Source: Gluconacetobacter dulcium
Lineage (GTDB): Bacteria > Pseudomonadota > Alphaproteobacteria > Acetobacterales > Acetobacteraceae
NCBI RefSeq assembly: GCF_014174165.1
Contig: NZ_JABEQN010000011.1
Span: 62,001-126,000 of the forward strand
Direction of reading: 5' to 3'
DNA length: 64,000 nucleotides
The position numbers and the translations under genes are program-made. Shown piece by piece: positions 1 to 64,000 of this stretch; the stretch's first letter is position 1, and every line of letters begins with the position of its first letter. A model generated the notes under the pieces. It ran no database searches. It was given only the letters and a program-made list of their open reading frames with translations, and was not told the origin of the DNA.

Positions 1-1140
1 CGACAACAGATTGGTTTGCAACGCGATATCGTCGATCACTCCGATGATCGTCTCGATCTCACGGGACGATGTTTTGATGACCGCCATCGTTTCCGTGGCC
101 TTGACCATCGCCCGGAGCGTCGCATCCATCGACATCCCGACCGTCTCGACCAGTTTCCCGGCCTCGGAGGCCGACTGCGCGGCATCGCGGGTCCCGTCGG
201 AGAACGTCGCGATGCCGGTCGACATGCTGCCGACATCCCGGGCCTGCCCCTCGGTACGCCCGGCAAGATCACCAACGGCTGACGAAATCTCCGCCGAGGC
301 CGCGGCAACGGCCTGGATGCTCTGTTTCACCTCGTGGAATGCCGTCGCCAATTGCGCGATGGATGCGTTGAAGACCTGCGTCAGGCGCGCATAATCGGGC
401 GCGACCTCCCTCTCGATCCGCGCCAGCAGATTGCCCCTGGCAACCTGCGACAGAGCCCTGTCGAGTTCGGCAATGAATGCCGCCATTTCGGCTTCCTGCC
501 GGCGGATCTGCTCCATGCTGGCTTCCAGATCGGCGCTCAGCCTGATCTGCTCCGCATGGGCAGCTTCCGCCTGCTGCTCGCGCCGCTCCGCTTCAGCACG
601 GCGATGGTCGGCATCCCGCGAAAGGGCCTCGGATCGCTGGAACGCCCCACGTAGCGAGGCCGCCAGCCAGACCAGCGCCACCGTCTCCACGATCAGGATC
701 GCCGCATGCAGAACAAGGCGGAAACTGTCGCAGCCGCCAGGATAAAGCAGGTCGGGGCGATAGAAATTGAGGCCGATATGCTGCACCGCCACCATCAGGG
801 CGGCAATCACGATGGCGGAGCAATCACAGGTCGCCGCAACGAACACCAGCGCGGCAAAGTAGCCCATATGCACATCGACCTGGAGCTTGTTGCCTGCCAG
901 CAGCGCAATGATGGCCGAAATGTTCGAGACGATCCCAAGACTGGCCGCCGACGAGATCCAGGAAGACCCGGCACCGCCAAACATCATGGACAGTGCCAGG
1001 GCATTCAAGCCGATACTGGCCACAAACCAGGCATATCCGCCGAAACCATAAAAACACATTCCCCCCACGACCAGGGCAAGAACGGCATCAAGGACCAGAA
1101 GAAAACAGAGAGCCCTTCTGGTTATGGTTTCGAACGACAT
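1..1140 (-). CDS. Methyl-accepting chemotaxis protein, 3' end cut by window edge
   Basis: The minus-strand frame is open from the ATG at 1140 to the left edge, giving about 380 residues. The N-terminal half (residues about 8-165) is hydrophobic, with roughly six membrane helices and His/Asp positions (HMGYF, CDCS, VQHIG) of the kind seen in multi-pass chemoreceptors that lack a large periplasmic sensor. A charged coiled coil (about 170-225) leads into a HAMP-like stretch (FIAELDRALSQVARGNL). The methyl-accepting signalling domain starts near residue 275, and IDDIALQTNLLS, typical of the signalling hairpin, is the last part visible. It should relay a membrane or cytoplasmic signal to CheA/CheW. 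An SD-like GGAGAG lies about 10 bases before the start. The ligand cannot be inferred. Confidence 0.88.
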   Translation of the reverse strand, partial: MSFETITRRALCFLLVLDAVLALVVGGMCFYGFGGYAWFVASIGLNALALSMMFGGAGSSWISSAASLGIVSNISAIIALLAGNKLQVDVHMGYFAALVFVAATCDCSAIVIAALMVAVQHIGLNFYRPDLLYPGGCDSFRLVLHAAILIVETVALVWLAASLRGAFQRSEALSRDADHRRAEAERREQQAEAAHAEQIRLSADLEASMEQIRRQEAEMAAFIAELDRALSQVARGNLLARIEREVAPDYARLTQVFNASIAQLATAFHEVKQSIQAVAAASAEISSAVGDLAGRTEGQARDVGSMSTGIATFSDGTRDAAQSASEAGKLVETVGMSMDATLRAMVKATETMAVIKTSSREIETIIGVIDDIALQTNLLS

Positions 1141-1253
1141 GTCATGACCACTCTCCGTCACTGGAAATGGCGCACTCCCACCACTCCGACGGCATGGACG
1201 ACGGGATTAAAGGGGCCGGAACAGCCCCGATGGCCAACTTCATCACAACATGA

Positions 1254-1285
1254 AAATGCGCGCGGGCCAATTCCCGCGCGCATTT
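1254..1285 (-). terminator. Hairpin terminator after the small secreted protein gene
   Basis: A perfect 13-bp inverted repeat (AAATGCGCGCGGG / CCCGCGCGCATTT) with a 6-base loop sits just past the stop at 1298. On the minus strand it is followed by TTTTC. It probably ends transcription of the 1298-1687 gene ahead of the chemoreceptor gene. Confidence 0.7.
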
Positions 1286-1297
1286 CCCGACAGGCTT

Positions 1298-1687
1298 TTA
1301 CAGGCCGCCCGTCAGCACGCTGGCAGCATCGGCACGGGTCTTCTGGCTCAGCGCATTCAGGCTGTTCTGTTCGGCGGTGCCGGCGGCACGCACGCGGTCC
1401 ATCTGGGTCTGCGGCATGTTACGCACCGCATTGACCGTATTGCGGCCGCTCTGCACGCGCTGCTGCACACCCTGGGTCACTCCATCGCGATAGGCCCGGC
1501 CACGGCCGGCAAGGCAGTCCTCGCGCTGGGCCAGGCGACCGGCGACATCCCACCCCGGCGCCTTGGACTGCTTGCCGGACTGGGCGCAGGCATCGTCCGC
1601 CGCGCGGGCAACCGGCATGGCGATGGAGAGCCCGGCCAGAACGGTTATCGGCATGGCGAAAGCAAGCAGGCAATTCCGGATCGTCAT
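1298..1687 (-). CDS. Small secreted protein of unknown function
   Basis: This 129-residue frame starts at the ATG at 1687 (MTIRNCLLAF), which opens directly on a signal peptide: a short basic stretch, a hydrophobic core to about residue 26 and an ARAA cleavage site. An in-frame upstream start would put 14 hydrophilic residues in front of the signal and is less likely. The mature part is hydrophilic, rich in Gln, Arg and Ala, and looks helical (VQQRVQSGRNTVNAVRNMPQ). It has two Cys, in DACAQSG and REDCLAG. No family is recognised. It is likely periplasmic. A strong hairpin follows the stop. Confidence 0.6.
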   Translation of the reverse strand: MTIRNCLLAFAMPITVLAGLSIAMPVARAADDACAQSGKQSKAPGWDVAGRLAQREDCLAGRGRAYRDGVTQGVQQRVQSGRNTVNAVRNMPQTQMDRVRAAGTAEQNSLNALSQKTRADAASVLTGGL

Positions 1688-1729
1688 TGATCGATTCTCA
1701 TGTTCTGTGACAACAGCGCACGGAACCAT

Positions 1730-2228
1730 GCCGTGATGGCGGGAATAGGTCCATCGTATGGCAGAACCGGGTCTGCCGCATAGGTCGGTTCCACCCCCGG
1801 CATTCCGGCGTTTTTCAGGCCGTCGCGCCCCCCGATTTGATCCCGGACCTTTTCCCTATATGTTCATAAAACGAATAAATAATAACAATTATGGAAAAAA
1901 CGACATAAATATCATCGCGGATTTCGGGTGATCGTGATGCAGCCGGTTGGCGCTCTGCCGCAATGCAAGGGACTGATGGAAATCGTGGCCGCCACCACTC
2001 CGCACCATCGCGGCATGGTCTCCACCTTCGCCTTCGTCTCGCGCATGCTACCCACCGCGATATCGGCCGTGCTGACAGGCCCGATGTTTCGCCTCTCCGG
2101 CGGCGGCCGCGCGACATGAATCCGATCCCCCTCGACGGCGCCGGGCATGCGGGCCACGATGCGCCCTCTGTCCGCGTCCGGGAGCCCAAGGAGCTGTCGT
2201 CCATGTCCACCTTTTCGTGTCCCGCCCA
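1730..2228. other. Intergenic region with possible gene remnant
   Basis: No convincing gene is seen in about 500 bases. An AT-rich stretch at about 1855-1915 contrasts with the local GC and could hold promoters. The plus-strand frame 1928-2119 (63 codons) reads like a membrane-transporter fragment (VSTFAFVSRMLPTAISAVLTGPMF) with no start context and no continuation. It may be the remnant of a decayed gene, but this is a weak suggestion. Confidence 0.4.
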
Positions 2229-2696
2229 ATGAGCCTGGAGTCCGTCCGCGCCTTCCTGGCCGAGTACGCGCCCGAGCTGGATATCATCGAACTGGACCAG
2301 CCGACCGCGACCGTGGCCGAGGCTGCCGCCGCACACGGCACCCATCCGGCCCAGATCGCCAAGACCATCTCGCTGCGACTGGGCGAGCAGGTAGTGCTGG
2401 TGGTCGCGGCCGGCACCGCCCGGCTCGACAATCGCAAGACCAAGGAAGTCTTCGGCCACAAGCCCCGGATGCTCGACCGCGCGGAGGTCGAGTCCCTGAC
2501 CGGTCACCCGGTGGGCGGCGTCTGCCCGTTCGGCCTGGCCGATCCGCTGCCGGTCTATTGCGACGTATCGCTCCGCGCGTTCGAGACGGTGCTTCCCGCC
2601 GCCGGCGCGATCAACAGCGCCGTACGCCTGTCTCCCGACCGCCTGGCCGAACTGACCCATGCCGTCTGGGTCGATATCTGCCAGGCACGCACCTAA
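2229..2696 (+). CDS. YbaK/ProX-family aminoacyl-tRNA deacylase-like protein
   Basis: The 155-residue product covers the whole YbaK/EbsC/ProX fold. Recognisable parts are the hydrophobic beta strands (ISLRLGEQVVLVVAAGTARLD), a Lys-rich turn (NRKTKEVFG, with the conserved catalytic-type Lys), the motif GHPVGGVCPFGL near residues 95-106 and a C-terminal strand region. Family members hydrolyse mischarged aminoacyl-tRNAs such as Cys-tRNA(Pro) or Ala-tRNA(Pro). The exact substrate cannot be read from sequence. The ATG at 2229 is preferred; an in-frame GTG four codons upstream is the alternative, and neither has a clear SD. The gene stands alone, and an inverted repeat follows immediately after the stop. 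Confidence 0.85.
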   Translation: MSLESVRAFLAEYAPELDIIELDQPTATVAEAAAAHGTHPAQIAKTISLRLGEQVVLVVAAGTARLDNRKTKEVFGHKPRMLDRAEVESLTGHPVGGVCPFGLADPLPVYCDVSLRAFETVLPAAGAINSAVRLSPDRLAELTHAVWVDICQART

Positions 2697-2741
2697 AGCA
2701 TCATCCGACCGGATGGACTCATCTGGTCGGATAAAGATGCT
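2697..2741. repeat. Imperfect inverted repeat after the ybaK-like gene
   Basis: AGCATC-TCCGACC is mirrored by GGTCGGA-GATGCT around a short centre, and the inner GGATGGACTCATC can pair further. It starts one base after the stop codon, so it may serve as a terminator. The form (GAGCAT/TCCGA motifs) resembles small intergenic palindromes scattered in alphaproteobacterial genomes. A related GAGCATGATC stretch lies at about 13791. Confidence 0.55.
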
Positions 2742-2846
2742 CGATAAAACAATAATCTAGAGCCATATCGGTGAACCAGTGTGAACGGATATCGCTCAAG
2801 AACATTTCCACCGAAGGCCGGTTCGATGGAAATGCTCCGATCCGCT

Positions 2847-3128
2847 CTAGCGGATCGTCACCGACGGCGGCGGTGGCAGCGCCACCGTCGGTGCGGGCTG
2901 AAGCTGCACTGCCGGCGCTGGCGGCGCGGCCCCGACTGGCGGAGCCGTCTTGACCACCGCCACGGGAATGGCGGTATAGCGCGGCTTCGACGGCGGTTTG
3001 GGATGCCGCGACAGGGTCAGGAACAGCACGCCATAGGCCACAGCCAGCACGACCAGCACCCCAAGCTTGAGCTTTTTCGGGTTCGGCAGCCTGGGCAGAA
3101 TGGATGAGGGAGCGGAGCGCAGGCGCAT
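2847..3128 (-). CDS. Small single-pass membrane protein with proline-rich tail
   Basis: A 93-residue frame from the ATG at 3128 has a basic N-terminus (MRLRSAPSS...PNPKKLKLG), one hydrophobic helix (VLVVLAVAYGVLFLTL, about residues 25-41) and a Pro/Ala/Val-rich tail ending PPPPSVTIR. The topology suggests an inner-membrane anchor with a periplasmic extended tail. In-frame starts further upstream exist (to 3194). No family is recognised and no SD is convincing. The amino-acid pattern (positive-inside residues, clean helix) is what supports it as a gene. Confidence 0.5.
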   Translation of the reverse strand: MRLRSAPSSILPRLPNPKKLKLGVLVVLAVAYGVLFLTLSRHPKPPSKPRYTAIPVAVVKTAPPVGAAPPAPAVQLQPAPTVALPPPPSVTIR

Positions 3129-3194
3129 GGCGGGGATGATATTCCTGAACTGGCGGGTGCGTCGGCGCGCAACTGGTGAAGAGAGATCATACAC

Positions 3195-3545
3195 CAGACA
3201 GACGTACTCTGCACGGGCAGCGGAAAGCCCGGAAGACGGTCTCCATGGCGCGAAACCGCCTGTCCAGAGTAACCCTGACGAGAACGCCGGACATCACGAT
3301 GCGATTTGCAGCGATCGGGGGATCCTCCCCGCAGGCATTTTCCGGGTAAAAAATCGAATGAGGAAAGGATATTGTAAACCCTCACCCGAGATAAGCGTCT
3401 CTGACCTCACACGGCATGACCAGCATGCCGGGCGACAGAGAGGCCTGTCATCGATGCCCTACGGCGACGGTATCCGACAGACCCGAAGGCGCTCAACCGT
3501 CCGAATCATCCTATCGTCTCGCCATATTCCGGGAGCCACGCCGAC
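3195..3545. other. Intergenic region, no gene seen
   Basis: About 350 bases lie between the divergent small membrane-protein gene and the ivy-like gene. Reading frames here look like shadows. A perfect 7-bp hairpin (CGGCATG / CATGCCG, 5-base loop) at 3412-3430 lies upstream of the ivy-like gene. The region presumably carries promoters for both flanking genes, but no clear -35/-10 pair was found. Confidence 0.4.
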
Positions 3546-3977
3546 GTGCCGCGCCGCCTTATCCATTTCATTCACGCATGCCCCGCCCTGCTGCTCCTGA
3601 TCAGCCACCCAGGCTGGGCCGCCGAACAGCCGCAGACAGCCGACCTGTTGCTCGAAGCGCCCTATCGCCGGGCCTATGTCGTCATGCAGCGCCTTCCGGA
3701 CTGGGTCAGTCGCGGGCAGGCGACCTCGACGCCCATAGCACGGCTCGTGACCAGCGGCCGCAGCTACCTGCTGGGGCATCTGTGCAAGCCCCACGATTGC
3801 GATAACAACCAGCTCGATATCGTTTTCGCCGCAGACGGCCACGCCGCCTGGGGATTGCTGCATACCCGGCCGAACGAACGGCAGCCTTTCCTGCAAAGCT
3901 GGCTCGGCAATCCCGATCAGGAAATGCAGGCCCTGCTGCTGCGGAACCATGCCGCCCTCAACCCGCCCACACCCTGA
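3546..3977 (+). CDS. ivy: Ivy-type periplasmic lysozyme inhibitor
   Basis: The 143-residue protein has a signal peptide (hydrophobic core ALLLLI, cleavage near WAA, residue 26) and a mature part of Ivy size. The decisive feature is CKPHDC at residues 80-85, followed by DNNQLDIVF. In E. coli Ivy this loop is closed by a disulfide and its His is inserted into the lysozyme active site. Further Ivy-like features are the GRSYLLGHLC strand before the loop and the AAWGLLHTR strand after it. It should act in the periplasm to block C-type lysozymes, or as a control on endogenous murein-cleaving enzymes. A second secreted protein gene follows about 190 bases downstream. Confidence 0.85.
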   Translation: MPRRLIHFIHACPALLLLISHPGWAAEQPQTADLLLEAPYRRAYVVMQRLPDWVSRGQATSTPIARLVTSGRSYLLGHLCKPHDCDNNQLDIVFAADGHAAWGLLHTRPNERQPFLQSWLGNPDQEMQALLLRNHAALNPPTP

Positions 3978-4166
3978 ACGCATCGTTCGGCGCAGAGAGA
4001 CGCTGCGCCGGGCACCCTTTCGTCCTCCGGCACTTCCTGCCATAGTCCCGCCGATTCCGCGCCGCCGCTGCCCGACCCGGCCCGGCGTTCCCCGGGGAAA
4101 GCACGGGATCGCCGTCGAGAAGCGCGCGTCGCGTCCCCGGGGCCTCGCACCAGTGGAATACCCAGT

Positions 4167-4574
4167 GTGACGATTACCCATCCTGGCCGGCTTGCAGTCC
4201 TGTTCCTGTCCGGCACCCTCGCCGTCTCCCCCGCCTTCGCGCAGACCGACGACGATGAGGCAGCCGCTCCTCCCCCCGCGGTGCAGTTGCAGAAGATCGT
4301 GGCAGTGCTGCAGAGTGATCCAAATTCCACGAGCCAGTCATGCGTCGATGCCCTGACCGAACTGCACAAGACGCAGGACACGCTGGAAGCCGAACAGAAG
4401 CGGACCAATGACCCCGATATGGCAGTCGCTCGGGACGTACTGGAAACCGATTTCGAAACCGCGGTCGAATCCTGCGCTGCCGACGCCACCGCCTTATGTG
4501 ACAAGCACGGCAGCGATCCCAAGGTAGCCCGGGCCTGCACGACCCTAGTCCAGCCCGGCCCTGCCCCGAAATAA
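4167..4574 (+). CDS. Small secreted cysteine-containing protein
   Basis: This 135-residue frame starts at a GTG (4167). It has a signal peptide (LAVLFLSGTLAVSPAFA, cleavage after AFA, about residue 25), an acidic linker with a Pro-rich stretch (DDDEAAAPPP) and a helical mature domain. That domain has four Cys (SQSCVDA, VESCAAD, ALCDKH, RACTTL) that could form two disulfides. It is probably periplasmic. No family is recognised. It follows the Ivy-type inhibitor in the same direction and may share its transcript. The GTG start is weakly supported by GGAATA 8 bases upstream. Confidence 0.6.
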   Translation: MTITHPGRLAVLFLSGTLAVSPAFAQTDDDEAAAPPPAVQLQKIVAVLQSDPNSTSQSCVDALTELHKTQDTLEAEQKRTNDPDMAVARDVLETDFETAVESCAADATALCDKHGSDPKVARACTTLVQPGPAPK

Positions 4575-4615
4575 GCGGCAGGGGCAGAGAATACCGGCGC
4601 GCCCTGCCAAATCGT

Positions 4616-6826
4616 TCAGCCGCGCCGTTCACCGCCGCGTAGGGCGTCGAGCCGCTCCAGCCCGTCCGCGCTGCCCAGCACGGCAGCCTTTTCTGTCCGG
4701 CGCAGCCGCTTGACCGCACTGTCCGGATCGGGGCTTTCCGACAGTTTCAGTAACCCGACCAGCAGGTCGGGATTGATCGGGTCGCCCGGCCGGCGTGGCG
4801 GCGGCAGCATCGCGCGGTGCGCGGCCATCAGTCCGGGATCAGCCAGCAGAAGATGGATTGCCTCGCCACCCTCGGCCTCCGGCCGGGCGGCGTTGGCGGC
4901 AGCGGCACGGCGCAGGATATCCGGCGGCGACGTTTCCTCGGGAATCAGCAACAGTCCGGCCCGCAGCAGGGCCTGGCCGGCATCACGGCTGCTGGTTGCC
5001 GCTGCCAGCGGAATGGCGAAAACCAACCCCAGCAGCACCGGCGTCATCCACAGAAACAGCGGGATCGACACACTCCACGCACAGGCGCCCAGGACCAGGC
5101 CAAACAGCATGTAAATCCAGTAGGCCCGCACCGTATCCATGAACGGCACCCCGCCATCGTCGCGGCGCTGCGCGTTCCAGCCCGAATCACGTCCCAGCAG
5201 GATCGACAGCACGCCCGAGGTCTGGATCAGCATCGCTACCGGCGCGACTAGCCCGCCGATCAGCGTTTCAACCAGCACCGACAGCGCCGCCCGCACCGCT
5301 CCGCCGCAGCCCCGACGAGTGGCCGGATCGAACAGCAGCGCGACATAGGCCAGCAGCTTGGGTGCCAGCAGGATCCCCATGGTGCCGATGAACACATATT
5401 TCGCCTGTTCCGGATCAACGTGCGGCCAGTTCGGATAAAGGGATTTGGTATCGCCGAAATATTCCGGCTTCTCGAAGCGCGACTGCAACGAGATCAAAAT
5501 GCCCGCGAGCAGGAACAACAGCCACAGCGGCGACGTAACATAGGAGCCGATGCCCATGAGCATGTGCAGCCGGCTGACCCAATTCAGGCCCCGTGTCCCC
5601 ACCACCTTGGCATGTTGCAGATTGCCCTGGCACCAGCGGCGGTCGCGGATCGCGATGTCGGTCAGCGACGGCGGGCTTTCTTCGTACGATCCGGGCAGGC
5701 CCGGCACCATGTGAATGGCCCAGCCGCCCCGGCGCATCAGCGCGGCCTCGACGAAATCATGGCTGAGGATATGTCCACCGAACGGCTTGCGCCCCGGCAG
5801 ATGGGGCAGGCCCGCCTGTTCGGCGAAGGCACGGGTGCGGATCACCGCGTTATGCCCCCAGTAATTGCCCTCCGAACCATGCCACCAGGCAATGCCGTGG
5901 GCGATCAGCGGACCATAGACCCGGCCCGCGAATTGCTGCATGCGCGCGAACAGCGTGGTGCCGTTGACGATTTCCGGCAGGGTCTGGATCAGGCCCACAC
6001 CCGGATTGCGCTCCATGGCAGCCACGATGCGCACCACCGTCCCGCCCGCCATCAGGCTGTCGGCGTCCAGCGTGACCATCTGGGCATAGGCCCCGCCGAA
6101 ACGACGTACCCATTCGGCAATGTTGCCCGCTTTGCGCTCGGTGTTCAGTGGCCGCCGGCGATAGAAGATGCGCCCGTCTCCACCCGTCGCTGCCCGCAGA
6201 GCCAGGAACGCAGCCTCTTCCTCGACCCACACATCCGGATTGGTGGTGTCGGAAAGAATAAAGAAATCAAACGAGTCCAGCCGGCCAGTCGCCGCCATGC
6301 TGTCATACATGGCGCGCAGGCCGGCCATCACCCGTCCCGGACTTTCGTTATATGTCGGCATCAGCAGGGCGGTGCGGGTCGAAAGCGCCGGCAATTCCCC
6401 GTCGCATGCAATCCCCAGCCCCAGACCACCATGACGCAATAGCGAGACGAAACCGCCCACGGCGGAAGTGAAGGCCAGCGCAATCCACTGGAACAGCAGC
6501 ACGAACAGGACGAGCACGACCACGCCCAGCACCGAGTACCCCACCGAGTTCAGCACCCGGTTCATCGCGTAGGCGCCATAGATCGTCAGCAGGGTGGCCG
6601 AACCGATCACCGCCAGCCGCCGCAGTGCCATCAGCGCAGGCTCGGTAACCGGCACGCGCGGCCGGCCATGCGTCAGGGGAGGTTCGGACAGCGATTGCGT
6701 CGCCATCTCCAGCGGAGCTTCGTCCGGCAGGGCCCGAAACGCGCCACCATCGCCTGTCCCCGGCCGGGAGCCGTCTCCCATGCCCATCTCTGCGCGCAGC
6801 CCTAGGGTGTCCATCGGTAGGTCCAT
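4616..6826 (-). CDS. opgH: Glucans biosynthesis glucosyltransferase OpgH
   Basis: OpgH is the inner-membrane GT2 enzyme that polymerises UDP-glucose into the backbone of osmoregulated periplasmic glucans. The 736-residue product has two N-terminal membrane helices (about residues 68-125), a cytoplasmic GT2 domain with the metal-binding TLDADSLMAGG and the acceptor-site RRWCQGNLQH, and several C-terminal helices. The tail (PEAEGGEAIHLLLADPGLMAAHRAML) is typical of OpgH. The start overlaps the end of opgG by 25 bases, so the two are probably translationally coupled. It is somewhat shorter than E. coli OpgH (about 847 residues), mostly at the termini. ATG at 6814 is an alternative start. Confidence 0.95.
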   Translation of the reverse strand: MDLPMDTLGLRAEMGMGDGSRPGTGDGGAFRALPDEAPLEMATQSLSEPPLTHGRPRVPVTEPALMALRRLAVIGSATLLTIYGAYAMNRVLNSVGYSVLGVVVLVLFVLLFQWIALAFTSAVGGFVSLLRHGGLGLGIACDGELPALSTRTALLMPTYNESPGRVMAGLRAMYDSMAATGRLDSFDFFILSDTTNPDVWVEEEAAFLALRAATGGDGRIFYRRRPLNTERKAGNIAEWVRRFGGAYAQMVTLDADSLMAGGTVVRIVAAMERNPGVGLIQTLPEIVNGTTLFARMQQFAGRVYGPLIAHGIAWWHGSEGNYWGHNAVIRTRAFAEQAGLPHLPGRKPFGGHILSHDFVEAALMRRGGWAIHMVPGLPGSYEESPPSLTDIAIRDRRWCQGNLQHAKVVGTRGLNWVSRLHMLMGIGSYVTSPLWLLFLLAGILISLQSRFEKPEYFGDTKSLYPNWPHVDPEQAKYVFIGTMGILLAPKLLAYVALLFDPATRRGCGGAVRAALSVLVETLIGGLVAPVAMLIQTSGVLSILLGRDSGWNAQRRDDGGVPFMDTVRAYWIYMLFGLVLGACAWSVSIPLFLWMTPVLLGLVFAIPLAAATSSRDAGQALLRAGLLLIPEETSPPDILRRAAAANAARPEAEGGEAIHLLLADPGLMAAHRAMLPPPRRPGDPINPDLLVGLLKLSESPDPDSAVKRLRRTEKAAVLGSADGLERLDALRGGERRG

Positions 6827-8340
6827 TGTTCGGAGACCGGCCCGGCATCATTGGCCAGGACGCAAGTCAGTTCGGCGATCCTGGCGTTGCCCGGCGCGAA
6901 TTCGAATGTCGTGCGCCACCCCTGGATGGCCGGATCGGGTTCGACCACGACGTTGCGGATCGTCCCGGCCGAACTGCTGGGCACCAGATGGAATTTGGCA
7001 TCCGGCGGCAAATTCTCGAATGGCGTGCCGCTGAAATCGATCGCAAAGAACCGCGCGGCCGGATCATCGGTCACCGCACCGACACGGGTGGCGGCAATCC
7101 GCGCCAGCTTGGTCGGCCAGGGCGTATCCCAACCCCAGTACATGCGATAGGTAAAGGCATATTCCTGCCCCGCCGCCAGCCCACCGCTGGGGCGCCAGAA
7201 CGAAACGATGTTGTCGTTCACCTCGTTGGGCGTCGGGATTTCCACCAGATCGACCGCACCTGGCCCCCAGTCGCCAATCGGCTCGATCCACAGCGACGGA
7301 CGCTTTTCGTAATTGAGCGCCAGATCCTCGAAATCGGCGAAAGCCCGCTTGCGCTGCATCAGCCCGAAGCCGCGCATCGAATTGTCCGAGAACGCCGAGA
7401 ATTGCAGGTCACGCGGATTGCGCAGCGGCCGCCACAATTGCTGGCCGCTACCGGTCCAGATCGAAAGTGCTTCGCTGTCATGCGCGGCAGGGCGCCAGTC
7501 ATCGACATGATTGCGGTCGTTGGCATCGAAATAGAACATGCCCGTCAGCGGCGCGATGCCCGGTTCGTCGATCTTCGTGCGCGGATACACATAGGACTGC
7601 ACATCGAAAACAGTCATGTCGCCCGGGCGGATGGTAAAGCTGAAAGCCCCCGCGACCGACGGGCTGTCCAGCAGCGCATGCACCACCACGGAATCGACCC
7701 CTGGCTGTGGCTTTTCCAGCCAGAAGGCGCGGAACAGCGCGAATTCTTCACCTTTCGGATTGCCCGTGCCATCGGCGAAACCACGGGCCGAGAGGCCGTA
7801 ATTCTGCCCCTTGGCCACCGCGCGGAAATAAGACGCACCCAGAAAGACGCAGAATTCCTCCATTACGCCCGGCGTGTTGATCGCATAGCGCAGACGCAGC
7901 CCGGCAAAACCCACATTGTCCGGCACCTTCAGCTTCGGGTCGCCATAGGTGAACAGATCGGGATTATAGGGCACCGGCGCCGATTTGCCGTCCACAACCT
8001 CATAGATCTCAATACGGGGACGGTAGAGAAAACCGCGTGGGAAGAATTCCACGTCGAAGGCCAGGTTCTGGCCGTGCCAGAGCGCCTGGTCCTCGCGATA
8101 GGCGATCGAGCGGTACTGATCGAAATTCATCGAATCAATCGCTGCAGGCAGGGTCTGCTCGGGCGCACGATAGGGCCGGCGCGACAATTGCTGGGCGATC
8201 CGGCGCACCGTGCCTGCCTCGAAGGCGCCGGTCGGTGAGGGCGCACCAGGTGCGTCGGCATGGGCGGCGCGGGCGCCTGCCCCCAGCATCGACAGCAGGG
8301 AGACACCCGCTCCGGTCTTCACGAGATCGCGTCTTAACAT
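6802..8340 (-). CDS. opgG: Periplasmic glucan biosynthesis protein OpgG/OpgD family
   Basis: This is the periplasmic partner of OpgH, needed for glucan backbone release or branching. The start at 8340 is set by a strong SD (GGGGAGC, 5 bases upstream) and opens on a twin-arginine signal (MLRRDLVKTGAGVSLLSML, cleavage near AAHA). In-frame codons extend upstream to 8514 but would bury the signal. The 512-residue product has the MdoG fold with the family stretches FDQYRSIAYR, ALWHGQNLAFDVEFFPRGFLY and FAGLRLRYAIN. The C-terminal Ig-like domain ends SEQWTYRWTP. A Tat signal with RR is more typical of OpgD than of Sec-exported OpgG, so the assignment between these paralogs is open. Order here is opgG then opgH. 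Confidence 0.93.
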   Translation of the reverse strand: MLRRDLVKTGAGVSLLSMLGAGARAAHADAPGAPSPTGAFEAGTVRRIAQQLSRRPYRAPEQTLPAAIDSMNFDQYRSIAYREDQALWHGQNLAFDVEFFPRGFLYRPRIEIYEVVDGKSAPVPYNPDLFTYGDPKLKVPDNVGFAGLRLRYAINTPGVMEEFCVFLGASYFRAVAKGQNYGLSARGFADGTGNPKGEEFALFRAFWLEKPQPGVDSVVVHALLDSPSVAGAFSFTIRPGDMTVFDVQSYVYPRTKIDEPGIAPLTGMFYFDANDRNHVDDWRPAAHDSEALSIWTGSGQQLWRPLRNPRDLQFSAFSDNSMRGFGLMQRKRAFADFEDLALNYEKRPSLWIEPIGDWGPGAVDLVEIPTPNEVNDNIVSFWRPSGGLAAGQEYAFTYRMYWGWDTPWPTKLARIAATRVGAVTDDPAARFFAIDFSGTPFENLPPDAKFHLVPSSSAGTIRNVVVEPDPAIQGWRTTFEFAPGNARIAELTCVLANDAGPVSEQWTYRWTP

Positions 8341-8554
8341 CCTTGCTCCCCGAACGCCGCGCATGGCAACGCCATCCGTCCATGATCTGCCACCGGCGCC
8401 AGAGCGCCAGCGGGTTGCGTTGCAGCGCCGCTGACGTCGGCGCCTCCAAAGCCATACAGGCAATCTCTTAATTATGACAAAGGCCTGTGGCCACATTGCG
8501 GCGCGTTGTGACAATTCCCAAACATGAAATGATCAACGCAACGGCACATGGCCC

Positions 8555-8896
8555 TCATCGCGGTGCGAGACGCGTAGCCAGTTCGCGCAACGCCGGCAGG
8601 GCCGCCTGTGCTGCCCGCTCCTCGATCTCGCGATACAGACGCAGGATCTCGATCCCGGCCGGCGACAACTCGGCACCACCGCCCCCACCCGGTCGGGTCG
8701 CCACCACCGGCTCCGCGAAGGCGGCATTCATCGCCTCGACCAGCAGCCACGCGCGTCGATAGGACATCCCCATCGCCCGCGCAGCGCCGGAAATCGAACC
8801 GCTGGCACCGATGGCTTCCAGCAAGCGGATCTTGCCATGACCCAGCAGCGGCGCGTCATGCGCGTCGATCCGCACCGTCAGACGCGCATCCTCCAT
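8555..8896 (-). CDS. ModE-type winged-helix regulator, DNA-binding domain only
   Basis: This 113-residue protein consists of the ModE N-terminal helix-turn-helix domain without the C-terminal molybdate-binding (TOBE) domains. Typical text is GHGKIRLLEAIGASGSISGAARAMGMSYRRAWLLVEAMN, followed by the glycine-rich wing (RPGGGGGAELSPAGIEIL). The ATG at 8896 fits the family start, because more upstream residues do not look like protein. Such stand-alone domains act as transcriptional regulators, often of molybdate or metabolic genes. No molybdate transporter is visible nearby, so the target is unknown. It is transcribed toward opgG but is separated from it by about 210 bases. Confidence 0.85.
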   Translation of the reverse strand: MEDARLTVRIDAHDAPLLGHGKIRLLEAIGASGSISGAARAMGMSYRRAWLLVEAMNAAFAEPVVATRPGGGGGAELSPAGIEILRLYREIEERAAQAALPALRELATRLAPR

Positions 8897-8998
8897 CCCA
8901 CACCGTCTCCCGCTCCCGATAGCGCCAGCACTGTCCGCCTGCGCGCCGCATGCTATGCTGGAGTTGTCGCCCGCCTGTCGAGAGCGTTTTTGCCGCCC

Positions 8999-9532
8999 AT
9001 GCCGACTGCCACATCCATACCAGGCTCCCGCCAGCCAAGCTGGCGCACCATGCATCCGATCGATCTGCCCGCCGTGCTGGATATCGCGGCGCGCGTGCAT
9101 CCCGCCTATCCCGAAGGCGAATCAGTCTTCGCCGAACGGCTCGCCCTATGCCCCGTCGGTTGCCTGGTCCTCGACCGAGGCGCGGGGCTCGAAGGCTATG
9201 TCATCAGCCATCCCTGGTGCGCCGCCGCCCCGCCGGCATTGGATTGCGCACTGGGCGCGCTGCCAGCACGGCCGGATTGCTGGTATCTGCACGATATCGC
9301 ACTGTTGACCGACGCCAGGGGTCAGGGCGCCCCTGCCACCGCGCTGGCGATCCTGGCCGAACGCGCGGCATCGGCCGGCCTGTCGCGCATTGCACTCATC
9401 GCGACCGGCAGTGCCGGAGCTTACTGGCTGCGTGTCGGATTCACCCCGATCGACGAGCCGGAGGCCACCGCCATTCTCGCCAGCTACGACCCGAAAGCAC
9501 GGCTGATGACCCGTGCCGTGCAACCGGGCTAA
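8999..9532 (+). CDS. GNAT-family N-acetyltransferase
   Basis: This 177-residue protein starts at the ATG at 8999, divergent from the ModE-like gene with about 100 bases between starts. The GNAT fold is visible: IDLPAVLDIAARVHPAYP (beta1-alpha1), GYVISHPWC, the WYLHDIALLTDARGQGAPATALAIL core with the Q/R-x-x-G-x-A-like acetyl-CoA loop, and the late strand YWLRVGFTPI. The substrate is not predictable. ATG at 9050 is a possible shorter start, since the first 17 residues are not clearly part of the domain. Confidence 0.8.
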   Translation: MPTATSIPGSRQPSWRTMHPIDLPAVLDIAARVHPAYPEGESVFAERLALCPVGCLVLDRGAGLEGYVISHPWCAAAPPALDCALGALPARPDCWYLHDIALLTDARGQGAPATALAILAERAASAGLSRIALIATGSAGAYWLRVGFTPIDEPEATAILASYDPKARLMTRAVQPG

Positions 9533-9553
9533 CACGTCAGCAAGGCGGCGCCG

Positions 9554-11035
9554 TCAGGCTGGCAAACCACCGCATTCCGTCAGCGCGGCCCGCACGCCGA
9601 TTGCGCGAATAGCCTCGCGGGCGGCGACGATGGCATCGGTCAACGCAACGCTCCGCACGTCGCGCCAACCATCGAAGGCTGGCAGGGCCAGCGCCGCGCG
9701 CAGGTCTTCGGCATCGGCCAGTTCCAGTTGTGCGGCATCCAGCGTCGGTTCCGCAGGCGTATATTGCTCGCCCGTTTCATCCATACCGCGCAACGCTTCC
9801 AGATAGGCCGCGATGCCGAAGGCGATACGCCGCAGATCGCCACCATCGGACAGCACGCGCCGCACCGTTTCGGTCCAGAAAACCTGAATCTTGGACGATC
9901 CATCGCCTCCGATCCGCAGCAACTGGTCCGCCATCGCCGGATTGGAAAAACGCCGCAATATGCTGCGCCGGTAATCCTGCGGGTCCAGGCCAGCCGGCGA
10001 ATCAAGACGCGGAATCACATCCAGTTCCAGATAGGCATTGACGAACCGCGCCAGATCCCGGTCGCGCAATGCCTCATCCACCTGGCGATAGCCCAGCAAG
10101 ATGCCAGGGAAGGCCAGCAGGATATGCGACGCATTCAGCATCCGTACTTTTACGTGCTCATAGCCGGTCACATCGGCCACGAACTGAACGCCCGCCTTCT
10201 CCAGCCCCGGCCGGCCGGCGCAGAACCGGTCTTCCACCACCCATTGGGTGAAATCCTCGGCCACCAGCGGCAGCGCATCGTCCAGACCGCTGGCGGCATT
10301 CAACGTGCGGGCAATCGCGTCGTCCACCGACGGCGTGATGCGATCGACCATGCCGTTGGGGAAGGTGACATGGGCCTCGATCCACGCCGCCAGATCCGGA
10401 TCGCGCGCCTGGGCGAACCCCAGGAACGCCGTCCGCGCCACATCGCCATTATGGCGCAGGTTATCACAGGAAAGCACGGTGAACGGTCCGCTCCCGGCGG
10501 CGCGACGACGGGCCAGAGCTTCGACAACAAAGCCGAAAATGGTCGTCGGCAGGGCATCAGCGGCCAGATCAGCCCGCACCGCAGCGTTATGCAGGCGAAA
10601 CGCCCCTGTCGTCTCGTCGATGTTGTAGCCGCCTTCGGTGATCGTCATGCTGACAATACGCACCGCTGGATCGGCCAACAGGTCCAGCACGGCTGTCGGA
10701 TCGGCCGGGGCCAGCAGATAGGCATGCAGGGCACCGATGACCCGCACTGCCCGCGCACCGTCCGGAGCGGCCTCGGTCAGGGAGTAAAGGCAGTCCTGCT
10801 CCGTGAACTGGCTGGCCTTGCGTTCGGACCGCGCCCCCGCCGTCAGCCCGACACCGGCGATCCCCCAATCCTGCTGCCCCGCCAGCGCCAGGCAGCGATC
10901 GACATAGAAGGCTTCGTGAGCCCGGAAGAAATTGCCGACCCCAAAATGCACAATACCGGTCCGGATGGTGGCCGGATCATAGCCGGGGGCGGACACACCC
11001 GCCGGAAGAGTCTTCAGGATCGTCCGGTTCAGCAT
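9554..11035 (-). CDS. Mannitol 2-dehydrogenase (long-chain polyol dehydrogenase)
   Basis: The 493 residues match the usual length of the secondary-alcohol-specific long-chain dehydrogenases (mannitol 2-dehydrogenase, fructuronate reductase, D-arabinitol dehydrogenase). The N-terminal nucleotide-binding region has IVHFGVGNFFRAHEAFYVDRCL. The C-terminal catalytic helix has KVRMLNASHILLAFPG, giving the catalytic Lys, Asn and His (K-x4-N-x2-H). The enzyme interconverts mannitol and fructose (or a related polyol and ketose) with NAD(P) in the cytoplasm. It starts 5 bases after the FUSC gene stop, so the genes form an operon. Mannitol versus fructuronate specificity cannot be settled by eye. Confidence 0.88.
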   Translation of the reverse strand: MLNRTILKTLPAGVSAPGYDPATIRTGIVHFGVGNFFRAHEAFYVDRCLALAGQQDWGIAGVGLTAGARSERKASQFTEQDCLYSLTEAAPDGARAVRVIGALHAYLLAPADPTAVLDLLADPAVRIVSMTITEGGYNIDETTGAFRLHNAAVRADLAADALPTTIFGFVVEALARRRAAGSGPFTVLSCDNLRHNGDVARTAFLGFAQARDPDLAAWIEAHVTFPNGMVDRITPSVDDAIARTLNAASGLDDALPLVAEDFTQWVVEDRFCAGRPGLEKAGVQFVADVTGYEHVKVRMLNASHILLAFPGILLGYRQVDEALRDRDLARFVNAYLELDVIPRLDSPAGLDPQDYRRSILRRFSNPAMADQLLRIGGDGSSKIQVFWTETVRRVLSDGGDLRRIAFGIAAYLEALRGMDETGEQYTPAEPTLDAAQLELADAEDLRAALALPAFDGWRDVRSVALTDAIVAAREAIRAIGVRAALTECGGLPA

Positions 11036-11040
11036 GGGAT

Positions 11041-12147
11041 CTACCCTCCGCTTTTCTTCGTCTCTGCATATGGATGCGCCGCACCGTCAGACCAGACCGC
11101 CTCCACCGCGCGCTCCAGATCTTCATGCAGCATCCCCAGAGTGAACTGCATGGGCGCGCTCCAGGAGGGACCCGGCGGGTGCAGCACTGCCAATACGGTC
11201 GCCGCGTCCTCGCGCGAAATCCTTCGGCGGCCACGCGCCGCGCGCGCGCAACGGCGCGAAAGCTGCGACAGCACGCGCGCCAGCGCCCGCCGTTCGGCAT
11301 CCAGGGCCGCATCCACGCTCGGCAACTCCCCCGCCTCGGTCGCCGCACGGGCGGCGAAGACCGCACTGCCGCGCAGGCGCCGCAGCAGGCCGGGCAGAAC
11401 ATCCAGCAGCGGATCGGCCTTGCGGCACAGGATGCGCAACCCCTCCACCCTGGCCTCGGCTACCGCGCCGTAGATTTCCTGCAAATGGGTGCGGCATGCC
11501 TCGTCGATCGTCTCGATCGTATCGTGATCCAGTTCGCCACGCAGCGCGCGGTCCAGCAGATCCGCGATATCGGCGATCAGCCGGCCGGACGCAGTCAGCA
11601 CGTCTCCTCGCGCGGCATCGTGCAGCACGAACATCGTCACCACGAGCGAGGTCACGACACCGATCAGGATCGAGGCGATCCTGTCCAGCGGTCGCAGGAA
11701 CGGGTCACCGCTGATCGGAAACAGCAACACGATCATCAGCGTCACGGCGGCGAAGCGCAGGTTCGGTCGCGCCGCCGCCAGCAGCGCCAGCGGCGTCAGC
11801 GCCAGCCAGAACGCAACCCAGTCCGGCAGTATCCCCGTCTGGACCATCAGGATAGCCAGCAGCCCCGCCCCGGCCCCGACCAGCGTGCCCACGATCTGGT
11901 CCCGCCCGGTGGTCAGGGTCTGGGTAATCCGGCTTTGCGTGACGATGACCGAGGTAATCACCGACCAGACGGGTTCATGCAGATGCACCACCCGCGCCAG
12001 AAGGTCCGACAGCAGAACCGACACCAGCAGGCGCGCCGCCTGGCGGATTTCCGCACCCCTGGGTTCCAGCACCCGGCGGATCGCCGTCCAGCGCGCAGGC
12101 GGCGGCGCAACCGGACCGTCCGCAACATTCAGAGCATCACGGTCCAT
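11041..12147 (-). CDS. FUSC-family aromatic-acid/fusaric-acid exporter-like membrane protein
   Basis: The 368-residue protein has an N-terminal block of about six membrane helices (residues about 35-185). It contains family text such as EPVWSVITSVIVTQ and GRDQIVGTLVGAGAGLLAI, followed by DPFLRPLDRIASILIGVVTSLVV. The C-terminal cytoplasmic part is helical and Arg-rich. FUSC/AaeB/YccS proteins are thought to export aromatic or organic acids or to act as inner-membrane channels. It lies 15 bases after the degP gene and 5 bases before the mannitol dehydrogenase, so the three genes share a transcript. No periplasmic adaptor is nearby. Confidence 0.8.
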   Translation of the reverse strand: MDRDALNVADGPVAPPPARWTAIRRVLEPRGAEIRQAARLLVSVLLSDLLARVVHLHEPVWSVITSVIVTQSRITQTLTTGRDQIVGTLVGAGAGLLAILMVQTGILPDWVAFWLALTPLALLAAARPNLRFAAVTLMIVLLFPISGDPFLRPLDRIASILIGVVTSLVVTMFVLHDAARGDVLTASGRLIADIADLLDRALRGELDHDTIETIDEACRTHLQEIYGAVAEARVEGLRILCRKADPLLDVLPGLLRRLRGSAVFAARAATEAGELPSVDAALDAERRALARVLSQLSRRCARAARGRRRISREDAATVLAVLHPPGPSWSAPMQFTLGMLHEDLERAVEAVWSDGAAHPYAETKKSGG

Positions 12148-12162
12148 GATGGGCTACGAACG

Positions 12163-13740
12163 TTATTTCGCGTCATCCGCCAACGGCAGGGGTACCCAGC
12201 GCAGGCCGTCGGCATTCTGAACCAGGAACAGAATCGACCGCCGATGCTTGGCCCGCGCCGCATCGACCGACCGCCGCAGATCGGCAGGGGTCGCGACTTC
12301 GGCCTGCTGAACCTGGGTGATCACGTCGCCGGCCCGCAGGCCGCGATCCGCCGCCGCTCCATCCGGCGCCACACTGGTCACGACCACGCCCTTCTGCCCT
12401 TCGGCCAGGTTGAATTTCTGCCGGGCCACGTCGTCGATCGCCCCCACGGTCAGGCCCAGGCCCTGAAGCTGGACGCTGCCCTGCGCCTTGGCATCGGGCT
12501 TGGGGGCCGGCACCTCCTTGGGGTCCTCGGGCAGCGCGCCGACCGTGACCGAGGCCGTCACTGCCTGGCCATGCCGCCAGACCCCCAGCTTCACCACCTG
12601 TCCGGGGGCCGTGTCGGCCATCAGGCGCGGCAGGGCGCGGCCGTCGATCTCCTTGCCGTTCAGGGTCTGGATCACATCACCGACCTGCAATTTCGCCGCG
12701 GCGGCCGGTCCCTTGGCTTCGACACCGGCGATCAGCGCGCCATGAGCGGCCTTCAGCCCCAGCCCGTCGGCGATGTCCTGCGTCACGTCCTGAATTCGCA
12801 CGCCGATCCAACCGCGCGAGACCTTGCCGGTGCGGCGCAACTGATCGATGATTCCCCGCGCCTCGGCCGAGGGGATCGAAAATCCGATACCAATCGACCC
12901 GCCGGACGGCGAATAGATTGCGGTATTGATCCCGATCACCTGCCCCTGCATGTCAAACAGCGGACCGCCCGAATTCCCTTTGTTGATCGGCGCATCCGTC
13001 TGGATGAAATCGTCGTATGGCCCCTGCTCGATATTGCGGCCGCGCGAGGAGATGATGCCCGCCGTCACCGTACCGGACAAACCGAACGGGTTGCCGATCG
13101 CCAGCACCCAATCCCCAACCCGCGCATGGTCGCTGTCACCAAAGACCACGGCGGGTAGCGGGTGGGAGGTCTCCACCTTCAGCACCGCAAGATCGGTCCT
13201 GTCATCGTGCCCAATCAGCTTGGCCTTGAGAACGGTATTGTCCTGGAGCGTCACCGTGATCTGGTCCGCGTGGCGGATAACATGATTGTTGGTGACCACG
13301 ATCCCAGACGCATCGATGATGAAGCCCGACCCCAGGGCCTGCATCTTGCGCGGCGCAGCCTCCGGACCGTTCTGGTGGCTCATGAAATCGTGGAAAAATT
13401 TCTCGAAGGGCGACCCTTCGGGGAAATTCGGGATCTGCGGCGCATCCTCGCCGTCACCATCCGCCTCCCCATCGTCATCCCCAGGCTTGACCGTCTCGGT
13501 GGTCGAGACGTTGACCACTGCCGGCAGCAACCGTGCCGCCAGATCGGCAAAACTGTCGGGGGTCCCCCGACCCGGCCCAGGCAGGCGGATCGATGGCGCG
13601 GCATCGGCCTGCGGCGGTGCCGGCGGGGGCGGCACCATGGCAGGCTCGGCCCAGGCGGCGCCCGCCGCGGTCAGGGACAGGGAAACCGCCAGCCCGACGG
13701 CGGCGAACGGGCGAGGGAAAACCGGAACAGGCAAAGACAT
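12163..13740 (-). CDS. degP: Do-family periplasmic serine protease (DegP/DegQ-like)
   Basis: The 525-residue product has a signal peptide (FAAVGLAVSLSLTAAGAAWAEP), a Pro-rich linker, then a trypsin-like domain with the catalytic triad: His in TNNHVIRHADQ, Asp in DDRTDLAVLKV and Ser in NKGNSGGPLF. Two PDZ domains follow (about 300-395 with SRGWIGVRIQDV, and about 410-520 with VVVTSVAPDGAAADRGLRAGDVI). An acidic insertion (DDDGEADGDGEDA) sits in the LA-loop region. The protein should degrade or refold damaged envelope proteins. It is the first gene of a minus-strand run with the FUSC exporter and mannitol dehydrogenase. Confidence 0.93.
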   Translation of the reverse strand: MSLPVPVFPRPFAAVGLAVSLSLTAAGAAWAEPAMVPPPPAPPQADAAPSIRLPGPGRGTPDSFADLAARLLPAVVNVSTTETVKPGDDDGEADGDGEDAPQIPNFPEGSPFEKFFHDFMSHQNGPEAAPRKMQALGSGFIIDASGIVVTNNHVIRHADQITVTLQDNTVLKAKLIGHDDRTDLAVLKVETSHPLPAVVFGDSDHARVGDWVLAIGNPFGLSGTVTAGIISSRGRNIEQGPYDDFIQTDAPINKGNSGGPLFDMQGQVIGINTAIYSPSGGSIGIGFSIPSAEARGIIDQLRRTGKVSRGWIGVRIQDVTQDIADGLGLKAAHGALIAGVEAKGPAAAAKLQVGDVIQTLNGKEIDGRALPRLMADTAPGQVVKLGVWRHGQAVTASVTVGALPEDPKEVPAPKPDAKAQGSVQLQGLGLTVGAIDDVARQKFNLAEGQKGVVVTSVAPDGAAADRGLRAGDVITQVQQAEVATPADLRRSVDAARAKHRRSILFLVQNADGLRWVPLPLADDAK

Positions 13741-13790
13741 CGGGTACAGCGCTTCCAGCAGTCAGGTCGTCGTGACCAGACTATCCTAGA

Positions 13791-13838
13791 GCATGATCGC
13801 GCCCGAATCGGAAGGGCTGACCCGCGCCCCGCGCGGGA
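13791..13838. repeat. Intergenic palindromic stretch between degP and the SGNH gene
   Basis: It contains a GAGCATGATCGCGCCCGAATCGG motif, similar in style to the palindrome at 2697. This is followed by CCCGCG / CGCGGG with a short loop at 13821-13838. It lies just past the SGNH hydrolase stop and may terminate that transcript, although no U-tract is present. Confidence 0.35.
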
Positions 13839-13841
13839 CGA

Positions 13842-14516
13842 TCAATGGTTGGGGAGAAATGCACCCGCCGGAGCCCCCGTCAGTTCCACCAGCCAGCGCG
13901 CGACAGCCTCGCCCAGCAGCAGGTAGCCCCGGTCGCCCATATGCAGCCCGTCGGGTGACAATTCGTCACGGTCCATACCCAGCTCGGCACACCAGGATTT
14001 CATGCGGGCATAACGGCCGAAGACCGGAATCCCCAGGTCCGAGCCGATGCGATGCACCGCCGGGACAAAAGGCGGGAAGGCCGCGCATTCCTCAAGCATA
14101 CGGCAATATTGCGGGTCGATCAGCGCCAGGTCGGACCCCGTCGCGCGGGTGGCCAGCAGATCCCGGCGTGTCAGATCCTCGTAGGTTTCCAGCTTCACGC
14201 CCTGCCAGGCATCGTTGCTGCCGGTCTGCCACATCACGAGGTCCGCGTCGTCGGCCAGCACGCCGGGCAGGCGATCGTGCATTTCCTGCGCGCCGTTGCC
14301 GCCGATCCCGCGATTGATCACCGTCAACCCGCCCGTCACGAAGGGCGCCAGGGTGCGTTCGAAGACGGCGGCGAAGCCATGTTCCGGACTGCTGGCACCG
14401 ATCCCCTCGGTGGTCGAGGACCCGAACAGGGTCACGCGCACCGGCCGGCCGCGCCGCAGCCGGTCGGTCAGGCGCGGCAGGATGGGAGAGGGCGGACGTT
14501 CGATCGCATCATTCAT
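13842..14516 (-). CDS. SGNH/GDSL-family hydrolase
   Basis: The 224-residue protein shows the family blocks: TLFGSSTTEGIGASSP (block I, nucleophile Ser), RGIGGNGAQEMHDRLP (Gly of block II), MWQTGSNDAWQG (block III, GxND) and ELSPDGLHMGDRGYLLLG (block V, Asp-x-x-His). These enzymes are esterases, lipases or acyl-carbohydrate deacetylases. No signal peptide is visible. The start overlaps the opgC stop in a TGATG junction, so it is translationally coupled to opgC. That context suggests it removes or handles acyl groups on glucan or a glucan precursor, which is an inference. An in-frame TTG one codon upstream is less likely as the start. Confidence 0.85.
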   Translation of the reverse strand: MNDAIERPPSPILPRLTDRLRRGRPVRVTLFGSSTTEGIGASSPEHGFAAVFERTLAPFVTGGLTVINRGIGGNGAQEMHDRLPGVLADDADLVMWQTGSNDAWQGVKLETYEDLTRRDLLATRATGSDLALIDPQYCRMLEECAAFPPFVPAVHRIGSDLGIPVFGRYARMKSWCAELGMDRDELSPDGLHMGDRGYLLLGEAVARWLVELTGAPAGAFLPNH

Positions 14517-15742
14517 CAACGGGCTCTTTCCATTACGCTCCCCGCAGGAGCCGGGTTACCGCGTCCCTCCGCTGCCGCAGGAGGCGCCGCCTGACGCTGT
14601 TTCTGCCTGATGCGCGCCCGATCGAGAACCGTCGCGAGTTCCCACAGGATCGTGAATCCAATCACATTCACCGCGATCTGCAACATCCAGCCCGAACCGA
14701 AGGAGGTAAAGATCAGCCGCGCATACAGGTCGATCACCGTCCCCGCCGAGAAGACTTCCAGCGAATGGCGCCCGAAGAGCGCCATCACCCGCCCTATCCG
14801 TCCCTCCGCAGCACCACGCACGCCATGCGAGGACTGAACCAGATAGAAGATTGCCAGCACGTCCAGCAGCCGCAGCGGGGCGAGTACGCTCTTGTCCGGC
14901 GCGGTGATGGCGAAGGGCCGCAGATCGGGCAGACCCCATTGCTGCCAGGGAAAGGCCTCGAGCGCGGAGACGGCCAGATAGAGGCCACAGACCCAGCGCA
15001 GCCAGCCCCGGCGCGGCAGGCTGCCGTCATGCCGCCCGGCCACCACGGCGGCGCAGGCCCCCAGCGTGAACAGGAACTGCCAGGCCAGCGGATCGAAATA
15101 CCAGCCATCCGGGTCCAGCCAGTTGGGGAAATTGATCGAGGGGTCGAGGTTAATGAGCAGCCACAGGCTGGCACTCAGCGCCAGCGTCAGCCACAGACTG
15201 ACCCGCATCATCAGATAGATCAGCGGGAAAACCCCGAGCAGAACCATATAAAGCGGCAGGATATTCAGATTGCTGGGCAGCGCGTCGAGAAACAGGACCC
15301 GCCAGAAGGAGCTCAGCCCGTGGGCCAGTTCGGGCTCCAGGAAATCGACCGGCACCGGCCAGAATGCGCGCCAGTATCGGATGGTGGCCGTGGTCACTAC
15401 CACCATGACGGCCTGGAAGACGTACAACCGCACGCAGCGCCGCCACACCCGGCCCACACCGGCCCGTAACCCGACGCGCTCGAAATTCCGGCCATAGGCC
15501 AACCAGGAAGCATAGCCCGCCAGCAGCACGAAGATCTCTGCGGCGTCGGCAAAGCCGACATTGCGCAACGTAAAGCGATTCAGCACGTTCTGCGGAATAT
15601 GATCGACGAACATCATCAACAGCGCGACCCCGCGTAGCGCGTCGATCCGGTGATCACGCCGGCTGCCCGGCGGCCTTGGCGGCACCGTGGCCCCTTGTCC
15701 TGATCCGGACGAGACCTGCGGACCAGGCGCAGATGCAGTCAT
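14516..15742 (-). CDS. opgC: OpgC-type glucan acyltransferase membrane protein
   Basis: OpgC is a polytopic inner-membrane acyltransferase that adds succinyl groups to periplasmic glucans. The 408-residue product opens with a short Pro/Ser-rich cytoplasmic tail and RRDHRIDALRGVALLMMFVDHIPQNVLNRFTLRNVGFADAAEIFVLLAGYASWLAYGR. This is the DxLRG and His motif of the family. About ten membrane helices follow, ending LFGRHSLEVFSAGTVID and a last helix near residue 375. The ATG at 15742 is chosen because upstream in-frame codons (to 16150) overlap the opposite mrp gene. It lies 6 kb from opgGH and forms a coupled pair with the SGNH hydrolase. Confidence 0.88.
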   Translation of the reverse strand: MTASAPGPQVSSGSGQGATVPPRPPGSRRDHRIDALRGVALLMMFVDHIPQNVLNRFTLRNVGFADAAEIFVLLAGYASWLAYGRNFERVGLRAGVGRVWRRCVRLYVFQAVMVVVTTATIRYWRAFWPVPVDFLEPELAHGLSSFWRVLFLDALPSNLNILPLYMVLLGVFPLIYLMMRVSLWLTLALSASLWLLINLDPSINFPNWLDPDGWYFDPLAWQFLFTLGACAAVVAGRHDGSLPRRGWLRWVCGLYLAVSALEAFPWQQWGLPDLRPFAITAPDKSVLAPLRLLDVLAIFYLVQSSHGVRGAAEGRIGRVMALFGRHSLEVFSAGTVIDLYARLIFTSFGSGWMLQIAVNVIGFTILWELATVLDRARIRQKQRQAAPPAAAEGRGNPAPAGSVMERAR

Positions 15743-15948
15743 ATCAGCCGGCTCTCCTGCCCGCCGCGAACATGCGGCATCTTCGACAAATGGCGCAGAA
15801 CCGCTCGCCACTCCAGTCCCGTTGCGATTTCTTACATATGCCCCGAAGACGCGGGCACGACCATTCCGATTTGCGCGCAGACGGTTTTCGCCTATGTCCG
15901 GGCAACGACGCGACCACGCTCCGCGCGGCCGCCACGGAAGGATAGACC

Positions 15949-17046
15949 ATGACGGAACCCACGCCGGCGCGGATCGCCGACATCCTGCGCCAGGTCCGCG
16001 ACGCGGACGGATCCACGATCCTGGACCATGCGGCCCTGGACACGACGATGCTGCGCGACGGCACATTGCATGTCGCCCTGGCCACCGACCGGGCGGCGGC
16101 CGGACGCATCCAGTCCCTGCTGCCGGCGGCCGAACAGGCATTGCTGGCACTGCCCGGCGTGGTCGCCGCCAGCGTCATCCTGACCGCCCATCGCCCGGCA
16201 GCCGCTCCCGCCCCGGCGCCGGCCGGTGGCCACCGGCCGCTGAATCTCGGCACCCCCGGCGGCCGGCCCGCGCAGGGGCCGATCCTGCCGGACGTGCGCA
16301 CCGTGATCGCCGTCGCCTCGGGCAAGGGCGGGGTCGGCAAATCGACGACCGCCGTAAACCTGGCCGTCGGGCTGGGGATGGAGGGCCTGCGCGTCGGCCT
16401 GCTTGATGCCGACATCCATGGCCCTTCCCTGCCGCGCATGATGGGCCTGCACCAGCCGCCCCAGGTTCGCGACGGCCGCATGACGCCGCTGGAGGCGTGG
16501 GGCATCCGCGCCATGTCCATCGGCCTGCTGGTGGACGAACGCCAGGCCATGATCTGGCGTGGCCCGATGGTGATGGGTGCGCTGGGTCAGCTTCTGGGTG
16601 ACGTGGAATGGGGCGCGCTGGACGTGCTGGTGGTGGACATGCCCCCCGGTACCGGCGACGCCCAATTGACCCTGGCCCAAAAGGTCTCACTGGCCGGCGC
16701 GGTGATCGTCTCCACCCCGCAGGACATCGCGCTGCTGGATGCACGGCGCGGGATCGCGATGTTCGAGAAGATGAATGTCCCCGTACTGGGGATGGTCGAG
16801 AACATGTCCTATTTCTGCTGCCCGAACTGCGGCCACCGCACCGACCTGTTCGGCCACGGAGGTGCCAGGGCCGAAGCCGAGGCGCTGGGCGTGCCCTTCC
16901 TGGGTGAAATCCCGCTGCTGGCCGATATCCGCGCCAGCGCGGACGCCGGTGCCCCCATCGTGATCTCGACGCCCGACAGCCCCGCCGGCCTGGCCTATCG
17001 TGCCCTGGCCCATACGGTGGCGGCTACCGTCAGGCGGGTGAAATAA
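15949..17046 (+). CDS. mrp: Mrp/ApbC (NBP35-type) Fe-S cluster carrier ATPase
   Basis: The 365-residue protein has an N-terminal MIP18/DUF59-like domain (residues about 5-85), an Ala/Pro-rich linker, and a P-loop ATPase. The ATPase has the deviant Walker A VASGKGGVGKSTTAVNLA, then LLDADIHGPSLPRMMG and MPPGTGDAQLTL. The Fe-S binding pair CPNC follows ENMSYFC near residue 290. It carries and delivers 4Fe-4S clusters to target apoproteins. A nearby plausible client is QueG, encoded convergently 1 kb away. It is a single gene, divergent from opgC. Confidence 0.94.
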   Translation: MTEPTPARIADILRQVRDADGSTILDHAALDTTMLRDGTLHVALATDRAAAGRIQSLLPAAEQALLALPGVVAASVILTAHRPAAAPAPAPAGGHRPLNLGTPGGRPAQGPILPDVRTVIAVASGKGGVGKSTTAVNLAVGLGMEGLRVGLLDADIHGPSLPRMMGLHQPPQVRDGRMTPLEAWGIRAMSIGLLVDERQAMIWRGPMVMGALGQLLGDVEWGALDVLVVDMPPGTGDAQLTLAQKVSLAGAVIVSTPQDIALLDARRGIAMFEKMNVPVLGMVENMSYFCCPNCGHRTDLFGHGGARAEAEALGVPFLGEIPLLADIRASADAGAPIVISTPDSPAGLAYRALAHTVAATVRRVK

Positions 17047-17073
17047 CGAGCGGGATCGCCAGCGGCACGAACC

Positions 17074-17901
17074 TCAAAGCTTCCTGTCGCGCTTGACGCG
17101 GTCCCAGGCGGCGTTGATCCGGGCGATCCGCCCGGCCGCCGCTTCAACCGCCGCCTCATCGGCACCACGGGCCGTCATGGCGTCGGGGTGATGTTCTCGC
17201 ACCAGGACACGCCAAGCCGCGCGCACTTCGCCGTCCGTCGCATTGCGTGCCACGCCGAGCACGGCATAGGCGTCGATCTCGCTGACATCGGGCCGCGCGC
17301 CGCCGGACTCCGCGCGGTCCCATGCGCCAGCACTCAGGCCGAAGGCCTGATGCACGCGCCGCAGGAAGCGGATTTCTGCCGGATGCAGTGTCTCGCCATG
17401 GCCCAGATCGGCGCGTGCGATGACGAACAGAACGGCCAGCGCCTCTTCCAGCATTTCAGGCTTGTCATGGAAAGCGCGGCCCAATTCGGTGGCGAAGGCT
17501 TCGAAATCGTCGACCCGCTGCCGCGCCTGGTCGAACAGGCGGCCCACGTCGCTCGCATTCTCGGCGGGAATCTGGAACCGGCGCTTGAAGGCGTCGATTT
17601 CGGCCCGGTTCACCGGCCCGTCGCATTTGGCGACCTTGGCGCACAGCACCACCATCACCAGCCCGTAAAGCTGGTCACGCTTGCCCATGACCGAGGCCAG
17701 CTTGGCCGCGACGAAGGTTGCCGCCCCATTGGGGTCGGCATTCACCCGTGGAGCCCAGCGGTCGGTCCAGCCGCCGACGGGCGTTTCCAGAATCGACCCG
17801 TTATCGGCCGCGTGGCCAAGGGCCGCGCCCACCACGGCGCCCATGGGCCCGCCGACCGCGAACCCCGCCACACCACCGAATAATTTACCCCAGATCGCCA
17901 T
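17074..17901 (-). CDS. djlA: DjlA-like co-chaperone with TerB and J domains
   Basis: The 275-residue protein has a glycine-zipper N-terminus (GGVAGFAVGGPMGAVVGAALG) that may associate with membrane, and a central helical TerB domain (YGLVMVVLCAKVAKCDGPVNRAEIDAFKRRF). A C-terminal J domain has AYAVLGVARNATDGEVRAAWRVLVREHHPDAM, with the HPD triad that stimulates DnaK ATPase. The domain order equals DjlA, although the N-terminal membrane helix is replaced by the glycine-rich stretch. It sits 33 bases downstream of the ribbon-helix-helix gene in the queA operon direction. Confidence 0.88.
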   Translation of the reverse strand: MAIWGKLFGGVAGFAVGGPMGAVVGAALGHAADNGSILETPVGGWTDRWAPRVNADPNGAATFVAAKLASVMGKRDQLYGLVMVVLCAKVAKCDGPVNRAEIDAFKRRFQIPAENASDVGRLFDQARQRVDDFEAFATELGRAFHDKPEMLEEALAVLFVIARADLGHGETLHPAEIRFLRRVHQAFGLSAGAWDRAESGGARPDVSEIDAYAVLGVARNATDGEVRAAWRVLVREHHPDAMTARGADEAAVEAAAGRIARINAAWDRVKRDRKL

Positions 17902-17934
17902 TTTTCCCGCCCAGATGTCCGGACCGATTCCGGT

Positions 17935-18183
17935 CTAGCACGCGGTCGGCTCCGCCCCCAAATCAGCGCGTACCTGCTGGGCGTGCAACGCTGCGACCCG
18001 CAGGGCGGACGCCAGTGGCCGCGCCGGGTCGCGTGCGGCATCGATCGCGGCAATCAGCGCGGGCAGACCCATGGCGCGCGCGCGCGCCATGCCCTCCAAC
18101 GCTGCCCAGAATTCGGATTCCAGCGCCACGCTGGTCCGATGTCCGGACAGGATCAGACTGCGCTTGACCAGACCGCCGCTCAT
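17935..18183 (-). CDS. Ribbon-helix-helix domain protein
   Basis: The 82-residue product has the short alphaproteobacterial RHH pattern: [29 protein letters not shown] (strand plus helix 1), then a second helix and an Ala-rich C-terminus. It is probably a DNA-binding regulator or accessory protein. Its ATG overlaps the queG stop in an ATGA junction, so it is coupled to the queuosine genes. The DNA target is unknown. The start at 18183 replaces an upstream in-frame codon that lies inside queG. Confidence 0.75.
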
Positions 18184-19253
18184 CGGGACAACCGCCCGAC
18201 CGCCCAACGCGCGGTTTCGGCCACCACCACATTCGCGTCCTCACACAAATCCTGCGCCACCGGCATCAGGGCCGCCTGCCCCGAATTGCCGACAGCCACC
18301 AGCACATTGCGCACGAACCGGTCACGGCCGATCCGCTTGACGGGAGAGCCCGAGAACAGGGCGCGGAATCCCGCGTCGTCCAGCCGCGCCAGGTCCGCCA
18401 GGCGCGGCGTCGTCAGATCCTCGCGTGCGCGCAACTTCATATGACGCGACTCCGTGGCAAAACGATTCCACGGACAGACGGCCAGACAATCGTCGCAGCC
18501 ATAGATCCGATTGCCCATTGCCTCACGGAATGGCTCCGGAATCGGTCCGGGGTTCTCGATCGTCAGATAGGAGATGCAGCGTCGCGCATCCAACTGGTAC
18601 GGCGCGGGAAAGGCATCGGTCGGGCAGGCATCCAGGCAGCGGCGGCACGACCCGCACCGCCCGCCGGATTCGTCGGATGCCGGCAGGTCCAGGCTGGTGT
18701 AGATCTCGCCGAGGAACAGCCAGCTTCCATGTCGGCGCGAGACCAGATTGGTATGCTTGCCCTGCCAGCCGAGCCCCGCCTGCTCGGCCAGGGGTTTTTC
18801 CATCACCGGCGCCGTATCGACGAAGACCTTGACCTCGGGCGTGACGCCCGCGCGCGCGCCCTGGGCCACCACGAACTGGGCCAGATGCTTGAGCATGCCC
18901 TTGACCACATCGTGATAATCGCGATGGCGGGCATAGATCGAGATATTCCCCCGGTCCGCCAGACGTGTCGTTGCCAGCGCGTCGCCCGCGGGGGCGTAGG
19001 ACAGGCCCAGCGCGATCACGCTCCTGGCCTCGGGCCACAGGGCACGCGGATCACCGCGCTGCTCCACCCGATCGGCCAGCCAGCCCATCGCGCCATGATG
19101 GCCGGCCGCCAGAAAATCGGCCAGATGTTGCCGGGCATCGTCCCCCAGCGCAGCCGCGCAGAAGCCCACCGCGTCGAAGCCCAGCGCCAGCGCCTTGTCG
19201 CGAATGGCATCGCGCAACGCGACGGCCCGGCCGGGCGGCAGGCCGCTTTCCAT
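18180..19253 (-). CDS. queG: Epoxyqueuosine reductase QueG
   Basis: QueG reduces epoxyqueuosine in tRNA to queuosine, using cobalamin and two 4Fe-4S clusters. The 357-residue product carries the ferredoxin-like cluster motifs [13 protein letters not shown] and [12 protein letters not shown]. It also has the family stretches [21 protein letters not shown] and [13 protein letters not shown], and ends in a HEAT-like repeat ([27 protein letters not shown]). The ATG at 19253 overlaps the tgt stop by one base (TGATG). It is the third gene of the queA-tgt-queG run, so all three late queuosine steps lie together. Confidence 0.95.
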
Positions 19254-20416
19254 CACGGAACCGGCGGAATATCGGGCGGTGGCATCTCGTCCGGGGACCA
19301 ATCCGCCATCGCCCATTGCGCGCGCAGCCATGCCGCGTGCGCCTCCAGCGTGCCCTCGATGATCGCTGCCCGGATGCCGCGCATAAGCCGCTGGTAATAG
19401 GACAGATTATGCCAGGTCAGCAGCATCGGCCCCAGGATCTCGTTCGCGCGGAACAGGTGATGCAGATAGGCACGGCTATGGCGCGTGCAGGCCAGGCAGT
19501 CGCAATGCGGCGAGATCGGGCGGGAATCCACCGCGTGCCGCGCGTTGCGCAGGTTCAGTGTGCCACGCTCGGTATAAGCCCGCGCCGTGCGCCCCGCGCG
19601 GGTTGGCATGACGCAGTCGAACATGTCCACGCCGCGCTCGACGCTGCCCAGCAGGTCGTCAGGCGTGCCCACGCCCATCAGGTAGCGCGGGCTGTCCCAC
19701 GGGATCAGCGGCGTGGTGGCGTCCAGGGTCGAGAACATCAGTTCCTGCCCTTCGCCCACCGCCAGGCCGCCGATGGCGTACCCCTCGAAACCGATGCCAG
19801 TCAGGGCGCGCACGCTCTCCGCCCGCAACTCAGGTTCGGTGCCGCCCTGGATGATGCCGTATTGGGCGTAACCGGGGCGCTGCACGAAGGCCTCGCGGCA
19901 GCGCGCGGCCCAGCGCATCGACATCCGCATGGACTGCGCGATGATTTCGGGCGCGGCCGGCAGGGCCGGGCATTCGTCGAAACACATGGTGATGGTGGCA
20001 TCCAGCGCGTGCTGGATGTCGGTCGAACGCTCCGGCGTCAGCCGGTGCTTGGAGCCATCAATGTGCGAGCTGAACGTTACCCCGTCCTGGTCCAGCTTGC
20101 GCAACGGGCCGAGCGACATGACCTGGAAGCCGCCGGAATCGGTCAGGATCGGCCCCGGCCAGTCCATGAAACGATGCAGGCCCCCCAGGGCGCGCACCCG
20201 TTCCGCCCCCGGCCGCAGCATCAGGTGATAGGTGTTGCCCAGCACGATGCCGGCGCCGGTCGAGCGCACCGCATCCATCGTCATCGCCTTGACGGTGCCG
20301 ACGGTGCCCACGGGCATGAAGGTCGGGGTCGGTACCACGCCATGGGCGGTGTGCAGGTGCCCGGCCCGCGCGCGGCCGGAGCGGGCCTGCTCGACCCAGC
20401 GGAATGACGTGCTCAT
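19253..20416 (-). CDS. tgt: tRNA-guanine transglycosylase
   Basis: Tgt exchanges guanine-34 of GUN-anticodon tRNAs for preQ1. The 387-residue protein has the nucleophile and substrate-pocket motifs [39 protein letters not shown] and [13 protein letters not shown] (Asp nucleophile). The zinc site is CDCLAC with a further Cys and a His in the [14 protein letters not shown] region. The start at 20416 ([19 protein letters not shown]) overlaps the queA stop in an ATGA junction. Length is normal for bacterial Tgt. Confidence 0.96.
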
Positions 20417-21480
20417 GCTCCTGTTTCTCCCGGTGTCGGCGCGCGATGCAGCAGGCATGCGTCGCCGTAGGAGTAGAAGCGGTACCCCGTGCCGATGGCA
20501 TGGGCATAAGCGTCGCGCATCCTGTCATATCCGGCAAAGGCGCAGACCAGCATGAACAGGGTCGAGCGCGGCAGGTGGAAATTGGTCATCAGCAGGTCCA
20601 CGGCCCGAAAACGGTAGCCGGGGCGGATGAAGATCGCGGTGTCGCCGTCGAAGGGCCGGATCGTGCCGTCGGGGTCGGCCGCACTTTCCAGCAGGCGCAG
20701 CGACGTGGTGCCGACCGCCACGATCCGGCCGCCCGCGCGGCGGGTGCGGTTGAGCCGCTCGGCCGTCTCCTCGGTGATCACGCCGCGTTCGGCATGCATG
20801 CGGTGGCCGGCGATGCTGTCGCCGCGCACCGGCAGGAAAGTGCCGGCCCCGACATGCAGGGTCAGCGTGCAGCGCTCCACCCCCGCCGCGTCCAGCGCCG
20901 CCAGAAGCTGGGGGGTGAAATGGAGGCCCGCGGTGGGTGCGGCTACGGCGCCGCGATGGGCGGCGAAGATGGTGGCGTAGTCCTGCCGGTCCTGTTCGGT
21001 GGGTCCCTGGGGGCGGTCGATGTAGGGGGGGAGTGCGAGTACGCCCGCCTTCTGAAGAAAGACGTCGAACGCCGCCCCCTCGGTATCGAAGCGCAGGATC
21101 ACCCCGCCTTCGTCGTCACGCGACACGATGGCTGCCGTGTTGGACGTGCCGGGAAACGTCAGCACGTCGCCGGCGCGCAGGCGACGGGCGTTGCGGGCCA
21201 GCGCGTGCCAGGTGCCGTCGGGCAGGATCCGATCCAGCGTGATGCCGATTTTCGCCTCGCCGCGTCGGGCGTCGAGTTGGGCGGGGATGACGGCCGTGTC
21301 GTTGGCCACCAGCAGGTCGCCCGGCCGCAGCAGCGACGGCAGGGCGCGCACCACCCGGTCGTGAAACGGGCCGGTCGGCATGACGTCCAGCAGGCGTGCG
21401 GCGTCGCGCGGGCGCGCCGGGTGCTCGGCGACCAGCGTGTGGGGCAGGTCGAAATCGAAATCGGAGACTTGATCACTCAT
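20413..21480 (-). CDS. queA: S-adenosylmethionine:tRNA ribosyltransferase-isomerase QueA
   Basis: QueA transfers and isomerises the ribosyl part of SAM onto preQ1-tRNA to make epoxyqueuosine. The 355 residues match the family. Visible signatures include [76 protein letters not shown] and [24 protein letters not shown]. The C-terminus ends [13 protein letters not shown], as in other QueA proteins. It is the first gene of the operon, divergent from the 73-aa gene with about 115 bases between starts that should carry both promoters. Confidence 0.96.
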
Positions 21481-21595
21481 CGGATGCCCCGTTTACGGAA
21501 TCCGGCGCCGCGTGGCCAGCATGATGCGACGGTTGGACAGCGGCGGCGGCGGCGGTCAGAATGGCGTCCTCGCAATGCAAACCGGAGCCTGACCC

Positions 21596-21817
21596 ATGTC
21601 CTATGCCGCGCTTGACGCCGCCCGCGTCGCCCGTGCCTGCAAATCGGCGCTGACCGTTCTGGAAAGCAGCGATGAAACGTCCGAAGCCCATGTGCGCAAG
21701 ACGCTGATGGTCCAGCGTATTGCCGCCCTGGCCGAAGCGGCCTCGGAATCCCCGGCCGGCGGTGCCGTCGTGACCCTGACGTCGGAAGAGTTCTGGCTGG
21801 TCAGCAAGAACTGGTAA
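21596..21817 (+). CDS. Conserved-looking small cytoplasmic protein, 73 aa
   Basis: An SD-like GGAG lies 8 bases upstream of the ATG. The protein is mostly helical (LDAARVARACKSALTVLESSDETSEAHVRKTLMVQRIAALAEAASES) with a C-terminal strand (GAVVTLTSEEFWLVSKNW). No signal peptide or membrane segment is seen. No family is recognised. It is 17 bases from the PEBP-family gene in the same direction and is probably cotranscribed with it. Confidence 0.6.
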   Translation: MSYAALDAARVARACKSALTVLESSDETSEAHVRKTLMVQRIAALAEAASESPAGGAVVTLTSEEFWLVSKNW

Positions 21818-21834
21818 GCGAAGGACAGACCCAC

Positions 21835-22326
21835 ATGACATTCACCCTGACCAGCCGGGCCTTCAAGGACGGTGAGCGCCTGCCGGATGCCCAGGTCTTT
21901 GACGGCATGGGCTATCGCGGCGGCAATATCTCGCCGCCGCTGGCCTGGAGCGGCGCGCCCGAGGGCACGCGCAGCTTCGCCATCACGATGTACGACCCCG
22001 ATGCGCCCACCGGCTCGGGCTGGTGGCATTGGGTGGCCGTGAACATTCCGGCGACCGTCACCACCCTGGCCGCCGGTGCCGGATCGGGCGATGCGGACTT
22101 GCCCGAAGGCGCGTTCATGACCCGCACCGATTTCGGCGGCAACGTCTATGGCGGCGCGGCCCCCCCGCCCGGCCCGGCGCACCGCTACATCTTTACCGTC
22201 CACGCGCTGGATACCGAGACGCTGAGCGTGCCCAGCGATGCCTCGGGCGCCATGGTCGGCTTCTTCCTGCACAGCCATTCCCTCGGCTCGGCCAGCCTGA
22301 CGGCCCTGTTCGGCAAGGACGCCTGA
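21835..22326 (+). CDS. YbhB/YbcL-family (PEBP-like) protein
   Basis: The 163 residues match bacterial Raf-kinase-inhibitor-like proteins. Recognisable stretches are SPPLAWSGAPEGTRSFAITMYDPDAP (the DPDAP ligand-pocket motif), GWWHWVAVNIPA and the GPAHRYIFTVHALD strand (with the PxHRY motif). The C-terminus (GSASLTALFG) is typical of YbhB. The protein is cytoplasmic and its ligand is unknown. It follows the 73-aa gene. Confidence 0.88.
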   Translation: MTFTLTSRAFKDGERLPDAQVFDGMGYRGGNISPPLAWSGAPEGTRSFAITMYDPDAPTGSGWWHWVAVNIPATVTTLAAGAGSGDADLPEGAFMTRTDFGGNVYGGAAPPPGPAHRYIFTVHALDTETLSVPSDASGAMVGFFLHSHSLGSASLTALFGKDA

Positions 22327-22353
22327 CCGGAACCGACCCCGGAAAAGACTTTC

Positions 22354-22380
22354 CCCGTATGCCCCCAGAGGGTATACGGG
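22354..22380. promoter_or_regulatory. Candidate CsoR operator upstream of the copper operon
   Basis: An inverted repeat CCCGTAT...ATACGGG has inner TATgCCC / GGGTATA half-sites, the TA-rich flank and G-tract layout of CsoR operators. The GGGTATA half-site is shared with the site at 26181. It lies 43 bases before the ATG of the first copper gene, where a repressor would block transcription. Confidence 0.6.
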
Positions 22381-22422
22381 CCGGTGAAGCCGCGTTTTCG
22401 CGTCGGAGCACAGGAGCCCTGG

Positions 22423-22764
22423 ATGGTCAGGACACATGCCCGGATTTCGACAGGTCTTCTGGTCTGCCTGCTGATGCAGGTGTGGCTGCTGGTCGGCTTC
22501 GTTCCTGCCCATGCGGACGCGCCCCCGGTGATGCACCATCACGGGGCCACCATGGTGACGCACCATTGCACCGACATGAACCACAGTGACAAATGCTGCC
22601 ATGTCCATGCCGCGTCGGCCGATCTGTCGCCTCCGGTGACGATTCTGCCGGCGGAGCTGCAACCGGAAATGCGCAGGCAGCCCTTTGTGGCGTACAGTCT
22701 GGCCGTCCCCCCCAGCACTGACGGGATGCCGTCTTTCAGGCCACCGAAAATCCGCGCTGTCTGA
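22423..22764 (+). CDS. Small secreted His/Met/Cys-rich copper-associated protein (CopL-like)
   Basis: The 113-residue protein starts at 22423, where AGGAG precedes the ATG by about 7 bases. It has a signal peptide (GLLVCLLMQVWLLVGFVPAHA), then a metal-ligand-rich segment MHHHG...HHCTDMNHSDKCCHVHAA (residues about 37-62) able to bind Cu or Zn. The tail is Pro-rich. The size, the signal peptide and the position ahead of copAB resemble CopL-type metal-binding proteins of copper operons, but sequence identity to CopL was not tested. It lies directly behind a CsoR-type operator. Confidence 0.65.
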   Translation: MVRTHARISTGLLVCLLMQVWLLVGFVPAHADAPPVMHHHGATMVTHHCTDMNHSDKCCHVHAASADLSPPVTILPAELQPEMRRQPFVAYSLAVPPSTDGMPSFRPPKIRAV

Positions 22765-22838
22765 ACGCCTGACGGGCGTCCTGCGTCCTGCCATCTGCCG
22801 GTGGCCTGTTCTGACACTGTTTTAGCGGATCCTTAGCT

Positions 22839-24665
22839 ATGTCCATACCGTCCCGCATGGCGGGCGGCCTGACACGTCGCCGTTTTGTCGCGCGCGTGGG
22901 GGCTGGCGGTCTTCTGGCCGCCCTCCCGCGCCCGTCGCAGGCGCAGGCCACGCCGCCCGGCGTGCCGCCGGCCGCCGCTTCGGCGACCTGGAATTTGAAT
23001 GTCGGCCGCGCGCATATCGAAATCGACCGCAAAAGCCTGAACGCGCCCTGTATCGGGGGCAGCGTTCCCGGTCCCATCCTGCGCTGGCGGCAGGGCGACA
23101 TTGTTACGATCAACGTGACCAACGGATTGGAGAACGCAGACACCTCCATCCACTGGCATGGCATCCGTCTGCCCGCGGCCATGGATGGCGTGCCGGGCCT
23201 GAGCTTTGCCGGCATCCGGCCCGGCGAGACCTTTACCTATCGCTTTCGCGTCCATCAGAGCGGGACATACTGGTATCACAGCCATTCCGGCATGCAGGAA
23301 GTGCAGGGGCTGTACGGCGCCGTCGTGATCGACCCGCGCGAGCCGGACCCGGAACCCTGTGACCGGGACTATGTGATCCTGCTGTCGGAATGGACCGACG
23401 TGGCGCCGTCGGACATCGTCAGAAACCTGAAGATGCAGGATGATTACTACACTTTCCGCCAGCGTACCGCCGCATCCTTTCCGGCTGACGCGCGCCGGGC
23501 GGGTGGCGCGATCGCCGCGCTGAAGGACAGGCTGGCATGGTCGCGGATGCGGATGGCCGCCACCGATATCTCGGATGTCAGCGGGATCATCTACACCTAT
23601 CTGCTCAACGGCCATGCGCCCGACATGAACTGGAACGGCCTGTTCCGGCCCGGCGAGCGGATTCGCCTGCGCTTCATCAACGCCGCGTCCATGACGTTCT
23701 TCGATATCCGCATTCCCGGACTGGAGATGCTGGTGGTGCAGGCTGACGGCAACGACGTGGACCCTGTGCCCGTGGACGAGTTTCGGATCGGCGTGGCCGA
23801 GACCTATGACGTGATCGTCCGGCCGACGGAGGACCGGGCCTACACGATCTTCGCGCAGAGCGAGGACCGCACCGGTTTTGCCCGCGGCACGCTGGCGCCG
23901 CGGGTGGGCATGGCCGGCGTGATCCCGCCGATGGACCCCCGCCCCGTGCGCACGATGATCGACATGGGCATGGGAAACATGGGCATGGGCGACATGAAAC
24001 CCGGCGAGAGCATGAAGGACATGGATATGTCCGGCATGGCGGGCTCCGGCGGCATGAGCGACATGGGCAGTATGGGCGGCATGGATATGGCGCACGGGGC
24101 TATGCCCGGCATGGGCGACATGCCCATGGCCAAGCCGGCGATGGAGGTGGATGACCCCGGACCGCCGCCGCTCAATGTCGAGAACCAGAATGTCGCCATG
24201 ATGCCGGTGGACCGGCTGGGCAGCCCCGGAGACGGGCTGGAGGAGAACGGCCGGCGGGTCCTGACCTACAAGCAACTGAGAGCCACCCGGCCGGGCGCCG
24301 ATCCGCGCCCGCCCACGCGGGAGATCATCCTGCATCTGACCGGGAACATGGAGCGCTATATCTGGGGCTTCAACGGCCGGAAATTCTCGGAATCGGGGCC
24401 GATCCGGCTGAAACTGGGCGAGCGGGTGCGCTTTACGCTGATCAACGACACGATGATGGAGCACCCGATCCATCTGCACGGATTATGGAGCGAACTGGAA
24501 AACGGCCAGGGGGATTATCGCCCTTACAAACACACGATCATTTCCCAGCCGGGGTCGCGCCTGAGCTACCTCGTGACCGCCGATGTGCCGGGCATGTGGG
24601 CCTATCACTGCCACCTCATCTACCATATGGATCTTGGCATGTTCCGCACGGTGATCGTGGCATGA
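22839..24665 (+). CDS. copA: CopA/PcoA-type multicopper oxidase
   Basis: This periplasmic oxidase confers copper resistance, probably by oxidising Cu(I). The 608-residue protein has a Tat signal (TRRRFVARVGAGGLLAALP). Its three cupredoxin domains carry the copper ligands HWHG, YWYHSHSGMQ, HPIHLHGLW and HCHLIYHMDLGM. Between domains 2 and 3 (about 365-430) lies a Met-rich segment with repeated MxGM/MDM units (for example MGMGNMGMGDM), a typical Cu(I)-binding insertion. Length matches the family. The stop overlaps the copB start (ATGA). Confidence 0.95.
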   Translation: MSIPSRMAGGLTRRRFVARVGAGGLLAALPRPSQAQATPPGVPPAAASATWNLNVGRAHIEIDRKSLNAPCIGGSVPGPILRWRQGDIVTINVTNGLENADTSIHWHGIRLPAAMDGVPGLSFAGIRPGETFTYRFRVHQSGTYWYHSHSGMQEVQGLYGAVVIDPREPDPEPCDRDYVILLSEWTDVAPSDIVRNLKMQDDYYTFRQRTAASFPADARRAGGAIAALKDRLAWSRMRMAATDISDVSGIIYTYLLNGHAPDMNWNGLFRPGERIRLRFINAASMTFFDIRIPGLEMLVVQADGNDVDPVPVDEFRIGVAETYDVIVRPTEDRAYTIFAQSEDRTGFARGTLAPRVGMAGVIPPMDPRPVRTMIDMGMGNMGMGDMKPGESMKDMDMSGMAGSGGMSDMGSMGGMDMAHGAMPGMGDMPMAKPAMEVDDPGPPPLNVENQNVAMMPVDRLGSPGDGLEENGRRVLTYKQLRATRPGADPRPPTREIILHLTGNMERYIWGFNGRKFSESGPIRLKLGERVRFTLINDTMMEHPIHLHGLWSELENGQGDYRPYKHTIISQPGSRLSYLVTADVPGMWAYHCHLIYHMDLGMFRTVIVA

Positions 24666-25441
24666 AGGGCGCGCTGCTGGTGACGGCGCTTATGCCGTTT
24701 CTGCTCACGGGGCCGGCATGGGCGCAGGGTTCGGGCACGCAGTATGTCGCCGCCGATGCGCCCTCCGCGACGCCGGTCGCCTATCTGGGCGACATGCCGC
24801 CCGTCATGGACCATGAACGCTATTTCCACGGTATTCTCGACCAGTTCGAGGGACGGTATGCGGCGGGCGGCTCCGCCTTTCGCTGGGATGGCGAAGCCTG
24901 GTACGGCACGGACTACAACCGGATCTGGCTCAAATCCGAAGGGACGGTCCAGAACGGCAAGCTGGGCGATGGGGACCACGAAATTCTCTACAGCCGCGCG
25001 ATCTCGACCTATTTCAATCTTCAGGGCGGTGTGCGGGCGGACCTCGATGACGGGCCGACCCGGACGTGGGGCGCATTCGGCATACAGGGGCTCGCGCTCT
25101 ATCAGTTCGAGGTGCAGGCCACGGCCTATGTCAGCGACCGGGGGCGTTTCGCCAGCCGGGTGGAAGGGTCCTACGATTTCCTGCTGACCAACCGGCTGAT
25201 CCTTCAGCCGCAGGCCGAGTTCAATCTGTACACCAAGGCCGATGCGGCGCGGCAGGTGGGCGCCGGGTTGTCGGATGTGGATGCCGGGCTGCGCCTGCGG
25301 TACGAAATCTGGCGGAAATTCGCGCCTTATGTGGCCGTGACCTATGCGGGGCATCTGACCCAGGGCCGCCGGATCGTCCGCGATCAGGGCGGGGAGACCG
25401 GCGCGCTTCGCTTTACCTTCGGCATTCGAAGCTGGTTCTGA
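24662..25441 (+). CDS. copB: CopB-type outer-membrane copper resistance protein
   Basis: The 259-residue protein has a signal peptide (MKGALLVTALMPFLLTGPAWAQ) and then the CopB/PcoB beta-barrel domain. Typical text is MDHERYFHGILDQFEGR, FRWDGEAWYGTDYNRIWLKSEG, LYSRAISTYFNLQGGVRAD and RYEIWRKFAPYVAVTYAG. The C-terminus ends in an aromatic residue (FGIRSWF), as outer-membrane proteins do. The N-terminal Met-rich stretch found in many CopB proteins is missing, though the upstream CopA has one. Its ATG overlaps the copA stop, so the two are coupled. Confidence 0.93.
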   Translation: MKGALLVTALMPFLLTGPAWAQGSGTQYVAADAPSATPVAYLGDMPPVMDHERYFHGILDQFEGRYAAGGSAFRWDGEAWYGTDYNRIWLKSEGTVQNGKLGDGDHEILYSRAISTYFNLQGGVRADLDDGPTRTWGAFGIQGLALYQFEVQATAYVSDRGRFASRVEGSYDFLLTNRLILQPQAEFNLYTKADAARQVGAGLSDVDAGLRLRYEIWRKFAPYVAVTYAGHLTQGRRIVRDQGGETGALRFTFGIRSWF

Positions 25442-25470
25442 ATATTCCTAAAAGAAACAAGGATATTTCC

Positions 25471-25773
25471 ATGCGTTCCATTCTCTCCGCCCTGATGGCC
25501 GCGCTCTTCGCCGGTACGGCCCATGCCGCGCCGATGCGGATGGCACCCGGCATGGCCATGGATTCGATGAAAAACGCGTCTGCGACGCGGGCGCCGGACC
25601 CGTTGGCCGGGATGTCGATGGAACAGCAGATGGCGCTCTGTTCCAGCCTTGAAAGCCAGGAACGGCAGGGCAAGACCCTGTCAGCGGCCATGAAGCAGCG
25701 GAGTGCCGCCTGCCATGGCATGACAATGGGGGCATCGGCGCAGGCTGCGCCGCCGGCGACCCAGGAACGCTGA
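25471..25773 (+). CDS. Small secreted methionine-rich protein
   Basis: The 100-residue protein has a signal peptide (LSALMAALFAGTAHA) and a mature part with about a dozen Met in short clusters (MRMAPGMAMDSM, GMSMEQQM, HGMTMG). It also has two Cys (MALCSSL, SAACHGM). Met clusters of this kind bind Cu(I) in periplasmic copper proteins. It starts 29 bases after copB and is probably part of the same transcript. No named family is recognised, so a role in periplasmic copper binding is an inference from composition and position. Confidence 0.7.
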   Translation: MRSILSALMAALFAGTAHAAPMRMAPGMAMDSMKNASATRAPDPLAGMSMEQQMALCSSLESQERQGKTLSAAMKQRSAACHGMTMGASAQAAPPATQER

Positions 25774-25789
25774 GAACGCCGGGCGCGTG

Positions 25790-26137
25790 CTAACGCAGCA
25801 TGCGCCTGACGACGTCGAGCAGTTCGTCGATGGCCTCTTCGCCGCCATCCTCCCTCACCGCCTTGCGCACGCACCCGCTGGCATGGGTGGACAGAAGCTG
25901 GATGGCGACGCCATCCAGCGCCGATTTGACAGCGGAAATCTGCATGAGGATATCCACGCAATACCGGTCGTTCTCAACCATGCTCAGCACGCCGCCGATC
26001 TGCCCCTCGATCCGGCGCAGGCGGTTGATCAGGGCCTTTTTCTGCGGCTGACGAACGCGCTTGCCCGTATCATCCGCCACCACCACACACTCGGTGCAGG
26101 TGTCGGCGGCGGTCGGCTTTCGACGCTGTGTTGCCAT
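25790..26137 (-). CDS. csoR: CsoR/RcnR-family copper-sensing repressor
   Basis: The 115-residue helical repressor has the family core ALINRLRRIEGQIGGVLSMVENDRYCVDILMQISAVKSALD. It also has the Cu(I) ligand set Cys60, His85 and Cys89 (NDRYC, LLSTHASGC). The N-terminal tail has an extra CTEC pair at 14-17. The start at 26137 has an AGGAGG SD about 10 bases upstream, and longer in-frame extensions lie over the ATPase gene. It is divergent from the copper ATPase gene with a candidate operator between the starts, and convergent with the oxidase operon. Cu(I) binding should release it from both operators. Confidence 0.9.
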   Translation of the reverse strand: MATQRRKPTAADTCTECVVVADDTGKRVRQPQKKALINRLRRIEGQIGGVLSMVENDRYCVDILMQISAVKSALDGVAIQLLSTHASGCVRKAVREDGGEEAIDELLDVVRRMLR

Positions 26138-26180
26138 GCCTGTGCTGCCTCCTGCCGGCGTTTGCAATCGTTCCCTTGAA

Positions 26181-26199
26181 TATACCGGGGTGGGGTATA
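26181..26199. promoter_or_regulatory. Candidate CsoR operator between csoR and the copper ATPase gene
   Basis: TATACC / GGTATA flank a G-rich centre (TATACCGGGGTGGGGTATA), the TA-GGG palindrome expected for CsoR. It is 44 bases upstream of the csoR start and 32 bases upstream of the ATPase start, so one site could control both genes and give autoregulation. Confidence 0.7.
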
Positions 26200-26231
26200 A
26201 TATCCAGCGCGTAGTACCGGGGAGAGAAACA

Positions 26232-28628
26232 GTGTCCGTGACGGTCAGTTTTCCGGTTGGCGGCATGAGCTGCGCGGCCTGCGCCGCCCGTATCGAGAAA
26301 GTGCTGAACCGGCAGGATGGCGTGACGGCGACGGTGAATTTCGCCACCGAGCGCGCGCAGGTCGTTCTGGACAACCCTGCCACGCCGATCGAGCCCGTTG
26401 TCGAGGCCGTGCGCAAGGCCGGGTTCGATGTCGCGGAACGCAGTATCGACCTCTCGCTCTCCGGCATGAGTTGCGCGGCCTGCGCGGCCCGCATCGAGAA
26501 AATCCTCAACACGCTGCCCATGACGCGGGCGACCGTGAATTTCGCCACCGAACGCGCGCATATCGTGTTCGTACCCGGAATCGTGGAGCCCCAGACCTTC
26601 ATCGCCCGCATCGAGAAGGCCGGGTTCGGCGCGAAGCGGCTGGATGACGGCGTGCGTGAGGACCCGCAGGCCGAACGCGCGAAGACATGGATCGCCGAGC
26701 GGAACCTCTTTATCCTGACGGCGGTCCTTTCCCTGCCCTTCTTCGTGCAGATGGCGGGGATGCTCGCCGGGCATAGGGCGATGATGCCCGGCTGGCTGCA
26801 ATTGGCGTTTGCGACGCCGGTGCAGGTTTTCTGTGCGTGGCATCTGTATCGGCGGGCGTGGAATGCGCTGCGCGGGGGCTCGGCCAACATGGATGTGCTG
26901 GTGGTGCTGGGCACCGGCATCGCCTACGGGTTCAGCGCCGTGGTGGTGCTGTTCCAGCTTCATCAGCCCGTCTATTTCGAGGCCAGCGCGTCCATCCTCA
27001 CGCTGATCTCGCTCGGAAAACTGATGGAGACCAGGGCGAAGAACCGGGCCAGCGCCGGGATCGCGCGCCTGCTTCAGCTTCAGCCGCCGGTTGCGCATGT
27101 CGAACGCGGCGGCGATGTGATCGACCGGCCGGTGGCCGATATCCGGGTGGGAGATATTGTCGTCATTCGCCCCGGCGAGAGCGTGCCTGTGGATGCGACG
27201 GTGATCGAGGGCGCGTCGGACATCGACGAATCCATGCTGACGGGTGAGAGCATGCCCGTGCTCAAGAAACCCGATGACCGGGTCTTCGGCGGCACCCTGA
27301 ATGCCAACGGCGTGCTGCGGGCCAGGGCGACCGGCGTGGGCGCGGATACCGCGCTGGCGCACATCGTGCGGATGGTCGAACAAGCGCAGGGGTCCAAGGC
27401 CAGCGTGCAGCGGCTGGCCGACCGGGTTGCGAATATTTTCGTCCCGACCGTGGTGGCGCTTGCGATCGTCACGTTTTTCGCCGGCTGGGGGGTGACGGGG
27501 GACGCCATATGGGCCTTGGTTTCGGCGGTTTCGGTGCTTGTGATTGCCTGCCCCTGTTCGCTCGGGCTGGCCACGCCGACCGCCATCATGGTCGGTACGG
27601 GGCTGGGCGCGCGTTCGGGCATTCTGTTCCGCAATGCGGACGCGCTGGAACAGGCGGAAAAGCTGACGACCATGATCGTGGACAAGACCGGCACGCTGAC
27701 GCTGGGCCGGCCGACCGTCAGCGACCTGTACCCCGCGCCGGGAAGCCGTGAGACCGAATTGCTGAACGTGGCCTACGCGCTGGAGCGGGATTCGGAGCAT
27801 CCGCTGGCGCGCGCGATCGTGGACCATGCGCAGGCCGCCCATAGCGCCGAACGGGCTGTCGTGGATTTTCAGGCGGTTGCGGGGCTGGGGGTGACGGCCA
27901 TGCTGGACGGCGCCGTTGCCCGCCTGGGGTCGCCCCGGTTTCTGGCGGAGGCCGGGCTGGCCGTGGACGAGGCCCTGGTCGGGCGGCTGGAAAGCGCGGG
28001 CAAGACCGTTATCGGCGTGGCGCTTGCCGCGCGGGTGCTGGGATATATCGCCCTGGCGGACCGGCTGCGGCCGGACGCGGTTGCGACCGTGGCCGCCCTG
28101 AAGCAGGCCGGACTCCGGGTTGTGATGCTGACCGGGGACAATCAGCGCGCGGCGGCGATGGTGGCGAAGCAGGTCGGCGTGGACGATTATCTGGCCGGCG
28201 TGCTGCCCGGCCACAAGGCGGAGGCCGTGGAGCGATATCGCGCGCAGGGCGGTGTGGTCGGCATGGTGGGCGATGGCATCAACGATGCGCCGGCGCTGGC
28301 GGCGGCCGATGTGGGCTTCGCGATCGGTGGCGGTTCGGCCATTGCGCTGGAAACGGCGGATGTGGTGCTGATGAACAGCGAATTGACCAGCGTGCTGGAT
28401 GCGATTTCACTCTCGCGCGCCACGCTGTCCAAGATCCGGCAGAATCTGTTTTTCGCTTTTATCTACAATATTCTGGGGTTGCCGCTGGCCGCGCTGGGCA
28501 TGCTCAACCCGATCGTGGCCGGAGCGGCGATGGCCATGAGTTCCGTCTCGGTGGTCAGCAATTCCCTGCTGCTCAACCGCTGGAAGCCGTTGGGCAGGCC
28601 CCGCGATGATCGGCAGGGGGCGGCGTGA
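26232..28628 (+). CDS. copA: Cu(I)-exporting P1B-type ATPase CopA
   Basis: This inner-membrane pump exports Cu(I) to the periplasm. The 798-residue product has two N-terminal heavy-metal domains (GMSCAAC at about 11-17 and 78-84). It has eight predicted membrane helices with the transmembrane CPC at about 440-442, the phosphorylation motif DKTGT (Asp near 484), the nucleotide-site SEHPLARA and GDGINDAPALAAADVG. The GTG start at 26232 is preferred because a GGGGAGAG SD lies 5 bases upstream. An upstream in-frame ATG lies within csoR. Its symbol duplicates that of the oxidase because the two unrelated copper proteins carry the same name. Confidence 0.96.
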   Translation: MSVTVSFPVGGMSCAACAARIEKVLNRQDGVTATVNFATERAQVVLDNPATPIEPVVEAVRKAGFDVAERSIDLSLSGMSCAACAARIEKILNTLPMTRATVNFATERAHIVFVPGIVEPQTFIARIEKAGFGAKRLDDGVREDPQAERAKTWIAERNLFILTAVLSLPFFVQMAGMLAGHRAMMPGWLQLAFATPVQVFCAWHLYRRAWNALRGGSANMDVLVVLGTGIAYGFSAVVVLFQLHQPVYFEASASILTLISLGKLMETRAKNRASAGIARLLQLQPPVAHVERGGDVIDRPVADIRVGDIVVIRPGESVPVDATVIEGASDIDESMLTGESMPVLKKPDDRVFGGTLNANGVLRARATGVGADTALAHIVRMVEQAQGSKASVQRLADRVANIFVPTVVALAIVTFFAGWGVTGDAIWALVSAVSVLVIACPCSLGLATPTAIMVGTGLGARSGILFRNADALEQAEKLTTMIVDKTGTLTLGRPTVSDLYPAPGSRETELLNVAYALERDSEHPLARAIVDHAQAAHSAERAVVDFQAVAGLGVTAMLDGAVARLGSPRFLAEAGLAVDEALVGRLESAGKTVIGVALAARVLGYIALADRLRPDAVATVAALKQAGLRVVMLTGDNQRAAAMVAKQVGVDDYLAGVLPGHKAEAVERYRAQGGVVGMVGDGINDAPALAAADVGFAIGGGSAIALETADVVLMNSELTSVLDAISLSRATLSKIRQNLFFAFIYNILGLPLAALGMLNPIVAGAAMAMSSVSVVSNSLLLNRWKPLGRPRDDRQGAA

Positions 28629-28664
28629 GAGCCGCCGCCCCCCCGGCCGGTCCATGCATCGGCC

Positions 28665-29288
28665 TTATGCGTCGGTCTGGGTCGGGAACCGCCCTTCGAA
28701 CGCCAGGTCGGACAGCGGCCGGCGGCCCGATGGCGTTTCACGCGCGCGCAGCCCTTCGGGCAGGATGTCGGCCGGTCCCTTGCGGCCGATGACGATGGCC
28801 GCGTTCAGCGCGTAATCGTCCGGCAGTTCCAGGCCCGCTCGGGCGACTTCCTTGTCGAACCCGCTGACCGGGTGCGTCGCCCAGCCCGCGCGGGCGGCCT
28901 GAAGCTGCACCAGCATCGCCGCCGCACCGGCATCGAAGGCATGGGTGGGGGCGGGCACGGGCTCGGCCTGCCCCGCCGCGCTGGTCACCATGTGCGAGGC
29001 GACATAGACCAGCGCCGAGGCATGCTGCGCCCAGGAATGGTTGAACGGGATCAGCCAGGACAGGAACCGCTCCCAATCGGGTGTGTCCCGCCGGGCATAG
29101 AGAAAGCGCCAGGGCTGGGAATTATAGGCGGATGGCGCCCAGCGGCCGGCATCGAGAAGGGCCAGCAGGTCTGCTTCGGCAATCGGAGCGGCGGCAAAGG
29201 CGCGCGGGGACCAGCGGTCGAGGATCAGCGGCTCGACGGGTGTTTCGGACACGCGCCCGGAGGGTTCGGGCCTGGAAGATTCAGCCAT
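28665..29288 (-). CDS. Nitroreductase-family FMN oxidoreductase
   Basis: The 207-residue protein has the nitroreductase fold: ILDRWSPRAFAAAPI (the R-S-x-R FMN-phosphate region), LLALLDAGRWAPSAYNSQPWRFLYA, the helical dimer interface FDAGAAAMLVQLQAARAGWATHPVSGFD, and the late strand ALNAAIVIGRKGPADILPEGLRARETPSGRRPL. It should reduce nitro-compounds or quinones with NAD(P)H. The start at 29288 has a GAGG SD 9 bases upstream. It lies between the copper ATPase (convergent) and the RND permease (same strand, 350 bases away). Confidence 0.9.
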   Translation of the reverse strand: MAESSRPEPSGRVSETPVEPLILDRWSPRAFAAAPIAEADLLALLDAGRWAPSAYNSQPWRFLYARRDTPDWERFLSWLIPFNHSWAQHASALVYVASHMVTSAAGQAEPVPAPTHAFDAGAAAMLVQLQAARAGWATHPVSGFDKEVARAGLELPDDYALNAAIVIGRKGPADILPEGLRARETPSGRRPLSDLAFEGRFPTQTDA

Positions 29289-29639
29289 GGTGATCAACCT
29301 CTTTTACAACATGCATCACAAAGCGGATGTCGTCATCGTCATGGACGACGGAGCGGGCGCGGTCCGGCCATGAGGTCGTGACATTGCGGCCCGCTGACAT
29401 ATCATCACGCCCTATCGTTTGATCAGACTTTAGTCATGGTGTCATGTGGATATTATTAATACGAACATATATCGTGATTATATCGCTTCCTGTGATCCTG
29501 GCTGGGTCAAATCGCTCTGGCATTATGGTCACCGCCGCGCCATGCGGCGCCGAGGCGCAGATTGTCGGCCATCGTTTCGGCGACCAGCAGGTGCCGGCAC
29601 GGGATGAAAGAGAAAAAATTCTTTCGTAATCATGATTCT
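29289..29639. other. AT-rich intergenic region upstream of the nitroreductase gene
   Basis: About 350 bases hold no gene I can support. The AT-rich part at about 29440-29490 includes a TATAAT -10 hexamer on the minus strand (29477-29482). A TTGACC lies 22 bases upstream of it, too far for a standard promoter. It probably carries the promoter of the nitroreductase gene. Confidence 0.35.
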
Positions 29640-32600
29640 TTACACGCTCATGCGCCGGCCCGCCGCCCGTGGCCGGCGGGCGCCCCATGCCGCCATCCTG
29701 GCCACCAGAAGATAGACGGCTGGCGTGGTGAACATGGTCTGGGCCTGGCTGACGACGAGACCGCCGATCAGCGCGATGCCCAGCGGCTGGCGCAGTTCCA
29801 TCCCGTACCCCCCTGTCAGCACCAGCGGCAGCGCGCCGAGGGCGGCGGCGCAACTGGTCATGACGATCGGCCGCAGGCGCAGCAGGCACGCCTGCTGGAT
29901 CGCCTCCTGTGCGGTCAGGCCCTGCGCGCGTTCGGCATGGATGGCGAAATCGACCAGCAGGATGGCGTTCTTGAGCGAGATCCCGGTCAGCAGCAGCATG
30001 GCGATGGCCGCCATGCCCGAGAAGGGCAGGCCGAACAGGCCCAGCGCGACGACCGCGCCGACCCCGGCCGAGGGGATGGTGGAGAGGATGGTCAGGGGAT
30101 GCAGCACGTTTTCGTAGAGCATGCCCAGCGTGAGATAGACGGCGAGGATCGCGCTGCCGATCAGGATCTCGGTATCGTGGGTGTTCCGGCCGAGGTCGCC
30201 CTCGTCGCTCTGCAATTCGCCGCCGACCGCATCGGGCAGGTGCAGCGCCAGCCGCTCGGCGTCGATGATCGCCGCGACCTGCGACTGGCTGACGCCCGGC
30301 GCCAGTTCCAGCGCCAGCGACGCCGAACTGGCGTAGCCCAGATGGGTCACGGCCACCGGGTCGAGGCTAGGCGTGATGCGGGCGACCACCGGGAGCGGCA
30401 CCAGGGTTTCCGCCCCCGTGGCCACCGCCGAGCCGGTCGAGGCATTGGCGCCGCCGGCCAGGCTGTTGGCGATCCGGTTGCGAAAAGCCGTGCTGGCGGC
30501 GGCCGATGTGGCCACGCGCACGGTGTTCGAAGCCGAACGGCCCGAGGCCGAGCCGCCGGAGGGGCTGATCCAGAATTGGTGCAGGATGGCCGGGTCGCGC
30601 AGGAAGCGGTCCTGGACCGTCAGCACCACGTTATACTGGCCCTGCGGCGTATAGACGACCGAAGCCGTGGTCTGGCCCAGCGCATCGGACAATGTGTGGC
30701 CGATCACCTGCGGCGTGACACCCACGCGGGCGGCGGTGTCGCGGTCGATGGCCAGCGTGATCCCCTGCCCCGGCGGGTCGATATCGGGATCGACCGTGGT
30801 GAATTCGGGATGGTGGCGCAGGGCCTGCGCCAGCCGACGGGCGGCGGGGCCCAGAAGCCGGTCGTCGTCGCTGCGCAGGATGTAGCTGAGGCCGCTGCTG
30901 TTCGACCCCACGCGCATCATCAGGTTGCCCGGCGCCTGCGCATGGTATTCGGCGTGAATATCCCGCCCCATGCGGGCCGCCGCGCGGGCGGCGATGACCG
31001 GCGCGGGGTCGCGCCCGGTCGAACGGTCGCGGAGCGTGGCGAAGACCATGCCGTGGCTGCTGCCTTCGTCGGTATCGAGATAGGCGACGACATGCGCAAC
31101 GCCCGGATCGGCCAGCAGGACGCGGCTGAACCGCTCCAGCCGGGCCTTGGTCTGGGCCATGGAACTGCCGGTGGCGCGCGAGCCGCCGGAGACGATCCCG
31201 ATATCCTGACGCGGGAACACGATCTTGGGCATGCGGACGAACAGCGCCACACCCAGCACCAGCATCAGCGGGAGCAGCAGCGCGCCACGGCCCGGATGCG
31301 CCACGCAGAAGGCCAATGTCCGGCGATACAGGCTGCCCCGCTGCTTTTCATGTTCCAGCAGGGCGGCGGCATCCGCGTGATGGAACCCGCGCGCACCGAT
31401 GCCGCGTGCCTCGGCCAGCCGCATGCAGAGCGCCGTCAGGCAGGGTGTCGCCATGCAGGACAGGACCAGCGACACGATCACCGCGATGCCGACCGTACCG
31501 GCGAATTCCCGGAACAGCCGCCCCGTGAGCCCCGAGGCCAGCCCGATCGGCAGGAACACCGCCAGCACCGACACGGTGATCGACAGCAGGGTGAACAGCA
31601 CCTCGCCTGCGCCCGCGATCGCGGCATCCTCCGGCGACAGGCCGCGCGCGCGATGGCGCATGATGTTTTCGATCACCACGATGGCGTCGTCGACCACAAG
31701 GCCGGTCACCACCGTGAGGGCCATGAGCGAGAGATTGTCCAGCCCGAAGCCCGCCAGCTTCATCGGCCCGAGGCTTGCGACCAGGCAGCAGGGCACGACG
31801 ATCGCGGCCGCGATGGAGGCCGTCCATGACCGCAGGAATGCCCACACCACACCCAGCGCCAGCAGGCAGGCCAGCAGCAGCGTCAGCATCGTATGATGCA
31901 GCGAAGAACGGATGACGGCCGAGCCGTCGCGCGCCACCGCGATATCGGCGCCGGGCGGCATCAACATGCGCAGGCGCGGCAGGCGCGCCCGCACCGCATC
32001 GACGATGCCCACGAGGTTGGCGCCCGGCTGAGCCCGGACCATGAGCGTCAGCGCCGGCTTGCCGTCGAAGAACGCGGCGGCGTTTACATCCTGCATGCCG
32101 TCGGTGACGGTGGCCATCTCGGCCAGCCTGACCGGGTGGCCATTCTTGTAGGCGATGACCAGGTCGCGATAGGCCGCCGCGTGTTCCGCCTGGTCGTTCA
32201 CCGCGAGCTGGTAGCGGCGCTCTCCCAGGTCGATCACCCCTTTGGGCGTGTGGGCGTTGGCGGAGGCCAGGGCCGCGCGCAGATCCTCGAACCCGATCCC
32301 GTATTTGAAGAAGGCGAGCGGGTTCATGGCCACGCGGACCGCCGGATCGGAACTGCCGACCAGCGTGACGTCCCCGACCCCCTGGACCTGTAAAAGCATC
32401 GGGCGGAGCGTGGTATTGACCAGATTATGAAGCTGGGACATCGGCTGCATGCCCGGCGTCACGGCCAGGATCAGCACCGGCGTCGCATTGGGATTGGCGC
32501 GATGATATTGCGGGTCCGACCCCGGTGTGGTCGGCAGGTCCATGCGCGCGGCCCGCAGCGCCGCCTCGACATCGCGCGCGGCGCCGTTGAGGTCTCGCCC

Positions 32601-32891
32601 CAATGCGAAGCCCAGCGAAATCTGCGTGCGTCCGCGCGACGATGTGGAAACCATCTGCGTCACGCCGTCGATATTGCCCAGACGCCGTTCCAGCGGGGCG
32701 GCCATGGTGCGGGCCATGACCTCGGGCGAGCCGCCGGCCTGGGACGCGGTGACCGAGATGACCGGCAGATCGACATCGGGCAGGTCGGACACCGGCAGGC
32801 GCGGCAGCGCCAGCAGACCGGACAGGACCGCCGACACCAGCAGCAGCAGGGTCGCCACCGGGTGACGGACGAACCAGACAATGACTTTCAA
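29640..32891 (-). CDS. RND-family efflux permease (MdtB/MdtC-like)
   Basis: The 1083-residue protein is a full-length inner-membrane proton antiporter with twelve membrane helices and two large periplasmic loops. It begins MKVIVWFVRHPVATLLLLVSAVLSGLLALPRLPVSDLPDVDLPVISV. The proton-relay stretch is GLVVDDAIVVIENIMRH in TM4, and the C-terminal half has ILLVDFAIHAERAQG. Sequence style is MdtB/MdtC/MuxB (PVSDLPDVDLP, MLYENVLHPLTILSTIPSAG). No membrane-fusion adaptor or outer-membrane channel is encoded next to it. The upstream genes on the same strand are the exbBD-tonB-fur-like operon, with about 210 bases between. Confidence 0.93.
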   Translation of the reverse strand: MKVIVWFVRHPVATLLLLVSAVLSGLLALPRLPVSDLPDVDLPVISVTASQAGGSPEVMARTMAAPLERRLGNIDGVTQMVSTSSRGRTQISLGFALGRDLNGAARDVEAALRAARMDLPTTPGSDPQYHRANPNATPVLILAVTPGMQPMSQLHNLVNTTLRPMLLQVQGVGDVTLVGSSDPAVRVAMNPLAFFKYGIGFEDLRAALASANAHTPKGVIDLGERRYQLAVNDQAEHAAAYRDLVIAYKNGHPVRLAEMATVTDGMQDVNAAAFFDGKPALTLMVRAQPGANLVGIVDAVRARLPRLRMLMPPGADIAVARDGSAVIRSSLHHTMLTLLLACLLALGVVWAFLRSWTASIAAAIVVPCCLVASLGPMKLAGFGLDNLSLMALTVVTGLVVDDAIVVIENIMRHRARGLSPEDAAIAGAGEVLFTLLSITVSVLAVFLPIGLASGLTGRLFREFAGTVGIAVIVSLVLSCMATPCLTALCMRLAEARGIGARGFHHADAAALLEHEKQRGSLYRRTLAFCVAHPGRGALLLPLMLVLGVALFVRMPKIVFPRQDIGIVSGGSRATGSSMAQTKARLERFSRVLLADPGVAHVVAYLDTDEGSSHGMVFATLRDRSTGRDPAPVIAARAAARMGRDIHAEYHAQAPGNLMMRVGSNSSGLSYILRSDDDRLLGPAARRLAQALRHHPEFTTVDPDIDPPGQGITLAIDRDTAARVGVTPQVIGHTLSDALGQTTASVVYTPQGQYNVVLTVQDRFLRDPAILHQFWISPSGGSASGRSASNTVRVATSAAASTAFRNRIANSLAGGANASTGSAVATGAETLVPLPVVARITPSLDPVAVTHLGYASSASLALELAPGVSQSQVAAIIDAERLALHLPDAVGGELQSDEGDLGRNTHDTEILIGSAILAVYLTLGMLYENVLHPLTILSTIPSAGVGAVVALGLFGLPFSGMAAIAMLLLTGISLKNAILLVDFAIHAERAQGLTAQEAIQQACLLRLRPIVMTSCAAALGALPLVLTGGYGMELRQPLGIALIGGLVVSQAQTMFTTPAVYLLVARMAAWGARRPRAAGRRMSV

Positions 32892-33099
32892 CGCCCGACA
32901 CCCATCCCGCCCAGGCGGCCGCTCTTTCCATGACGCGCGGCAGGGGGGATTTTCCTCCGGCCAGACCGAGCGGTTCCGAAAAATTCAGAGTCTGTTTGCA
33001 CCATGTCGATGCGCGGCCCCGATGCCCGCGCGCACCGCAGCATGGACAATGCGCGCCGGATCGCCGGAGCGCGATTGTCCGGGCAGCCTGCCAGACAGC

Positions 33100-33600
33100 C
33101 TATGAGAGTCCGACCGGCACCACCGTAACCGATGCCCCCTGCACCGCCAGCCCGCGCTCGGCGGCGATGCGGTGCAGCAGGCTTGCGATTTCCGTCACGT
33201 CGCATGGAATTTTCCGGCCGGTTCCGGCCTCGACAAAGGTGATCAGGGGGGCAACCCTGCGCTCGGAGGGCACCCGGTAGCGCCAGACCCGGTCCGGCCC
33301 GACCTCGCGCCGCAGCACGTCATGCTCCACCAGCAGGTTCAGGTTGCGCTGGATCGAGCCCTGGGTCGGGGCGTGCCCCGTCATCATCGCCGCGATGGTC
33401 TTCCAGATCCCGACCGCGGTGGCGCCTGGCCCGGCTTCGAGCACGCCATGCAGCAGCACGCGGCGCAGGTCGGTCATCTTCAGCCCGGCTTCGCGGCAGC
33501 ATTGCTCCAGCCGGCGGACCTGTTCGCGGCCGGCACCCATGCCGGGGCGGATCTGATGGATATCGGGGGGAGAGCGACGATGTTCGGGGAAGGCAAGCAT
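33100..33600 (-). CDS. Fur-family regulator with altered metal site
   Basis: The 166-residue protein has the Fur winged-helix domain: CREAGLKMTDLRRVLLHGVLEAG, then TQGSIQRNLNLLVEHDVLRREVGPDRVWRYRVP. The dimerisation region has ITFVEAGTGRKIPCDVTEIASLLHRIAAERGL. The usual HHHH-x-x-C sensor motif after the wing is absent (here RRVAPLITF, residues 115-123), and no CxxC pair is present. It may have lost metal regulation or use another ligand. The ATG at 33600 has GAGAGG upstream; a start at 33648 overlapping the tonB stop (TGATG) is also possible. It is the last gene of the energised-uptake operon. Confidence 0.8.
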   Translation of the reverse strand: MLAFPEHRRSPPDIHQIRPGMGAGREQVRRLEQCCREAGLKMTDLRRVLLHGVLEAGPGATAVGIWKTIAAMMTGHAPTQGSIQRNLNLLVEHDVLRREVGPDRVWRYRVPSERRVAPLITFVEAGTGRKIPCDVTEIASLLHRIAAERGLAVQGASVTVVPVGLS

Positions 33601-33647
33601 GCGGGCGATCCTCTCACGATCTGCGGGAACATCAGTTCGGGGAAACA

Positions 33648-34505
33648 TCAGTTCGGGTGGATGTAGAATTCGACGGGCACGGTCAGCGTGATCGGGTCGC
33701 CCTTCACCTCGTCGGGCGGGACCGGCAGCGGTTCGGCACGCCGCACCAGCGCCAGGGTTTCCTGATCCAGCAGGCTGTGCCCGGAGCTGGTTTCGATCGT
33801 GGCCGACAGCACATGGCCCTTGCGGTCCATCGCGAAATGCAAATAAGCCGTGCCTTCCTGCCGGTCGGCCTGGGCTTCCGCCGGGTAGCGCTTGAATTTT
33901 TCCAACTGCGCCAGCAGCGCCCCCTGCCATGTGACCGGATCGTGCGCGGCATGCGACGACGAGGCGCCCGGCGCGGGGGCCGCCTGATCCGGCGCCGGCG
34001 GGGCCTCCGACGAGGGAGGGGCCGTGGTGGCCTCGGCCGGCGGGGTCTTGTCCGGGATCGGCTTCTTCTGCAACAGCGTCGGCTTGGTCTTCTTTTTGAT
34101 GATCTTGCGCTTTTCCTCCTTCGGCACCACGAGCGGCGGGTTGGGCGCGGGCGATGGCGGGGCGGTGATCCTGGGCGGTGGCTCGGGTTGCGGATCGGGC
34201 ACCGAGACGGTCTGCTGCGGGCCGACCGGGGCGTCGGTCGGCGGCGTGGGGGTGGAAACCGGTTCGGGCGCAAGGTCGATGGCGATCGCGGCGGGGGGTG
34301 GCTCGGGCACCGGCATCACCGGGGGTGGCAGGTGCATGACCCACAACACCACGCCACCCGTCACGGCCAGCACGGTGACGAAGGATGCCCCCCAGCGCAC
34401 GACCTCGCGCCGCCGTTCGCGGCGAAGCTGCCCGGTCCGCCAGTCGGCGAAAGACAGGAGCGTACCGCCGTCAGCCGTTTGCGCCATGTCCGCCGTATCG
34501 CTCAC
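33648..34505 (-). CDS. tonB: TonB energy transducer
   Basis: The 285-residue protein has one N-terminal membrane anchor (VTVLAVTGGVVLWVMHL, about 43-59) and a long Pro-rich spacer with acidic and basic parts (PVSTPTPPTDAP..., KEEKRKIIKKKTKP). The C-terminal TonB domain (about 205-285) shows AQLEKFKRYPAEAQADRQEGTAYLHFAMDRKGHVLSATIETSSG and VPVEFYIHPN. It couples the ExbBD proton channel to outer-membrane receptors. The GTG start at 34505 overlaps the exbD stop (GTGA). A possible client receptor is encoded at 48083. Confidence 0.95.
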   Translation of the reverse strand: MSDTADMAQTADGGTLLSFADWRTGQLRRERRREVVRWGASFVTVLAVTGGVVLWVMHLPPPVMPVPEPPPAAIAIDLAPEPVSTPTPPTDAPVGPQQTVSVPDPQPEPPPRITAPPSPAPNPPLVVPKEEKRKIIKKKTKPTLLQKKPIPDKTPPAEATTAPPSSEAPPAPDQAAPAPGASSSHAAHDPVTWQGALLAQLEKFKRYPAEAQADRQEGTAYLHFAMDRKGHVLSATIETSSGHSLLDQETLALVRRAEPLPVPPDEVKGDPITLTVPVEFYIHPN

Positions 34506-34990
34506 GGCGTGGCTCCGGGCGCGGGGACGGCGGCGGGGACCGTGGCCGCAGGGGCCGTACCGGCCGCGCCGCCTTCTTCCTGGCCCTGGAGATTGACCAG
34601 CGCGACCTTGAGGTACCCCGCCGCCCGCAGTTTATCCATCACGCCCATCAGGGTGCCGTAATCGACCGTCCTGTCGGCGCGCAGGAAGATCCGCTCGTCC
34701 TTGTTGCCCTTGGTCGCCGTTGCCAGCGCCGCCGGCATGGCATCCGCCGCGATATCGTCCTCGCCCAGTGCCAGGCCGTGATCGGCCTTGACGGTCAGGA
34801 ACACCGGGTCGTCCGGGCGCGGGGCCGGCTTTTCGGTCGAGGACGGGAGATCCACCGGCACGTTGACCGTGGTCAGCGGGGCGGTGACCATGAAGATCAC
34901 CAGCAGCACCAGCATCACGTCGATGAACGGCGTGACGTTGATCTCGCTCGCCTCGTGCGGGTTTTCATCGGCGTGGCGGATATGGATCAT
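34502..34990 (-). CDS. exbD: ExbD biopolymer transport protein
   Basis: The 162-residue protein has a single membrane helix (ITPFIDVMLVLLVIFMVTAPL, with the functional Asp in FIDVMLVLLVIFM) and a periplasmic domain (DPVFLTVKADHGLALGEDDIAAD... and ERIFLRADRTVDYGTLMGVMDKLRAAGYLKVALV). The C-terminal 25 residues are Ala/Pro-rich. It is part of the ExbB-ExbD-TonB complex in the inner membrane. It starts 6 bases after exbB and overlaps tonB. Confidence 0.95.
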   Translation of the reverse strand: MIHIRHADENPHEASEINVTPFIDVMLVLLVIFMVTAPLTTVNVPVDLPSSTEKPAPRPDDPVFLTVKADHGLALGEDDIAADAMPAALATATKGNKDERIFLRADRTVDYGTLMGVMDKLRAAGYLKVALVNLQGQEEGGAAGTAPAATVPAAVPAPGATP

Positions 34991-34996
34991 CGCGCC

Positions 34997-35719
34997 TCAC
35001 TCCCCGGCGATGCGGGCGCCGAAATGCACCACCTGCCCGCTGGCGGTGAGCATCTGCATGCGGCCGAGGTCACGCGAAACCAGGCGCATGACCAGTGCCG
35101 TCAGGTCGGCCACCTGGGCGCGGCAGGTGGCGGACTGACGGGCGAGATGGTTGTAGATCACCACCGCCGGAATCGCCGCGACCAGACCCAGCGCGGTGGC
35201 CAGCAGGGCCTCGGCGATACCGGGGGCGACGACGGCGAGGCTGGTCGCCTTGCTGGCGGCAATGCCGGTAAAGGAGGTCATGATACCCCACACGGTGCCG
35301 AACAGGCCGATGAAGGGCGAGGTGGCGCCAATGGTGGCCAGCAGGCCGGTGCCGCGCATCAGCCTGCGGCCCTCGGCGGCTTCCAGCCGCTCCAGATGCA
35401 GCACGATCCGCTCCTTCAGCCCGTCATGGTCGTCGGGGATGTCGTGCGAACGCTGGCGTTCGGTCTCGGCGGCCATGACCAGCGTGTGGGCGATACAGTT
35501 TTCGCGGGTGCCCTGCTCGCCGAGATCGAGCGTGCCCGCCGTCTCCAGCGTCTTTTCCGCCTTCGTCAGCGCCATGCGGGTGCGGAACAGTTCGACCGAT
35601 TTGGCGATGAAGATGGTCCAGGTCAGCAGCGATGCCACCGCCAGCAGGGTCATCACGCAGCGGACCACCGGCCCGGCATTGAGGAACATCTCCCACGGGG
35701 AGAACGGCAGGTCGGTCAT
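34997..35719 (-). CDS. exbB: ExbB/TolQ-family proton channel
   Basis: The 240-residue protein has three membrane helices: near 20-40 (VVRCVMTLLAVASLLTWTIFIAKSVELF), near 130-155 and near 170-190. The conserved ExbB text is LATIGATSPFIGLFGTVWGIMTSFTGIAASKATSLAVVAPGIAEALLATALGLVAAIPAVVIYNHLAR. It forms the proton-conducting pentamer with ExbD. Its start overlaps the stop of the 78-aa upstream gene (ATGA). Confidence 0.95.
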   Translation of the reverse strand: MTDLPFSPWEMFLNAGPVVRCVMTLLAVASLLTWTIFIAKSVELFRTRMALTKAEKTLETAGTLDLGEQGTRENCIAHTLVMAAETERQRSHDIPDDHDGLKERIVLHLERLEAAEGRRLMRGTGLLATIGATSPFIGLFGTVWGIMTSFTGIAASKATSLAVVAPGIAEALLATALGLVAAIPAVVIYNHLARQSATCRAQVADLTALVMRLVSRDLGRMQMLTASGQVVHFGARIAGE

Positions 35720-35952
35720 GAGCGACCTCCTTTGTCAGACGGCCGGCTCCATGCCCGCACCAGGCAGATCACCGTCACGATGAGGGGAAGGGAGAGTGCG
35801 GCCCACGACAGGGCCAGCCAGATGCCGTGCTGCCCCAGCAGGGCCGACAGCAGGCCGAAGACGGTCAGCAGCCCCAGCGCGATCGGCCACGGCCAGACCG
35901 CGACCGCCGGCCGGCGGCCGGAGAGGGCCTGCGCGGGCGGGAAGGCGTTCAT
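35716..35952 (-). CDS. Small membrane protein between PepSY gene and exbB
   Basis: The 78-residue frame contains two hydrophobic helices (WPWPIALGLLTVFGLLSALL and IWLALSWAALSLPLIVTVICLVRAW) with a basic C-terminus (SRPSDKGGRS). Its start overlaps the stop of the PepSY gene and its stop overlaps the exbB start, both as ATGA junctions. It is therefore almost certainly translated and stoichiometrically linked to them. No family is recognised beyond small PepSY-associated inner-membrane proteins of iron-uptake clusters. Confidence 0.75.
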   Translation of the reverse strand: MNAFPPAQALSGRRPAVAVWPWPIALGLLTVFGLLSALLGQHGIWLALSWAALSLPLIVTVICLVRAWSRPSDKGGRS

Positions 35953-37193
35953 CGCGCGCCCTCCGCCAGCGCGGAAACGGGGGCCTGGTCTCCGTCATCC
36001 AGATCGTAGCCCAGGGCGCGCAGGCGGGCATCGGTGGCGACCTTGCGCTTGCCGGCCCACAGCACCAGCCCGCTGACCAGGACGACGATCACCATCACAT
36101 CCAGCAGCGCCCACAGGATGCGTAGCGGCATGCCGCCATAATCGCCGAAATGCAGCGGACGCGAGATTTCGAGAAAACGCAGATACCAGGGCATGGGATA
36201 GGCTCCCGTCAGGTTCCCGGTCCGGGCATCGACCAGGACCGGCGTGAACAGGCGCGCCCGTAGCGGCGTGGCCCCGCGCGTCCACAGGACATAATGGACC
36301 GGACTGCCAAAGGGGGCGCCCGGAAAGGCAAGACTCGTAACCGCGTTGCCGGGGACGGCCCGGCGCGCCGTATCGAAGGCCGCCTGCACCGGGGACAGAT
36401 GGTCCTGCGCCGGCACCGGCAGGTGGGCATAGGGCTTGAGGATCTGCCGGACATCGGTCACGCGCCACAGGCCGAAGAGCGGGGTCTGGAGTTCGTTGAC
36501 CAGCCCGGTGAAGCCGACCACCAGCGCCCAGACCAGGGTCGCCGCGCCCAGCAGGTTATGCAGGTCGAGCCAGGCCAGGCGCGCGGCACGATCGCGCCGG
36601 ACGCTGCCGAAGGGCAGCCGCTTCATGAAACGGCCGTACAGCACGGTTCCGGAGACCAGCGAGGCCACGAACACGCCGCCCATCGCACCCATGAACAGGG
36701 CGCCCGGCAGGCCGGCGAACAGGTTCATATGCAGCCGGGTGCAGGTGCCGAGGATGGCGGCCGTCCAGGTACGCGGCGCCTTCGGCGCGTCGACCGGCGG
36801 GGATTGTTTCAGCACCTTCGCCGTGCGGGCATCGAATTTGATCCAGTGACCGGAATGGCGGTCGGGAAACTTATCGTCGTCCTTCAGGGCCTGCCATGAC
36901 GGGGCCATGGAGACGAGAACGGCGGGCTCATCGTCATCTGGCGCGACATTGGTGACGATCTGCTCCGGATAGAGCGCGCGCGCCTTGCCCACGATCTCGT
37001 CGAGGCTGGCATTGGGCGTTCCCGGTGGCAGGACTTCGTATGGCGGGTCGTCGTCGCCGACGAAGGCGTCCCAGATCTGTTCGGAGAACAGCATCGGCAG
37101 ACCGGTCACGCACACGATCAGCAGGAACAGCGTGCAGGCCAGGCTCGTCCATTTATGGACGACGAACCAGCGGCGCAGCGTGGCGGTCGTCAT
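35949..37193 (-). CDS. PepSY-associated transmembrane protein (possible ferric-siderophore reductase)
   Basis: The 414-residue protein has four membrane helices: RRWFVVHKWTSLACTLFLLIVCVTGLPMLF, then near 170-190, 210-235 and 360-382. Two periplasmic PepSY-type domains lie between them. Paired histidines sit in or near helices (HKW, RLHMNLFAGLPG, WLDLHNLLGA, RPLHFGDYGG), as in PepSY-TM proteins thought to bind haem and reduce ferric siderophores. It is the first gene of the run leading to exbB-exbD-tonB. Function is inferred from family and context. Confidence 0.88.
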   Translation of the reverse strand: MTTATLRRWFVVHKWTSLACTLFLLIVCVTGLPMLFSEQIWDAFVGDDDPPYEVLPPGTPNASLDEIVGKARALYPEQIVTNVAPDDDEPAVLVSMAPSWQALKDDDKFPDRHSGHWIKFDARTAKVLKQSPPVDAPKAPRTWTAAILGTCTRLHMNLFAGLPGALFMGAMGGVFVASLVSGTVLYGRFMKRLPFGSVRRDRAARLAWLDLHNLLGAATLVWALVVGFTGLVNELQTPLFGLWRVTDVRQILKPYAHLPVPAQDHLSPVQAAFDTARRAVPGNAVTSLAFPGAPFGSPVHYVLWTRGATPLRARLFTPVLVDARTGNLTGAYPMPWYLRFLEISRPLHFGDYGGMPLRILWALLDVMVIVVLVSGLVLWAGKRKVATDARLRALGYDLDDGDQAPVSALAEGAR

Positions 37194-37748
37194 GCTTCAG
37201 GCCCTGCCCCTGGATGGCGCCGAAGATGCGTCTACGAATGAGTCGCAATTCAAGAATCCACGCATAGCCACGTCTTGCATCCTCATTTCACGCCGCAGGG
37301 GAGCCCTCGCCGAGGGCCGGCTCATCGGCCCCCGTCGAACCGCAACCGGGGCCTCTATTGTCTAAGACGATTCAAACCGGCTTTTTTGTAACGGAAATTC
37401 GGAAAAAATCCGGGGCAGGCCCGATAGCTGCGCTGCGCGAGGCGCCGGAAGCACGGAATTCCGGCCCTTACGGCGTGAACTCACGAATCCGTCAGAAATG
37501 CGCATGGCACATTCGGCGCATGCGGGACGGCTGCGGCCGGCCGCCTGCCAGCGATAGGACAGGTCGCCGTAAACCTCATCCTCGGCGGACGGGAAGACCG
37601 GGGACGACCCGTTCGGGACCCTTGGGCCTGCGTGCCCGATGCTCCGGAACGGGGAAGACCTGCCGGCGGCTCCTTGGGGGTCTTGTCCCGGTCGCCTGTC
37701 GTTCATAGCTCAACAGTTACGAGAGATGCTCAGACATCGGAGACCCAT
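37194..37748. other. Divergent intergenic region between iron-uptake operon and oxidoreductase gene
   Basis: About 550 bases with no convincing gene. The reading frames at 37358-37708 on both strands look like shadows because they lack domain text, start signals and amino-acid patterns. Promoters for both flanking genes are expected. The only site I can name is the candidate iron box at 37232. Confidence 0.4.
37232..37250. promoter_or_regulatory. Candidate Fur (iron) box upstream of the PepSY-exbBD-tonB operon
   Basis: On the minus strand AATTGCGACTCATTCGTAG resembles the TTGCGAATnATTCGCAA style of Fur boxes. It lies 39 bases upstream of the PepSY gene start. The dyad is imperfect and the site is proposed mainly from position. 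Confidence 0.35.
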
Positions 37749-38411
37749 ATGAAAATCGGCATTATCGGCGCCGGCCACATTGGCAGTGCCCTGACCAGGC
37801 GCCTGACGGCGCTGGGACATACCGTTCTGGTGGCCAACTCCCGCAATCCGGCGACCCTGAGCGACCTCGCGGCCGAAACAGGGGCGACCGCGGTCACGCC
37901 GCAGGAGGCGGTAAAGGACGTCGATCTGATCGTGCTGACGATCCCGGAGAAGAACGTTCCCCATTTGCCCCACGATCTGTTCGCGGACGTGCCGCCAGCC
38001 TTGCCGGTCGTCGATACCGGGAACTACTACCCCCAGCAACGGGACGGCCGGATTGCGGCGATCGAGGACGGCCTGCCGGAAAGCCGCTGGGTCGAGCAGA
38101 CAATCGGCCATCCGGTCATCAAGGTGTTCAACAACATATACTCCGTCCATTTGCAGGAAAACGGCAAACCGCAGGGAGCACACGGGCGCATTGCCCTGCC
38201 GGTCGCGGGTGACGACCCCGCCGCGAAGGCGATCGTGCTGGATCTGGTGAATGATCTCGGCTTCGATCCGGTCGATGTCGGCGGACTGGACGAATCCTGG
38301 CGGCAGCAGCCCGGCACACCGGTCTATGCGGCCGATCTGGACATGGCGGGCGTGAAAAAGGCACTGTCCGACGCCCGGCCCGAACGGGCTGCCCAATGGA
38401 AGGCCACATGA
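37749..38411 (+). CDS. NAD(P)-binding oxidoreductase, F420-dependent NADP reductase-like
   Basis: The 220-residue protein has an N-terminal Rossmann fold with MKIGIIGAGHIGSALTRRLTALGHTVLVANSRNP and the later stretches VDLIVLTIPEKN, PVVDTGNYYPQ, VIKVFNNIYS and RIALPVAGDDPAAKAIVLDLVNDLGFDPVDVGGL. This is the pattern of the COG2085/Fno-like family. The substrate is unknown. ATG at 37749 begins the fold exactly. The stop overlaps the start of the next gene (ATGA). Confidence 0.85.
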   Translation: MKIGIIGAGHIGSALTRRLTALGHTVLVANSRNPATLSDLAAETGATAVTPQEAVKDVDLIVLTIPEKNVPHLPHDLFADVPPALPVVDTGNYYPQQRDGRIAAIEDGLPESRWVEQTIGHPVIKVFNNIYSVHLQENGKPQGAHGRIALPVAGDDPAAKAIVLDLVNDLGFDPVDVGGLDESWRQQPGTPVYAADLDMAGVKKALSDARPERAAQWKAT

Positions 38412-38839
38412 CGCGGATGCCCGAGCCGATCCGGCGGGTCGAGACGATCGCCAGTTACCACGCCCATGTCTATTTCGAAGGGCCGGACGAACGGGCAGCC
38501 GCCGAATGCCTGCGCGCGGCCATCGCCGATCGCTTTGTCGTGCGCCTCGGCCGCTGGCATGAGGTGCCGGTCGGGCCGCACACCCTGCCCATGTATCAGG
38601 TCGCGTTCGACACCACGCTCTTCGCGACGCTCGTGCCCTGGCTGATGCTCAACCATCAGGGGCTCAGCATCCTGATCCATCCGAACACACGCTTCCCGCG
38701 CCGGGACCACATGCGCGACGGGGCGTGGCTGGGCCAGCGCCGCGCGTTGCTGGCCGAGCGCGTGCCCGAGAGCGCGCCCGAGGCCGATGGCGCCGGCCTT
38801 CCGAATACCCGGCCGGGCAGTCCGGGAAGCGCTGATTGA
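38408..38839 (+). CDS. DOPA 4,5-dioxygenase-like (aromatic ring-cleavage) protein
   Basis: The 143-residue protein shows family text: IASYHAHVYFEGPDERAAAECLRAAI, GRWHEVPVGPHTLPMYQVAF, WLMLNHQGLSILIHPNTR. Four or more His in these stretches (YHAHVYF, WHEVPVGPH, NHQG, IHPN) can form an iron site for extradiol cleavage of catechol-type substrates. The ATG at 38408 overlaps the oxidoreductase stop; ATG at 38396 is a longer option. The C-terminal tail is Pro/Gly-rich and variable. Confidence 0.8.
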   Translation: MTRMPEPIRRVETIASYHAHVYFEGPDERAAAECLRAAIADRFVVRLGRWHEVPVGPHTLPMYQVAFDTTLFATLVPWLMLNHQGLSILIHPNTRFPRRDHMRDGAWLGQRRALLAERVPESAPEADGAGLPNTRPGSPGSAD

Positions 38840-39000
38840 GGCGTCCGACCGCCCCGATGGGCCGTCGATGAGGCAGCCTGTTCCCCTGCCCTCCTCCGCC
38901 GCGCCAGACCACCGATAACCGCCTCCCTCGCCTCGCAGGGCTGCATCCTGTAACAAGGCCCCCTTGGCATCGGTGGTGGATCAGATATGGACTGGCGCGG

Positions 39001-40476
39001 ATGAAGCTCGATTTCACGACTCTGAACAGCATGCGCCAGCATAATGCCGCCTGGCGCCTGTTATGCTCGGACCATGCGCCGCTTATTCTCAGCTTTCTGC
39101 ATCAGACGTTCATCCGCCCCAATGTGCGCAGCCTGGAAGCCGAGAGCATGGCGGAAGCGCTGGAAGACGTGCTGTATGCGCTCCGCCAGCAACTGGACGA
39201 GACCGCGTTTCCCAGAACGGCGCGGGAGTATCTGGAAGACTGGGCTTCGCCCGACAAAGGCTGGCTGAGAAAATTCTACCAACATGGCACGGACAATGCC
39301 GTGTTCGACATGACCCCGGCCACCGAGAAAGTCCTTTCATGGCTGGAGCAACTGGCCGAACGCAGCTTTGTGGGCACGGAATCGCGCCTGCGGACCCTGT
39401 TCGACCTGCTGCGCCAGATGAATGAGGGCTCTCAGAGCGACCCGGACCAGCGCCTGGCGGACCTGCGCCGGCGTCGCGACGAGATCGACGCGGAAATTGC
39501 CCGTATCCAGAGCGGCGACCTCAGCCTGATGGATGATACCGGCATCAAGGAACGGTTCTCACAATTCACACGCATGGCGCGCGACCTTCTCGCCGACTTT
39601 CGTGAGGTGGAATATAATTTTCGCCGTCTGGACCGCGCCGTGCGAGAGCGCGTCGCCTTGTGGGACGGCACCAAGGGCGCCCTGCTGGATGAAATCCTGG
39701 CCCAGCACGACCTGATCAATGAGTCCGACCAGGGGCGCAGTTTTCAGGCCTTCTGGAACTTCCTCATGTCCAATCGCCGGCAGGAAGAACTGTCGCAGCA
39801 TCTGGAACGCATTCTCTCCCTGCCGGTTATTGCGAACCTGCACCCGGACCCGCGACTACGCCGCATTCATTACGACTGGCTGGAGGCCGGCGAACACACG
39901 CAACGCACGGTCGCGCAATTGTCTCACCGCCTGCGTCAGTTTCTCGATGATCAGAGCCGGCAGGAAAGCAGACGCATCACGGAGATTCTGTGTAATATCG
40001 AGGCGCACGCGCTCGCCATGCGTCCCTACCTGTCTGACGGCCCGCCCGACGAGGCCCTGATCGGGCTTGACGCCATGTCGGCCTCCCCTGACCTGCTCAT
40101 GGAGCGGCCACTTTATACGCCCCCTCTTCCCACGATCCTGACCATCGACCCGCTTCCCGACGATGAAACGGACGACGCCGACCCGACGGCCCTGTACGAA
40201 CAGGTTATGGTGGATCGGACGCGCCTGGCCGAAAATATTCAGCAGGCTCTGGCGGAAGCCCCGCAGGTGAGCCTGGCAGCCCTGCTGCGCCGTTATCCTC
40301 TGGAACAGGGGTTGTCCGAACTGGTGGCCTATCTTCAACTCAGCAGTGAGCGCTTCGCGAGCCTCATTGATGAAAAGACAAACGACCATGTAAGCTGGGA
40401 TATCATGACCGCTGACGGATCCATCATAACGCGCGACGCCACCCTTCAACGCGTGATTTTCGTGAGATCGGCATGA
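39001..40476 (+). CDS. jetA: Wadjet system protein JetA (DUF3375, kleisin-like)
   Basis: JetA is the kleisin-like subunit of the Wadjet SMC complex that recognises and cleaves small circular DNA. The 491-residue product matches the DUF3375 family in length and begins MKLDFTTLNSMRQHNAAWRLLCSDHAPLILSFLHQTFI, a recognisable family opening. The middle is long helix with coiled-coil potential (about 150-200, SDPDQRLADLRRRRDEIDAEIARIQSGD). The C-terminal part (about 395-491) is a winged-helix-type region. The gene overlaps jetB (ATGA). A 5-codon ATG frame at 38987-39004 overlaps the start. Confidence 0.92.
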   Translation: MKLDFTTLNSMRQHNAAWRLLCSDHAPLILSFLHQTFIRPNVRSLEAESMAEALEDVLYALRQQLDETAFPRTAREYLEDWASPDKGWLRKFYQHGTDNAVFDMTPATEKVLSWLEQLAERSFVGTESRLRTLFDLLRQMNEGSQSDPDQRLADLRRRRDEIDAEIARIQSGDLSLMDDTGIKERFSQFTRMARDLLADFREVEYNFRRLDRAVRERVALWDGTKGALLDEILAQHDLINESDQGRSFQAFWNFLMSNRRQEELSQHLERILSLPVIANLHPDPRLRRIHYDWLEAGEHTQRTVAQLSHRLRQFLDDQSRQESRRITEILCNIEAHALAMRPYLSDGPPDEALIGLDAMSASPDLLMERPLYTPPLPTILTIDPLPDDETDDADPTALYEQVMVDRTRLAENIQQALAEAPQVSLAALLRRYPLEQGLSELVAYLQLSSERFASLIDEKTNDHVSWDIMTADGSIITRDATLQRVIFVRSA

Positions 40477-41231
40477 GCCAGACGGTCGACGCCCCGGATG
40501 ACGGGCAGGCTCCGGCTCAATCCCCCGCGTCTCTCTCCACACTCGCCATCGCCCTGCTGAAGGGCGTGATCTACCGGGAGGACGATGAAGGGCAATGGGG
40601 ACACCTGCTCCATCTGCAAAATCAGGTGCGGGATTATGTGTCCGTGCTGGGGCTGGTCCTGATGATCGACCCCGCCGAAGGCTATGCCTATCTGCGCAGC
40701 GTACCCGAGACGGAGGAGGATGAGGGCGCATCGCGCATGCCCCGCCTGATCGCGCGGCGCCCGCTCTCCTTTCATGTCAGTCTGCTTTTAGCCCTGCTCC
40801 GCCAGCAATTAGTGCGGTTTGATGCCATAGGCGGTGAAACACGGCTTATCCTCAGCCGGAACGATATCGCCTCCATGCTCCAGACCTTCCTGCCGGAGAG
40901 CAGCAACGAAGTCCGGCAGCTTGGGCAGATCGAAACCTACATCCGTCGTGTGTCGGAACTCGGCTTTCTGCGCCCCATGGCGCCGGACAGTGCTGACGCA
41001 GCCAGCACGGCGCCGCGCTATGAGGTGCGCCGTATCCTCAAGGCCTATATTGATGCCGACTGGCTGGCCACGCTGGACGAACGGCTGGAAGCCTATCTGG
41101 CACATGCCCGCAGCCTGGAGCAGGCCGACAGGCCCCCGGCGGCCGCGCCCGCCACGTCCGAGCAGGCCGCCGAGCCCGACGCCCAGCTTTTTCCAGACTA
41201 TGCCGATGCAGGACTGATCGACCGTGAGTGA
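40473..41231 (+). CDS. jetB: Wadjet system protein JetB (DUF4194, MukE-like)
   Basis: JetB is the MukE-like KITE subunit of the complex. The 252-residue product has the DUF4194 pattern: [57 protein letters not shown], and later [50 protein letters not shown] and [23 protein letters not shown]. The Ala/Pro-rich tail (about 215-252) is not conserved-looking. It overlaps jetA by 4 bases and jetC by 8 bases, so translation of the three is coupled. Confidence 0.92.
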
Positions 41232-44200
41232 TACCCAGCAAGCCCCGCTAGACTTTGCCGTGGATGATCGTCTGGCCGGGTTCCGCCTGCATCGTCTGGA
41301 AGTGCTGAACTGGGGCACGTTTGACAAGCGTGTCTGGCGCTTTGACCTCAACGGACGGAACGCGCTGCTTACAGGGAATATCGGCTCCGGCAAATCCACC
41401 CTGGTGGATGCCATCACGACCCTGCTCGTGCCCGCACAGCGCATTGTCTATAACAAGGCCGCCGGGGCGGAAACGCGGGAACGCTCGCTCCGCTCATACG
41501 TCACCGGCCATTATAAGTCCGAACGCAACGACGCAACAGGCTCCACCAAGTCTGTCAGCCTGCGCGATACGCAGAGCTATACGATTATTCTTGGTGTTTT
41601 CAAAAACGAAGGCTACCTGCAAACCGTAACGCTGGCACAGGTTTTCTGGACCAAGAAGCAGCAGGTTCAGCCGGCACGGTTTTTCGTATCCGTAGAAAAA
41701 GAACTCTCCATTCAGGAGCATTTTACCGGATTCGGCACCGATATCCTGCAACTGCGCAAGAATCTGCGCGCGCTCGGGGCGGAAGTCGAAGACAGCTTCA
41801 ACCGGTATGCCGCATGGTTCCGCCGCCGCTTCGGGATTGAGAACGAGCAGGCGCTGGATCTGTTCCTGCAAACCGTCTCCATGAAATCCGTCGATAACAT
41901 CACGGATTTCGTACGGGAAAACATGCTGGCACGGTTCGATGCCACGGACCGTATCCATGCCCTGATTTCTCATTTTGAAGACCTGAACGACTCCCATGAG
42001 GCTGTTCTGAAGGCCCAGAAACAGATCAGCCTGCTGACGCCCCTGGCCGAAGACCTTGCCACCCACAAGGACAGTGAAGCCCGCAGCGACACACTCAAGA
42101 CGTTCAGGCAGGCTCTGCCGGGTTATTTTGCCAGCCGGAAAGCCACGCTGCTCGAACAGCAGATCGCCAACGAGCAGGAGGTGTCCACAACCAACCAGCA
42201 ACAATTGGCGGAACAGGATGCTACCCGCATAACCTGCCGGCAAAAGCTGGACGAGATCAGGCAAGCTATCTACGCCAATGGCGGCGACAGGCTGGAGCAA
42301 CTGGCCTCCGCCATCCAGCAGGCGGAAAAGACCTGCGAGGAGCGTCGCAGGAATGCCGCGCACTACGCCACGCTTGTGGAACAGCTCAACGTCAGACCGG
42401 CCGATTCCTCCGAAGGGTTTCAAGAGCTTGCGCTTTACCTTAAAAAGCAGAAAGGCGAGTGGAAGAAGCAGGACGCGTGGCTTGCGAAAGACCTGACCGA
42501 GCAAAGCATTCTTTTCCACGAGGAAAAGAACCAGCACGCCGAAATCGTCACCGAACTGGACAGCCTGCGGAAACGTCAGAGCAATATTGACGAACGGCAG
42601 ATCCGTATGCGTGCCATGCTCTGTGATGCCTTGGACGTTTCCGCCGAGGAGTTACCTTTCGCCGGAGAACTCATCCGCGTACGCGACGATGCACGAGAGT
42701 GGGAAGGTGCGGCCGAGCGTCTGCTGCATGGCTTTGCGCTGTCCCTGCTCGTGCCAGATCATCTGTATGCACAGGTGGTGGACTGGGTTGATCGCACGCA
42801 CCTGAAAGGCCGCCTGGTCTATTACCACATCCAGCAACATCGCTCGGGCGCGCATGCCGCGCGCCAGCCCAATACGCTGGCCCGGAAACTGGAAGTCCAT
42901 CCGGACTCACCCATACGGCTGTGGGTGGAAAACGAGCTGGCTCACCGCTTCAGTTTTACATGCTGTGAAACGCAGGATCATTTTCGCCATTCCAGCAAGG
43001 CCGTAACCCGGTCCGGACAGGTGAAGGAGCCGGGCGGGCGACATGAGAAGGACGACCGCCACCGGATCGATGACCGAAGCCGTTATGTTCTGGGGTGGAA
43101 CAATGCCATCAAGATTGCGGCCCTGGAAGAGAAACAGCGCGAACAGGAAGCGCTGATACAGAAACATGCCGGTGAGATCGCGCAGGCCGAAAACACCCGC
43201 AAGATGCTTCAGGAACGGTTTGAGACCCTGACCAGGCTGGAACGCTATCCCGATTATACCCAACTGGACTGGCATGGTGCTGCGCAGACAGCAGCCCAGC
43301 TCACGGCAGAGCGGGAGGCGCTGACAGCGACATCCGATGTTCTGCGTGAACTCAAGCAGCAACAGGACCAGGCGGAACAGACATCGCGGCAGGCTGAGGC
43401 AGATTATATGGTCCTGTTCAAAAAGCAGGCGCGGCTGGACCAGTCCATGGAAACCCTTCAGGCACGCTTGCAACATTGCCGGACAGTGCTGGACGATTAT
43501 GCGCTCACGCCGCAGCATGAGCAGGAACTCGACCAGCTTCAGCGACAGATGAATGGTGCTGAATTAACCAGCCCCGATGCCTGTGATAGTGCGCAAACGC
43601 AGCTTCGTGACCTGCTGGATACACAAATCGACCATCTTCAGCGCACGCTGGATAGCCTGCGTGACAGCATTCTGCGCGACATGCGTGAATTCCGGGCGAC
43701 TTACCCTGTAGAAGCGCAGGACATCGACTGCAATGTGAAAGCAGGCCCTGAATATTGTGCATTGCTGGCACAGCTCCAGAAAGATGACCTGCCCCGCTTT
43801 GTCAGTCGCTTCAAGAACCTCATGACTGTCAACACCATCAACGAAATTGCAAATTTCAACGCACATCTGGCGCAGGAACGGGAGATCATCAAGGAACGGA
43901 TTTCGGTCATCAACACCTCCCTCACCCAGATTGACTACAATCCGGACCGCTATATCCGCCTGGAAGCGCACCAGACACTGGACCCGGAGATTCGGGATTT
44001 TCAGACATCTCTGCGCGCCTGCACGGAAAATTCCGTTTCCGGAGACGATACCGAACAATATTCCGAACGGCGCTTTCATCGGGTTAAAGAGATTATCGAA
44101 CGATTCCGGGGGCGAGAGGGTCGGGCGGAACAGGACCTTCGCTGGACCAGAAAAGTGACCGATGTACGCAACTGGTTTTCGTTCGCTGCCAGCGAACGCT

Positions 44201-44631
44201 GGCGTGCGGATGAGACCGAGTTTGACCATTATACAGATTCCGGCGGCAAATCCGGCGGTCAGAAAGAAAAGCTGGCCTATACCATTCTGGCCGCCAGCCT
44301 GGCCTATCAATTCGGGCTGGAATGGGGGGAAGTGCGCTCACGCTCATTCCGCTTCGTGGTGATCGACGAGGCTTTTGGCCGTGGGTCTGATGACTCTACC
44401 CAATACGGTCTACGGCTGTTCCAGCAACTGAACATGCAGCTTCTTATCATTACACCATTGCAGAAAATCCATATCATCGAACCGTTTGTTTCGAGTGTCG
44501 GCTTTGTCGACAATCGCGACGGGAATTACTCGCGCCTGCGCGTACTCAGTATCGAGGAGCATTTTGCCAACAAGGCGTCTCTGCATGACTCAACACCAGA
44601 GCGGCCAAGGCATGAGAGCCAGCCTGCGTGA
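41224..44631 (+). CDS. jetC: Wadjet system protein JetC (SMC/MukB-like ATPase)
   Basis: JetC is the SMC motor that extrudes DNA loops. The 1135-residue protein has the Walker [15 protein letters not shown] at about 51-64. Two long coiled-coil arms (about 285-470 and 640-790, rich in Glu, Gln and Lys) flank a hinge (about 475-600). The C-terminal head has the ABC signature [21 protein letters not shown] near 1008-1028 and the Walker B/D-loop [18 protein letters not shown] near 1042-1059. The GTG start at 41224 overlaps jetB. GC is a little lower than flanking genes, in keeping with a mobile defence island. Confidence 0.94.
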
Positions 44632-45809
44632 CCTGGACCACGCAGGCGGACCTCAGAGCACATCTTGAGCGCTTGTGGAAAAGGGGCATACTGCCAAATG
44701 CCCTTATCACCAGGACCAGCCTGTTCCCGTTAGCCTTCCCCCTGCGCACGCCAGGCGCAGCCGATATCACGCATCGCCTGCCTGCCGTCAGAGAGTGGGT
44801 GGACACACTCAAATCCATACCGCATGTCAAGCTCATTGCGCACACGGTCAACAACCGGGTACAAGGCGCACAGACACTTCCGCAAACGATCGTTATTGAA
44901 ACATTGGAAGATGCTCTGGCCCTTCTGGGCAAAGAAGACATGGCCCGACAGATCATGGCTCTGCATGACCTTACGCTGCAACAGGCACCTTTCTTGCAGG
45001 ACTGGCTCTCTCAAAATGCTCTGACGGCCTATCGTCACGCGGCGGAATGGCAGCGACTGTTAACGCTGACTCTCTGGATGAAGGAAAACCCTGCTCCCAA
45101 TATCTATCTGAGGCAGGTCGACCTACCGGGAATTCATACCAAATTTATCGAACAACATAAGGCTGTTCTTTCCAATCTTTTTCGGAATACCCTCCCCGCG
45201 CAGGCTGTTAATGCGTCATATTCAGGCACTGCCCAGTTTGAATCTTGCTACGGCTTTCGCACCAAACCTTTGCGTGTGCGTTTTCGGGTGTTGGATGCCG
45301 CACTGTCTCCGGTCCCCGCCAGTGCGCATCCGGACATCACCCTGGACGCTGAAAGCTTCGCGGCGCTTCCCCTTTCAGGCTGTCGCATTTTCATCGTAGA
45401 AAACGAGAATTGCTTTCTTGCATTTCCGCCGCTTGAAAATGCGCTGGTCATCTTCGGCGCGGGATATTGCTGGGGTTCCCTGAAGCGCGCCCACTGGCTG
45501 CGAGACTGCTCCGTTTATTATTGGGGAGATATCGACACGCACGGATTCGGCGTTCTTGACCAACTCCGGGACATTTTACCACATACCCGTTCCTTTCTAA
45601 TGGATGAACAGACTTTTCAGACCTACCGGCAGTTCTGGGATACGGAACCCACTCCCGTTCGGCGGACGCTTTCACGCCTGACACCATCGGAACAGATTAT
45701 TTTTACCGCCCTTCAGAGCCATCGCTTCGGCCCCAACCTGCGCCTTGAACAGGAACGGATTCATTTCTCCGATCTGCAACAGGTGCTGGATCAACTGACT
45801 GGCCCATAG
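44628..45809 (+). CDS. jetD: Wadjet system protein JetD (DUF3322/DUF2220, Toprim nuclease)
   Basis: JetD is the topoisomerase VI-like nuclease that cuts the extruded plasmid. The 393-residue protein has an N-terminal DUF3322 domain (about 1-185, with [28 protein letters not shown]) and a C-terminal DUF2220 Toprim domain. The Toprim Glu is in [15 protein letters not shown] (about 253) and the DxD pair in [16 protein letters not shown] (about 298-313). The GTG start at 44628 overlaps the jetC stop (GTGA). The set jetA-jetB-jetC-jetD is complete and intact, in canonical order. Confidence 0.94.
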
Positions 45810-46050
45810 CCCCCTGCCTTGCCCGCGACCTTCGGCCGGTTTCCTGCGGTCTGCTGCCGGATCGGTGGAAACTGACAAGAATATGTTCGCATTATCCGCA
45901 AAATAGGGAACGCAGGTCAGCTTTGGAAATAATTGTTTCCCATCTTGCAAATAATTTCCAATTGTAACGAGGGGGTCTGCACGGGTTTCCGTGATTTTTT
46001 CTGCTGCTAGATTGTCTCCACCTATTGCGATTGCGAGCGGAGGAACGACC
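45810..46050. other. Intergenic region after the Wadjet operon
   Basis: It contains an AT-richer stretch (about 45880-45970, TTCGCATTATCCGCAAAATAGG and AAATAATTGTTTCCC) but no gene. No terminal direct repeats or att-like sites were found that match the 38840-39000 side of the Wadjet block. Confidence 0.4.
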
Positions 46051-46818
46051 GTGGTTGCCCCACAGAAGACGATCATGCCGTTGCAGGCGATCATGGAGAG
46101 CCCTCCCTCCGCGTCGTTCTCCGCCCAGGCTTTCGCGTGTCTCACCCGCTTCATGGGTTTCCGCCTGCCGACGGATATCCATGAATGGACGGCACGCCGC
46201 GGTATCCCTCTGCCGATGGGCGGGAAGCGGCGCGAGCGCATGGCGCTGGTCGCCAGGCGCGGCGTCCTGTTCATCCATGTGCCCAAGAATGCCGGCACTT
46301 CGATCGCCACCGCGCTGTATGGTCGCACGCTCTCGCACCAATCCATCCGCTATTATCAGAACGTGATGCCGGGCCTGACGCGCGACCTGCCCAGCTTCGC
46401 CATCCTGCGCGATCCGGTGCAGCGCTTCCTGTCGGCCTACAGCTACGCCCGTGACGGCGGCACGCGGGATCGCACGGTGGCGCCCGGATTTCGTGATCTC
46501 TATATGGGCTTCCGGTCGCTTGACGATGCGTTGGACCATGTCGAGCAGGCCCGCTCGATCTACGCGATGGACCATATCTTCCGCCCGCAATCCTGGTACG
46601 TCACCGACCGGGCGGGGCGGCAGGCGGTGCGGCACCTGCTGCGCATCGAGGACGTGGCGCACCTGTCGGCACTGATGCCGGAACTGGGGGCCGTGCGCCT
46701 GCCGCGCCTGAACGAGGGCCGGCCGCACGGCCTGGTGCCGACCGAGCGGCAGCGGGCGCGCATCCTGGCGGCCTATCGCCAGGACATCGCATTGTTCGAC
46801 CGTATCGCCGCCGCCTGA
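46051..46818 (+). CDS. Sulfotransferase-family protein
   Basis: The 255-residue product shows the PAPS-binding sulfotransferase pattern: VLFIHVPKNAGTSIATALYG (5'-phosphosulfate loop, K-x-A/G-G-T-S) and SFAILRDPVQRFLSAYSYARD (3'-phosphate binding, RDP-x-x-R-x-x-S). This is the Sulfotransfer_2 type acting on carbohydrates. The GTG at 46051 has a GGAGGAACG SD about 7 bases upstream, better than the in-frame upstream ATG at 45991. Substrate and nearby partners are unknown. It follows the Wadjet operon by 240 bases. Confidence 0.85.
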   Translation: MVAPQKTIMPLQAIMESPPSASFSAQAFACLTRFMGFRLPTDIHEWTARRGIPLPMGGKRRERMALVARRGVLFIHVPKNAGTSIATALYGRTLSHQSIRYYQNVMPGLTRDLPSFAILRDPVQRFLSAYSYARDGGTRDRTVAPGFRDLYMGFRSLDDALDHVEQARSIYAMDHIFRPQSWYVTDRAGRQAVRHLLRIEDVAHLSALMPELGAVRLPRLNEGRPHGLVPTERQRARILAAYRQDIALFDRIAAA

Positions 46819-46833
46819 CACCGGGCGGCCATC

Positions 46834-46885
46834 GAGGCCGCTCTCGTTCGCCAGTCCATATGTCCGGTCAGCCTCTCAGGAGGCC
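46834..46885. repeat. Decayed copy of the 167-bp repeat's right end
   Basis: GAGGCCGCTCTCGTTCGCC...GTCCGGTCAGCCTCTCAGGAGGCCC aligns with the end of the 167-bp units at 56035-56470 (GGGCCGCTCTCGCTCGCC...TTTCGGTCAGGCTCTGAAAGGCC). It fills the gap between the sulfotransferase and LysR genes and slightly overlaps the LysR stop. Confidence 0.6.
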
Positions 46886-47823
46886 CTGGCGGCATGTGCC
46901 CCGGCACCGGGCTGAAACGCGTCGGCGACATGGATCAGCCACGAGCGCAGGCGCATCAGGGCCGGGCGTTCCCAGCTATTTTCGGGAATGAACAGCGTAT
47001 AGGCGCCGATCGCGATACCGTCGAACGGCGCTTCCGGCGACCCGACCCGCACCAGCGTGCCGTTGCGCAGATCATCTTCCAGCAGGAACGGATTGGCCAG
47101 TGCCACGCCCTGGCCCTCGCGCGCCGAGGCCAGCACCAGATGAGCATGCCACAGCCGGGCCGCCGGGATCATGGACGGTGCCGCCACCCCCTGCCGGGCA
47201 AGCCAGGTCAGCCATTCATGACTGTCTTCCTCGGCCAGCAGCGGTTGCGACAGCAGGTCGCCCACCGTGCGGATCGGCCCCGCGCGACGCAGGAACTCCG
47301 GGCTGGCGACCGGAAAGACCGGCGGCCGGGCCAGTTCCGCCTGGCGGATGCCCGGCTGCGGTTCGTGGGGCCGACCGTCCAGTTGGTAGCGGATATCGGC
47401 ATCGACGCCGTCGGACCAGAACCGGGCGCGCGCATCGGTCGGCCGCAGCAGCAGGTCGATGTCCGGAAATTCGGTGCGGAAGTTGCCCAGCCGGCGTACC
47501 AGCCAGTGAAAGGCGAATCCCGGCACGCACCACACGCTCAGTTGCGGCAGGTCGCCGGCGCGCAGGGCCTCCGTCGCGCGGGCGATCTCGTCCAGCGCGC
47601 TGGCGATCCGGTCGTGATAGATCCGGCCGGCCTCGGTCAGCCCGCCGCCCGCGCGGTCCAGCAGGGGCACGCCGGCCCATTTTTCCAGGGCGCGCAGATG
47701 GCGGCTGACGACGGCATGATCGATCCGCAACCATTCCGCCGCGCGGCGGATGCCGCGCGTACGGCCGAACGCATCGAAGGCACGGAGCGGCCCGAAGGGC
47801 GGAAAAGGGCGTCTGTCTGCCAT
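46876..47823 (-). CDS. LysR-type transcriptional regulator (GcvA-like)
   Basis: The 315-residue protein has an N-terminal LysR helix-turn-helix (PPFGPLRAFDAFGRTRGIRRAAEWLRIDHAVVSRHLRALEKWAGVPLLDRAGGGLTEAGR). The effector domain follows, with LSVWCVPGFAFHWLVRRLGNF near 100 and LLAEEDSHEWLTWLARQGVA near 200. It matches the GcvA-like subgroup. It is divergent from the TonB-dependent receptor gene with about 260 bases between starts, so it is a candidate regulator of the receptor and the amine dehydrogenase cluster. Confidence 0.92.
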   Translation of the reverse strand: MADRRPFPPFGPLRAFDAFGRTRGIRRAAEWLRIDHAVVSRHLRALEKWAGVPLLDRAGGGLTEAGRIYHDRIASALDEIARATEALRAGDLPQLSVWCVPGFAFHWLVRRLGNFRTEFPDIDLLLRPTDARARFWSDGVDADIRYQLDGRPHEPQPGIRQAELARPPVFPVASPEFLRRAGPIRTVGDLLSQPLLAEEDSHEWLTWLARQGVAAPSMIPAARLWHAHLVLASAREGQGVALANPFLLEDDLRNGTLVRVGSPEAPFDGIAIGAYTLFIPENSWERPALMRLRSWLIHVADAFQPGAGAHAARAS

Positions 47824-48082
47824 GAAATGCCAGGAATGGAGGAAACGAACGACTGCGGGAAACAGGATAGTGGTGCCTTTTTGTCACCACAATGGCAGCG
47901 AAGGCAACTCCCGTGGATTATTTCGGTGGACTAACGTGTGTGTCGCGGGCGCCTCTGTCTAAAAAAAAGCAGACGTGCCTGAACAAGATATCTTGTCAAC
48001 GGCACCGTCTTTTTTCGAGACTGGCTCCGGGCAGGCGATCAGTATTGGGAACGCGCGACGCGGCGTTGGGGAAAGACGGCAC
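47824..48082. other. Divergent promoter region between lysR and the TonB receptor gene
   Basis: About 260 bases without a gene, containing T-rich and A-rich stretches (CCTTTTTGTCACCA near 47876 and TAAAAAAAAGC near 47960). LysR regulators usually bind T-N11-A dyads in such regions, but I could not fix a specific site. An in-frame ATG at 47975 would extend the receptor by 36 residues with no signal-like character. Confidence 0.4.
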
Positions 48083-50680
48083 ATGCGATCAGGACGGGTT
48101 TGGGTGCGAAACGGACAATTCTTGCGTGCGCGACTTCTCGGAACGGCAGTCCTGGGCGGTGTCATCGGCAGCATGGCCGGTGCGCCGGCCTTTGCCCGCA
48201 CGGCGTCGGAACCCGCTACCGCATCCGCGCCCTCCGCGAAGAAGCCGGCCCATGCCTCCGCCCGCCACGGCGCGGGCCGGGCCGCCCATCCGGCAGCGGC
48301 CGCGCATGCGTCCGCCCGTCCCATCGCGGCGCCCCGCGCCGCCGAGGAGGCGGTCAATGTCGTGGCCAGTCACCATACCTCGCATGGCGCGGAAACCAGC
48401 GTCACGCGCGCGATGCTGGAATCGCAGGTCGCAGGCACCAACATCCTGAAAGCGGTGGGGCAGTTGCCGGGCGTCAGTTTCAGTTCCAGCGATCCGCTGG
48501 GTCTCGATACCTGGGGCACCAGCGTCTATGTGCGCGGCTTCTTCCAGGATTCGATCGGCATGACGCTGGATGGCGTGCCGCTGAACGACCAGACCTATGT
48601 CAGCGTCAACGGCATCAATGTCGCCGATGCCTGGATTTCCGACGATATTCAGGGCGTCGAGGTCTCGCAGGGGGCCGGCGGTGTCGATCTGCCAGGCAAT
48701 TCCAGCCTCGGCGGCACGATGCGCTTCCACACCACGGACCCCAAGGACAAGATGGGGGCCAAGGCTTCGCAGGTATTCGGCAGTTACGGCAGTCTGCGCA
48801 CCTATGTCCGCGCCGACAGCGGTGCGCTCAACGCCAGCGGCACGAAATTCTACGTCGCCTACCAGCGCTCCGACGAGCGGAAATACGACGCCGCCACACC
48901 GGGTTTCATGCAGACGGTCAACGCCAAGTTTGTCCAGCCCATCGGGCACGACAGCCGCATCACCGCGTCGTTCAACTGGAACGACGCCGCGGTCTGGGGC
49001 TACGCGGACAAATCGTTGAGCATCCTGCGCAATGCCGGCTGGCGGACGGAATCCTGGGCGCCGGACTACAGGGGCGGCTACAATGCGTCCGAATATACCT
49101 ACGTCAATTCCGGTCTGGTCAATTATACCGGCCCCGGCACCTATAATGTCGGCGGCACGAACCTGATCTTCCCGGCGGGTACCAGCCCGACGATCCCGGC
49201 GTCCTGGGCCTTGACGGACCAGGGTGCGGAAACCGCCTTCTATGATGCGGGGCAGGCGACGCAGGATTATCTGGGTCACATCAACGCCGACCTGGCGCTG
49301 ACCGATCGTCTGCGCTGGAATACCGTGCTGTACGGCGCCGCGTTCAACGGAAATGCGACCTATGGCGCCCCCACCACGCCGTCGCCGGGTACCGGCGCTC
49401 CGCTGTCCGAGGAGGTCTGGCAGCCATCCTACCAGCGTTTCGGCTTCACCAGCGCCTTCATCTGGCAGATCGGCCACCACACCATCAATGTCGGTGGCTG
49501 GTACGAGAACAATTCCCAGCGTGCCGACCTGTTCTGGTATAACGAGCCGGTCTACGGCCAGGGCGCCCCGCTTCAGACGGTCGGCCCCTACACGACCTAT
49601 GGCCCCGCCTTCCAGCAGGGGTACGGTTTCAAGTGGAACACCAACACGTTCCAGTTCCACGTCATGGATAGCTGGCGCCCCGTGGACGGGCTGACGGTGA
49701 CCTACGGCTTCCGCTCGGTGCTCCAGACGACGGCGGGCGGCGCCTATTACGGCAATGTCGATGCCGGATACGGCACGGGCGTGGGGGCTGATGCCGGCCT
49801 GCCCAACGGGTCGATGACGTCGTCCGCCGCGTTCCTGCCGGCCGTCAATCTCGATTATCATTTCGGCCGGGGTCACGAGGTCTATTTCGATTTCGCCGAG
49901 AACATGCGCCCCTTCATGGTGGCTCCCTCGGGCGGGTCGGTCTCGCCCTGGGCGGTCTCGTCGCAGGATACGTTCAAGCAGCTTCAGCACAGCCTGCCCA
50001 ACGAACGCGATTTCAGCTATGTCGCCGGCTACCGCTATACTTCGCGCAAGATCCAGGCGTCGATCGACGGCTATCATTCCGATGCCTACAACCGCCTGAT
50101 CTCGGCCTCGGTCGGTTCGCTGAACAACCCGGTCACCTCGGTGGTCAATTCGAAGCACGCGGTGATGTGGGGCATGGACGCCTCGCTGACCCTGCAACCT
50201 TTCGAAGGGCTGGCGCGCGGCCTCGCCTGGACCAACTCGATCAGCTATAACCATTTCACCTATGCCGATCACGTCAATATCTGCCCGCTGGACGGCGATT
50301 GCGACATCAAGGGCACCAAGATGGTGGCCTATCCGTCGGTGATGTACAAGACCAGCCTGTCATATGAGTACAAGGGCGCATCCGCGCATTTCGACGTAAA
50401 CTATTACGGCAAGCGCTATTTCTCGTATATGAACGACACGCACATCGCGCCATACTGGATGGCCAATCTGGGCGCCAAATACCGCTTCGGCAATCTCAGC
50501 GTGCTGAAGAACGTTACCCTGGCGTTCGAGGTCTATAACCTCTTCAACCAGAAATATGTCGCGATGATGGGTGAAAACGGCTTCCCGATCGGCGGCCAGT
50601 CCGGCGATGGCGGCGACTACCAGTCGCTGGAGCGTGGCGCGGTGCGGGAATATTTCGGTACGATCAGCGCCGAATACTGA
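48083..50680 (+). CDS. TonB-dependent outer-membrane receptor
   Basis: The 865-residue protein has a signal region (FLRARLLGTAVLGGVIGSMAGAPAFA), an Ala/His-rich linker (about 40-85), and the plug domain with TRAMLESQVAGTNILKAVGQLPGVSFSSSDPLGLDTWGTSVYVRGFFQDSIGMTLDGVPLNDQTY. The 22-strand barrel follows, ending in YFGTISAEY with a terminal aromatic residue. The MRSGRVWVRN start at 48083 has GGGGAAAG upstream. The substrate is unknown. It lies 67 bases before the TTQ dehydrogenase genes on the same strand, so uptake of a related compound or metal is possible. Confidence 0.93.
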   Translation: MRSGRVWVRNGQFLRARLLGTAVLGGVIGSMAGAPAFARTASEPATASAPSAKKPAHASARHGAGRAAHPAAAAHASARPIAAPRAAEEAVNVVASHHTSHGAETSVTRAMLESQVAGTNILKAVGQLPGVSFSSSDPLGLDTWGTSVYVRGFFQDSIGMTLDGVPLNDQTYVSVNGINVADAWISDDIQGVEVSQGAGGVDLPGNSSLGGTMRFHTTDPKDKMGAKASQVFGSYGSLRTYVRADSGALNASGTKFYVAYQRSDERKYDAATPGFMQTVNAKFVQPIGHDSRITASFNWNDAAVWGYADKSLSILRNAGWRTESWAPDYRGGYNASEYTYVNSGLVNYTGPGTYNVGGTNLIFPAGTSPTIPASWALTDQGAETAFYDAGQATQDYLGHINADLALTDRLRWNTVLYGAAFNGNATYGAPTTPSPGTGAPLSEEVWQPSYQRFGFTSAFIWQIGHHTINVGGWYENNSQRADLFWYNEPVYGQGAPLQTVGPYTTYGPAFQQGYGFKWNTNTFQFHVMDSWRPVDGLTVTYGFRSVLQTTAGGAYYGNVDAGYGTGVGADAGLPNGSMTSSAAFLPAVNLDYHFGRGHEVYFDFAENMRPFMVAPSGGSVSPWAVSSQDTFKQLQHSLPNERDFSYVAGYRYTSRKIQASIDGYHSDAYNRLISASVGSLNNPVTSVVNSKHAVMWGMDASLTLQPFEGLARGLAWTNSISYNHFTYADHVNICPLDGDCDIKGTKMVAYPSVMYKTSLSYEYKGASAHFDVNYYGKRYFSYMNDTHIAPYWMANLGAKYRFGNLSVLKNVTLAFEVYNLFNQKYVAMMGENGFPIGGQSGDGGDYQSLERGAVREYFGTISAEY

Positions 50681-50747
50681 TCAAGGCAGCGTGTCCGGGC
50701 CATACCGGCCGGACACCTCACGTTCAACAGGGGGCAGGAAAGCCGCG

Positions 50748-51923
50748 ATGGTGGGTTGGAACATGAAGACCGCGTACCGCGCGGCGCTGGCCGCCGTGCT
50801 GGCCGCCCCGGCCGGCGCCGCCCAGGCCGCGTCGCCGGTCCTGCAGGCCGAGCAGAGCGATGTCGCGACCCTGCCGCCGGTCGGCGCGCACTGGGTCCTG
50901 CCCGCGACCGACCGGGACTCCTACACGCTCTATGACGCCGATGCCGGCAAGATCCTCGGCACCGTGCCGGCCAGCATCCTGGGCAATATCGCGCTCTCGC
51001 CCGACCGGCGGACCTTCTACGTCGCCGACACGATCTGGTCGCGCGTCGATCACGGCACGCGGCAGGACCTGATCCAGGAATACGACACCCACACCCTGGC
51101 CCTGCGGCGCGAGATCACGCTGCCGCCGCGCGCCCTGGCGGTCTACAAGGGGCAGGATTTCGATGTCAGCCCCGATGGCCGATGGGGCTACGTCTTCGAC
51201 ATGAGCCCGGCGACCTCGGTCACGATCGTCGATCTGGCGAAGGGCGCGGTGGCGCGCACGGTCGATATCCCCGGCTGCGCCCTGGTCTTTCCCTGGAAGC
51301 AGGACGGATTTTCCAGCCTGTGCGGCGACGGGTCGCTGACCAATGTGGGCTATGCGGGCGACAAGCCGACCGTGACCCACACGGCCCCGTTCTTCGATGC
51401 CAATAACGACCCGATCTTCGAGCAGGGGCTGGTCGATCACGCGACCGGGCGCGCGCTGTTCGTCTCCTATACCGGCAAGGTCTATGACGTGATGCTGGGT
51501 GCGAAGCCCCAGATCGCCGCGCCCTGGTCGATCCAGGCGGCCGCCGGCCAGCCCGTGGCCGGCACCGGCGTGCAGGAGCAGGCGTGGCGCCCCGGCGGCA
51601 AGCAGCCCTTCGCGTGGAACCGCGCCAGCGGGCACCTGTTCGTGCTGATGCATGTCGGCCCGCACTGGACGCACAAGACCGACGGCACCGAGGTGTGGGA
51701 GTTCGATCCCGCCCACCACACGCTGCTCCGGCGCATCGACCTGCCGCAGCCCGCACGCGGCATCGCCGTCAGCGGCGACGCCGCCCCGCTGCTATATGCC
51801 ACCTCGGCGGACGGCAACATGGCGGTGATCGACGCGCGGACCGGTGCCGTCCGCCGCACGATCGAAGCCCATTCGGAGGCCATGATCCTGGCGCCGGACC
51901 TCCTGCCGGGCCATGACGGATGA
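50748..51923 (+). CDS. TTQ amine dehydrogenase heavy chain (MauB/AauB-like)
   Basis: The 391-residue product has a signal peptide (AYRAALAAVLAAPAGAAQA) and a seven-bladed propeller of the methylamine/aromatic amine dehydrogenase large subunit type. Typical text is ILGNIALSPDRRTFYVADTIWSRVDHGTRQDLIQEYDTHTLALRREITLPPRA, CALVFPWKQDGFSSLCGDGSLTNV, YTGKVYDVML, EQAWRPGGKQPFAWNRASGHLFVLMHVGPHWTHKTDGTEVWEFD. It forms the periplasmic alpha2beta2 enzyme with the light chain at 52586. Methylamine versus aralkylamine preference cannot be decided from sequence. ATG at 50763 is an alternative start. The stop overlaps the next start. Confidence 0.9.
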   Translation: MVGWNMKTAYRAALAAVLAAPAGAAQAASPVLQAEQSDVATLPPVGAHWVLPATDRDSYTLYDADAGKILGTVPASILGNIALSPDRRTFYVADTIWSRVDHGTRQDLIQEYDTHTLALRREITLPPRALAVYKGQDFDVSPDGRWGYVFDMSPATSVTIVDLAKGAVARTVDIPGCALVFPWKQDGFSSLCGDGSLTNVGYAGDKPTVTHTAPFFDANNDPIFEQGLVDHATGRALFVSYTGKVYDVMLGAKPQIAAPWSIQAAAGQPVAGTGVQEQAWRPGGKQPFAWNRASGHLFVLMHVGPHWTHKTDGTEVWEFDPAHHTLLRRIDLPQPARGIAVSGDAAPLLYATSADGNMAVIDARTGAVRRTIEAHSEAMILAPDLLPGHDG

Positions 51924-52537
51924 CGGACACCGCGTCGCCGATGACCGTCCTGGCCTGGGCTCAGGCGCTGGACTGGCTGCTGCTGCTGGCGCTGGCGCCG
52001 GTGCTGGTGCTGCTGTTCCGGCGGATGCGCTACCTGTTTACCAAGGTGGCACCGGTCGGCGCGTTGATGACGTCCGGCGGCCCGGCCCCCGGCCAGACGC
52101 TGGCCGCATACCCGCTACGCGCGCTGGACGGCACGGCGCTCACCGTGGGCGGGTCGCAGCCCACGGGCACGCGCACGCTGCTGCTGTTCGTGTCCGGCAC
52201 CTGCCCGATCTCGCGCAAGATGCTGCCGATCGCACAGGATTTCGTGCGCCGCGAGGCCATCGAGCTGCTGTGCCTGGGCGACGATACCGATGCGATGCAG
52301 CGCGATCTGGTGGTGCGCTTCGGCCTCGCGCCGTCCCGTTTCGTCAACGACCCCGAGATCGGGCGCGTGCTCGGTATCGACAAGCTGCCCTTCGCCCTGC
52401 TGCTCGATGCGTCGGGCAGGATCGTGGCCAAGGGCCTGGTCAATAATCGTGAACATCTCGAAAGCCTGGTTGTGGCGGGGGAAACCGGCCACGTCTCGGT
52501 CCAATCCTATCTGGACGCGCGGCCTCGCGCGGCATGA
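51920..52537 (+). CDS. MauD-like thioredoxin-fold protein with CPIS site
   Basis: The 205-residue protein has one N-terminal membrane anchor (WLLLLALAPVLVLLF, about 19-33) and a periplasmic thioredoxin fold with LLLFVSGTCPISRKMLPIAQDFV. MauD proteins help form or isomerise disulfides in the light chain. Here the second active-site Cys is replaced by Ser (Cys95-Pro-Ile-Ser98), which would leave a one-cysteine site. A second, normal MauD (54311) follows in the cluster. It sits between heavy and light chain genes, and its start overlaps the heavy-chain stop (ATGA). Confidence 0.85.
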   Translation: MTDTASPMTVLAWAQALDWLLLLALAPVLVLLFRRMRYLFTKVAPVGALMTSGGPAPGQTLAAYPLRALDGTALTVGGSQPTGTRTLLLFVSGTCPISRKMLPIAQDFVRREAIELLCLGDDTDAMQRDLVVRFGLAPSRFVNDPEIGRVLGIDKLPFALLLDASGRIVAKGLVNNREHLESLVVAGETGHVSVQSYLDARPRAA

Positions 52538-52585
52538 TCGCGCCGGTTCGCCCCGGCCTGTGGAACCTTCAGGAGTAACGCGCCA

Positions 52586-53146
52586 ATGCCGGTTTCTTTC
52601 TTCGACACGCTGGGCGAAGCCGTGACGCGCCGGCTGGCGGCCCGATCCTCGCGGCGCGGCGTGCTGGGGCGGATGGGCGCGGCCATGGCGGTGGCGCCTG
52701 CCTTCCCGCTGCTGCCGGTGCGCCGCGTCGAGGCCGCGCCGGCCCCCGCCGCCAACCCGATCGCGACCCTGACGGATTTCGAACGGCGGGCGCAGAGCAC
52801 CGACCCGACCAAGTGCAATTACTGGCGCCATTGTGCGATCGACGGCGTGCTGTGCGGCTGCTGCGGCGGCGGCATTCATACCTGCCCGCCCGGCACCCAG
52901 CCGTCGCCCGTGTCCTGGATCGGCACCTGCCGCAATCCCGACGACGGCCGCTCCTACGTCATCGCCTATCGCGACTGCTGCGGCCGCAATATCTGCGCCG
53001 CCCCGAAATCCTGCGACTGCAACACGGCCGATCGCGAAATGCCGATCTACCGTCCGCAGGCCAGCAACGACATCATCTGGTGTTTCGGCACGGCCTCCAC
53101 GGCCTATCATTGCTCGACCGCCGCGATCATCGGCCAGGCCGGCTGA
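52586..53146 (+). CDS. TTQ amine dehydrogenase light chain (MauA/AauA-like)
   Basis: The 186-residue protein has a long Tat-type signal (RRLAARSSRRGVLGRMGAAMAVAPAFPLLP) and a Cys-rich mature domain. It carries the TTQ site: NYWRHCAIDGVLCGCCGGG, SPVSWIGTC and NDIIWCFG, in which Trp111 and Trp165 are the expected cross-linked pair. The other Cys (CPPG, RDCCGRNIC, SCDC, YHCST) supply the six disulfides typical of this subunit. The CAAPKSCDC stretch differs from the CGRCxC of both known classes. It follows the CxxS MauD-like gene by 48 bases. Confidence 0.93.
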   Translation: MPVSFFDTLGEAVTRRLAARSSRRGVLGRMGAAMAVAPAFPLLPVRRVEAAPAPAANPIATLTDFERRAQSTDPTKCNYWRHCAIDGVLCGCCGGGIHTCPPGTQPSPVSWIGTCRNPDDGRSYVIAYRDCCGRNICAAPKSCDCNTADREMPIYRPQASNDIIWCFGTASTAYHCSTAAIIGQAG

Positions 53147-53185
53147 CGGGTGGAGGCGCCGCCGGCAGGGGGGCGCCGTACGACG

Positions 53186-53716
53186 ATGCGCCATCGGTCC
53201 CCGATCCTCTCCCTGGCCGCCGTGCCGGTCGTCGCCCTGTCGGTCCTCGCCCTGCTGGGCCTGGCCCGCGCGGCCCCCACAGCCGGTGCCCTGCCGGTGA
53301 TTCCGGCGGTGCAGGGCCATTATCTGATGGGGTGCGGCGGCTGCCATGGCATCCAGGGCCGTTCGGGGCGCGAGGTGGTGCCCGACCTGGCGGGACAGGT
53401 AGGGTATTTCCTCTGTACGCCGGAGGGGCGGGATTATCTGGTCCGCCTGCCGAACGTGGCCTTCGCCAACCTGTCGTCGGAGGATCTGGCCCGGATGATG
53501 AATTTCGTGGTCTTCACCTTCGGCGGCGCCAGCGTGCCGACCAACAGCCGCCCATACAGCACGGCCGAGATCGCGGCCCTGCGGGCTCGGCCACTGCGGA
53601 TGGCCGACCTGCATGGCTATCGCGATCAGGTCGTGCGCGCGGTCGTCCAGGCCTGCCCGGCGGCGGCGGGGCTGCATGGGTACGATGTGGCACAGGCGGC
53701 GCGTGTCGGGCCATGA
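53186..53716 (+). CDS. Periplasmic c-type cytochrome, single haem
   Basis: The 176-residue protein has a hydrophobic N-terminus (ILSLAAVPVVALSVLALLGLARA), acting as signal or anchor, and a CGGCH haem-binding site (about 50-54). Possible axial Met residues lie in the C-terminal half. One haem and this length fit a class I cytochrome that could take electrons from the TTQ enzyme in place of amicyanin or azurin, which is an inference. It is not MauG, which has two haems and about twice the length. An in-frame GTG at 53150 directly after the light-chain stop is an alternative start. Confidence 0.8.
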   Translation: MRHRSPILSLAAVPVVALSVLALLGLARAAPTAGALPVIPAVQGHYLMGCGGCHGIQGRSGREVVPDLAGQVGYFLCTPEGRDYLVRLPNVAFANLSSEDLARMMNFVVFTFGGASVPTNSRPYSTAEIAALRARPLRMADLHGYRDQVVRAVVQACPAAAGLHGYDVAQAARVGP

Positions 53717-53774
53717 GGGCAAAAGGGGCAAGAGGACAAGGCATGACAGAGATTTTCCTTCATCGGGGCCGGGC

Positions 53775-54314
53775 ATGATCGCCCCCGCCATCCTGCCTCT
53801 GGGCGGCGCATTGCTGGCCGGGGGCATCGGCATGCTGCTGCTGGTCGCCGGCTTGGCCAAACTGCGCGATCATGACGGGTTCCTGACCACGCTGGCCGCC
53901 TACCGGCTGGTGCCCGATTCCCTGCTGGACTCCGCCGCCTGGGCTTTGGCGATCGCGGAAACCGGCGTGGGCGCGGCCCTGCTGGCCGGCGTGGCCCCCC
54001 TCTGGGCCGGTATCGGCGCGGCGCTGCTGTTCGTGCTGTTCGTGCTGGCGATGGCCATCAACCTGCTGCGCGGGCGGGCCGATCTCTCCTGCGGGTGCCT
54101 GCCCGGCATGGAATCCGCCCGCCTGTCCTGGGGCGCCGTCGCGCGCAGCACCTTGCTGGCACCGGCCGCGCTGCTGCCGGCGCTGACCGGCCTGCCCACA
54201 TCCCTGCTGCTGCGCTATCAGGCGCTGGCGGCCGGCGCCTGCCTGCTGGCGCTGATCCTGGCGCTGTCGCACCTGATATCGGCCGCGCGCGGCCCGGAGG
54301 AACAATCCGCATGA
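53775..54314 (+). CDS. mauE: MauE-like membrane protein
   Basis: The 179-residue protein has four to five membrane helices (LGGALLAGGIGMLLLVAGLAKL, IAETGVGAALLAGVAPLW, IGAALLFVLFVLAMAINLL, LLALILALSHLISA). The loop RGRADLSCGCLPGM holds two Cys (CGC), as in MauE/DoxX-like proteins. It is required, together with MauD, for maturation and disulfide formation in the light chain. Its stop overlaps the mauD start (ATGA). Confidence 0.85.
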   Translation: MIAPAILPLGGALLAGGIGMLLLVAGLAKLRDHDGFLTTLAAYRLVPDSLLDSAAWALAIAETGVGAALLAGVAPLWAGIGAALLFVLFVLAMAINLLRGRADLSCGCLPGMESARLSWGAVARSTLLAPAALLPALTGLPTSLLLRYQALAAGACLLALILALSHLISAARGPEEQSA

Positions 54315-54877
54315 TGACGCTCCTGATCGTGTCGCAGGTGCTGCTGTTCGCCGCCATCGTCGCCCTGGTGCTGGTGGTGCTTGCCCTGGCGCGCCAGATC
54401 GGCATCCTGCACGAGCGCATCGCCCCGATCGGCCAGCAGCAGCCTCAGCGCGGGCTCGACATCGGCCAGGCGATTCCGCGCATCACCATGCGCACGCTCG
54501 ACGGCGCGCCCTTTCCGGTGGGCGAGCGTCTGGCGGCCGGCACCATCCGCATGCTGCTGTTCGTCGGCGCCGACTGCCCTGTCTGCAAGCGCGTGCTGCC
54601 GATCGCGCTGGACGTGGCGCGCGAACGCGGCCTGGAACCCGTTCTGGTCGGCGATGGCGCGGTGCCCGAACTGGCGGCCCTGCGCGACCGTCTGGCGCTG
54701 GGCGACATCCCGTTCGTCACGGGCGTCGAACTGGGGCTGGTCCTGCAGGTCAGCCGCCTGCCGACCCTGGTGCTGCTGGACGATAACGGCACCATCCTGG
54801 CCCGCGACGTGGTGAACACACGCCGCCAGGTCGAGGCCCTGCTGCCCACCGTCACCGGGCACTCCGCCGCCGCATGA
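54311..54877 (+). CDS. mauD: MauD thioredoxin-fold maturation protein
   Basis: The 188-residue protein has an N-terminal membrane anchor (LLIVSQVLLFAAIVALVLVVLALA) and a thioredoxin domain with LLFVGADCPVCKRVLPIALDVARERGLEPVLVG, so the CxxC (Cys89, Cys92) is intact. MauD and MauE act in making the light-chain disulfides. This is the second MauD-type protein in the cluster and the only one with two active-site Cys. It is the last gene of the run, followed by an 80-base gap to the metallopeptidase gene. Confidence 0.9.
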   Translation: MMTLLIVSQVLLFAAIVALVLVVLALARQIGILHERIAPIGQQQPQRGLDIGQAIPRITMRTLDGAPFPVGERLAAGTIRMLLFVGADCPVCKRVLPIALDVARERGLEPVLVGDGAVPELAALRDRLALGDIPFVTGVELGLVLQVSRLPTLVLLDDNGTILARDVVNTRRQVEALLPTVTGHSAAA

Positions 54878-54958
54878 AAGGCCCAGTTCTGCCAAAGTGG
54901 AACAATCGACCGGTTACAGCGTTTTGCAAGCGCATGAAATGTTGCCGGAGCCGCTGTC

Positions 54959-56029
54959 ATGAAGCTGTTTGCCTGCCAGTCCTGCAATCAGGTCCTGTTC
55001 TTCGAGAACACAGCATGTGAGCGATGCGGTCACACCCTGGGCTACCTGCCCGCGGAGAATGATCTCAGCGCGCTGGAACAGGTAGCAGGCGAGGACGGCA
55101 CCTGGCGGCCGCTCTCCACGGCCGCAACGGCACCATCCTACCGGTTCTGCGCCAATGCCGCCCAGAACGCCTGCAACTGGCTGGTCCCCGCCGGCGGCGA
55201 TGCCTATTGCCTGGCCTGCCAGCTCAACCGCACGATTCCGGACCTCTCGGAGGACAGGCACCTGGACCAGTGGCGGAAGCTGGAAACGGCGAAACACCGG
55301 CTGGTCTATACGCTGATGCGCCTGAACCTGCCGATCGCGACCCGCCAGGAAGACCCGGAAGGCGGGCTGGCCTTCGATTTCCTGGGCGATCCGCCCGATG
55401 GCGGCAAGGTGCTGACCGGCCATCAGGATGGCCTGATCACCATCGCGCTGCGCGAGGCCGACGACGCCCAGCGCGAGGCCATGCGGGTGGAAATGGGCGA
55501 GCAATATCGCACCCTGCTGGGCCATTTCCGGCACGAGGTCGGCCATTATTACTGGAACGTGCTGGTGCGCGACGGCGGCCACCTGGACGGTTTCCGCGCC
55601 CTGTTCGGGGACGAGCGCGCCGATTACCAGGCGGCGTTGCAGCATCACTATCAGGTCGGCGCGCCCCCGAACTGGCAGGACAATTTCGTCAGCGACTACG
55701 CGACCGCGCACCCGTGGGAAGATTTCGCCGAGACCTGGGCGCATTACCTGCACATCGTCTCCACGCTGGAAACCGCGCGGGCCTATGGCCTGTCGGTCGA
55801 TATCCATGTGTCCGACGATCCGGCCATGCAGACCGAGGTCGCGTTCAACCCCTACGCTCCCGGCGGGTTCGAGCCGATCGCCCAGGCGTGGCTCCCGCTG
55901 ACCTATGCGATCAACAGCCTGAACCGCTCGATGGGCCAGATCGATTTCTACCCGTTCGTCCTCGCCCCCCCGGCGCTGGAAAAGCTGGCCTATGTCCATA
56001 ACCTGATTCACGGCACCCTGCCGGCCTGA
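54959..56029 (+). CDS. Zinc-ribbon metallopeptidase-like protein
   Basis: The 356-residue protein has an N-terminal zinc ribbon (FACQSCNQVLFFENTACERCGH, residues about 3-24) and a peptidase domain with HEVGHYYW at about 192 (HExxH) plus a glutamate in DFAETWAHYLH as third ligand candidate. The pattern matches the putative zinc-binding peptidase family (Peptidase_Mx-like). Substrate unknown. It is the first gene before the repeat and the ATP-grasp/transglutaminase pair on the same strand. Confidence 0.85.
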   Translation: MKLFACQSCNQVLFFENTACERCGHTLGYLPAENDLSALEQVAGEDGTWRPLSTAATAPSYRFCANAAQNACNWLVPAGGDAYCLACQLNRTIPDLSEDRHLDQWRKLETAKHRLVYTLMRLNLPIATRQEDPEGGLAFDFLGDPPDGGKVLTGHQDGLITIALREADDAQREAMRVEMGEQYRTLLGHFRHEVGHYYWNVLVRDGGHLDGFRALFGDERADYQAALQHHYQVGAPPNWQDNFVSDYATAHPWEDFAETWAHYLHIVSTLETARAYGLSVDIHVSDDPAMQTEVAFNPYAPGGFEPIAQAWLPLTYAINSLNRSMGQIDFYPFVLAPPALEKLAYVHNLIHGTLPA

Positions 56030-56034
56030 GCGCC

Positions 56035-56470
56035 TGACCGAAAATGCGCGCTGGCGGCGATCCGACGCGCGTTTCCTGCGCTTCGGTGCTCATGGCCATC
56101 AAGGCCACTCCGCTCCGGTGCTCGGAAACACATTTCGGACGCGGCCCGAAACGGGCCGCTCTCGCTCGCCATCCCACATTTTCGGTCAGGCTCTGAAAGG
56201 CCGCCCGCGAAGGCATCCTCCCGGCGATCCAACGCGCGTTTTCTGCGCTTCGGTGCTCATGGCCATCAAGGCCACTCCGCTCCGATGCTCGGAAACACAT
56301 TTCGGGCGCGGCCCGAAACGGGCCGCTCTCGCTCGCCATCCCACATTTTCGGTCAGGCTCTGAAAGGCCACCCGCGAAGGCACCCTCCCGGCGCTCCGAC
56401 GCGCCTTTCCCGCGCTTCGGTGCCTACGGGCATCAGGCCCACTCCACTCCGGTGTTCGAGCAGACCCGCC
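56035..56470. repeat. Tandem 167-bp repeat, about 2.5 copies, with inverted ends
   Basis: Units repeat every 167 bases (for example GCGCTTCGGTGCTCATGG at 56078 and 56245, and a diverged third copy at 56412). The first unit is flanked by a perfect inverted pair CTGACCGAAAATG (56035-56047) and CATTTTCGGTCAG (56177-56189). Units also contain strong hairpins (GCGGCCCG/CGGGCCGC at 56141-56159 and 56308-56326; TGGCC/GGCCA). The units read open in several frames, which explains long false frames here. The whole block fills the gap between two genes. Confidence 0.9.
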
Positions 56471-56548
56471 GGCCGTGGCGCGGTACGGCCATCACCCCGC
56501 GCAAGACCGTTTACTGTTGGCGCGGCTTCGCCCATACAACCATGCATC

Positions 56549-59047
56549 ATGCACATGGCGCCCATCCCTGTTGACGAGATGGTTGACGGTCACGGTGGCG
56601 TCCGGCCTCACTGGCGCCGACTCCTTGGCGCGATCAGCGATCTCGGCCATCGCGAACTGCTCGAACGCGGCAGGCAGATGGCGCGTGCCCTGCACGACCA
56701 GACCGGCCCCGTCGAGGGCGCCGCCGCAGGGTGCGATCCGGTTCCGCTGCTGCTGACGGCGCAGGAATTCGCCCGCCTGTCCGAAGGCATGGTGCAGCGC
56801 GCCCGCGTGCTGGAGGCGACGCTACGCGACCTGTACGGCCCGCGTACCCTGCTGGCGGACGGCGTGCTGCCGCCCTCCCTGGTCTATCCGGCGCCGGGTT
56901 TCCTGCGCATGGGGGGCCCGGTGTCGGGCGCGTTCCTCGATTTCTACGCCATGGACCTGATTCGCGGGCCGGATGGCGCCTGGCATGTCGCGGCCGACCG
57001 GGTGGCGCGCGCCAACGGCATCGGCCAGGCGCTGGAAAACCGGCGGCAGATGACCCGGACCCTGCCGGAACTGTTCGCGGGCCGCGAGGTCCAGCCCCTC
57101 TCGCCCTTCTTCGATGCCTGGCAGGACAGCCTGCACCGCCTGCCCAACCTGTCGGACCGCAATCCCGGGCTGGCGCTGCTGACGCCGGGGCCGCGTGGCA
57201 CATTGTGGGCCGAACATGTGATCCTGGCGCGGGAACTGGGCTGCGTCCTGGCCGAAGCCGGGGATCTGGCGGTGCGCGACGGCGCGCTGTGGCTGAAGAC
57301 GGTGCGCGGCCTGCGCCGGGTGGACGTGCTGCTGCTGCGCCAGGACGGATGGACGGTCGACCCCCTGGAACTGGAGGGCGGCAGCCCCCCCGGCATCGCC
57401 GGCCTGCTGGACGCGGCGCGCGGCGGCGCGGTCCATCTGGTCAACCACCCGGCGGCGGGCCTGGTCGAGGCGCCGGGCCTGGCCGCCTTCATGCCCGCCC
57501 TGGCGCGCCGCCTGATCGGCGAGGACCTGCGGCTGCCCGATGTCCCGGTGCGCTGGCCGGCGACATATGGGGTCGAAGCCCTGCTGGCCGACGACCGCAA
57601 GAACTGGTGGCTGCTCGACAGCGCGAGCGCCCGTGCCCCGTCCTGCCGGCTGGACCGGGCGAAGGACAGCGTGCTGGCAGCCCTCCGCCGCACGCCGGAT
57701 CGCTTCGTGGCGGTCGAGGCACTGGCCCCCTCGGTCATGCCGGCGATCCAGCCGGGCGGGATCGAGCCCGGCGCGATCGTGCTGCGCCTGTTCGCCCTGT
57801 TCGACGGCAGCGGCTGGCAGGTCATGCCCGGCGGCATGGCGCGCCTGCTGCCGGATTCCGACCTGCCGCCCGGCGGCCCGATGGACCGCGCGCGCGGTCG
57901 GCACAGCATCACGAAGGATGTCTGGGTCACGGTCGAGGACAGCCGCAATCTGGTCGGTATCGCCGCCCCGCCCATGCCGGTGCTGGCCATCCGGCGCGGG
58001 CAGGGCGACCTGCCCAGCCGCGCGGCGGACGATTTCTTCTGGCTGGGCCGCTACCTGGAACAGTTGGAGGAAGCCGGGCGCGTCCTGCGGGTGCTCACCC
58101 GCCGGATCGGCCGGATCGACGGCTCCCCGCGCGAGCGGGCGGAACTGGAAACCGTGCTGCGTCTCGCGGTCCAGATCGGCCTGCTCCAGGACGAAAGCAT
58201 GGCCGGAGCGGGCTTCGCGACGCAGGTGCGGGCGCTGGCCGCCGTCACGCTCGATTCCGGCCTGCCCCAGCGCCTGCTGTCCGAAATCGCCAGGGTATCG
58301 GCGGGCCTGCGCGACCGGATGACGGTCGAAACCTTCGAGACCATCGTCCACGGCACCGACACGCTGCGCACCCAGTTGCGCGAGGCGCGGGTCACAGGCG
58401 ATGCCGGCCGCACGCTGGAGGCGATCGGTCGCGTCACCGACAGCCTGCTGCGCTACGGCGCGACCATTTCCGGCCTGACGGCGGAGAACATGGTGCGCAG
58501 CGGCGGCCGGCAGTTCCTCGAACTCGGCCGCCGGATCGAACGGGCCGGCGCGATCCTGGCGTCGATGGCGCTGATCCTGCGCCAGAAAGGCGTCTCCCAG
58601 CGCGGCCGGATGGAGGGCGCGCTGCGGCTGATGCTGGAACTCAGCGATTGCGCCATCACCTACCGGTCGCGCTATTTCGCGGTTTTCCAGCCCGCTCCGG
58701 TGCTGGACCTGCTGCTGCTGGATGGCGGCAATCCGCGCGGCGTGGCCAGCCAGATGGCGATGGTGGCCGAAGCCCTGGCCGATCTGGAGCCCAGCGACGG
58801 AACGGGCCTGGCCAGCGCCGCCGGCCTGGTCATGGAGCGCCTGCGCGCGGTGGTGGCCGATGTTCTGTCGGCCCCGCAGCAGGATGTCGCGGCGGCCGCG
58901 CTGCCCGATCGGCTGCGTGACATCCATGCCGCGTTGCGTGATGTCGGGAAGCAGATCGCGCGACGTTATTTCGTGGTGCTGACCTCGCCGCGCGCGGTCG
59001 GCGGCCTGCGTGCCGTCGATCGGGGCGAGGCAACGGACGAATCATGA
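56549..59047 (+). CDS. Circularly permuted ATP-grasp and alpha-E domain protein
   Basis: The 832-residue protein fuses a circularly permuted ATP-grasp domain (about 1-480, with PLLLTAQEFARLSEGMVQRARVLEATLRDLYGPRTLLADGVLPPSLVY, GLALLTPGPRGTLWAEHVILARELG and WVTVEDSRNLV) to a helical alpha-E (DUF403) domain (about 490-830). The alpha-E part begins SRAADDFFWLGRYLEQLEEAGRVLRVLTRR. ATP-grasp enzymes of this kind ligate amino acids or peptides. The start at 56549 follows the repeat; an open frame runs upstream through the repeat but is not supported. Its stop overlaps the transglutaminase start. Confidence 0.88.
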   Translation: MHMAPIPVDEMVDGHGGVRPHWRRLLGAISDLGHRELLERGRQMARALHDQTGPVEGAAAGCDPVPLLLTAQEFARLSEGMVQRARVLEATLRDLYGPRTLLADGVLPPSLVYPAPGFLRMGGPVSGAFLDFYAMDLIRGPDGAWHVAADRVARANGIGQALENRRQMTRTLPELFAGREVQPLSPFFDAWQDSLHRLPNLSDRNPGLALLTPGPRGTLWAEHVILARELGCVLAEAGDLAVRDGALWLKTVRGLRRVDVLLLRQDGWTVDPLELEGGSPPGIAGLLDAARGGAVHLVNHPAAGLVEAPGLAAFMPALARRLIGEDLRLPDVPVRWPATYGVEALLADDRKNWWLLDSASARAPSCRLDRAKDSVLAALRRTPDRFVAVEALAPSVMPAIQPGGIEPGAIVLRLFALFDGSGWQVMPGGMARLLPDSDLPPGGPMDRARGRHSITKDVWVTVEDSRNLVGIAAPPMPVLAIRRGQGDLPSRAADDFFWLGRYLEQLEEAGRVLRVLTRRIGRIDGSPRERAELETVLRLAVQIGLLQDESMAGAGFATQVRALAAVTLDSGLPQRLLSEIARVSAGLRDRMTVETFETIVHGTDTLRTQLREARVTGDAGRTLEAIGRVTDSLLRYGATISGLTAENMVRSGGRQFLELGRRIERAGAILASMALILRQKGVSQRGRMEGALRLMLELSDCAITYRSRYFAVFQPAPVLDLLLLDGGNPRGVASQMAMVAEALADLEPSDGTGLASAAGLVMERLRAVVADVLSAPQQDVAAAALPDRLRDIHAALRDVGKQIARRYFVVLTSPRAVGGLRAVDRGEATDES

Positions 59048-59949
59048 TCTATCGCGTGCGTCATCTCACCCGTTACGCCTATGGCAGCCCGGTCGATCTG
59101 GCGGCCCATATCGTGCATGTCACCCCGCGTGACCTGCCGGGGCAGGTCGTGCGCTGGACCCGGCTGGAGGTCACGCCGCCCCCGGTGCGCCGTGTCGATG
59201 GCGCCGATTATTTCGGCAACCTGATCGCGTGGCTGTATCACGAGGCCCCGCATCGCAGCTTCGACGTGCTGGCGGAATCGGAGGTCGAGGTCGCCTTCCC
59301 CCCTCCGCCACCCGAGGAAACCACCCTGAAGTGGGAAGACCTGGTCGCCCTCGCACGCGCCGGTGGCGCGCCGGCGTGGCAGGTGGCGGAATTCCTGTTC
59401 GACAGCCCGATGTGCGCGGCCAATGCGGCGGCGGGTGACTACGCGGCCCTGTCCTTCACCCCCGGCCGGTCGATCCTGGCCGCGCTGCTGGATCTGAACA
59501 CGCGCATCTACACCGATTTCCGCTTTCGTGCCGGCGTCACCACCCTGTCCACGCCGGTCGAGCAGGTCCTGGCCCGGCGCGAGGGCGTCTGCCAGGATTT
59601 CACGCATCTCATGATCAGCGCGCTCCGCTGGGTCGGCATCCCGGCGCGCTACATGTCCGGCTATATCCGCACCCGCCCGCCGCCGGGGCAGGCCCGGCGC
59701 CTGGGCTCCGACCAGTCCCATGCCTGGGTCGGCGCGTGGCTTGGCCCGGCCCATGGCTGGATCGGCCTCGACCCCACCAATGGCATCGTGATGCGCGACG
59801 AGCACGTCGTTCTGGGCTGGGGGCGCGACTACGCCGATATCAGCCCGGTGCACGGGCTGATCCTGGGCGGCGGCAATGACGAGCTGACGGTCGGCGTGGA
59901 TCTGGTGCCGGCCGATGAGTGGGAAGACCCGCCGCCCGACCCCGCCTGA
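59044..59949 (+). CDS. Transglutaminase-like cysteine peptidase domain protein
   Basis: The 301-residue protein has the N-terminal strand domain (MIYRVRHLTRYAYGSPVDLAAHIVHVTPRD) and the transglutaminase core with the triad Cys183 (REGVCQDFTHLMI), His226 (DQSHAWVGAWLG) and Asp243 (WIGLDPTNG). No signal peptide is present, so it is probably cytoplasmic. Such proteins occur in one operon with circularly permuted ATP-grasp and alpha-E proteins and are predicted to cleave or process the peptide product. The ATG overlaps the upstream stop (ATGA). Confidence 0.92.
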   Translation: MIYRVRHLTRYAYGSPVDLAAHIVHVTPRDLPGQVVRWTRLEVTPPPVRRVDGADYFGNLIAWLYHEAPHRSFDVLAESEVEVAFPPPPPEETTLKWEDLVALARAGGAPAWQVAEFLFDSPMCAANAAAGDYAALSFTPGRSILAALLDLNTRIYTDFRFRAGVTTLSTPVEQVLARREGVCQDFTHLMISALRWVGIPARYMSGYIRTRPPPGQARRLGSDQSHAWVGAWLGPAHGWIGLDPTNGIVMRDEHVVLGWGRDYADISPVHGLILGGGNDELTVGVDLVPADEWEDPPPDPA

Positions 59950-59956
59950 TGCCGGG

Positions 59957-60094
59957 TCAGTGGGTTCCGGACGTCTTCAGGCCGGATTCGAAGCCCATGC
60001 TCTGCCAGGCTTCCTTCTGGTTCTTCGGGCGATGCTTGCCCCCGCCGCAGGCGGCAACCGAGAAAACGAGGGCCGCCAGGCCAATCAACCGCAT
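59957..60094 (-). CDS. Very small lipoprotein
   Basis: The 45-residue product begins MRLIGLAALVFSVAAC, a signal with lipobox (VAAC), followed by a short polar tail GGGKHRPKNQKEAWQSMGFESGLKTSGTH. It resembles entericidin-type or other short lipoproteins in architecture only. An in-frame extension upstream exists but has no signal-like start. It is convergent with the transglutaminase gene, with 7 bases between their ends. Confidence 0.55.
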   Translation of the reverse strand: MRLIGLAALVFSVAACGGGKHRPKNQKEAWQSMGFESGLKTSGTH

Positions 60095-60338
60095 CGTCTG
60101 GAACAAAGGGGGCCTCCTGCCAGATATCCGCCGTGCGGAGACTGGATAAAAGAATATCCCGGTCGTCTGCCGATCAGGCAATGCACCCACGCATCGCGGC
60201 ACGGCCGAGACCGAATCCGTTCATAGCAGACATCCCGGCTCACGCGGAAGAGATGGTGCCGGGCTTTCCCTGGCGGGGAAACGGGCCGATATAACCCGAC
60301 GCAAAGATTTCACGTCACGGAACGGGCAGCAGGGCACG
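60095..60338. other. Divergent promoter region of the lipoprotein and panC genes
   Basis: About 240 bases with no gene. It should carry promoters for both neighbours. No clear operator or riboswitch was recognised. Confidence 0.4.
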
Positions 60339-61220
60339 ATGCTGGACATTTTTATCACCGACATGCACACGCTTCATGCCGTTGCCGACCTGCGGCAAAC
60401 GGTGCGCGGCTGGAAGCGAAACGGGCTGACGGTCGGGCTGGTGCCGACAATGGGGGCTCTGCATGACGGCCATCTCAGCCTGGTCCGTGCCGCCCTGCGC
60501 GCGACCGACCGCGTGATCGTCTCGATCTTCGTCAACCCGACCCAGTTCGATAACCCGGCCGATCTCGAAACCTATCCGCGCGTCATGGAAGAGGACACGC
60601 GCCTGCTGGCGAAAGCCGGCGCGCATGTGCTGTACGCCCCCACGGTGGCCGACATGTATCCCGCCGGCTTCGCCACCACCGTCTCGGTGCGCGGCGTGTC
60701 CGAGGGCCTGTGCGGCGGCCACCGCCCCGGCCATTTCGACGGCGTGGCGACGGTGGTGTGCAAGCTGTTCCTGCAAAGCCAGGCCGACGCGGCCTTTTTC
60801 GGCGAGAAGGATTTCCAGCAGGTGCATGTCGTCCGCCGGATGGCCACGGATCTGGATATCCCGATCCGGGTGGAAGCCTGCCCGACCCGGCGCGAGGCCG
60901 ACGGGCTGGCGATGTCGTCCCGCAACCGGCGCCTCACCGGCCCCGGAGACCGCGATCGTGCCCGCGCCTTGCCCCAGGCCCTGGCGGACGCGGCCCGCGC
61001 CATTGCGGGGGGGCAGCCCGCCGGCCCGGTCCTCGCGGCAACGCGCGAACATCTGCTGGCGGCCGGCTTCAGCGATGTCGAATATCTGGAATTACGGCGC
61101 GAAGCCGACCTGGCGCCGCTGGCAGGCTTCAACGGCCAGCCGGCGCGGCTGCTGGCGGCCGCATGGCTGGCCGGGGTGCGGCTGATTGATAACGTGCCGG
61201 TTCTCGCCGCCGGCACGTAA
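60339..61220 (+). CDS. panC: Pantothenate synthetase
   Basis: PanC condenses pantoate and beta-alanine with ATP to make pantothenate, the precursor of coenzyme A. The 293-residue protein carries family motifs: [20 protein letters not shown] (HIGH-like), [56 protein letters not shown] and [12 protein letters not shown] (KMSKS-like). Length is normal. The ATG at 60339 is preceded by AGCAGGGCACG. It is a single gene, convergent with the Trm112-type gene. Confidence 0.96.
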
Positions 61221-61242
61221 CCGCACCAGAAGGTTCCGGAAA

Positions 61243-61434
61243 TCAGGCGTCGAGCGAGCGGGCTTCGTCGGGCAGCATGATGGGAATGCCGTCGCGGATC
61301 GGGAAGGCGAGGCCAGCCTGCCGGCTGATCAGTTCCCCGGCCTCGCGGTCATAGATCAGCGGCCCCTTGGTCACGGGACAGACCAGGATCGACAGCAGGC
61401 GCGGGTCCAGAGGGGGCTGGGCGGTTTCGGTCAT
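61243..61434 (-). CDS. Trm112-family small protein
   Basis: The 63-residue protein has the bacterial Trm112/YcaR pattern: [54 protein letters not shown]. One Cys remains (VCPVTKG), so the zinc pair seen in some homologs is absent. In bacteria such proteins act as activators or adaptors of methyltransferases, or are uncharacterised. The start at 61434 has AGGAG 8 bases upstream; ATG at 61455 would add seven residues. It is the last gene of the minus-strand run from 63274. Confidence 0.88.
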
Positions 61435-61500
61435 CGGCTGGTCTCCTGTACGCATGGCCGGTGGCGGAGGCGGGGCATCAGGCGCGGCGGGGGTGGCGCC

Positions 61501-62187
61501 TCACGCCGATGGTGGGTCAGATGCATCGTCGCCGGGCTCATGTCCAGCCAGTTCCAGCAGCGTCTGCAATGTCTGCGCCCGGTCGTTCAGCGAGGCGGAT
61601 TCGAGCAGCGCCTGCTTTTCGGCGGCCGGAAAGGGGCAGATCATCGGCAGCGTGATCAGCAGCGTCTCGTCATCCATCTGGTCGATCACGTTCCAGCGCG
61701 TGCCGAAGCCCCGCAGGCTGCAATAGCGCCGCAGCGCCGTGAGCATGCGACTGCGGTCGAAAAACAGGTCGGCGCCGTCGGTCAGGTCGCAGGCGAAGGA
61801 TGACACGTCGATCCTGGCCCGCCGATACCCGCGATGCAGGCCGGTCTCCCGCAGCAGCCGAAAGCGCGCCAGTCCGGTCAGCGTCACGGCATAGGTGCCA
61901 TCGGCCCGTTCGGTCAGCGAGGTCACGCGGCCGACGGCGCCGATCGTGTACAGCGGCGGAAACGGGTTCTCGCCGTCTCCGTCCTCAACCCCGTCGCTGC
62001 CCTCGTCCTCCATGGCATCGTCACGCGGCTGAATCATCCCGACCAGCCGGTTCCCCGCCAGCGCATCCTCCAGCAGCGCGACATAGCGCGGCTCGAAGAC
62101 ATTCAGCGGCAGCTTGCCCCGAGGCAGCAGCAGCACCTCGCGCAGTGGGAACAACCCCAGCTCGGCCGGCATGTCCGCCAGTGTCAT
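61501..62187 (-). CDS. LON substrate-binding domain protein
   Basis: The 228-residue protein consists of the LON N-terminal (LON_substr_bdg) domain without ATPase or protease parts. Typical text is MPAELGLFPLREVLLLPRGKLPLNVFEPRYVALLEDALAGNRLVGMIQP and IGAVGRVTSLTERADGTYAVTLTGLARFRLL. The function of these stand-alone domains is poorly known; they may recognise unfolded proteins. The ATG at 62187 begins the domain. Upstream in-frame codons to 62316 overlap the thioredoxin gene and lack domain character. Confidence 0.88.
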   Translation of the reverse strand: MTLADMPAELGLFPLREVLLLPRGKLPLNVFEPRYVALLEDALAGNRLVGMIQPRDDAMEDEGSDGVEDGDGENPFPPLYTIGAVGRVTSLTERADGTYAVTLTGLARFRLLRETGLHRGYRRARIDVSSFACDLTDGADLFFDRSRMLTALRRYCSLRGFGTRWNVIDQMDDETLLITLPMICPFPAAEKQALLESASLNDRAQTLQTLLELAGHEPGDDASDPPSA

Positions 62188-62257
62188 GTCCCGCAGGCGC
62201 GGGACGGCACGCGGCACGTCGTCGTCGATCAATGCGCGCAAGCCCTGAGGGCGCACG

Positions 62258-63274
62258 TCACGAGAACAGCAGCGAGGACATGCGGCGCCGCGCCTGCAAG
62301 GTAGCCGGGTCGTCATGCCCCCAGGCTTCGAACAGCCGGATCAGTTGCAGCCGCGCGGCATCGTCATTCCAGCCGCGATCCTGGCGCATGATGGTCAGCA
62401 ATTCGTCAGCGGCTTCCTGGCGCAGGCCGGCCGCGTTCAGCGCCGCCGCCAGTTCGTAGCGTGCTTCATGGTCGGCCGGATTGGCGGCCAGACGCTTGCG
62501 CAGATCCTCGGCTTCCTCGGCGGCCTTGCGGCCTTCGCGCTTCAGGTCCAGGGCCGCGCGGGCGCCGGTAATTTCGGCATGGTCGGCGATCTTGGCGGGC
62601 ACGTCGGCCAGGGCGGCCTCGGCGGCTTCCTCGTCCCCCATCACGATCAGGGCGCGTGCCAGACCACCCCAGGCGGCCGGGTTCTCGGGCTCGATCTCGA
62701 TGGTCTGGGAATACAGCCCCGCCGCTTCCTCGGCGCTGCCGGCGTCCAGCGCGGCGCGGGCGGCGGCGATCAGTTCCGCGGCCGGCATGGCCCCGCCGCC
62801 GGCGGCCTGAAGCAGGCCCTCGACGAAGCGCTTGATCTCGCTTTCCGGCTGCGCGCCCTGAAACAGGTCGAGGATCTGTCCCTGCCAGAAGGCGGCCACC
62901 AGCGGAATCGATTGCAGCGGCAGCCCCACCTGCGTGAGCTGCTGGGCCAGGGCGCGGTTGGCGTCGACATCGATCTTGACCAGCTTGACCCGACCACCCG
63001 CCGAACGGACGATCTTTTCCAGCACGGGGGTCAACTGCTTGCATGGCCCGCACCATGTGGCCCAGAAATCCACCAGCACCGGCATGGTACGGCTGGCTTC
63101 CAGCACGTCCTGCATGAAGCTGTCCTGGGTGCCGTCGATGATCATCTCCGCGCCATTGGCGGCGTGGCTGGCATTGCCGGCGGCTGCGGTTCCCACTGCC
63201 GGGGCCCCTGCTGCGTCGACCAGGCCGCCTGCTGGCCGTTGCGCTGCGCGGGACTGACCGATGATGTACTCCAT
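62258..63274 (-). CDS. Thioredoxin-TPR protein (CnoX/YbbN-like)
   Basis: The 338-residue protein has an Ala/Gly-rich N-terminal 45 residues, a thioredoxin domain with VLVDFWATWCGPCKQLTPVLEKIV (intact WCGPC) and a C-terminal TPR-type region (about 165-335, LIAAARAALDAGSAEEAAGLYSQTIEIEPENPAAWGGLARALIVMGDEEAAEAAL). This is the CnoX layout: a redox chaperone that holds oxidised proteins and hands them to folding machines. It keeps the catalytic CxxC, unlike some homologs. It precedes the LON-domain gene on the same strand. Confidence 0.92.
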   Translation of the reverse strand: MEYIIGQSRAAQRPAGGLVDAAGAPAVGTAAAGNASHAANGAEMIIDGTQDSFMQDVLEASRTMPVLVDFWATWCGPCKQLTPVLEKIVRSAGGRVKLVKIDVDANRALAQQLTQVGLPLQSIPLVAAFWQGQILDLFQGAQPESEIKRFVEGLLQAAGGGAMPAAELIAAARAALDAGSAEEAAGLYSQTIEIEPENPAAWGGLARALIVMGDEEAAEAALADVPAKIADHAEITGARAALDLKREGRKAAEEAEDLRKRLAANPADHEARYELAAALNAAGLRQEAADELLTIMRQDRGWNDDAARLQLIRLFEAWGHDDPATLQARRRMSSLLFS

Positions 63275-63476
63275 GAAAACCGATCCTGCCTGTTTTATCG
63301 CGTTTTATCGTGCTCTATCGCCGGGCTTGCCCGGCCTCATGCTGACCTTAACATTGTCATCGCCTTCCTGTCTCACAAGCGGCAATGCACCCCTGTCATA
63401 AAAAACACCGAAGATGATTTTCCCCTCTTGTCAGTCGATCCGCTTTCCCTTAAACCCCCGTTCACCGACACGGTGA

Positions 63477-63551
63477 GCGGGCGTAGCTCAGGGGTAGAGC
63501 ACAACCTTGCCAAGGTTGGGGTCGTGGGTTCGAATCCCATCGCCCGCTCCA
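63477..63551 (+). tRNA. tRNA-Gly (anticodon GCC)
   Basis: The sequence folds as a cloverleaf: acceptor GCGGGCG/CGCCCGC, D-arm GCTC..GAGC, anticodon arm CAACC-TTGCCAA-GGTTG (anticodon GCC), T-arm GTGGG-TTCGAAT-CCCAT, discriminator T and an encoded CCA at 63549-63551. The AACAGCAGTTTT just downstream can form a weak hairpin. Confidence 0.97.
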
Positions 63552-63692
63552 AGAAAACAGCAGTTTTCCGCGGAATTTAACCGCTCCCGTCTCGGATCAA
63601 TTGGATAAAACTGGACAAATCACATAGCGAGCCTGCCGAGCGATTTGGGCACGGGCTGAGCAAGCTATGTCAGCCTCTTGATGGCCTCAGCC

Positions 63693-64000
63693 TGTTAATT
63701 TTCACTGAGAACTGACCCGGGGTTTTCATCGAGAATTGACCCGGCCTTTGAGTATCTCCCTTATGTTTTGGGAGGTGGTCAAGAGGGTGCTTTTTCCTTT
63801 CTGGCTTTTGGGGTGGCGGAGCTTGCGCGGAACCTGAAGCTGTCGTTTCCGGTTTCGAGGATATGACAGTGGTGGGTGAGGCGATCGAGCAGGGCCGTCG
63901 TCATCTTGAGATCACCGAAAACGTCGCCCCATTCGCCGAAGCTCAGATTGGTGGTGATGACGACGCTGGTGCGCTCGTAAAGGCTGCTGAGGAGATGGAA
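63693..64000 (-). mobile_element. IS21-family insertion sequence, left part visible
   Basis: The element end lies near 63693, where TTTTCACTGAGAACTGACCC and TTTTCATCGAGAATTGACCC form two near-identical terminal repeats (about 63698-63717 and 63723-63742). Multiple short terminal repeats of this kind are typical of IS21-family ends. The istB gene reads leftwards into this end. The element continues past the right edge, so its size and completeness are unknown. The end is about 140 bases downstream of the tRNA-Gly gene. Confidence 0.85.
63779..64000 (-). CDS. istB: IS21-family helper ATPase IstB, C-terminal part, cut by window edge
   Basis: The last 73 residues of IstB are visible ([57 protein letters not shown], then a basic tail). 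The VITTN-SFGEW and [12 protein letters not shown] stretches are diagnostic of the sensor-1/sensor-2 end of the IstB AAA+ domain. It works with the IstA transposase, expected beyond the right edge. Confidence 0.93.

Follow-up and report, generated by a model that had tools for sequence, protein, structure and literature searches.

A one-haem cytochrome as candidate TTQ maturase in an amine dehydrogenase operon of Gluconacetobacter dulcium

Described TTQ amine dehydrogenase clusters and the operon in the window

The formation of TTQ is the textbook case of the chemistry of MauG, a two-haem enzyme for which no one-haem substitute is known. The aau cluster of Alcaligenes faecalis is reportedly ordered aauBEDA, and no mauF, G, L, M or N is said to have been found in it. 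The gene orf-2, downstream of aauA, is said to encode a small one-haem cytochrome, which we take to be probably the counterpart of the cytochrome that we call cytB. The acceptor of the aromatic amine dehydrogenase (AADH) of this bacterium is azurin. The operon of Methylacidiphilum infernorum V4 consists of mauBEDA plus a cytochrome, the same five-gene content as found here; in the passages of the source cited, amicyanin, MauF and MauL are stated to be absent, and the operon is discussed as possibly encoding a methylamine dehydrogenase, a MauG homologue being located at another site of the genome (PMC2474590).

We analyzed a 64,000-nucleotide stretch of the Gluconacetobacter dulcium genome (contig NZ_JABEQN010000011.1), here called the window, which contains the following genes:

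46876..47823, minus strand: LysR-type regulator, GcvA-like (PF03466 and PF00126; NF008352 189 bits, cut-off 288)
48083..50680, plus strand: TonB-dependent receptor, 5' of the heavy chain (PF07715 Plug, 45.6 bits)
50763..51923, plus strand: TTQ amine dehydrogenase heavy chain (PF06433, 156 bits)
51920..52537, plus strand: MauD-like membrane thioredoxin with CPIS replacing CPxC (TIGR02661 134 bits, cut-off 188.6)
52586..53146, plus strand: light chain (PF02975 177 bits; TIGR02659 192.9 bits, slightly below the cut-off of 196.85)
53186..53716, plus strand: cytB, c552-type cytochrome with a single CXXCH (residues 50-54), without the methionine-ligand loop
53775..54314, plus strand: MauE-like membrane protein (PF07291, 79.7 bits)
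54311..54877, plus strand: second MauD, CPVC (TIGR02661 144 bits, under the cut-off)

An earlier note made from the sequence alone had described the plus-strand run from the TonB-dependent receptor to the second MauD, and our analysis confirmed every gene of it. The note had also reported that mauF, mauG and amicyanin were missing, and HMMs from four mau clusters indeed found none of these in the window, nor mauJ, mauM or mauN. The LysR-type gene is transcribed divergently from the operon. Further acetic acid bacteria (e.g., L013-L018) likewise have a homologue of the TonB receptor upstream of the heavy chain, and the CPxS motif occurs in 24 of the 131 MauD copies scanned (8 unreadable), 23 of the 24 being from acetic acid bacteria. 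The light chain of Gluconacetobacter liquefaciens is 99% identical to that of the window, and in Novosphingobium aromaticivorans the cluster is carried by plasmid pNL2. Two further TTQ amine dehydrogenase clusters in the genome (C4, locus L004, and C6, locus L005) bring the total to three.

The window combines in one operon a PF02975 light chain with both tryptophans and a PF06433 heavy chain, the hallmarks of the TTQ amine dehydrogenase superfamily, and the solved structures closest to the heavy chain are those of methylamine dehydrogenase (MADH) and AADH (E 2e-38). Both chains resemble those of the A. faecalis enzyme (2agl and others), although the two light chains fall on opposite sides of a 100/99 split, the gene order differs, and the window has two MauD genes. 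The mau clusters of Paracoccus and Methylobacterium have the heavy chain, light chain, MauE and MauD in common with the window, and the 100/99 split does not separate the MADH light chain from that of the window. However, mauF, mauJ and mauG are present in each of the five mau-type clusters that we found, and cytB is absent from them, while the window lacks those mau genes; amicyanin was present in three of the five and mauM/mauN in four, the fifth (L158) being near a contig start.

Aligned to the solved MADH and AADH light chains, that of the window has Trp111 and Trp165 (the TTQ pair already named in the earlier note), Asp86, Asp130 and numerous cysteines, after a leader (SRRGVLGRM) that reads as twin-arginine-like. 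Trp111, Trp165 and Asp130 are present in all 109 aligned light chains and Asp86 in 107; three light chains with YWK for YWR (L025, L140, L141) were left out of this alignment, and both Trp are visible in each. Judging from these residues, the window enzyme would contain TTQ. A quinone-free light chain in a decayed or repurposed TTQ enzyme is highly improbable: the light chain of sister cluster c3 does have His at the Asp86 position, but that of the window retains the two Trp, the two Asp and its cysteines, and different families share the conserved gene set.

The light-chain tree (few columns for many rows) places the window, represented by row L013 with an identical domain, on the MADH side of the 100/99 split from the AADH side (87 vs 28 rows), in a third group made up chiefly of acetic acid bacteria and sphingomonads. 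The window lies outside a 100/100 clade of 6 rows that unites MADH with the mauG-linked light chains, and the heavy-chain tree (104 of 117 distinct rows, AADH heavy chain absent) concurs. Lying outside both the MADH clade and the AADH group, the window light chain is neither mau nor aau by tree; the mixture of MADH and AADH features that had been seen in it is explained by this third group on the MADH side. In both trees the mauG clusters are a single clade, flanked on both sides by cytB clusters.

Distribution of cytB and mauG

Among 122 clusters, 112 have cytB without mauG, five have mauG without cytB, none has both and five have neither; since these clusters include the best 80 of 578 confirmed loci, mostly from acetic acid bacteria and sphingomonads, 112/122 is no unbiased rate. 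L080 and L155 are one locus, and we therefore also counted with identical light chains merged (104 cytB, 5 mauG, 0 both, 4 neither). The 122 do not include a decayed Sphaerotilus cluster (L138) and that of Thermomicrobium (L139), with light chains below 150 bits; frames in the mau clusters L135 and L136 that match cytB at 17 and 25 bits were ignored, as they have no CXXCH and overlap the light chain. The HMM scans of cluster neighborhoods used a fixed list of families. The "atypical composition" attributed to the operon in the earlier note is not supported, since most of the clusters gathered have a cytB following the light chain. What is peculiar locally is only the gene order and the CxxS MauD, both common to the Gluconacetobacter kin, and the operon type is widespread and little studied.

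We found cytB in every checked host of a non-mauG cluster. The host genomes of the four distinct loci with neither gene carry cytB elsewhere (wholly unlinked in G446), and genome G731, with one cluster of each kind, has a single cytB, located in the non-mauG cluster. The same association appears in our surveys of Pseudomonadota and Alphaproteobacteria genomes, which, unlike the best 80 loci, are even samples. In 398 Pseudomonadota, strong cytB matches (at least 74 bits) occur in 11/11 genomes with a strong light chain and in 0/387 others, with 15 copies of each gene; in 80 chosen Alphaproteobacteria, cytB is present in 11/11 light-chain genomes and in 0/69 without a strong light chain (G295, 15 genomes with MauG-like matches of at least 250 bits and 53 taken in running order). 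Up to 10 candidates per genome were scored in the first survey and up to 50 in the second, which makes the cytB absences less sure in the former. Partial 41-bit matches (G070, G174) were excluded from the cytB counts, and the marginal light chains of G264 and G295 did not qualify these as light-chain genomes; the match in G295 contains four stops, and this genome has no cytB. MauG-like matches of 330-367 bits (nine genomes) are in genomes without a light chain, hence MauG homologues alone are uninformative on TTQ.

The cytB cytochrome and the MauG family

The best solved match of cytB is Thermus thermophilus c552 (1c52, 2fwl), a member of the same family, C-terminal extension included, to which it aligns as two pieces around an absent loop. 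c552 has the Met69 loop, and the cytB profile skips the residues of the 2fwl chain that contain it (51-72). This ligand loop is missing in 100/100 cytB and retained in 44/44 of the sister cytochrome cytA, cytB being some 18 residues shorter than cytA at this region; a simple scan for an MP motif was positive in 3/100 cytB and 43/44 cytA. CXXCH is present in all 100 cytB rows by construction, rows without it in frame having been removed (1 of 79 matches, the frame-split L075). At residue 93, close to where the ligand was lost, 22 of the 100 have Met and another 22 have His, so that some members could be six-coordinate. Arg82, Tyr84 and Asn106 are conserved in cytB, but as they are present in c552 too, no cytB-specific catalytic residue emerges. 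In vivo, the haem of cytB is presumably five-coordinate, as the C14A/M69A mutant of Thermus c552 is reported to be (PMC10635480).

The window cytB has the CXXCH of an electron carrier without the loop for a distal Met, and its match to PF00034 is weak (20.4 bits, cut-off 21.3). It has no PF03150 match, and its single CXXCH sets it apart from the two-haem PF03150 domain of the MauG and CCP_MauG proteins; we saw no family kinship with MauG, with which it shares only the proposed role.

In the earlier note the cytochrome was taken for the electron acceptor, and this is still the main rival to the maturase reading developed below: cytB would be the physiological acceptor or a fixed relay subunit, with its sixth ligand provided by a different residue, by a residue of a partner or by water, and TTQ would be made otherwise. 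We consider it possible, if rather doubtful. Its c-type, c552-family nature and its position beside the light chain fit an acceptor, as do the lack of any PF00127 cupredoxin match in the G. dulcium genome and the authors' listing of the same five genes for M. infernorum (PMC2474590, passages cited). Of the 112 cytB clusters, 67 lack a cytA within 9 kb when both strands are considered (it lies on the same strand in 32 and on either strand in 45). Yet it would be unusual for a carrier to have lost the entire Met loop and to have a variable residue there instead, and where cytA and cytB coexist, cytA is the Met-ligated one. Moreover, exclusivity is with mauG, not with an acceptor, and this would need a separate reason. 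With cytA optional near the clusters and frequently unlinked, and cytB in every checked host, the pattern fits a maturation factor better than an exchangeable acceptor.

Operon linkage alone fits an electron-transfer subunit too, and cytB might be the acceptor in the 67 clusters without a nearby cytA.

A search for a MauG-type peroxidase and a cupredoxin across the genome, suggested in the earlier note, gave no cupredoxin match and two genes of PF03150, the MauG/peroxidase family. Neither is linked to the amine dehydrogenase clusters of G. dulcium: one encodes a three-haem protein with a Haem_bd domain (L011), the other a two-haem protein (L012) whose neighbor reads as phosphoesterase-like. 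TIGR03791 has matches in 48/61 host genomes, with 0/61 above its cut-off of 443.85 bits. It was dropped as a test for MauG because MauG of Paracoccus denitrificans itself scores far below that (96.8 bits), and PF03150 was used instead.

The PF03150 model recovers 4/4 cluster-linked MauGs at 153-188 bits and has no match in 13 of the 17 tested host genomes of cytB-type clusters, a lower bound among the 61 and not a rate, as the 17 were 15 hosts with no or weak TIGR03791 matches plus two controls with matches (G327, G146). Two of the 13 are single-contig genomes, and completeness is given for three, G058, G190 and G259 (100%), the last having one TIGR03791 match of 20.8 bits. The remaining two of the 15 have a 90-residue PF03150 fragment (G424, 51 bits) and a match below the cut-off (G446, 17.7 bits). 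The proposal that TTQ is formed here by a different enzyme is probably right in view of these figures.

That enzyme might be unlinked (another peroxidase, a flavoprotein or either PF03150 protein), or completion might be autocatalytic, and cytB would then have a third role, such as peroxide/O2 sensor or folding aid for the light chain. The two PF03150 proteins are available for this in G. dulcium, and TIGR03791 scores do not exclude them, since the unlinked three-haem protein (167 bits) exceeds P. denitrificans MauG; flavoproteins are reported to participate in CTQ formation (PMC7876137). Still, the 13 of 17 hosts without a PF03150 match argue against it, and we regard it as unlikely.

A possible MauG-independent route to TTQ

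Considering the exclusivity of cytB and mauG in clusters, the co-occurrence of cytB with the light chain and the 13 of 17 hosts without a PF03150 match, TTQ biogenesis in cytB-type clusters is probably independent of MauG. The best candidate for the maturase is cytB, to which sequence comparisons lead us to assign a putative catalytic role. We give close to an even chance to the full reading, namely a periplasmic TTQ-family amine dehydrogenase operon that builds its cofactor without MauG and with cytB as TTQ maturase. Heavy and light chains would be the enzyme, and MauE and MauD (two here, one of them CxxS) would take care of the disulphide-rich light chain. Having lost its Met loop, cytB may offer an open five-coordinate haem, dock onto the immature light chain and oxidize it with O2 or H2O2, so that the Trp111-Trp165 quinone is made or finished, which is the job of MauG in methylamine dehydrogenase. 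The electrons released when the amine is oxidized would be passed on by a normal cytochrome with a Met ligand, for example cytA of the sister clusters. Counting against a cytB maturase, most hosts, G. dulcium among them, possess some MauG-family protein. In the literature on MauG-free TTQ biogenesis we found nothing beyond the remark on M. infernorum in the passages cited of PMC2474590.

More tentatively, cytB could be a one-haem TTQ synthase that arose from a carrier cytochrome by deletion of the ligand loop and is the original and still the commonest maturase, MauG having taken its place a single time, in the lineage of methylamine dehydrogenase. Despite their textbook status, MauG-linked clusters are a minority in these samples. 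If the maturase reading is true, a small one-haem protein standing in for a two-haem enzyme would change the view of how protein-derived quinones are made and would point to a minimal kit for expressing aromatic and other amine dehydrogenases. The old gap of how aau-type enzymes obtain TTQ without MauG would become a question about a single gene, cytB.

The window operon and its sister clusters

The earlier note had placed a TTQ amine dehydrogenase operon of atypical composition at 48083..54877, and both its coordinates and its gene list proved correct, the genes being confirmed in the window. On the plus strand, a TonB-dependent receptor, the heavy chain, a CxxS MauD, the light chain, a one-haem cytochrome, MauE and a CxxC MauD follow one another, with neighbors overlapping or fewer than 100 bases apart. 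The heavy and light chains match solved structures of methylamine and aromatic amine dehydrogenases (MADH and AADH), and the window light chain shares 99% identity with that of Gluconacetobacter liquefaciens. Among 109 aligned light chains, Asp130 and the two tryptophans that form TTQ, Trp111 and Trp165, are invariant.

Across 80 related loci (the best 80 of 578 confirmed) and 12 clusters from an even Pseudomonadota sample, the dominant gene order is heavy-MauE-MauD-light-(cytA)-cytB. Two cytochromes recur, cytB, a c552-type one-haem protein without the methionine-ligand loop, and its optional sister cytA, which keeps the loop. The window operon is a rearranged version of this layout, with the CxxS MauD between heavy and light chains and MauE-MauD after the cytochrome, an order common to its Gluconacetobacter kin (L013-L018). 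The CPxS form was found in 24 of the 131 MauD proteins scanned (8 of them unreadable), 23 of these 24 being from acetic acid bacteria. Elsewhere in the window (39001-45809, plus strand) lies a complete Wadjet type I plasmid-defence operon, its best PADLOC models being JetA (686 bits), JetB (286), JetC (1525), and JetD (457).

The window's genome codes for three heavy and three light chains, found in the window (c1) and in two sister clusters.

Sister TTQ clusters in the window's genome
L004:10197-13085 (contig C4), plus strand: cluster c2; heavy chain, light chain, two cytochromes
Contig C6: cluster c3; heavy chain, MauE, MauD, light chain, two cytochromes; partial TonB receptor near the contig end
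L005:1844-2413, minus strand: c3 light chain, with His in place of Asp86

Asp86, which corresponds to the Asp32 needed for TTQ formation in MADH, is kept in 107 of the 109 light chains. No MauE or MauD was found in cluster c2; heavy-light-cytA-cytB clusters without linked MauE/MauD were also seen at other Gluconacetobacter loci (L068, L081, L085, L090, and L092), and such clusters are presumably served in trans.

Distribution of cytB and MauG

The earlier note also saw no mauF, mauG, or amicyanin gene in the window. Cupredoxins (PF00127) had no match in the window's genome, and its two proteins of the MauG/peroxidase family (PF03150) both lie far from the TTQ clusters. At L012:7576-10672 (minus strand) of this genome, a two-haem PF03150 protein adjoins a putative phosphoesterase-like gene.

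Clusters were typed with HMMs trained on the four mau clusters of Paracoccus denitrificans, P. yeei, Indioceanicola, and Methylobacterium and on our own sets. Of 122 light chains, 112 lacked mauG and had cytB within 3 kb, five had mauG without cytB, none had both, and five had neither (104, 5, 0, and 4, respectively, after merging identical light chains). All four distinct loci with neither belong to genomes with cytB elsewhere, in another TTQ cluster for L166, L168, and L169 and unlinked to the cluster for L167, from a K189A-clade genome. This unlinked cytB (L167:8652-9092, minus strand) lies a long way from the TTQ cluster and adjoins a putative histone-deacetylase-like gene, yet it has been kept. 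No cytB was found anywhere in the whole records of the four mau plasmids.

Two plasmid loci stand apart. At L138 (Sphaerotilus, about 7400-9050), the light-chain match covers 56% of the query, the cytB frame is shortened and no heavy chain was matched, the cluster being apparently decayed. At L139 (Thermomicrobium roseum, 4270-16836), five weak light-chain-like frames (20 to 47 bits) near MauE and MauD, with neither a cytB nor a two-haem match in the region, possibly represent another quinone-protein family.

A strong light chain was present in 11 of 398 Pseudomonadota genomes (15 copies), two further genomes being marginal. The same 11 carried cytB at 74 bits or more (15 copies), and none of the remaining 387 did, two of them giving partial 41-bit matches. 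In a class sample of 385 genomes, 12 had a light chain above the cut-off, including the window's genome; among the 80 searched, cytB was present in all 11 of the other light-chain genomes and in none of the 69 without such a light chain, 15 of which have strong MauG-like proteins. Since cytB mostly shares the operon, part of this co-occurrence is linkage; the unlinked cytB and the exclusivity with mauG are stronger points.

The PF03150 model recovers the four cluster-linked MauGs (153 to 188 bits) and had no match at E 0.01 in 13 of the 17 cytB-type genomes tested, including the single-contig G058 and G190. If those assemblies are complete, a MauG-family protein is unavailable to these 13 hosts. 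Some member of the family is present in the window's genome and in most hosts, and therefore the MauG-free argument reaches them by analogy. The NCBIfam MauG model was dropped as uninformative because Paracoccus MauG scores far under its cut-off.

The haem ligand of cytB

Within 9 kb of the 112 cytB clusters, cytA was found on the same strand in 32 and on either strand in 45. The ligand column holds methionine in 44/44 cytA and a gap in 100/100 cytB (rows selected for having CXXCH), while a plain MP-motif scan hit 43/44 and 3/100, respectively. The haem histidine and a conserved Asn column are 70 to 71 residues apart in cytA and 52 to 53 in cytB, with disjoint ranges. The best PDB match of the cytB profile is Thermus cytochrome c552, aligned as two segments with chain residues 51 to 72 of 2fwl left out between them, whereas cytA aligns to it continuously. 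A C-terminal extension carrying two conserved Arg is retained in cytA and cytB and is also present in Thermus c552, whose haem ligands are His15 and Met69 (1c52). The C14A/M69A mutant of c552 is reported to be five-coordinate (PMC10635480). Considering the gap, the skipped segment, and this mutant, the cytB haem site should be vacant or otherwise filled. Residue 93, the closest to the gap, is variable (Met in 22, His in 22, and Phe in 21 of 100), making a vacant site less than certain in every cytB.

A candidate MauG-free route to TTQ

In the proposed mechanism, the heavy-light enzyme would oxidize the amine in the periplasm, with MauE and MauD helping a light chain of a type that in MADH has six disulphides (PMC7876137); cytB, instead of MauG, the two-haem enzyme completing TTQ in MADH, would complete the cofactor, and an ordinary cytochrome would accept the electrons. 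Given its regular presence, its exclusivity with mauG, the 13 hosts without the MauG family, and the loss of the carrier ligand, the most likely role of cytB from these comparisons is the TTQ-completing step. The chief rival, in line with the earlier note, which took the cytochrome for the electron acceptor, is that cytB is an unusual acceptor; we give it about one chance in three.

In the light-chain tree, a 100/99 split that rests on few columns for many rows separates an MADH side from an AADH side. The window light chain, whose domain has the same sequence as that of L013, falls on the MADH side in a group of acetic acid bacteria and sphingomonads; the c3 light chain falls on the AADH side. 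In both the light-chain and heavy-chain trees, mauG clusters make up a single clade, flanked on either side by cytB clusters. It is more economical to suppose that cytB came first and MauG later, though this falls short of proof because both trees are unrooted.

The aau cluster of A. faecalis reportedly lacks mau accessory genes and has a one-haem orf-2. A mauBEDA-plus-cytochrome set was reported as early as 2008, in Methylacidiphilum infernorum (PMC2474590). The literature searched, of which subscription papers were mostly outside the scope, yielded no mention of a MauG-free route to TTQ or of the missing cytB ligand. One genome, G731, carries both kinds of cluster, L158 (mauF, mauJ, and mauG) and L159 (with the only cytB of the genome), and is a natural test bed.
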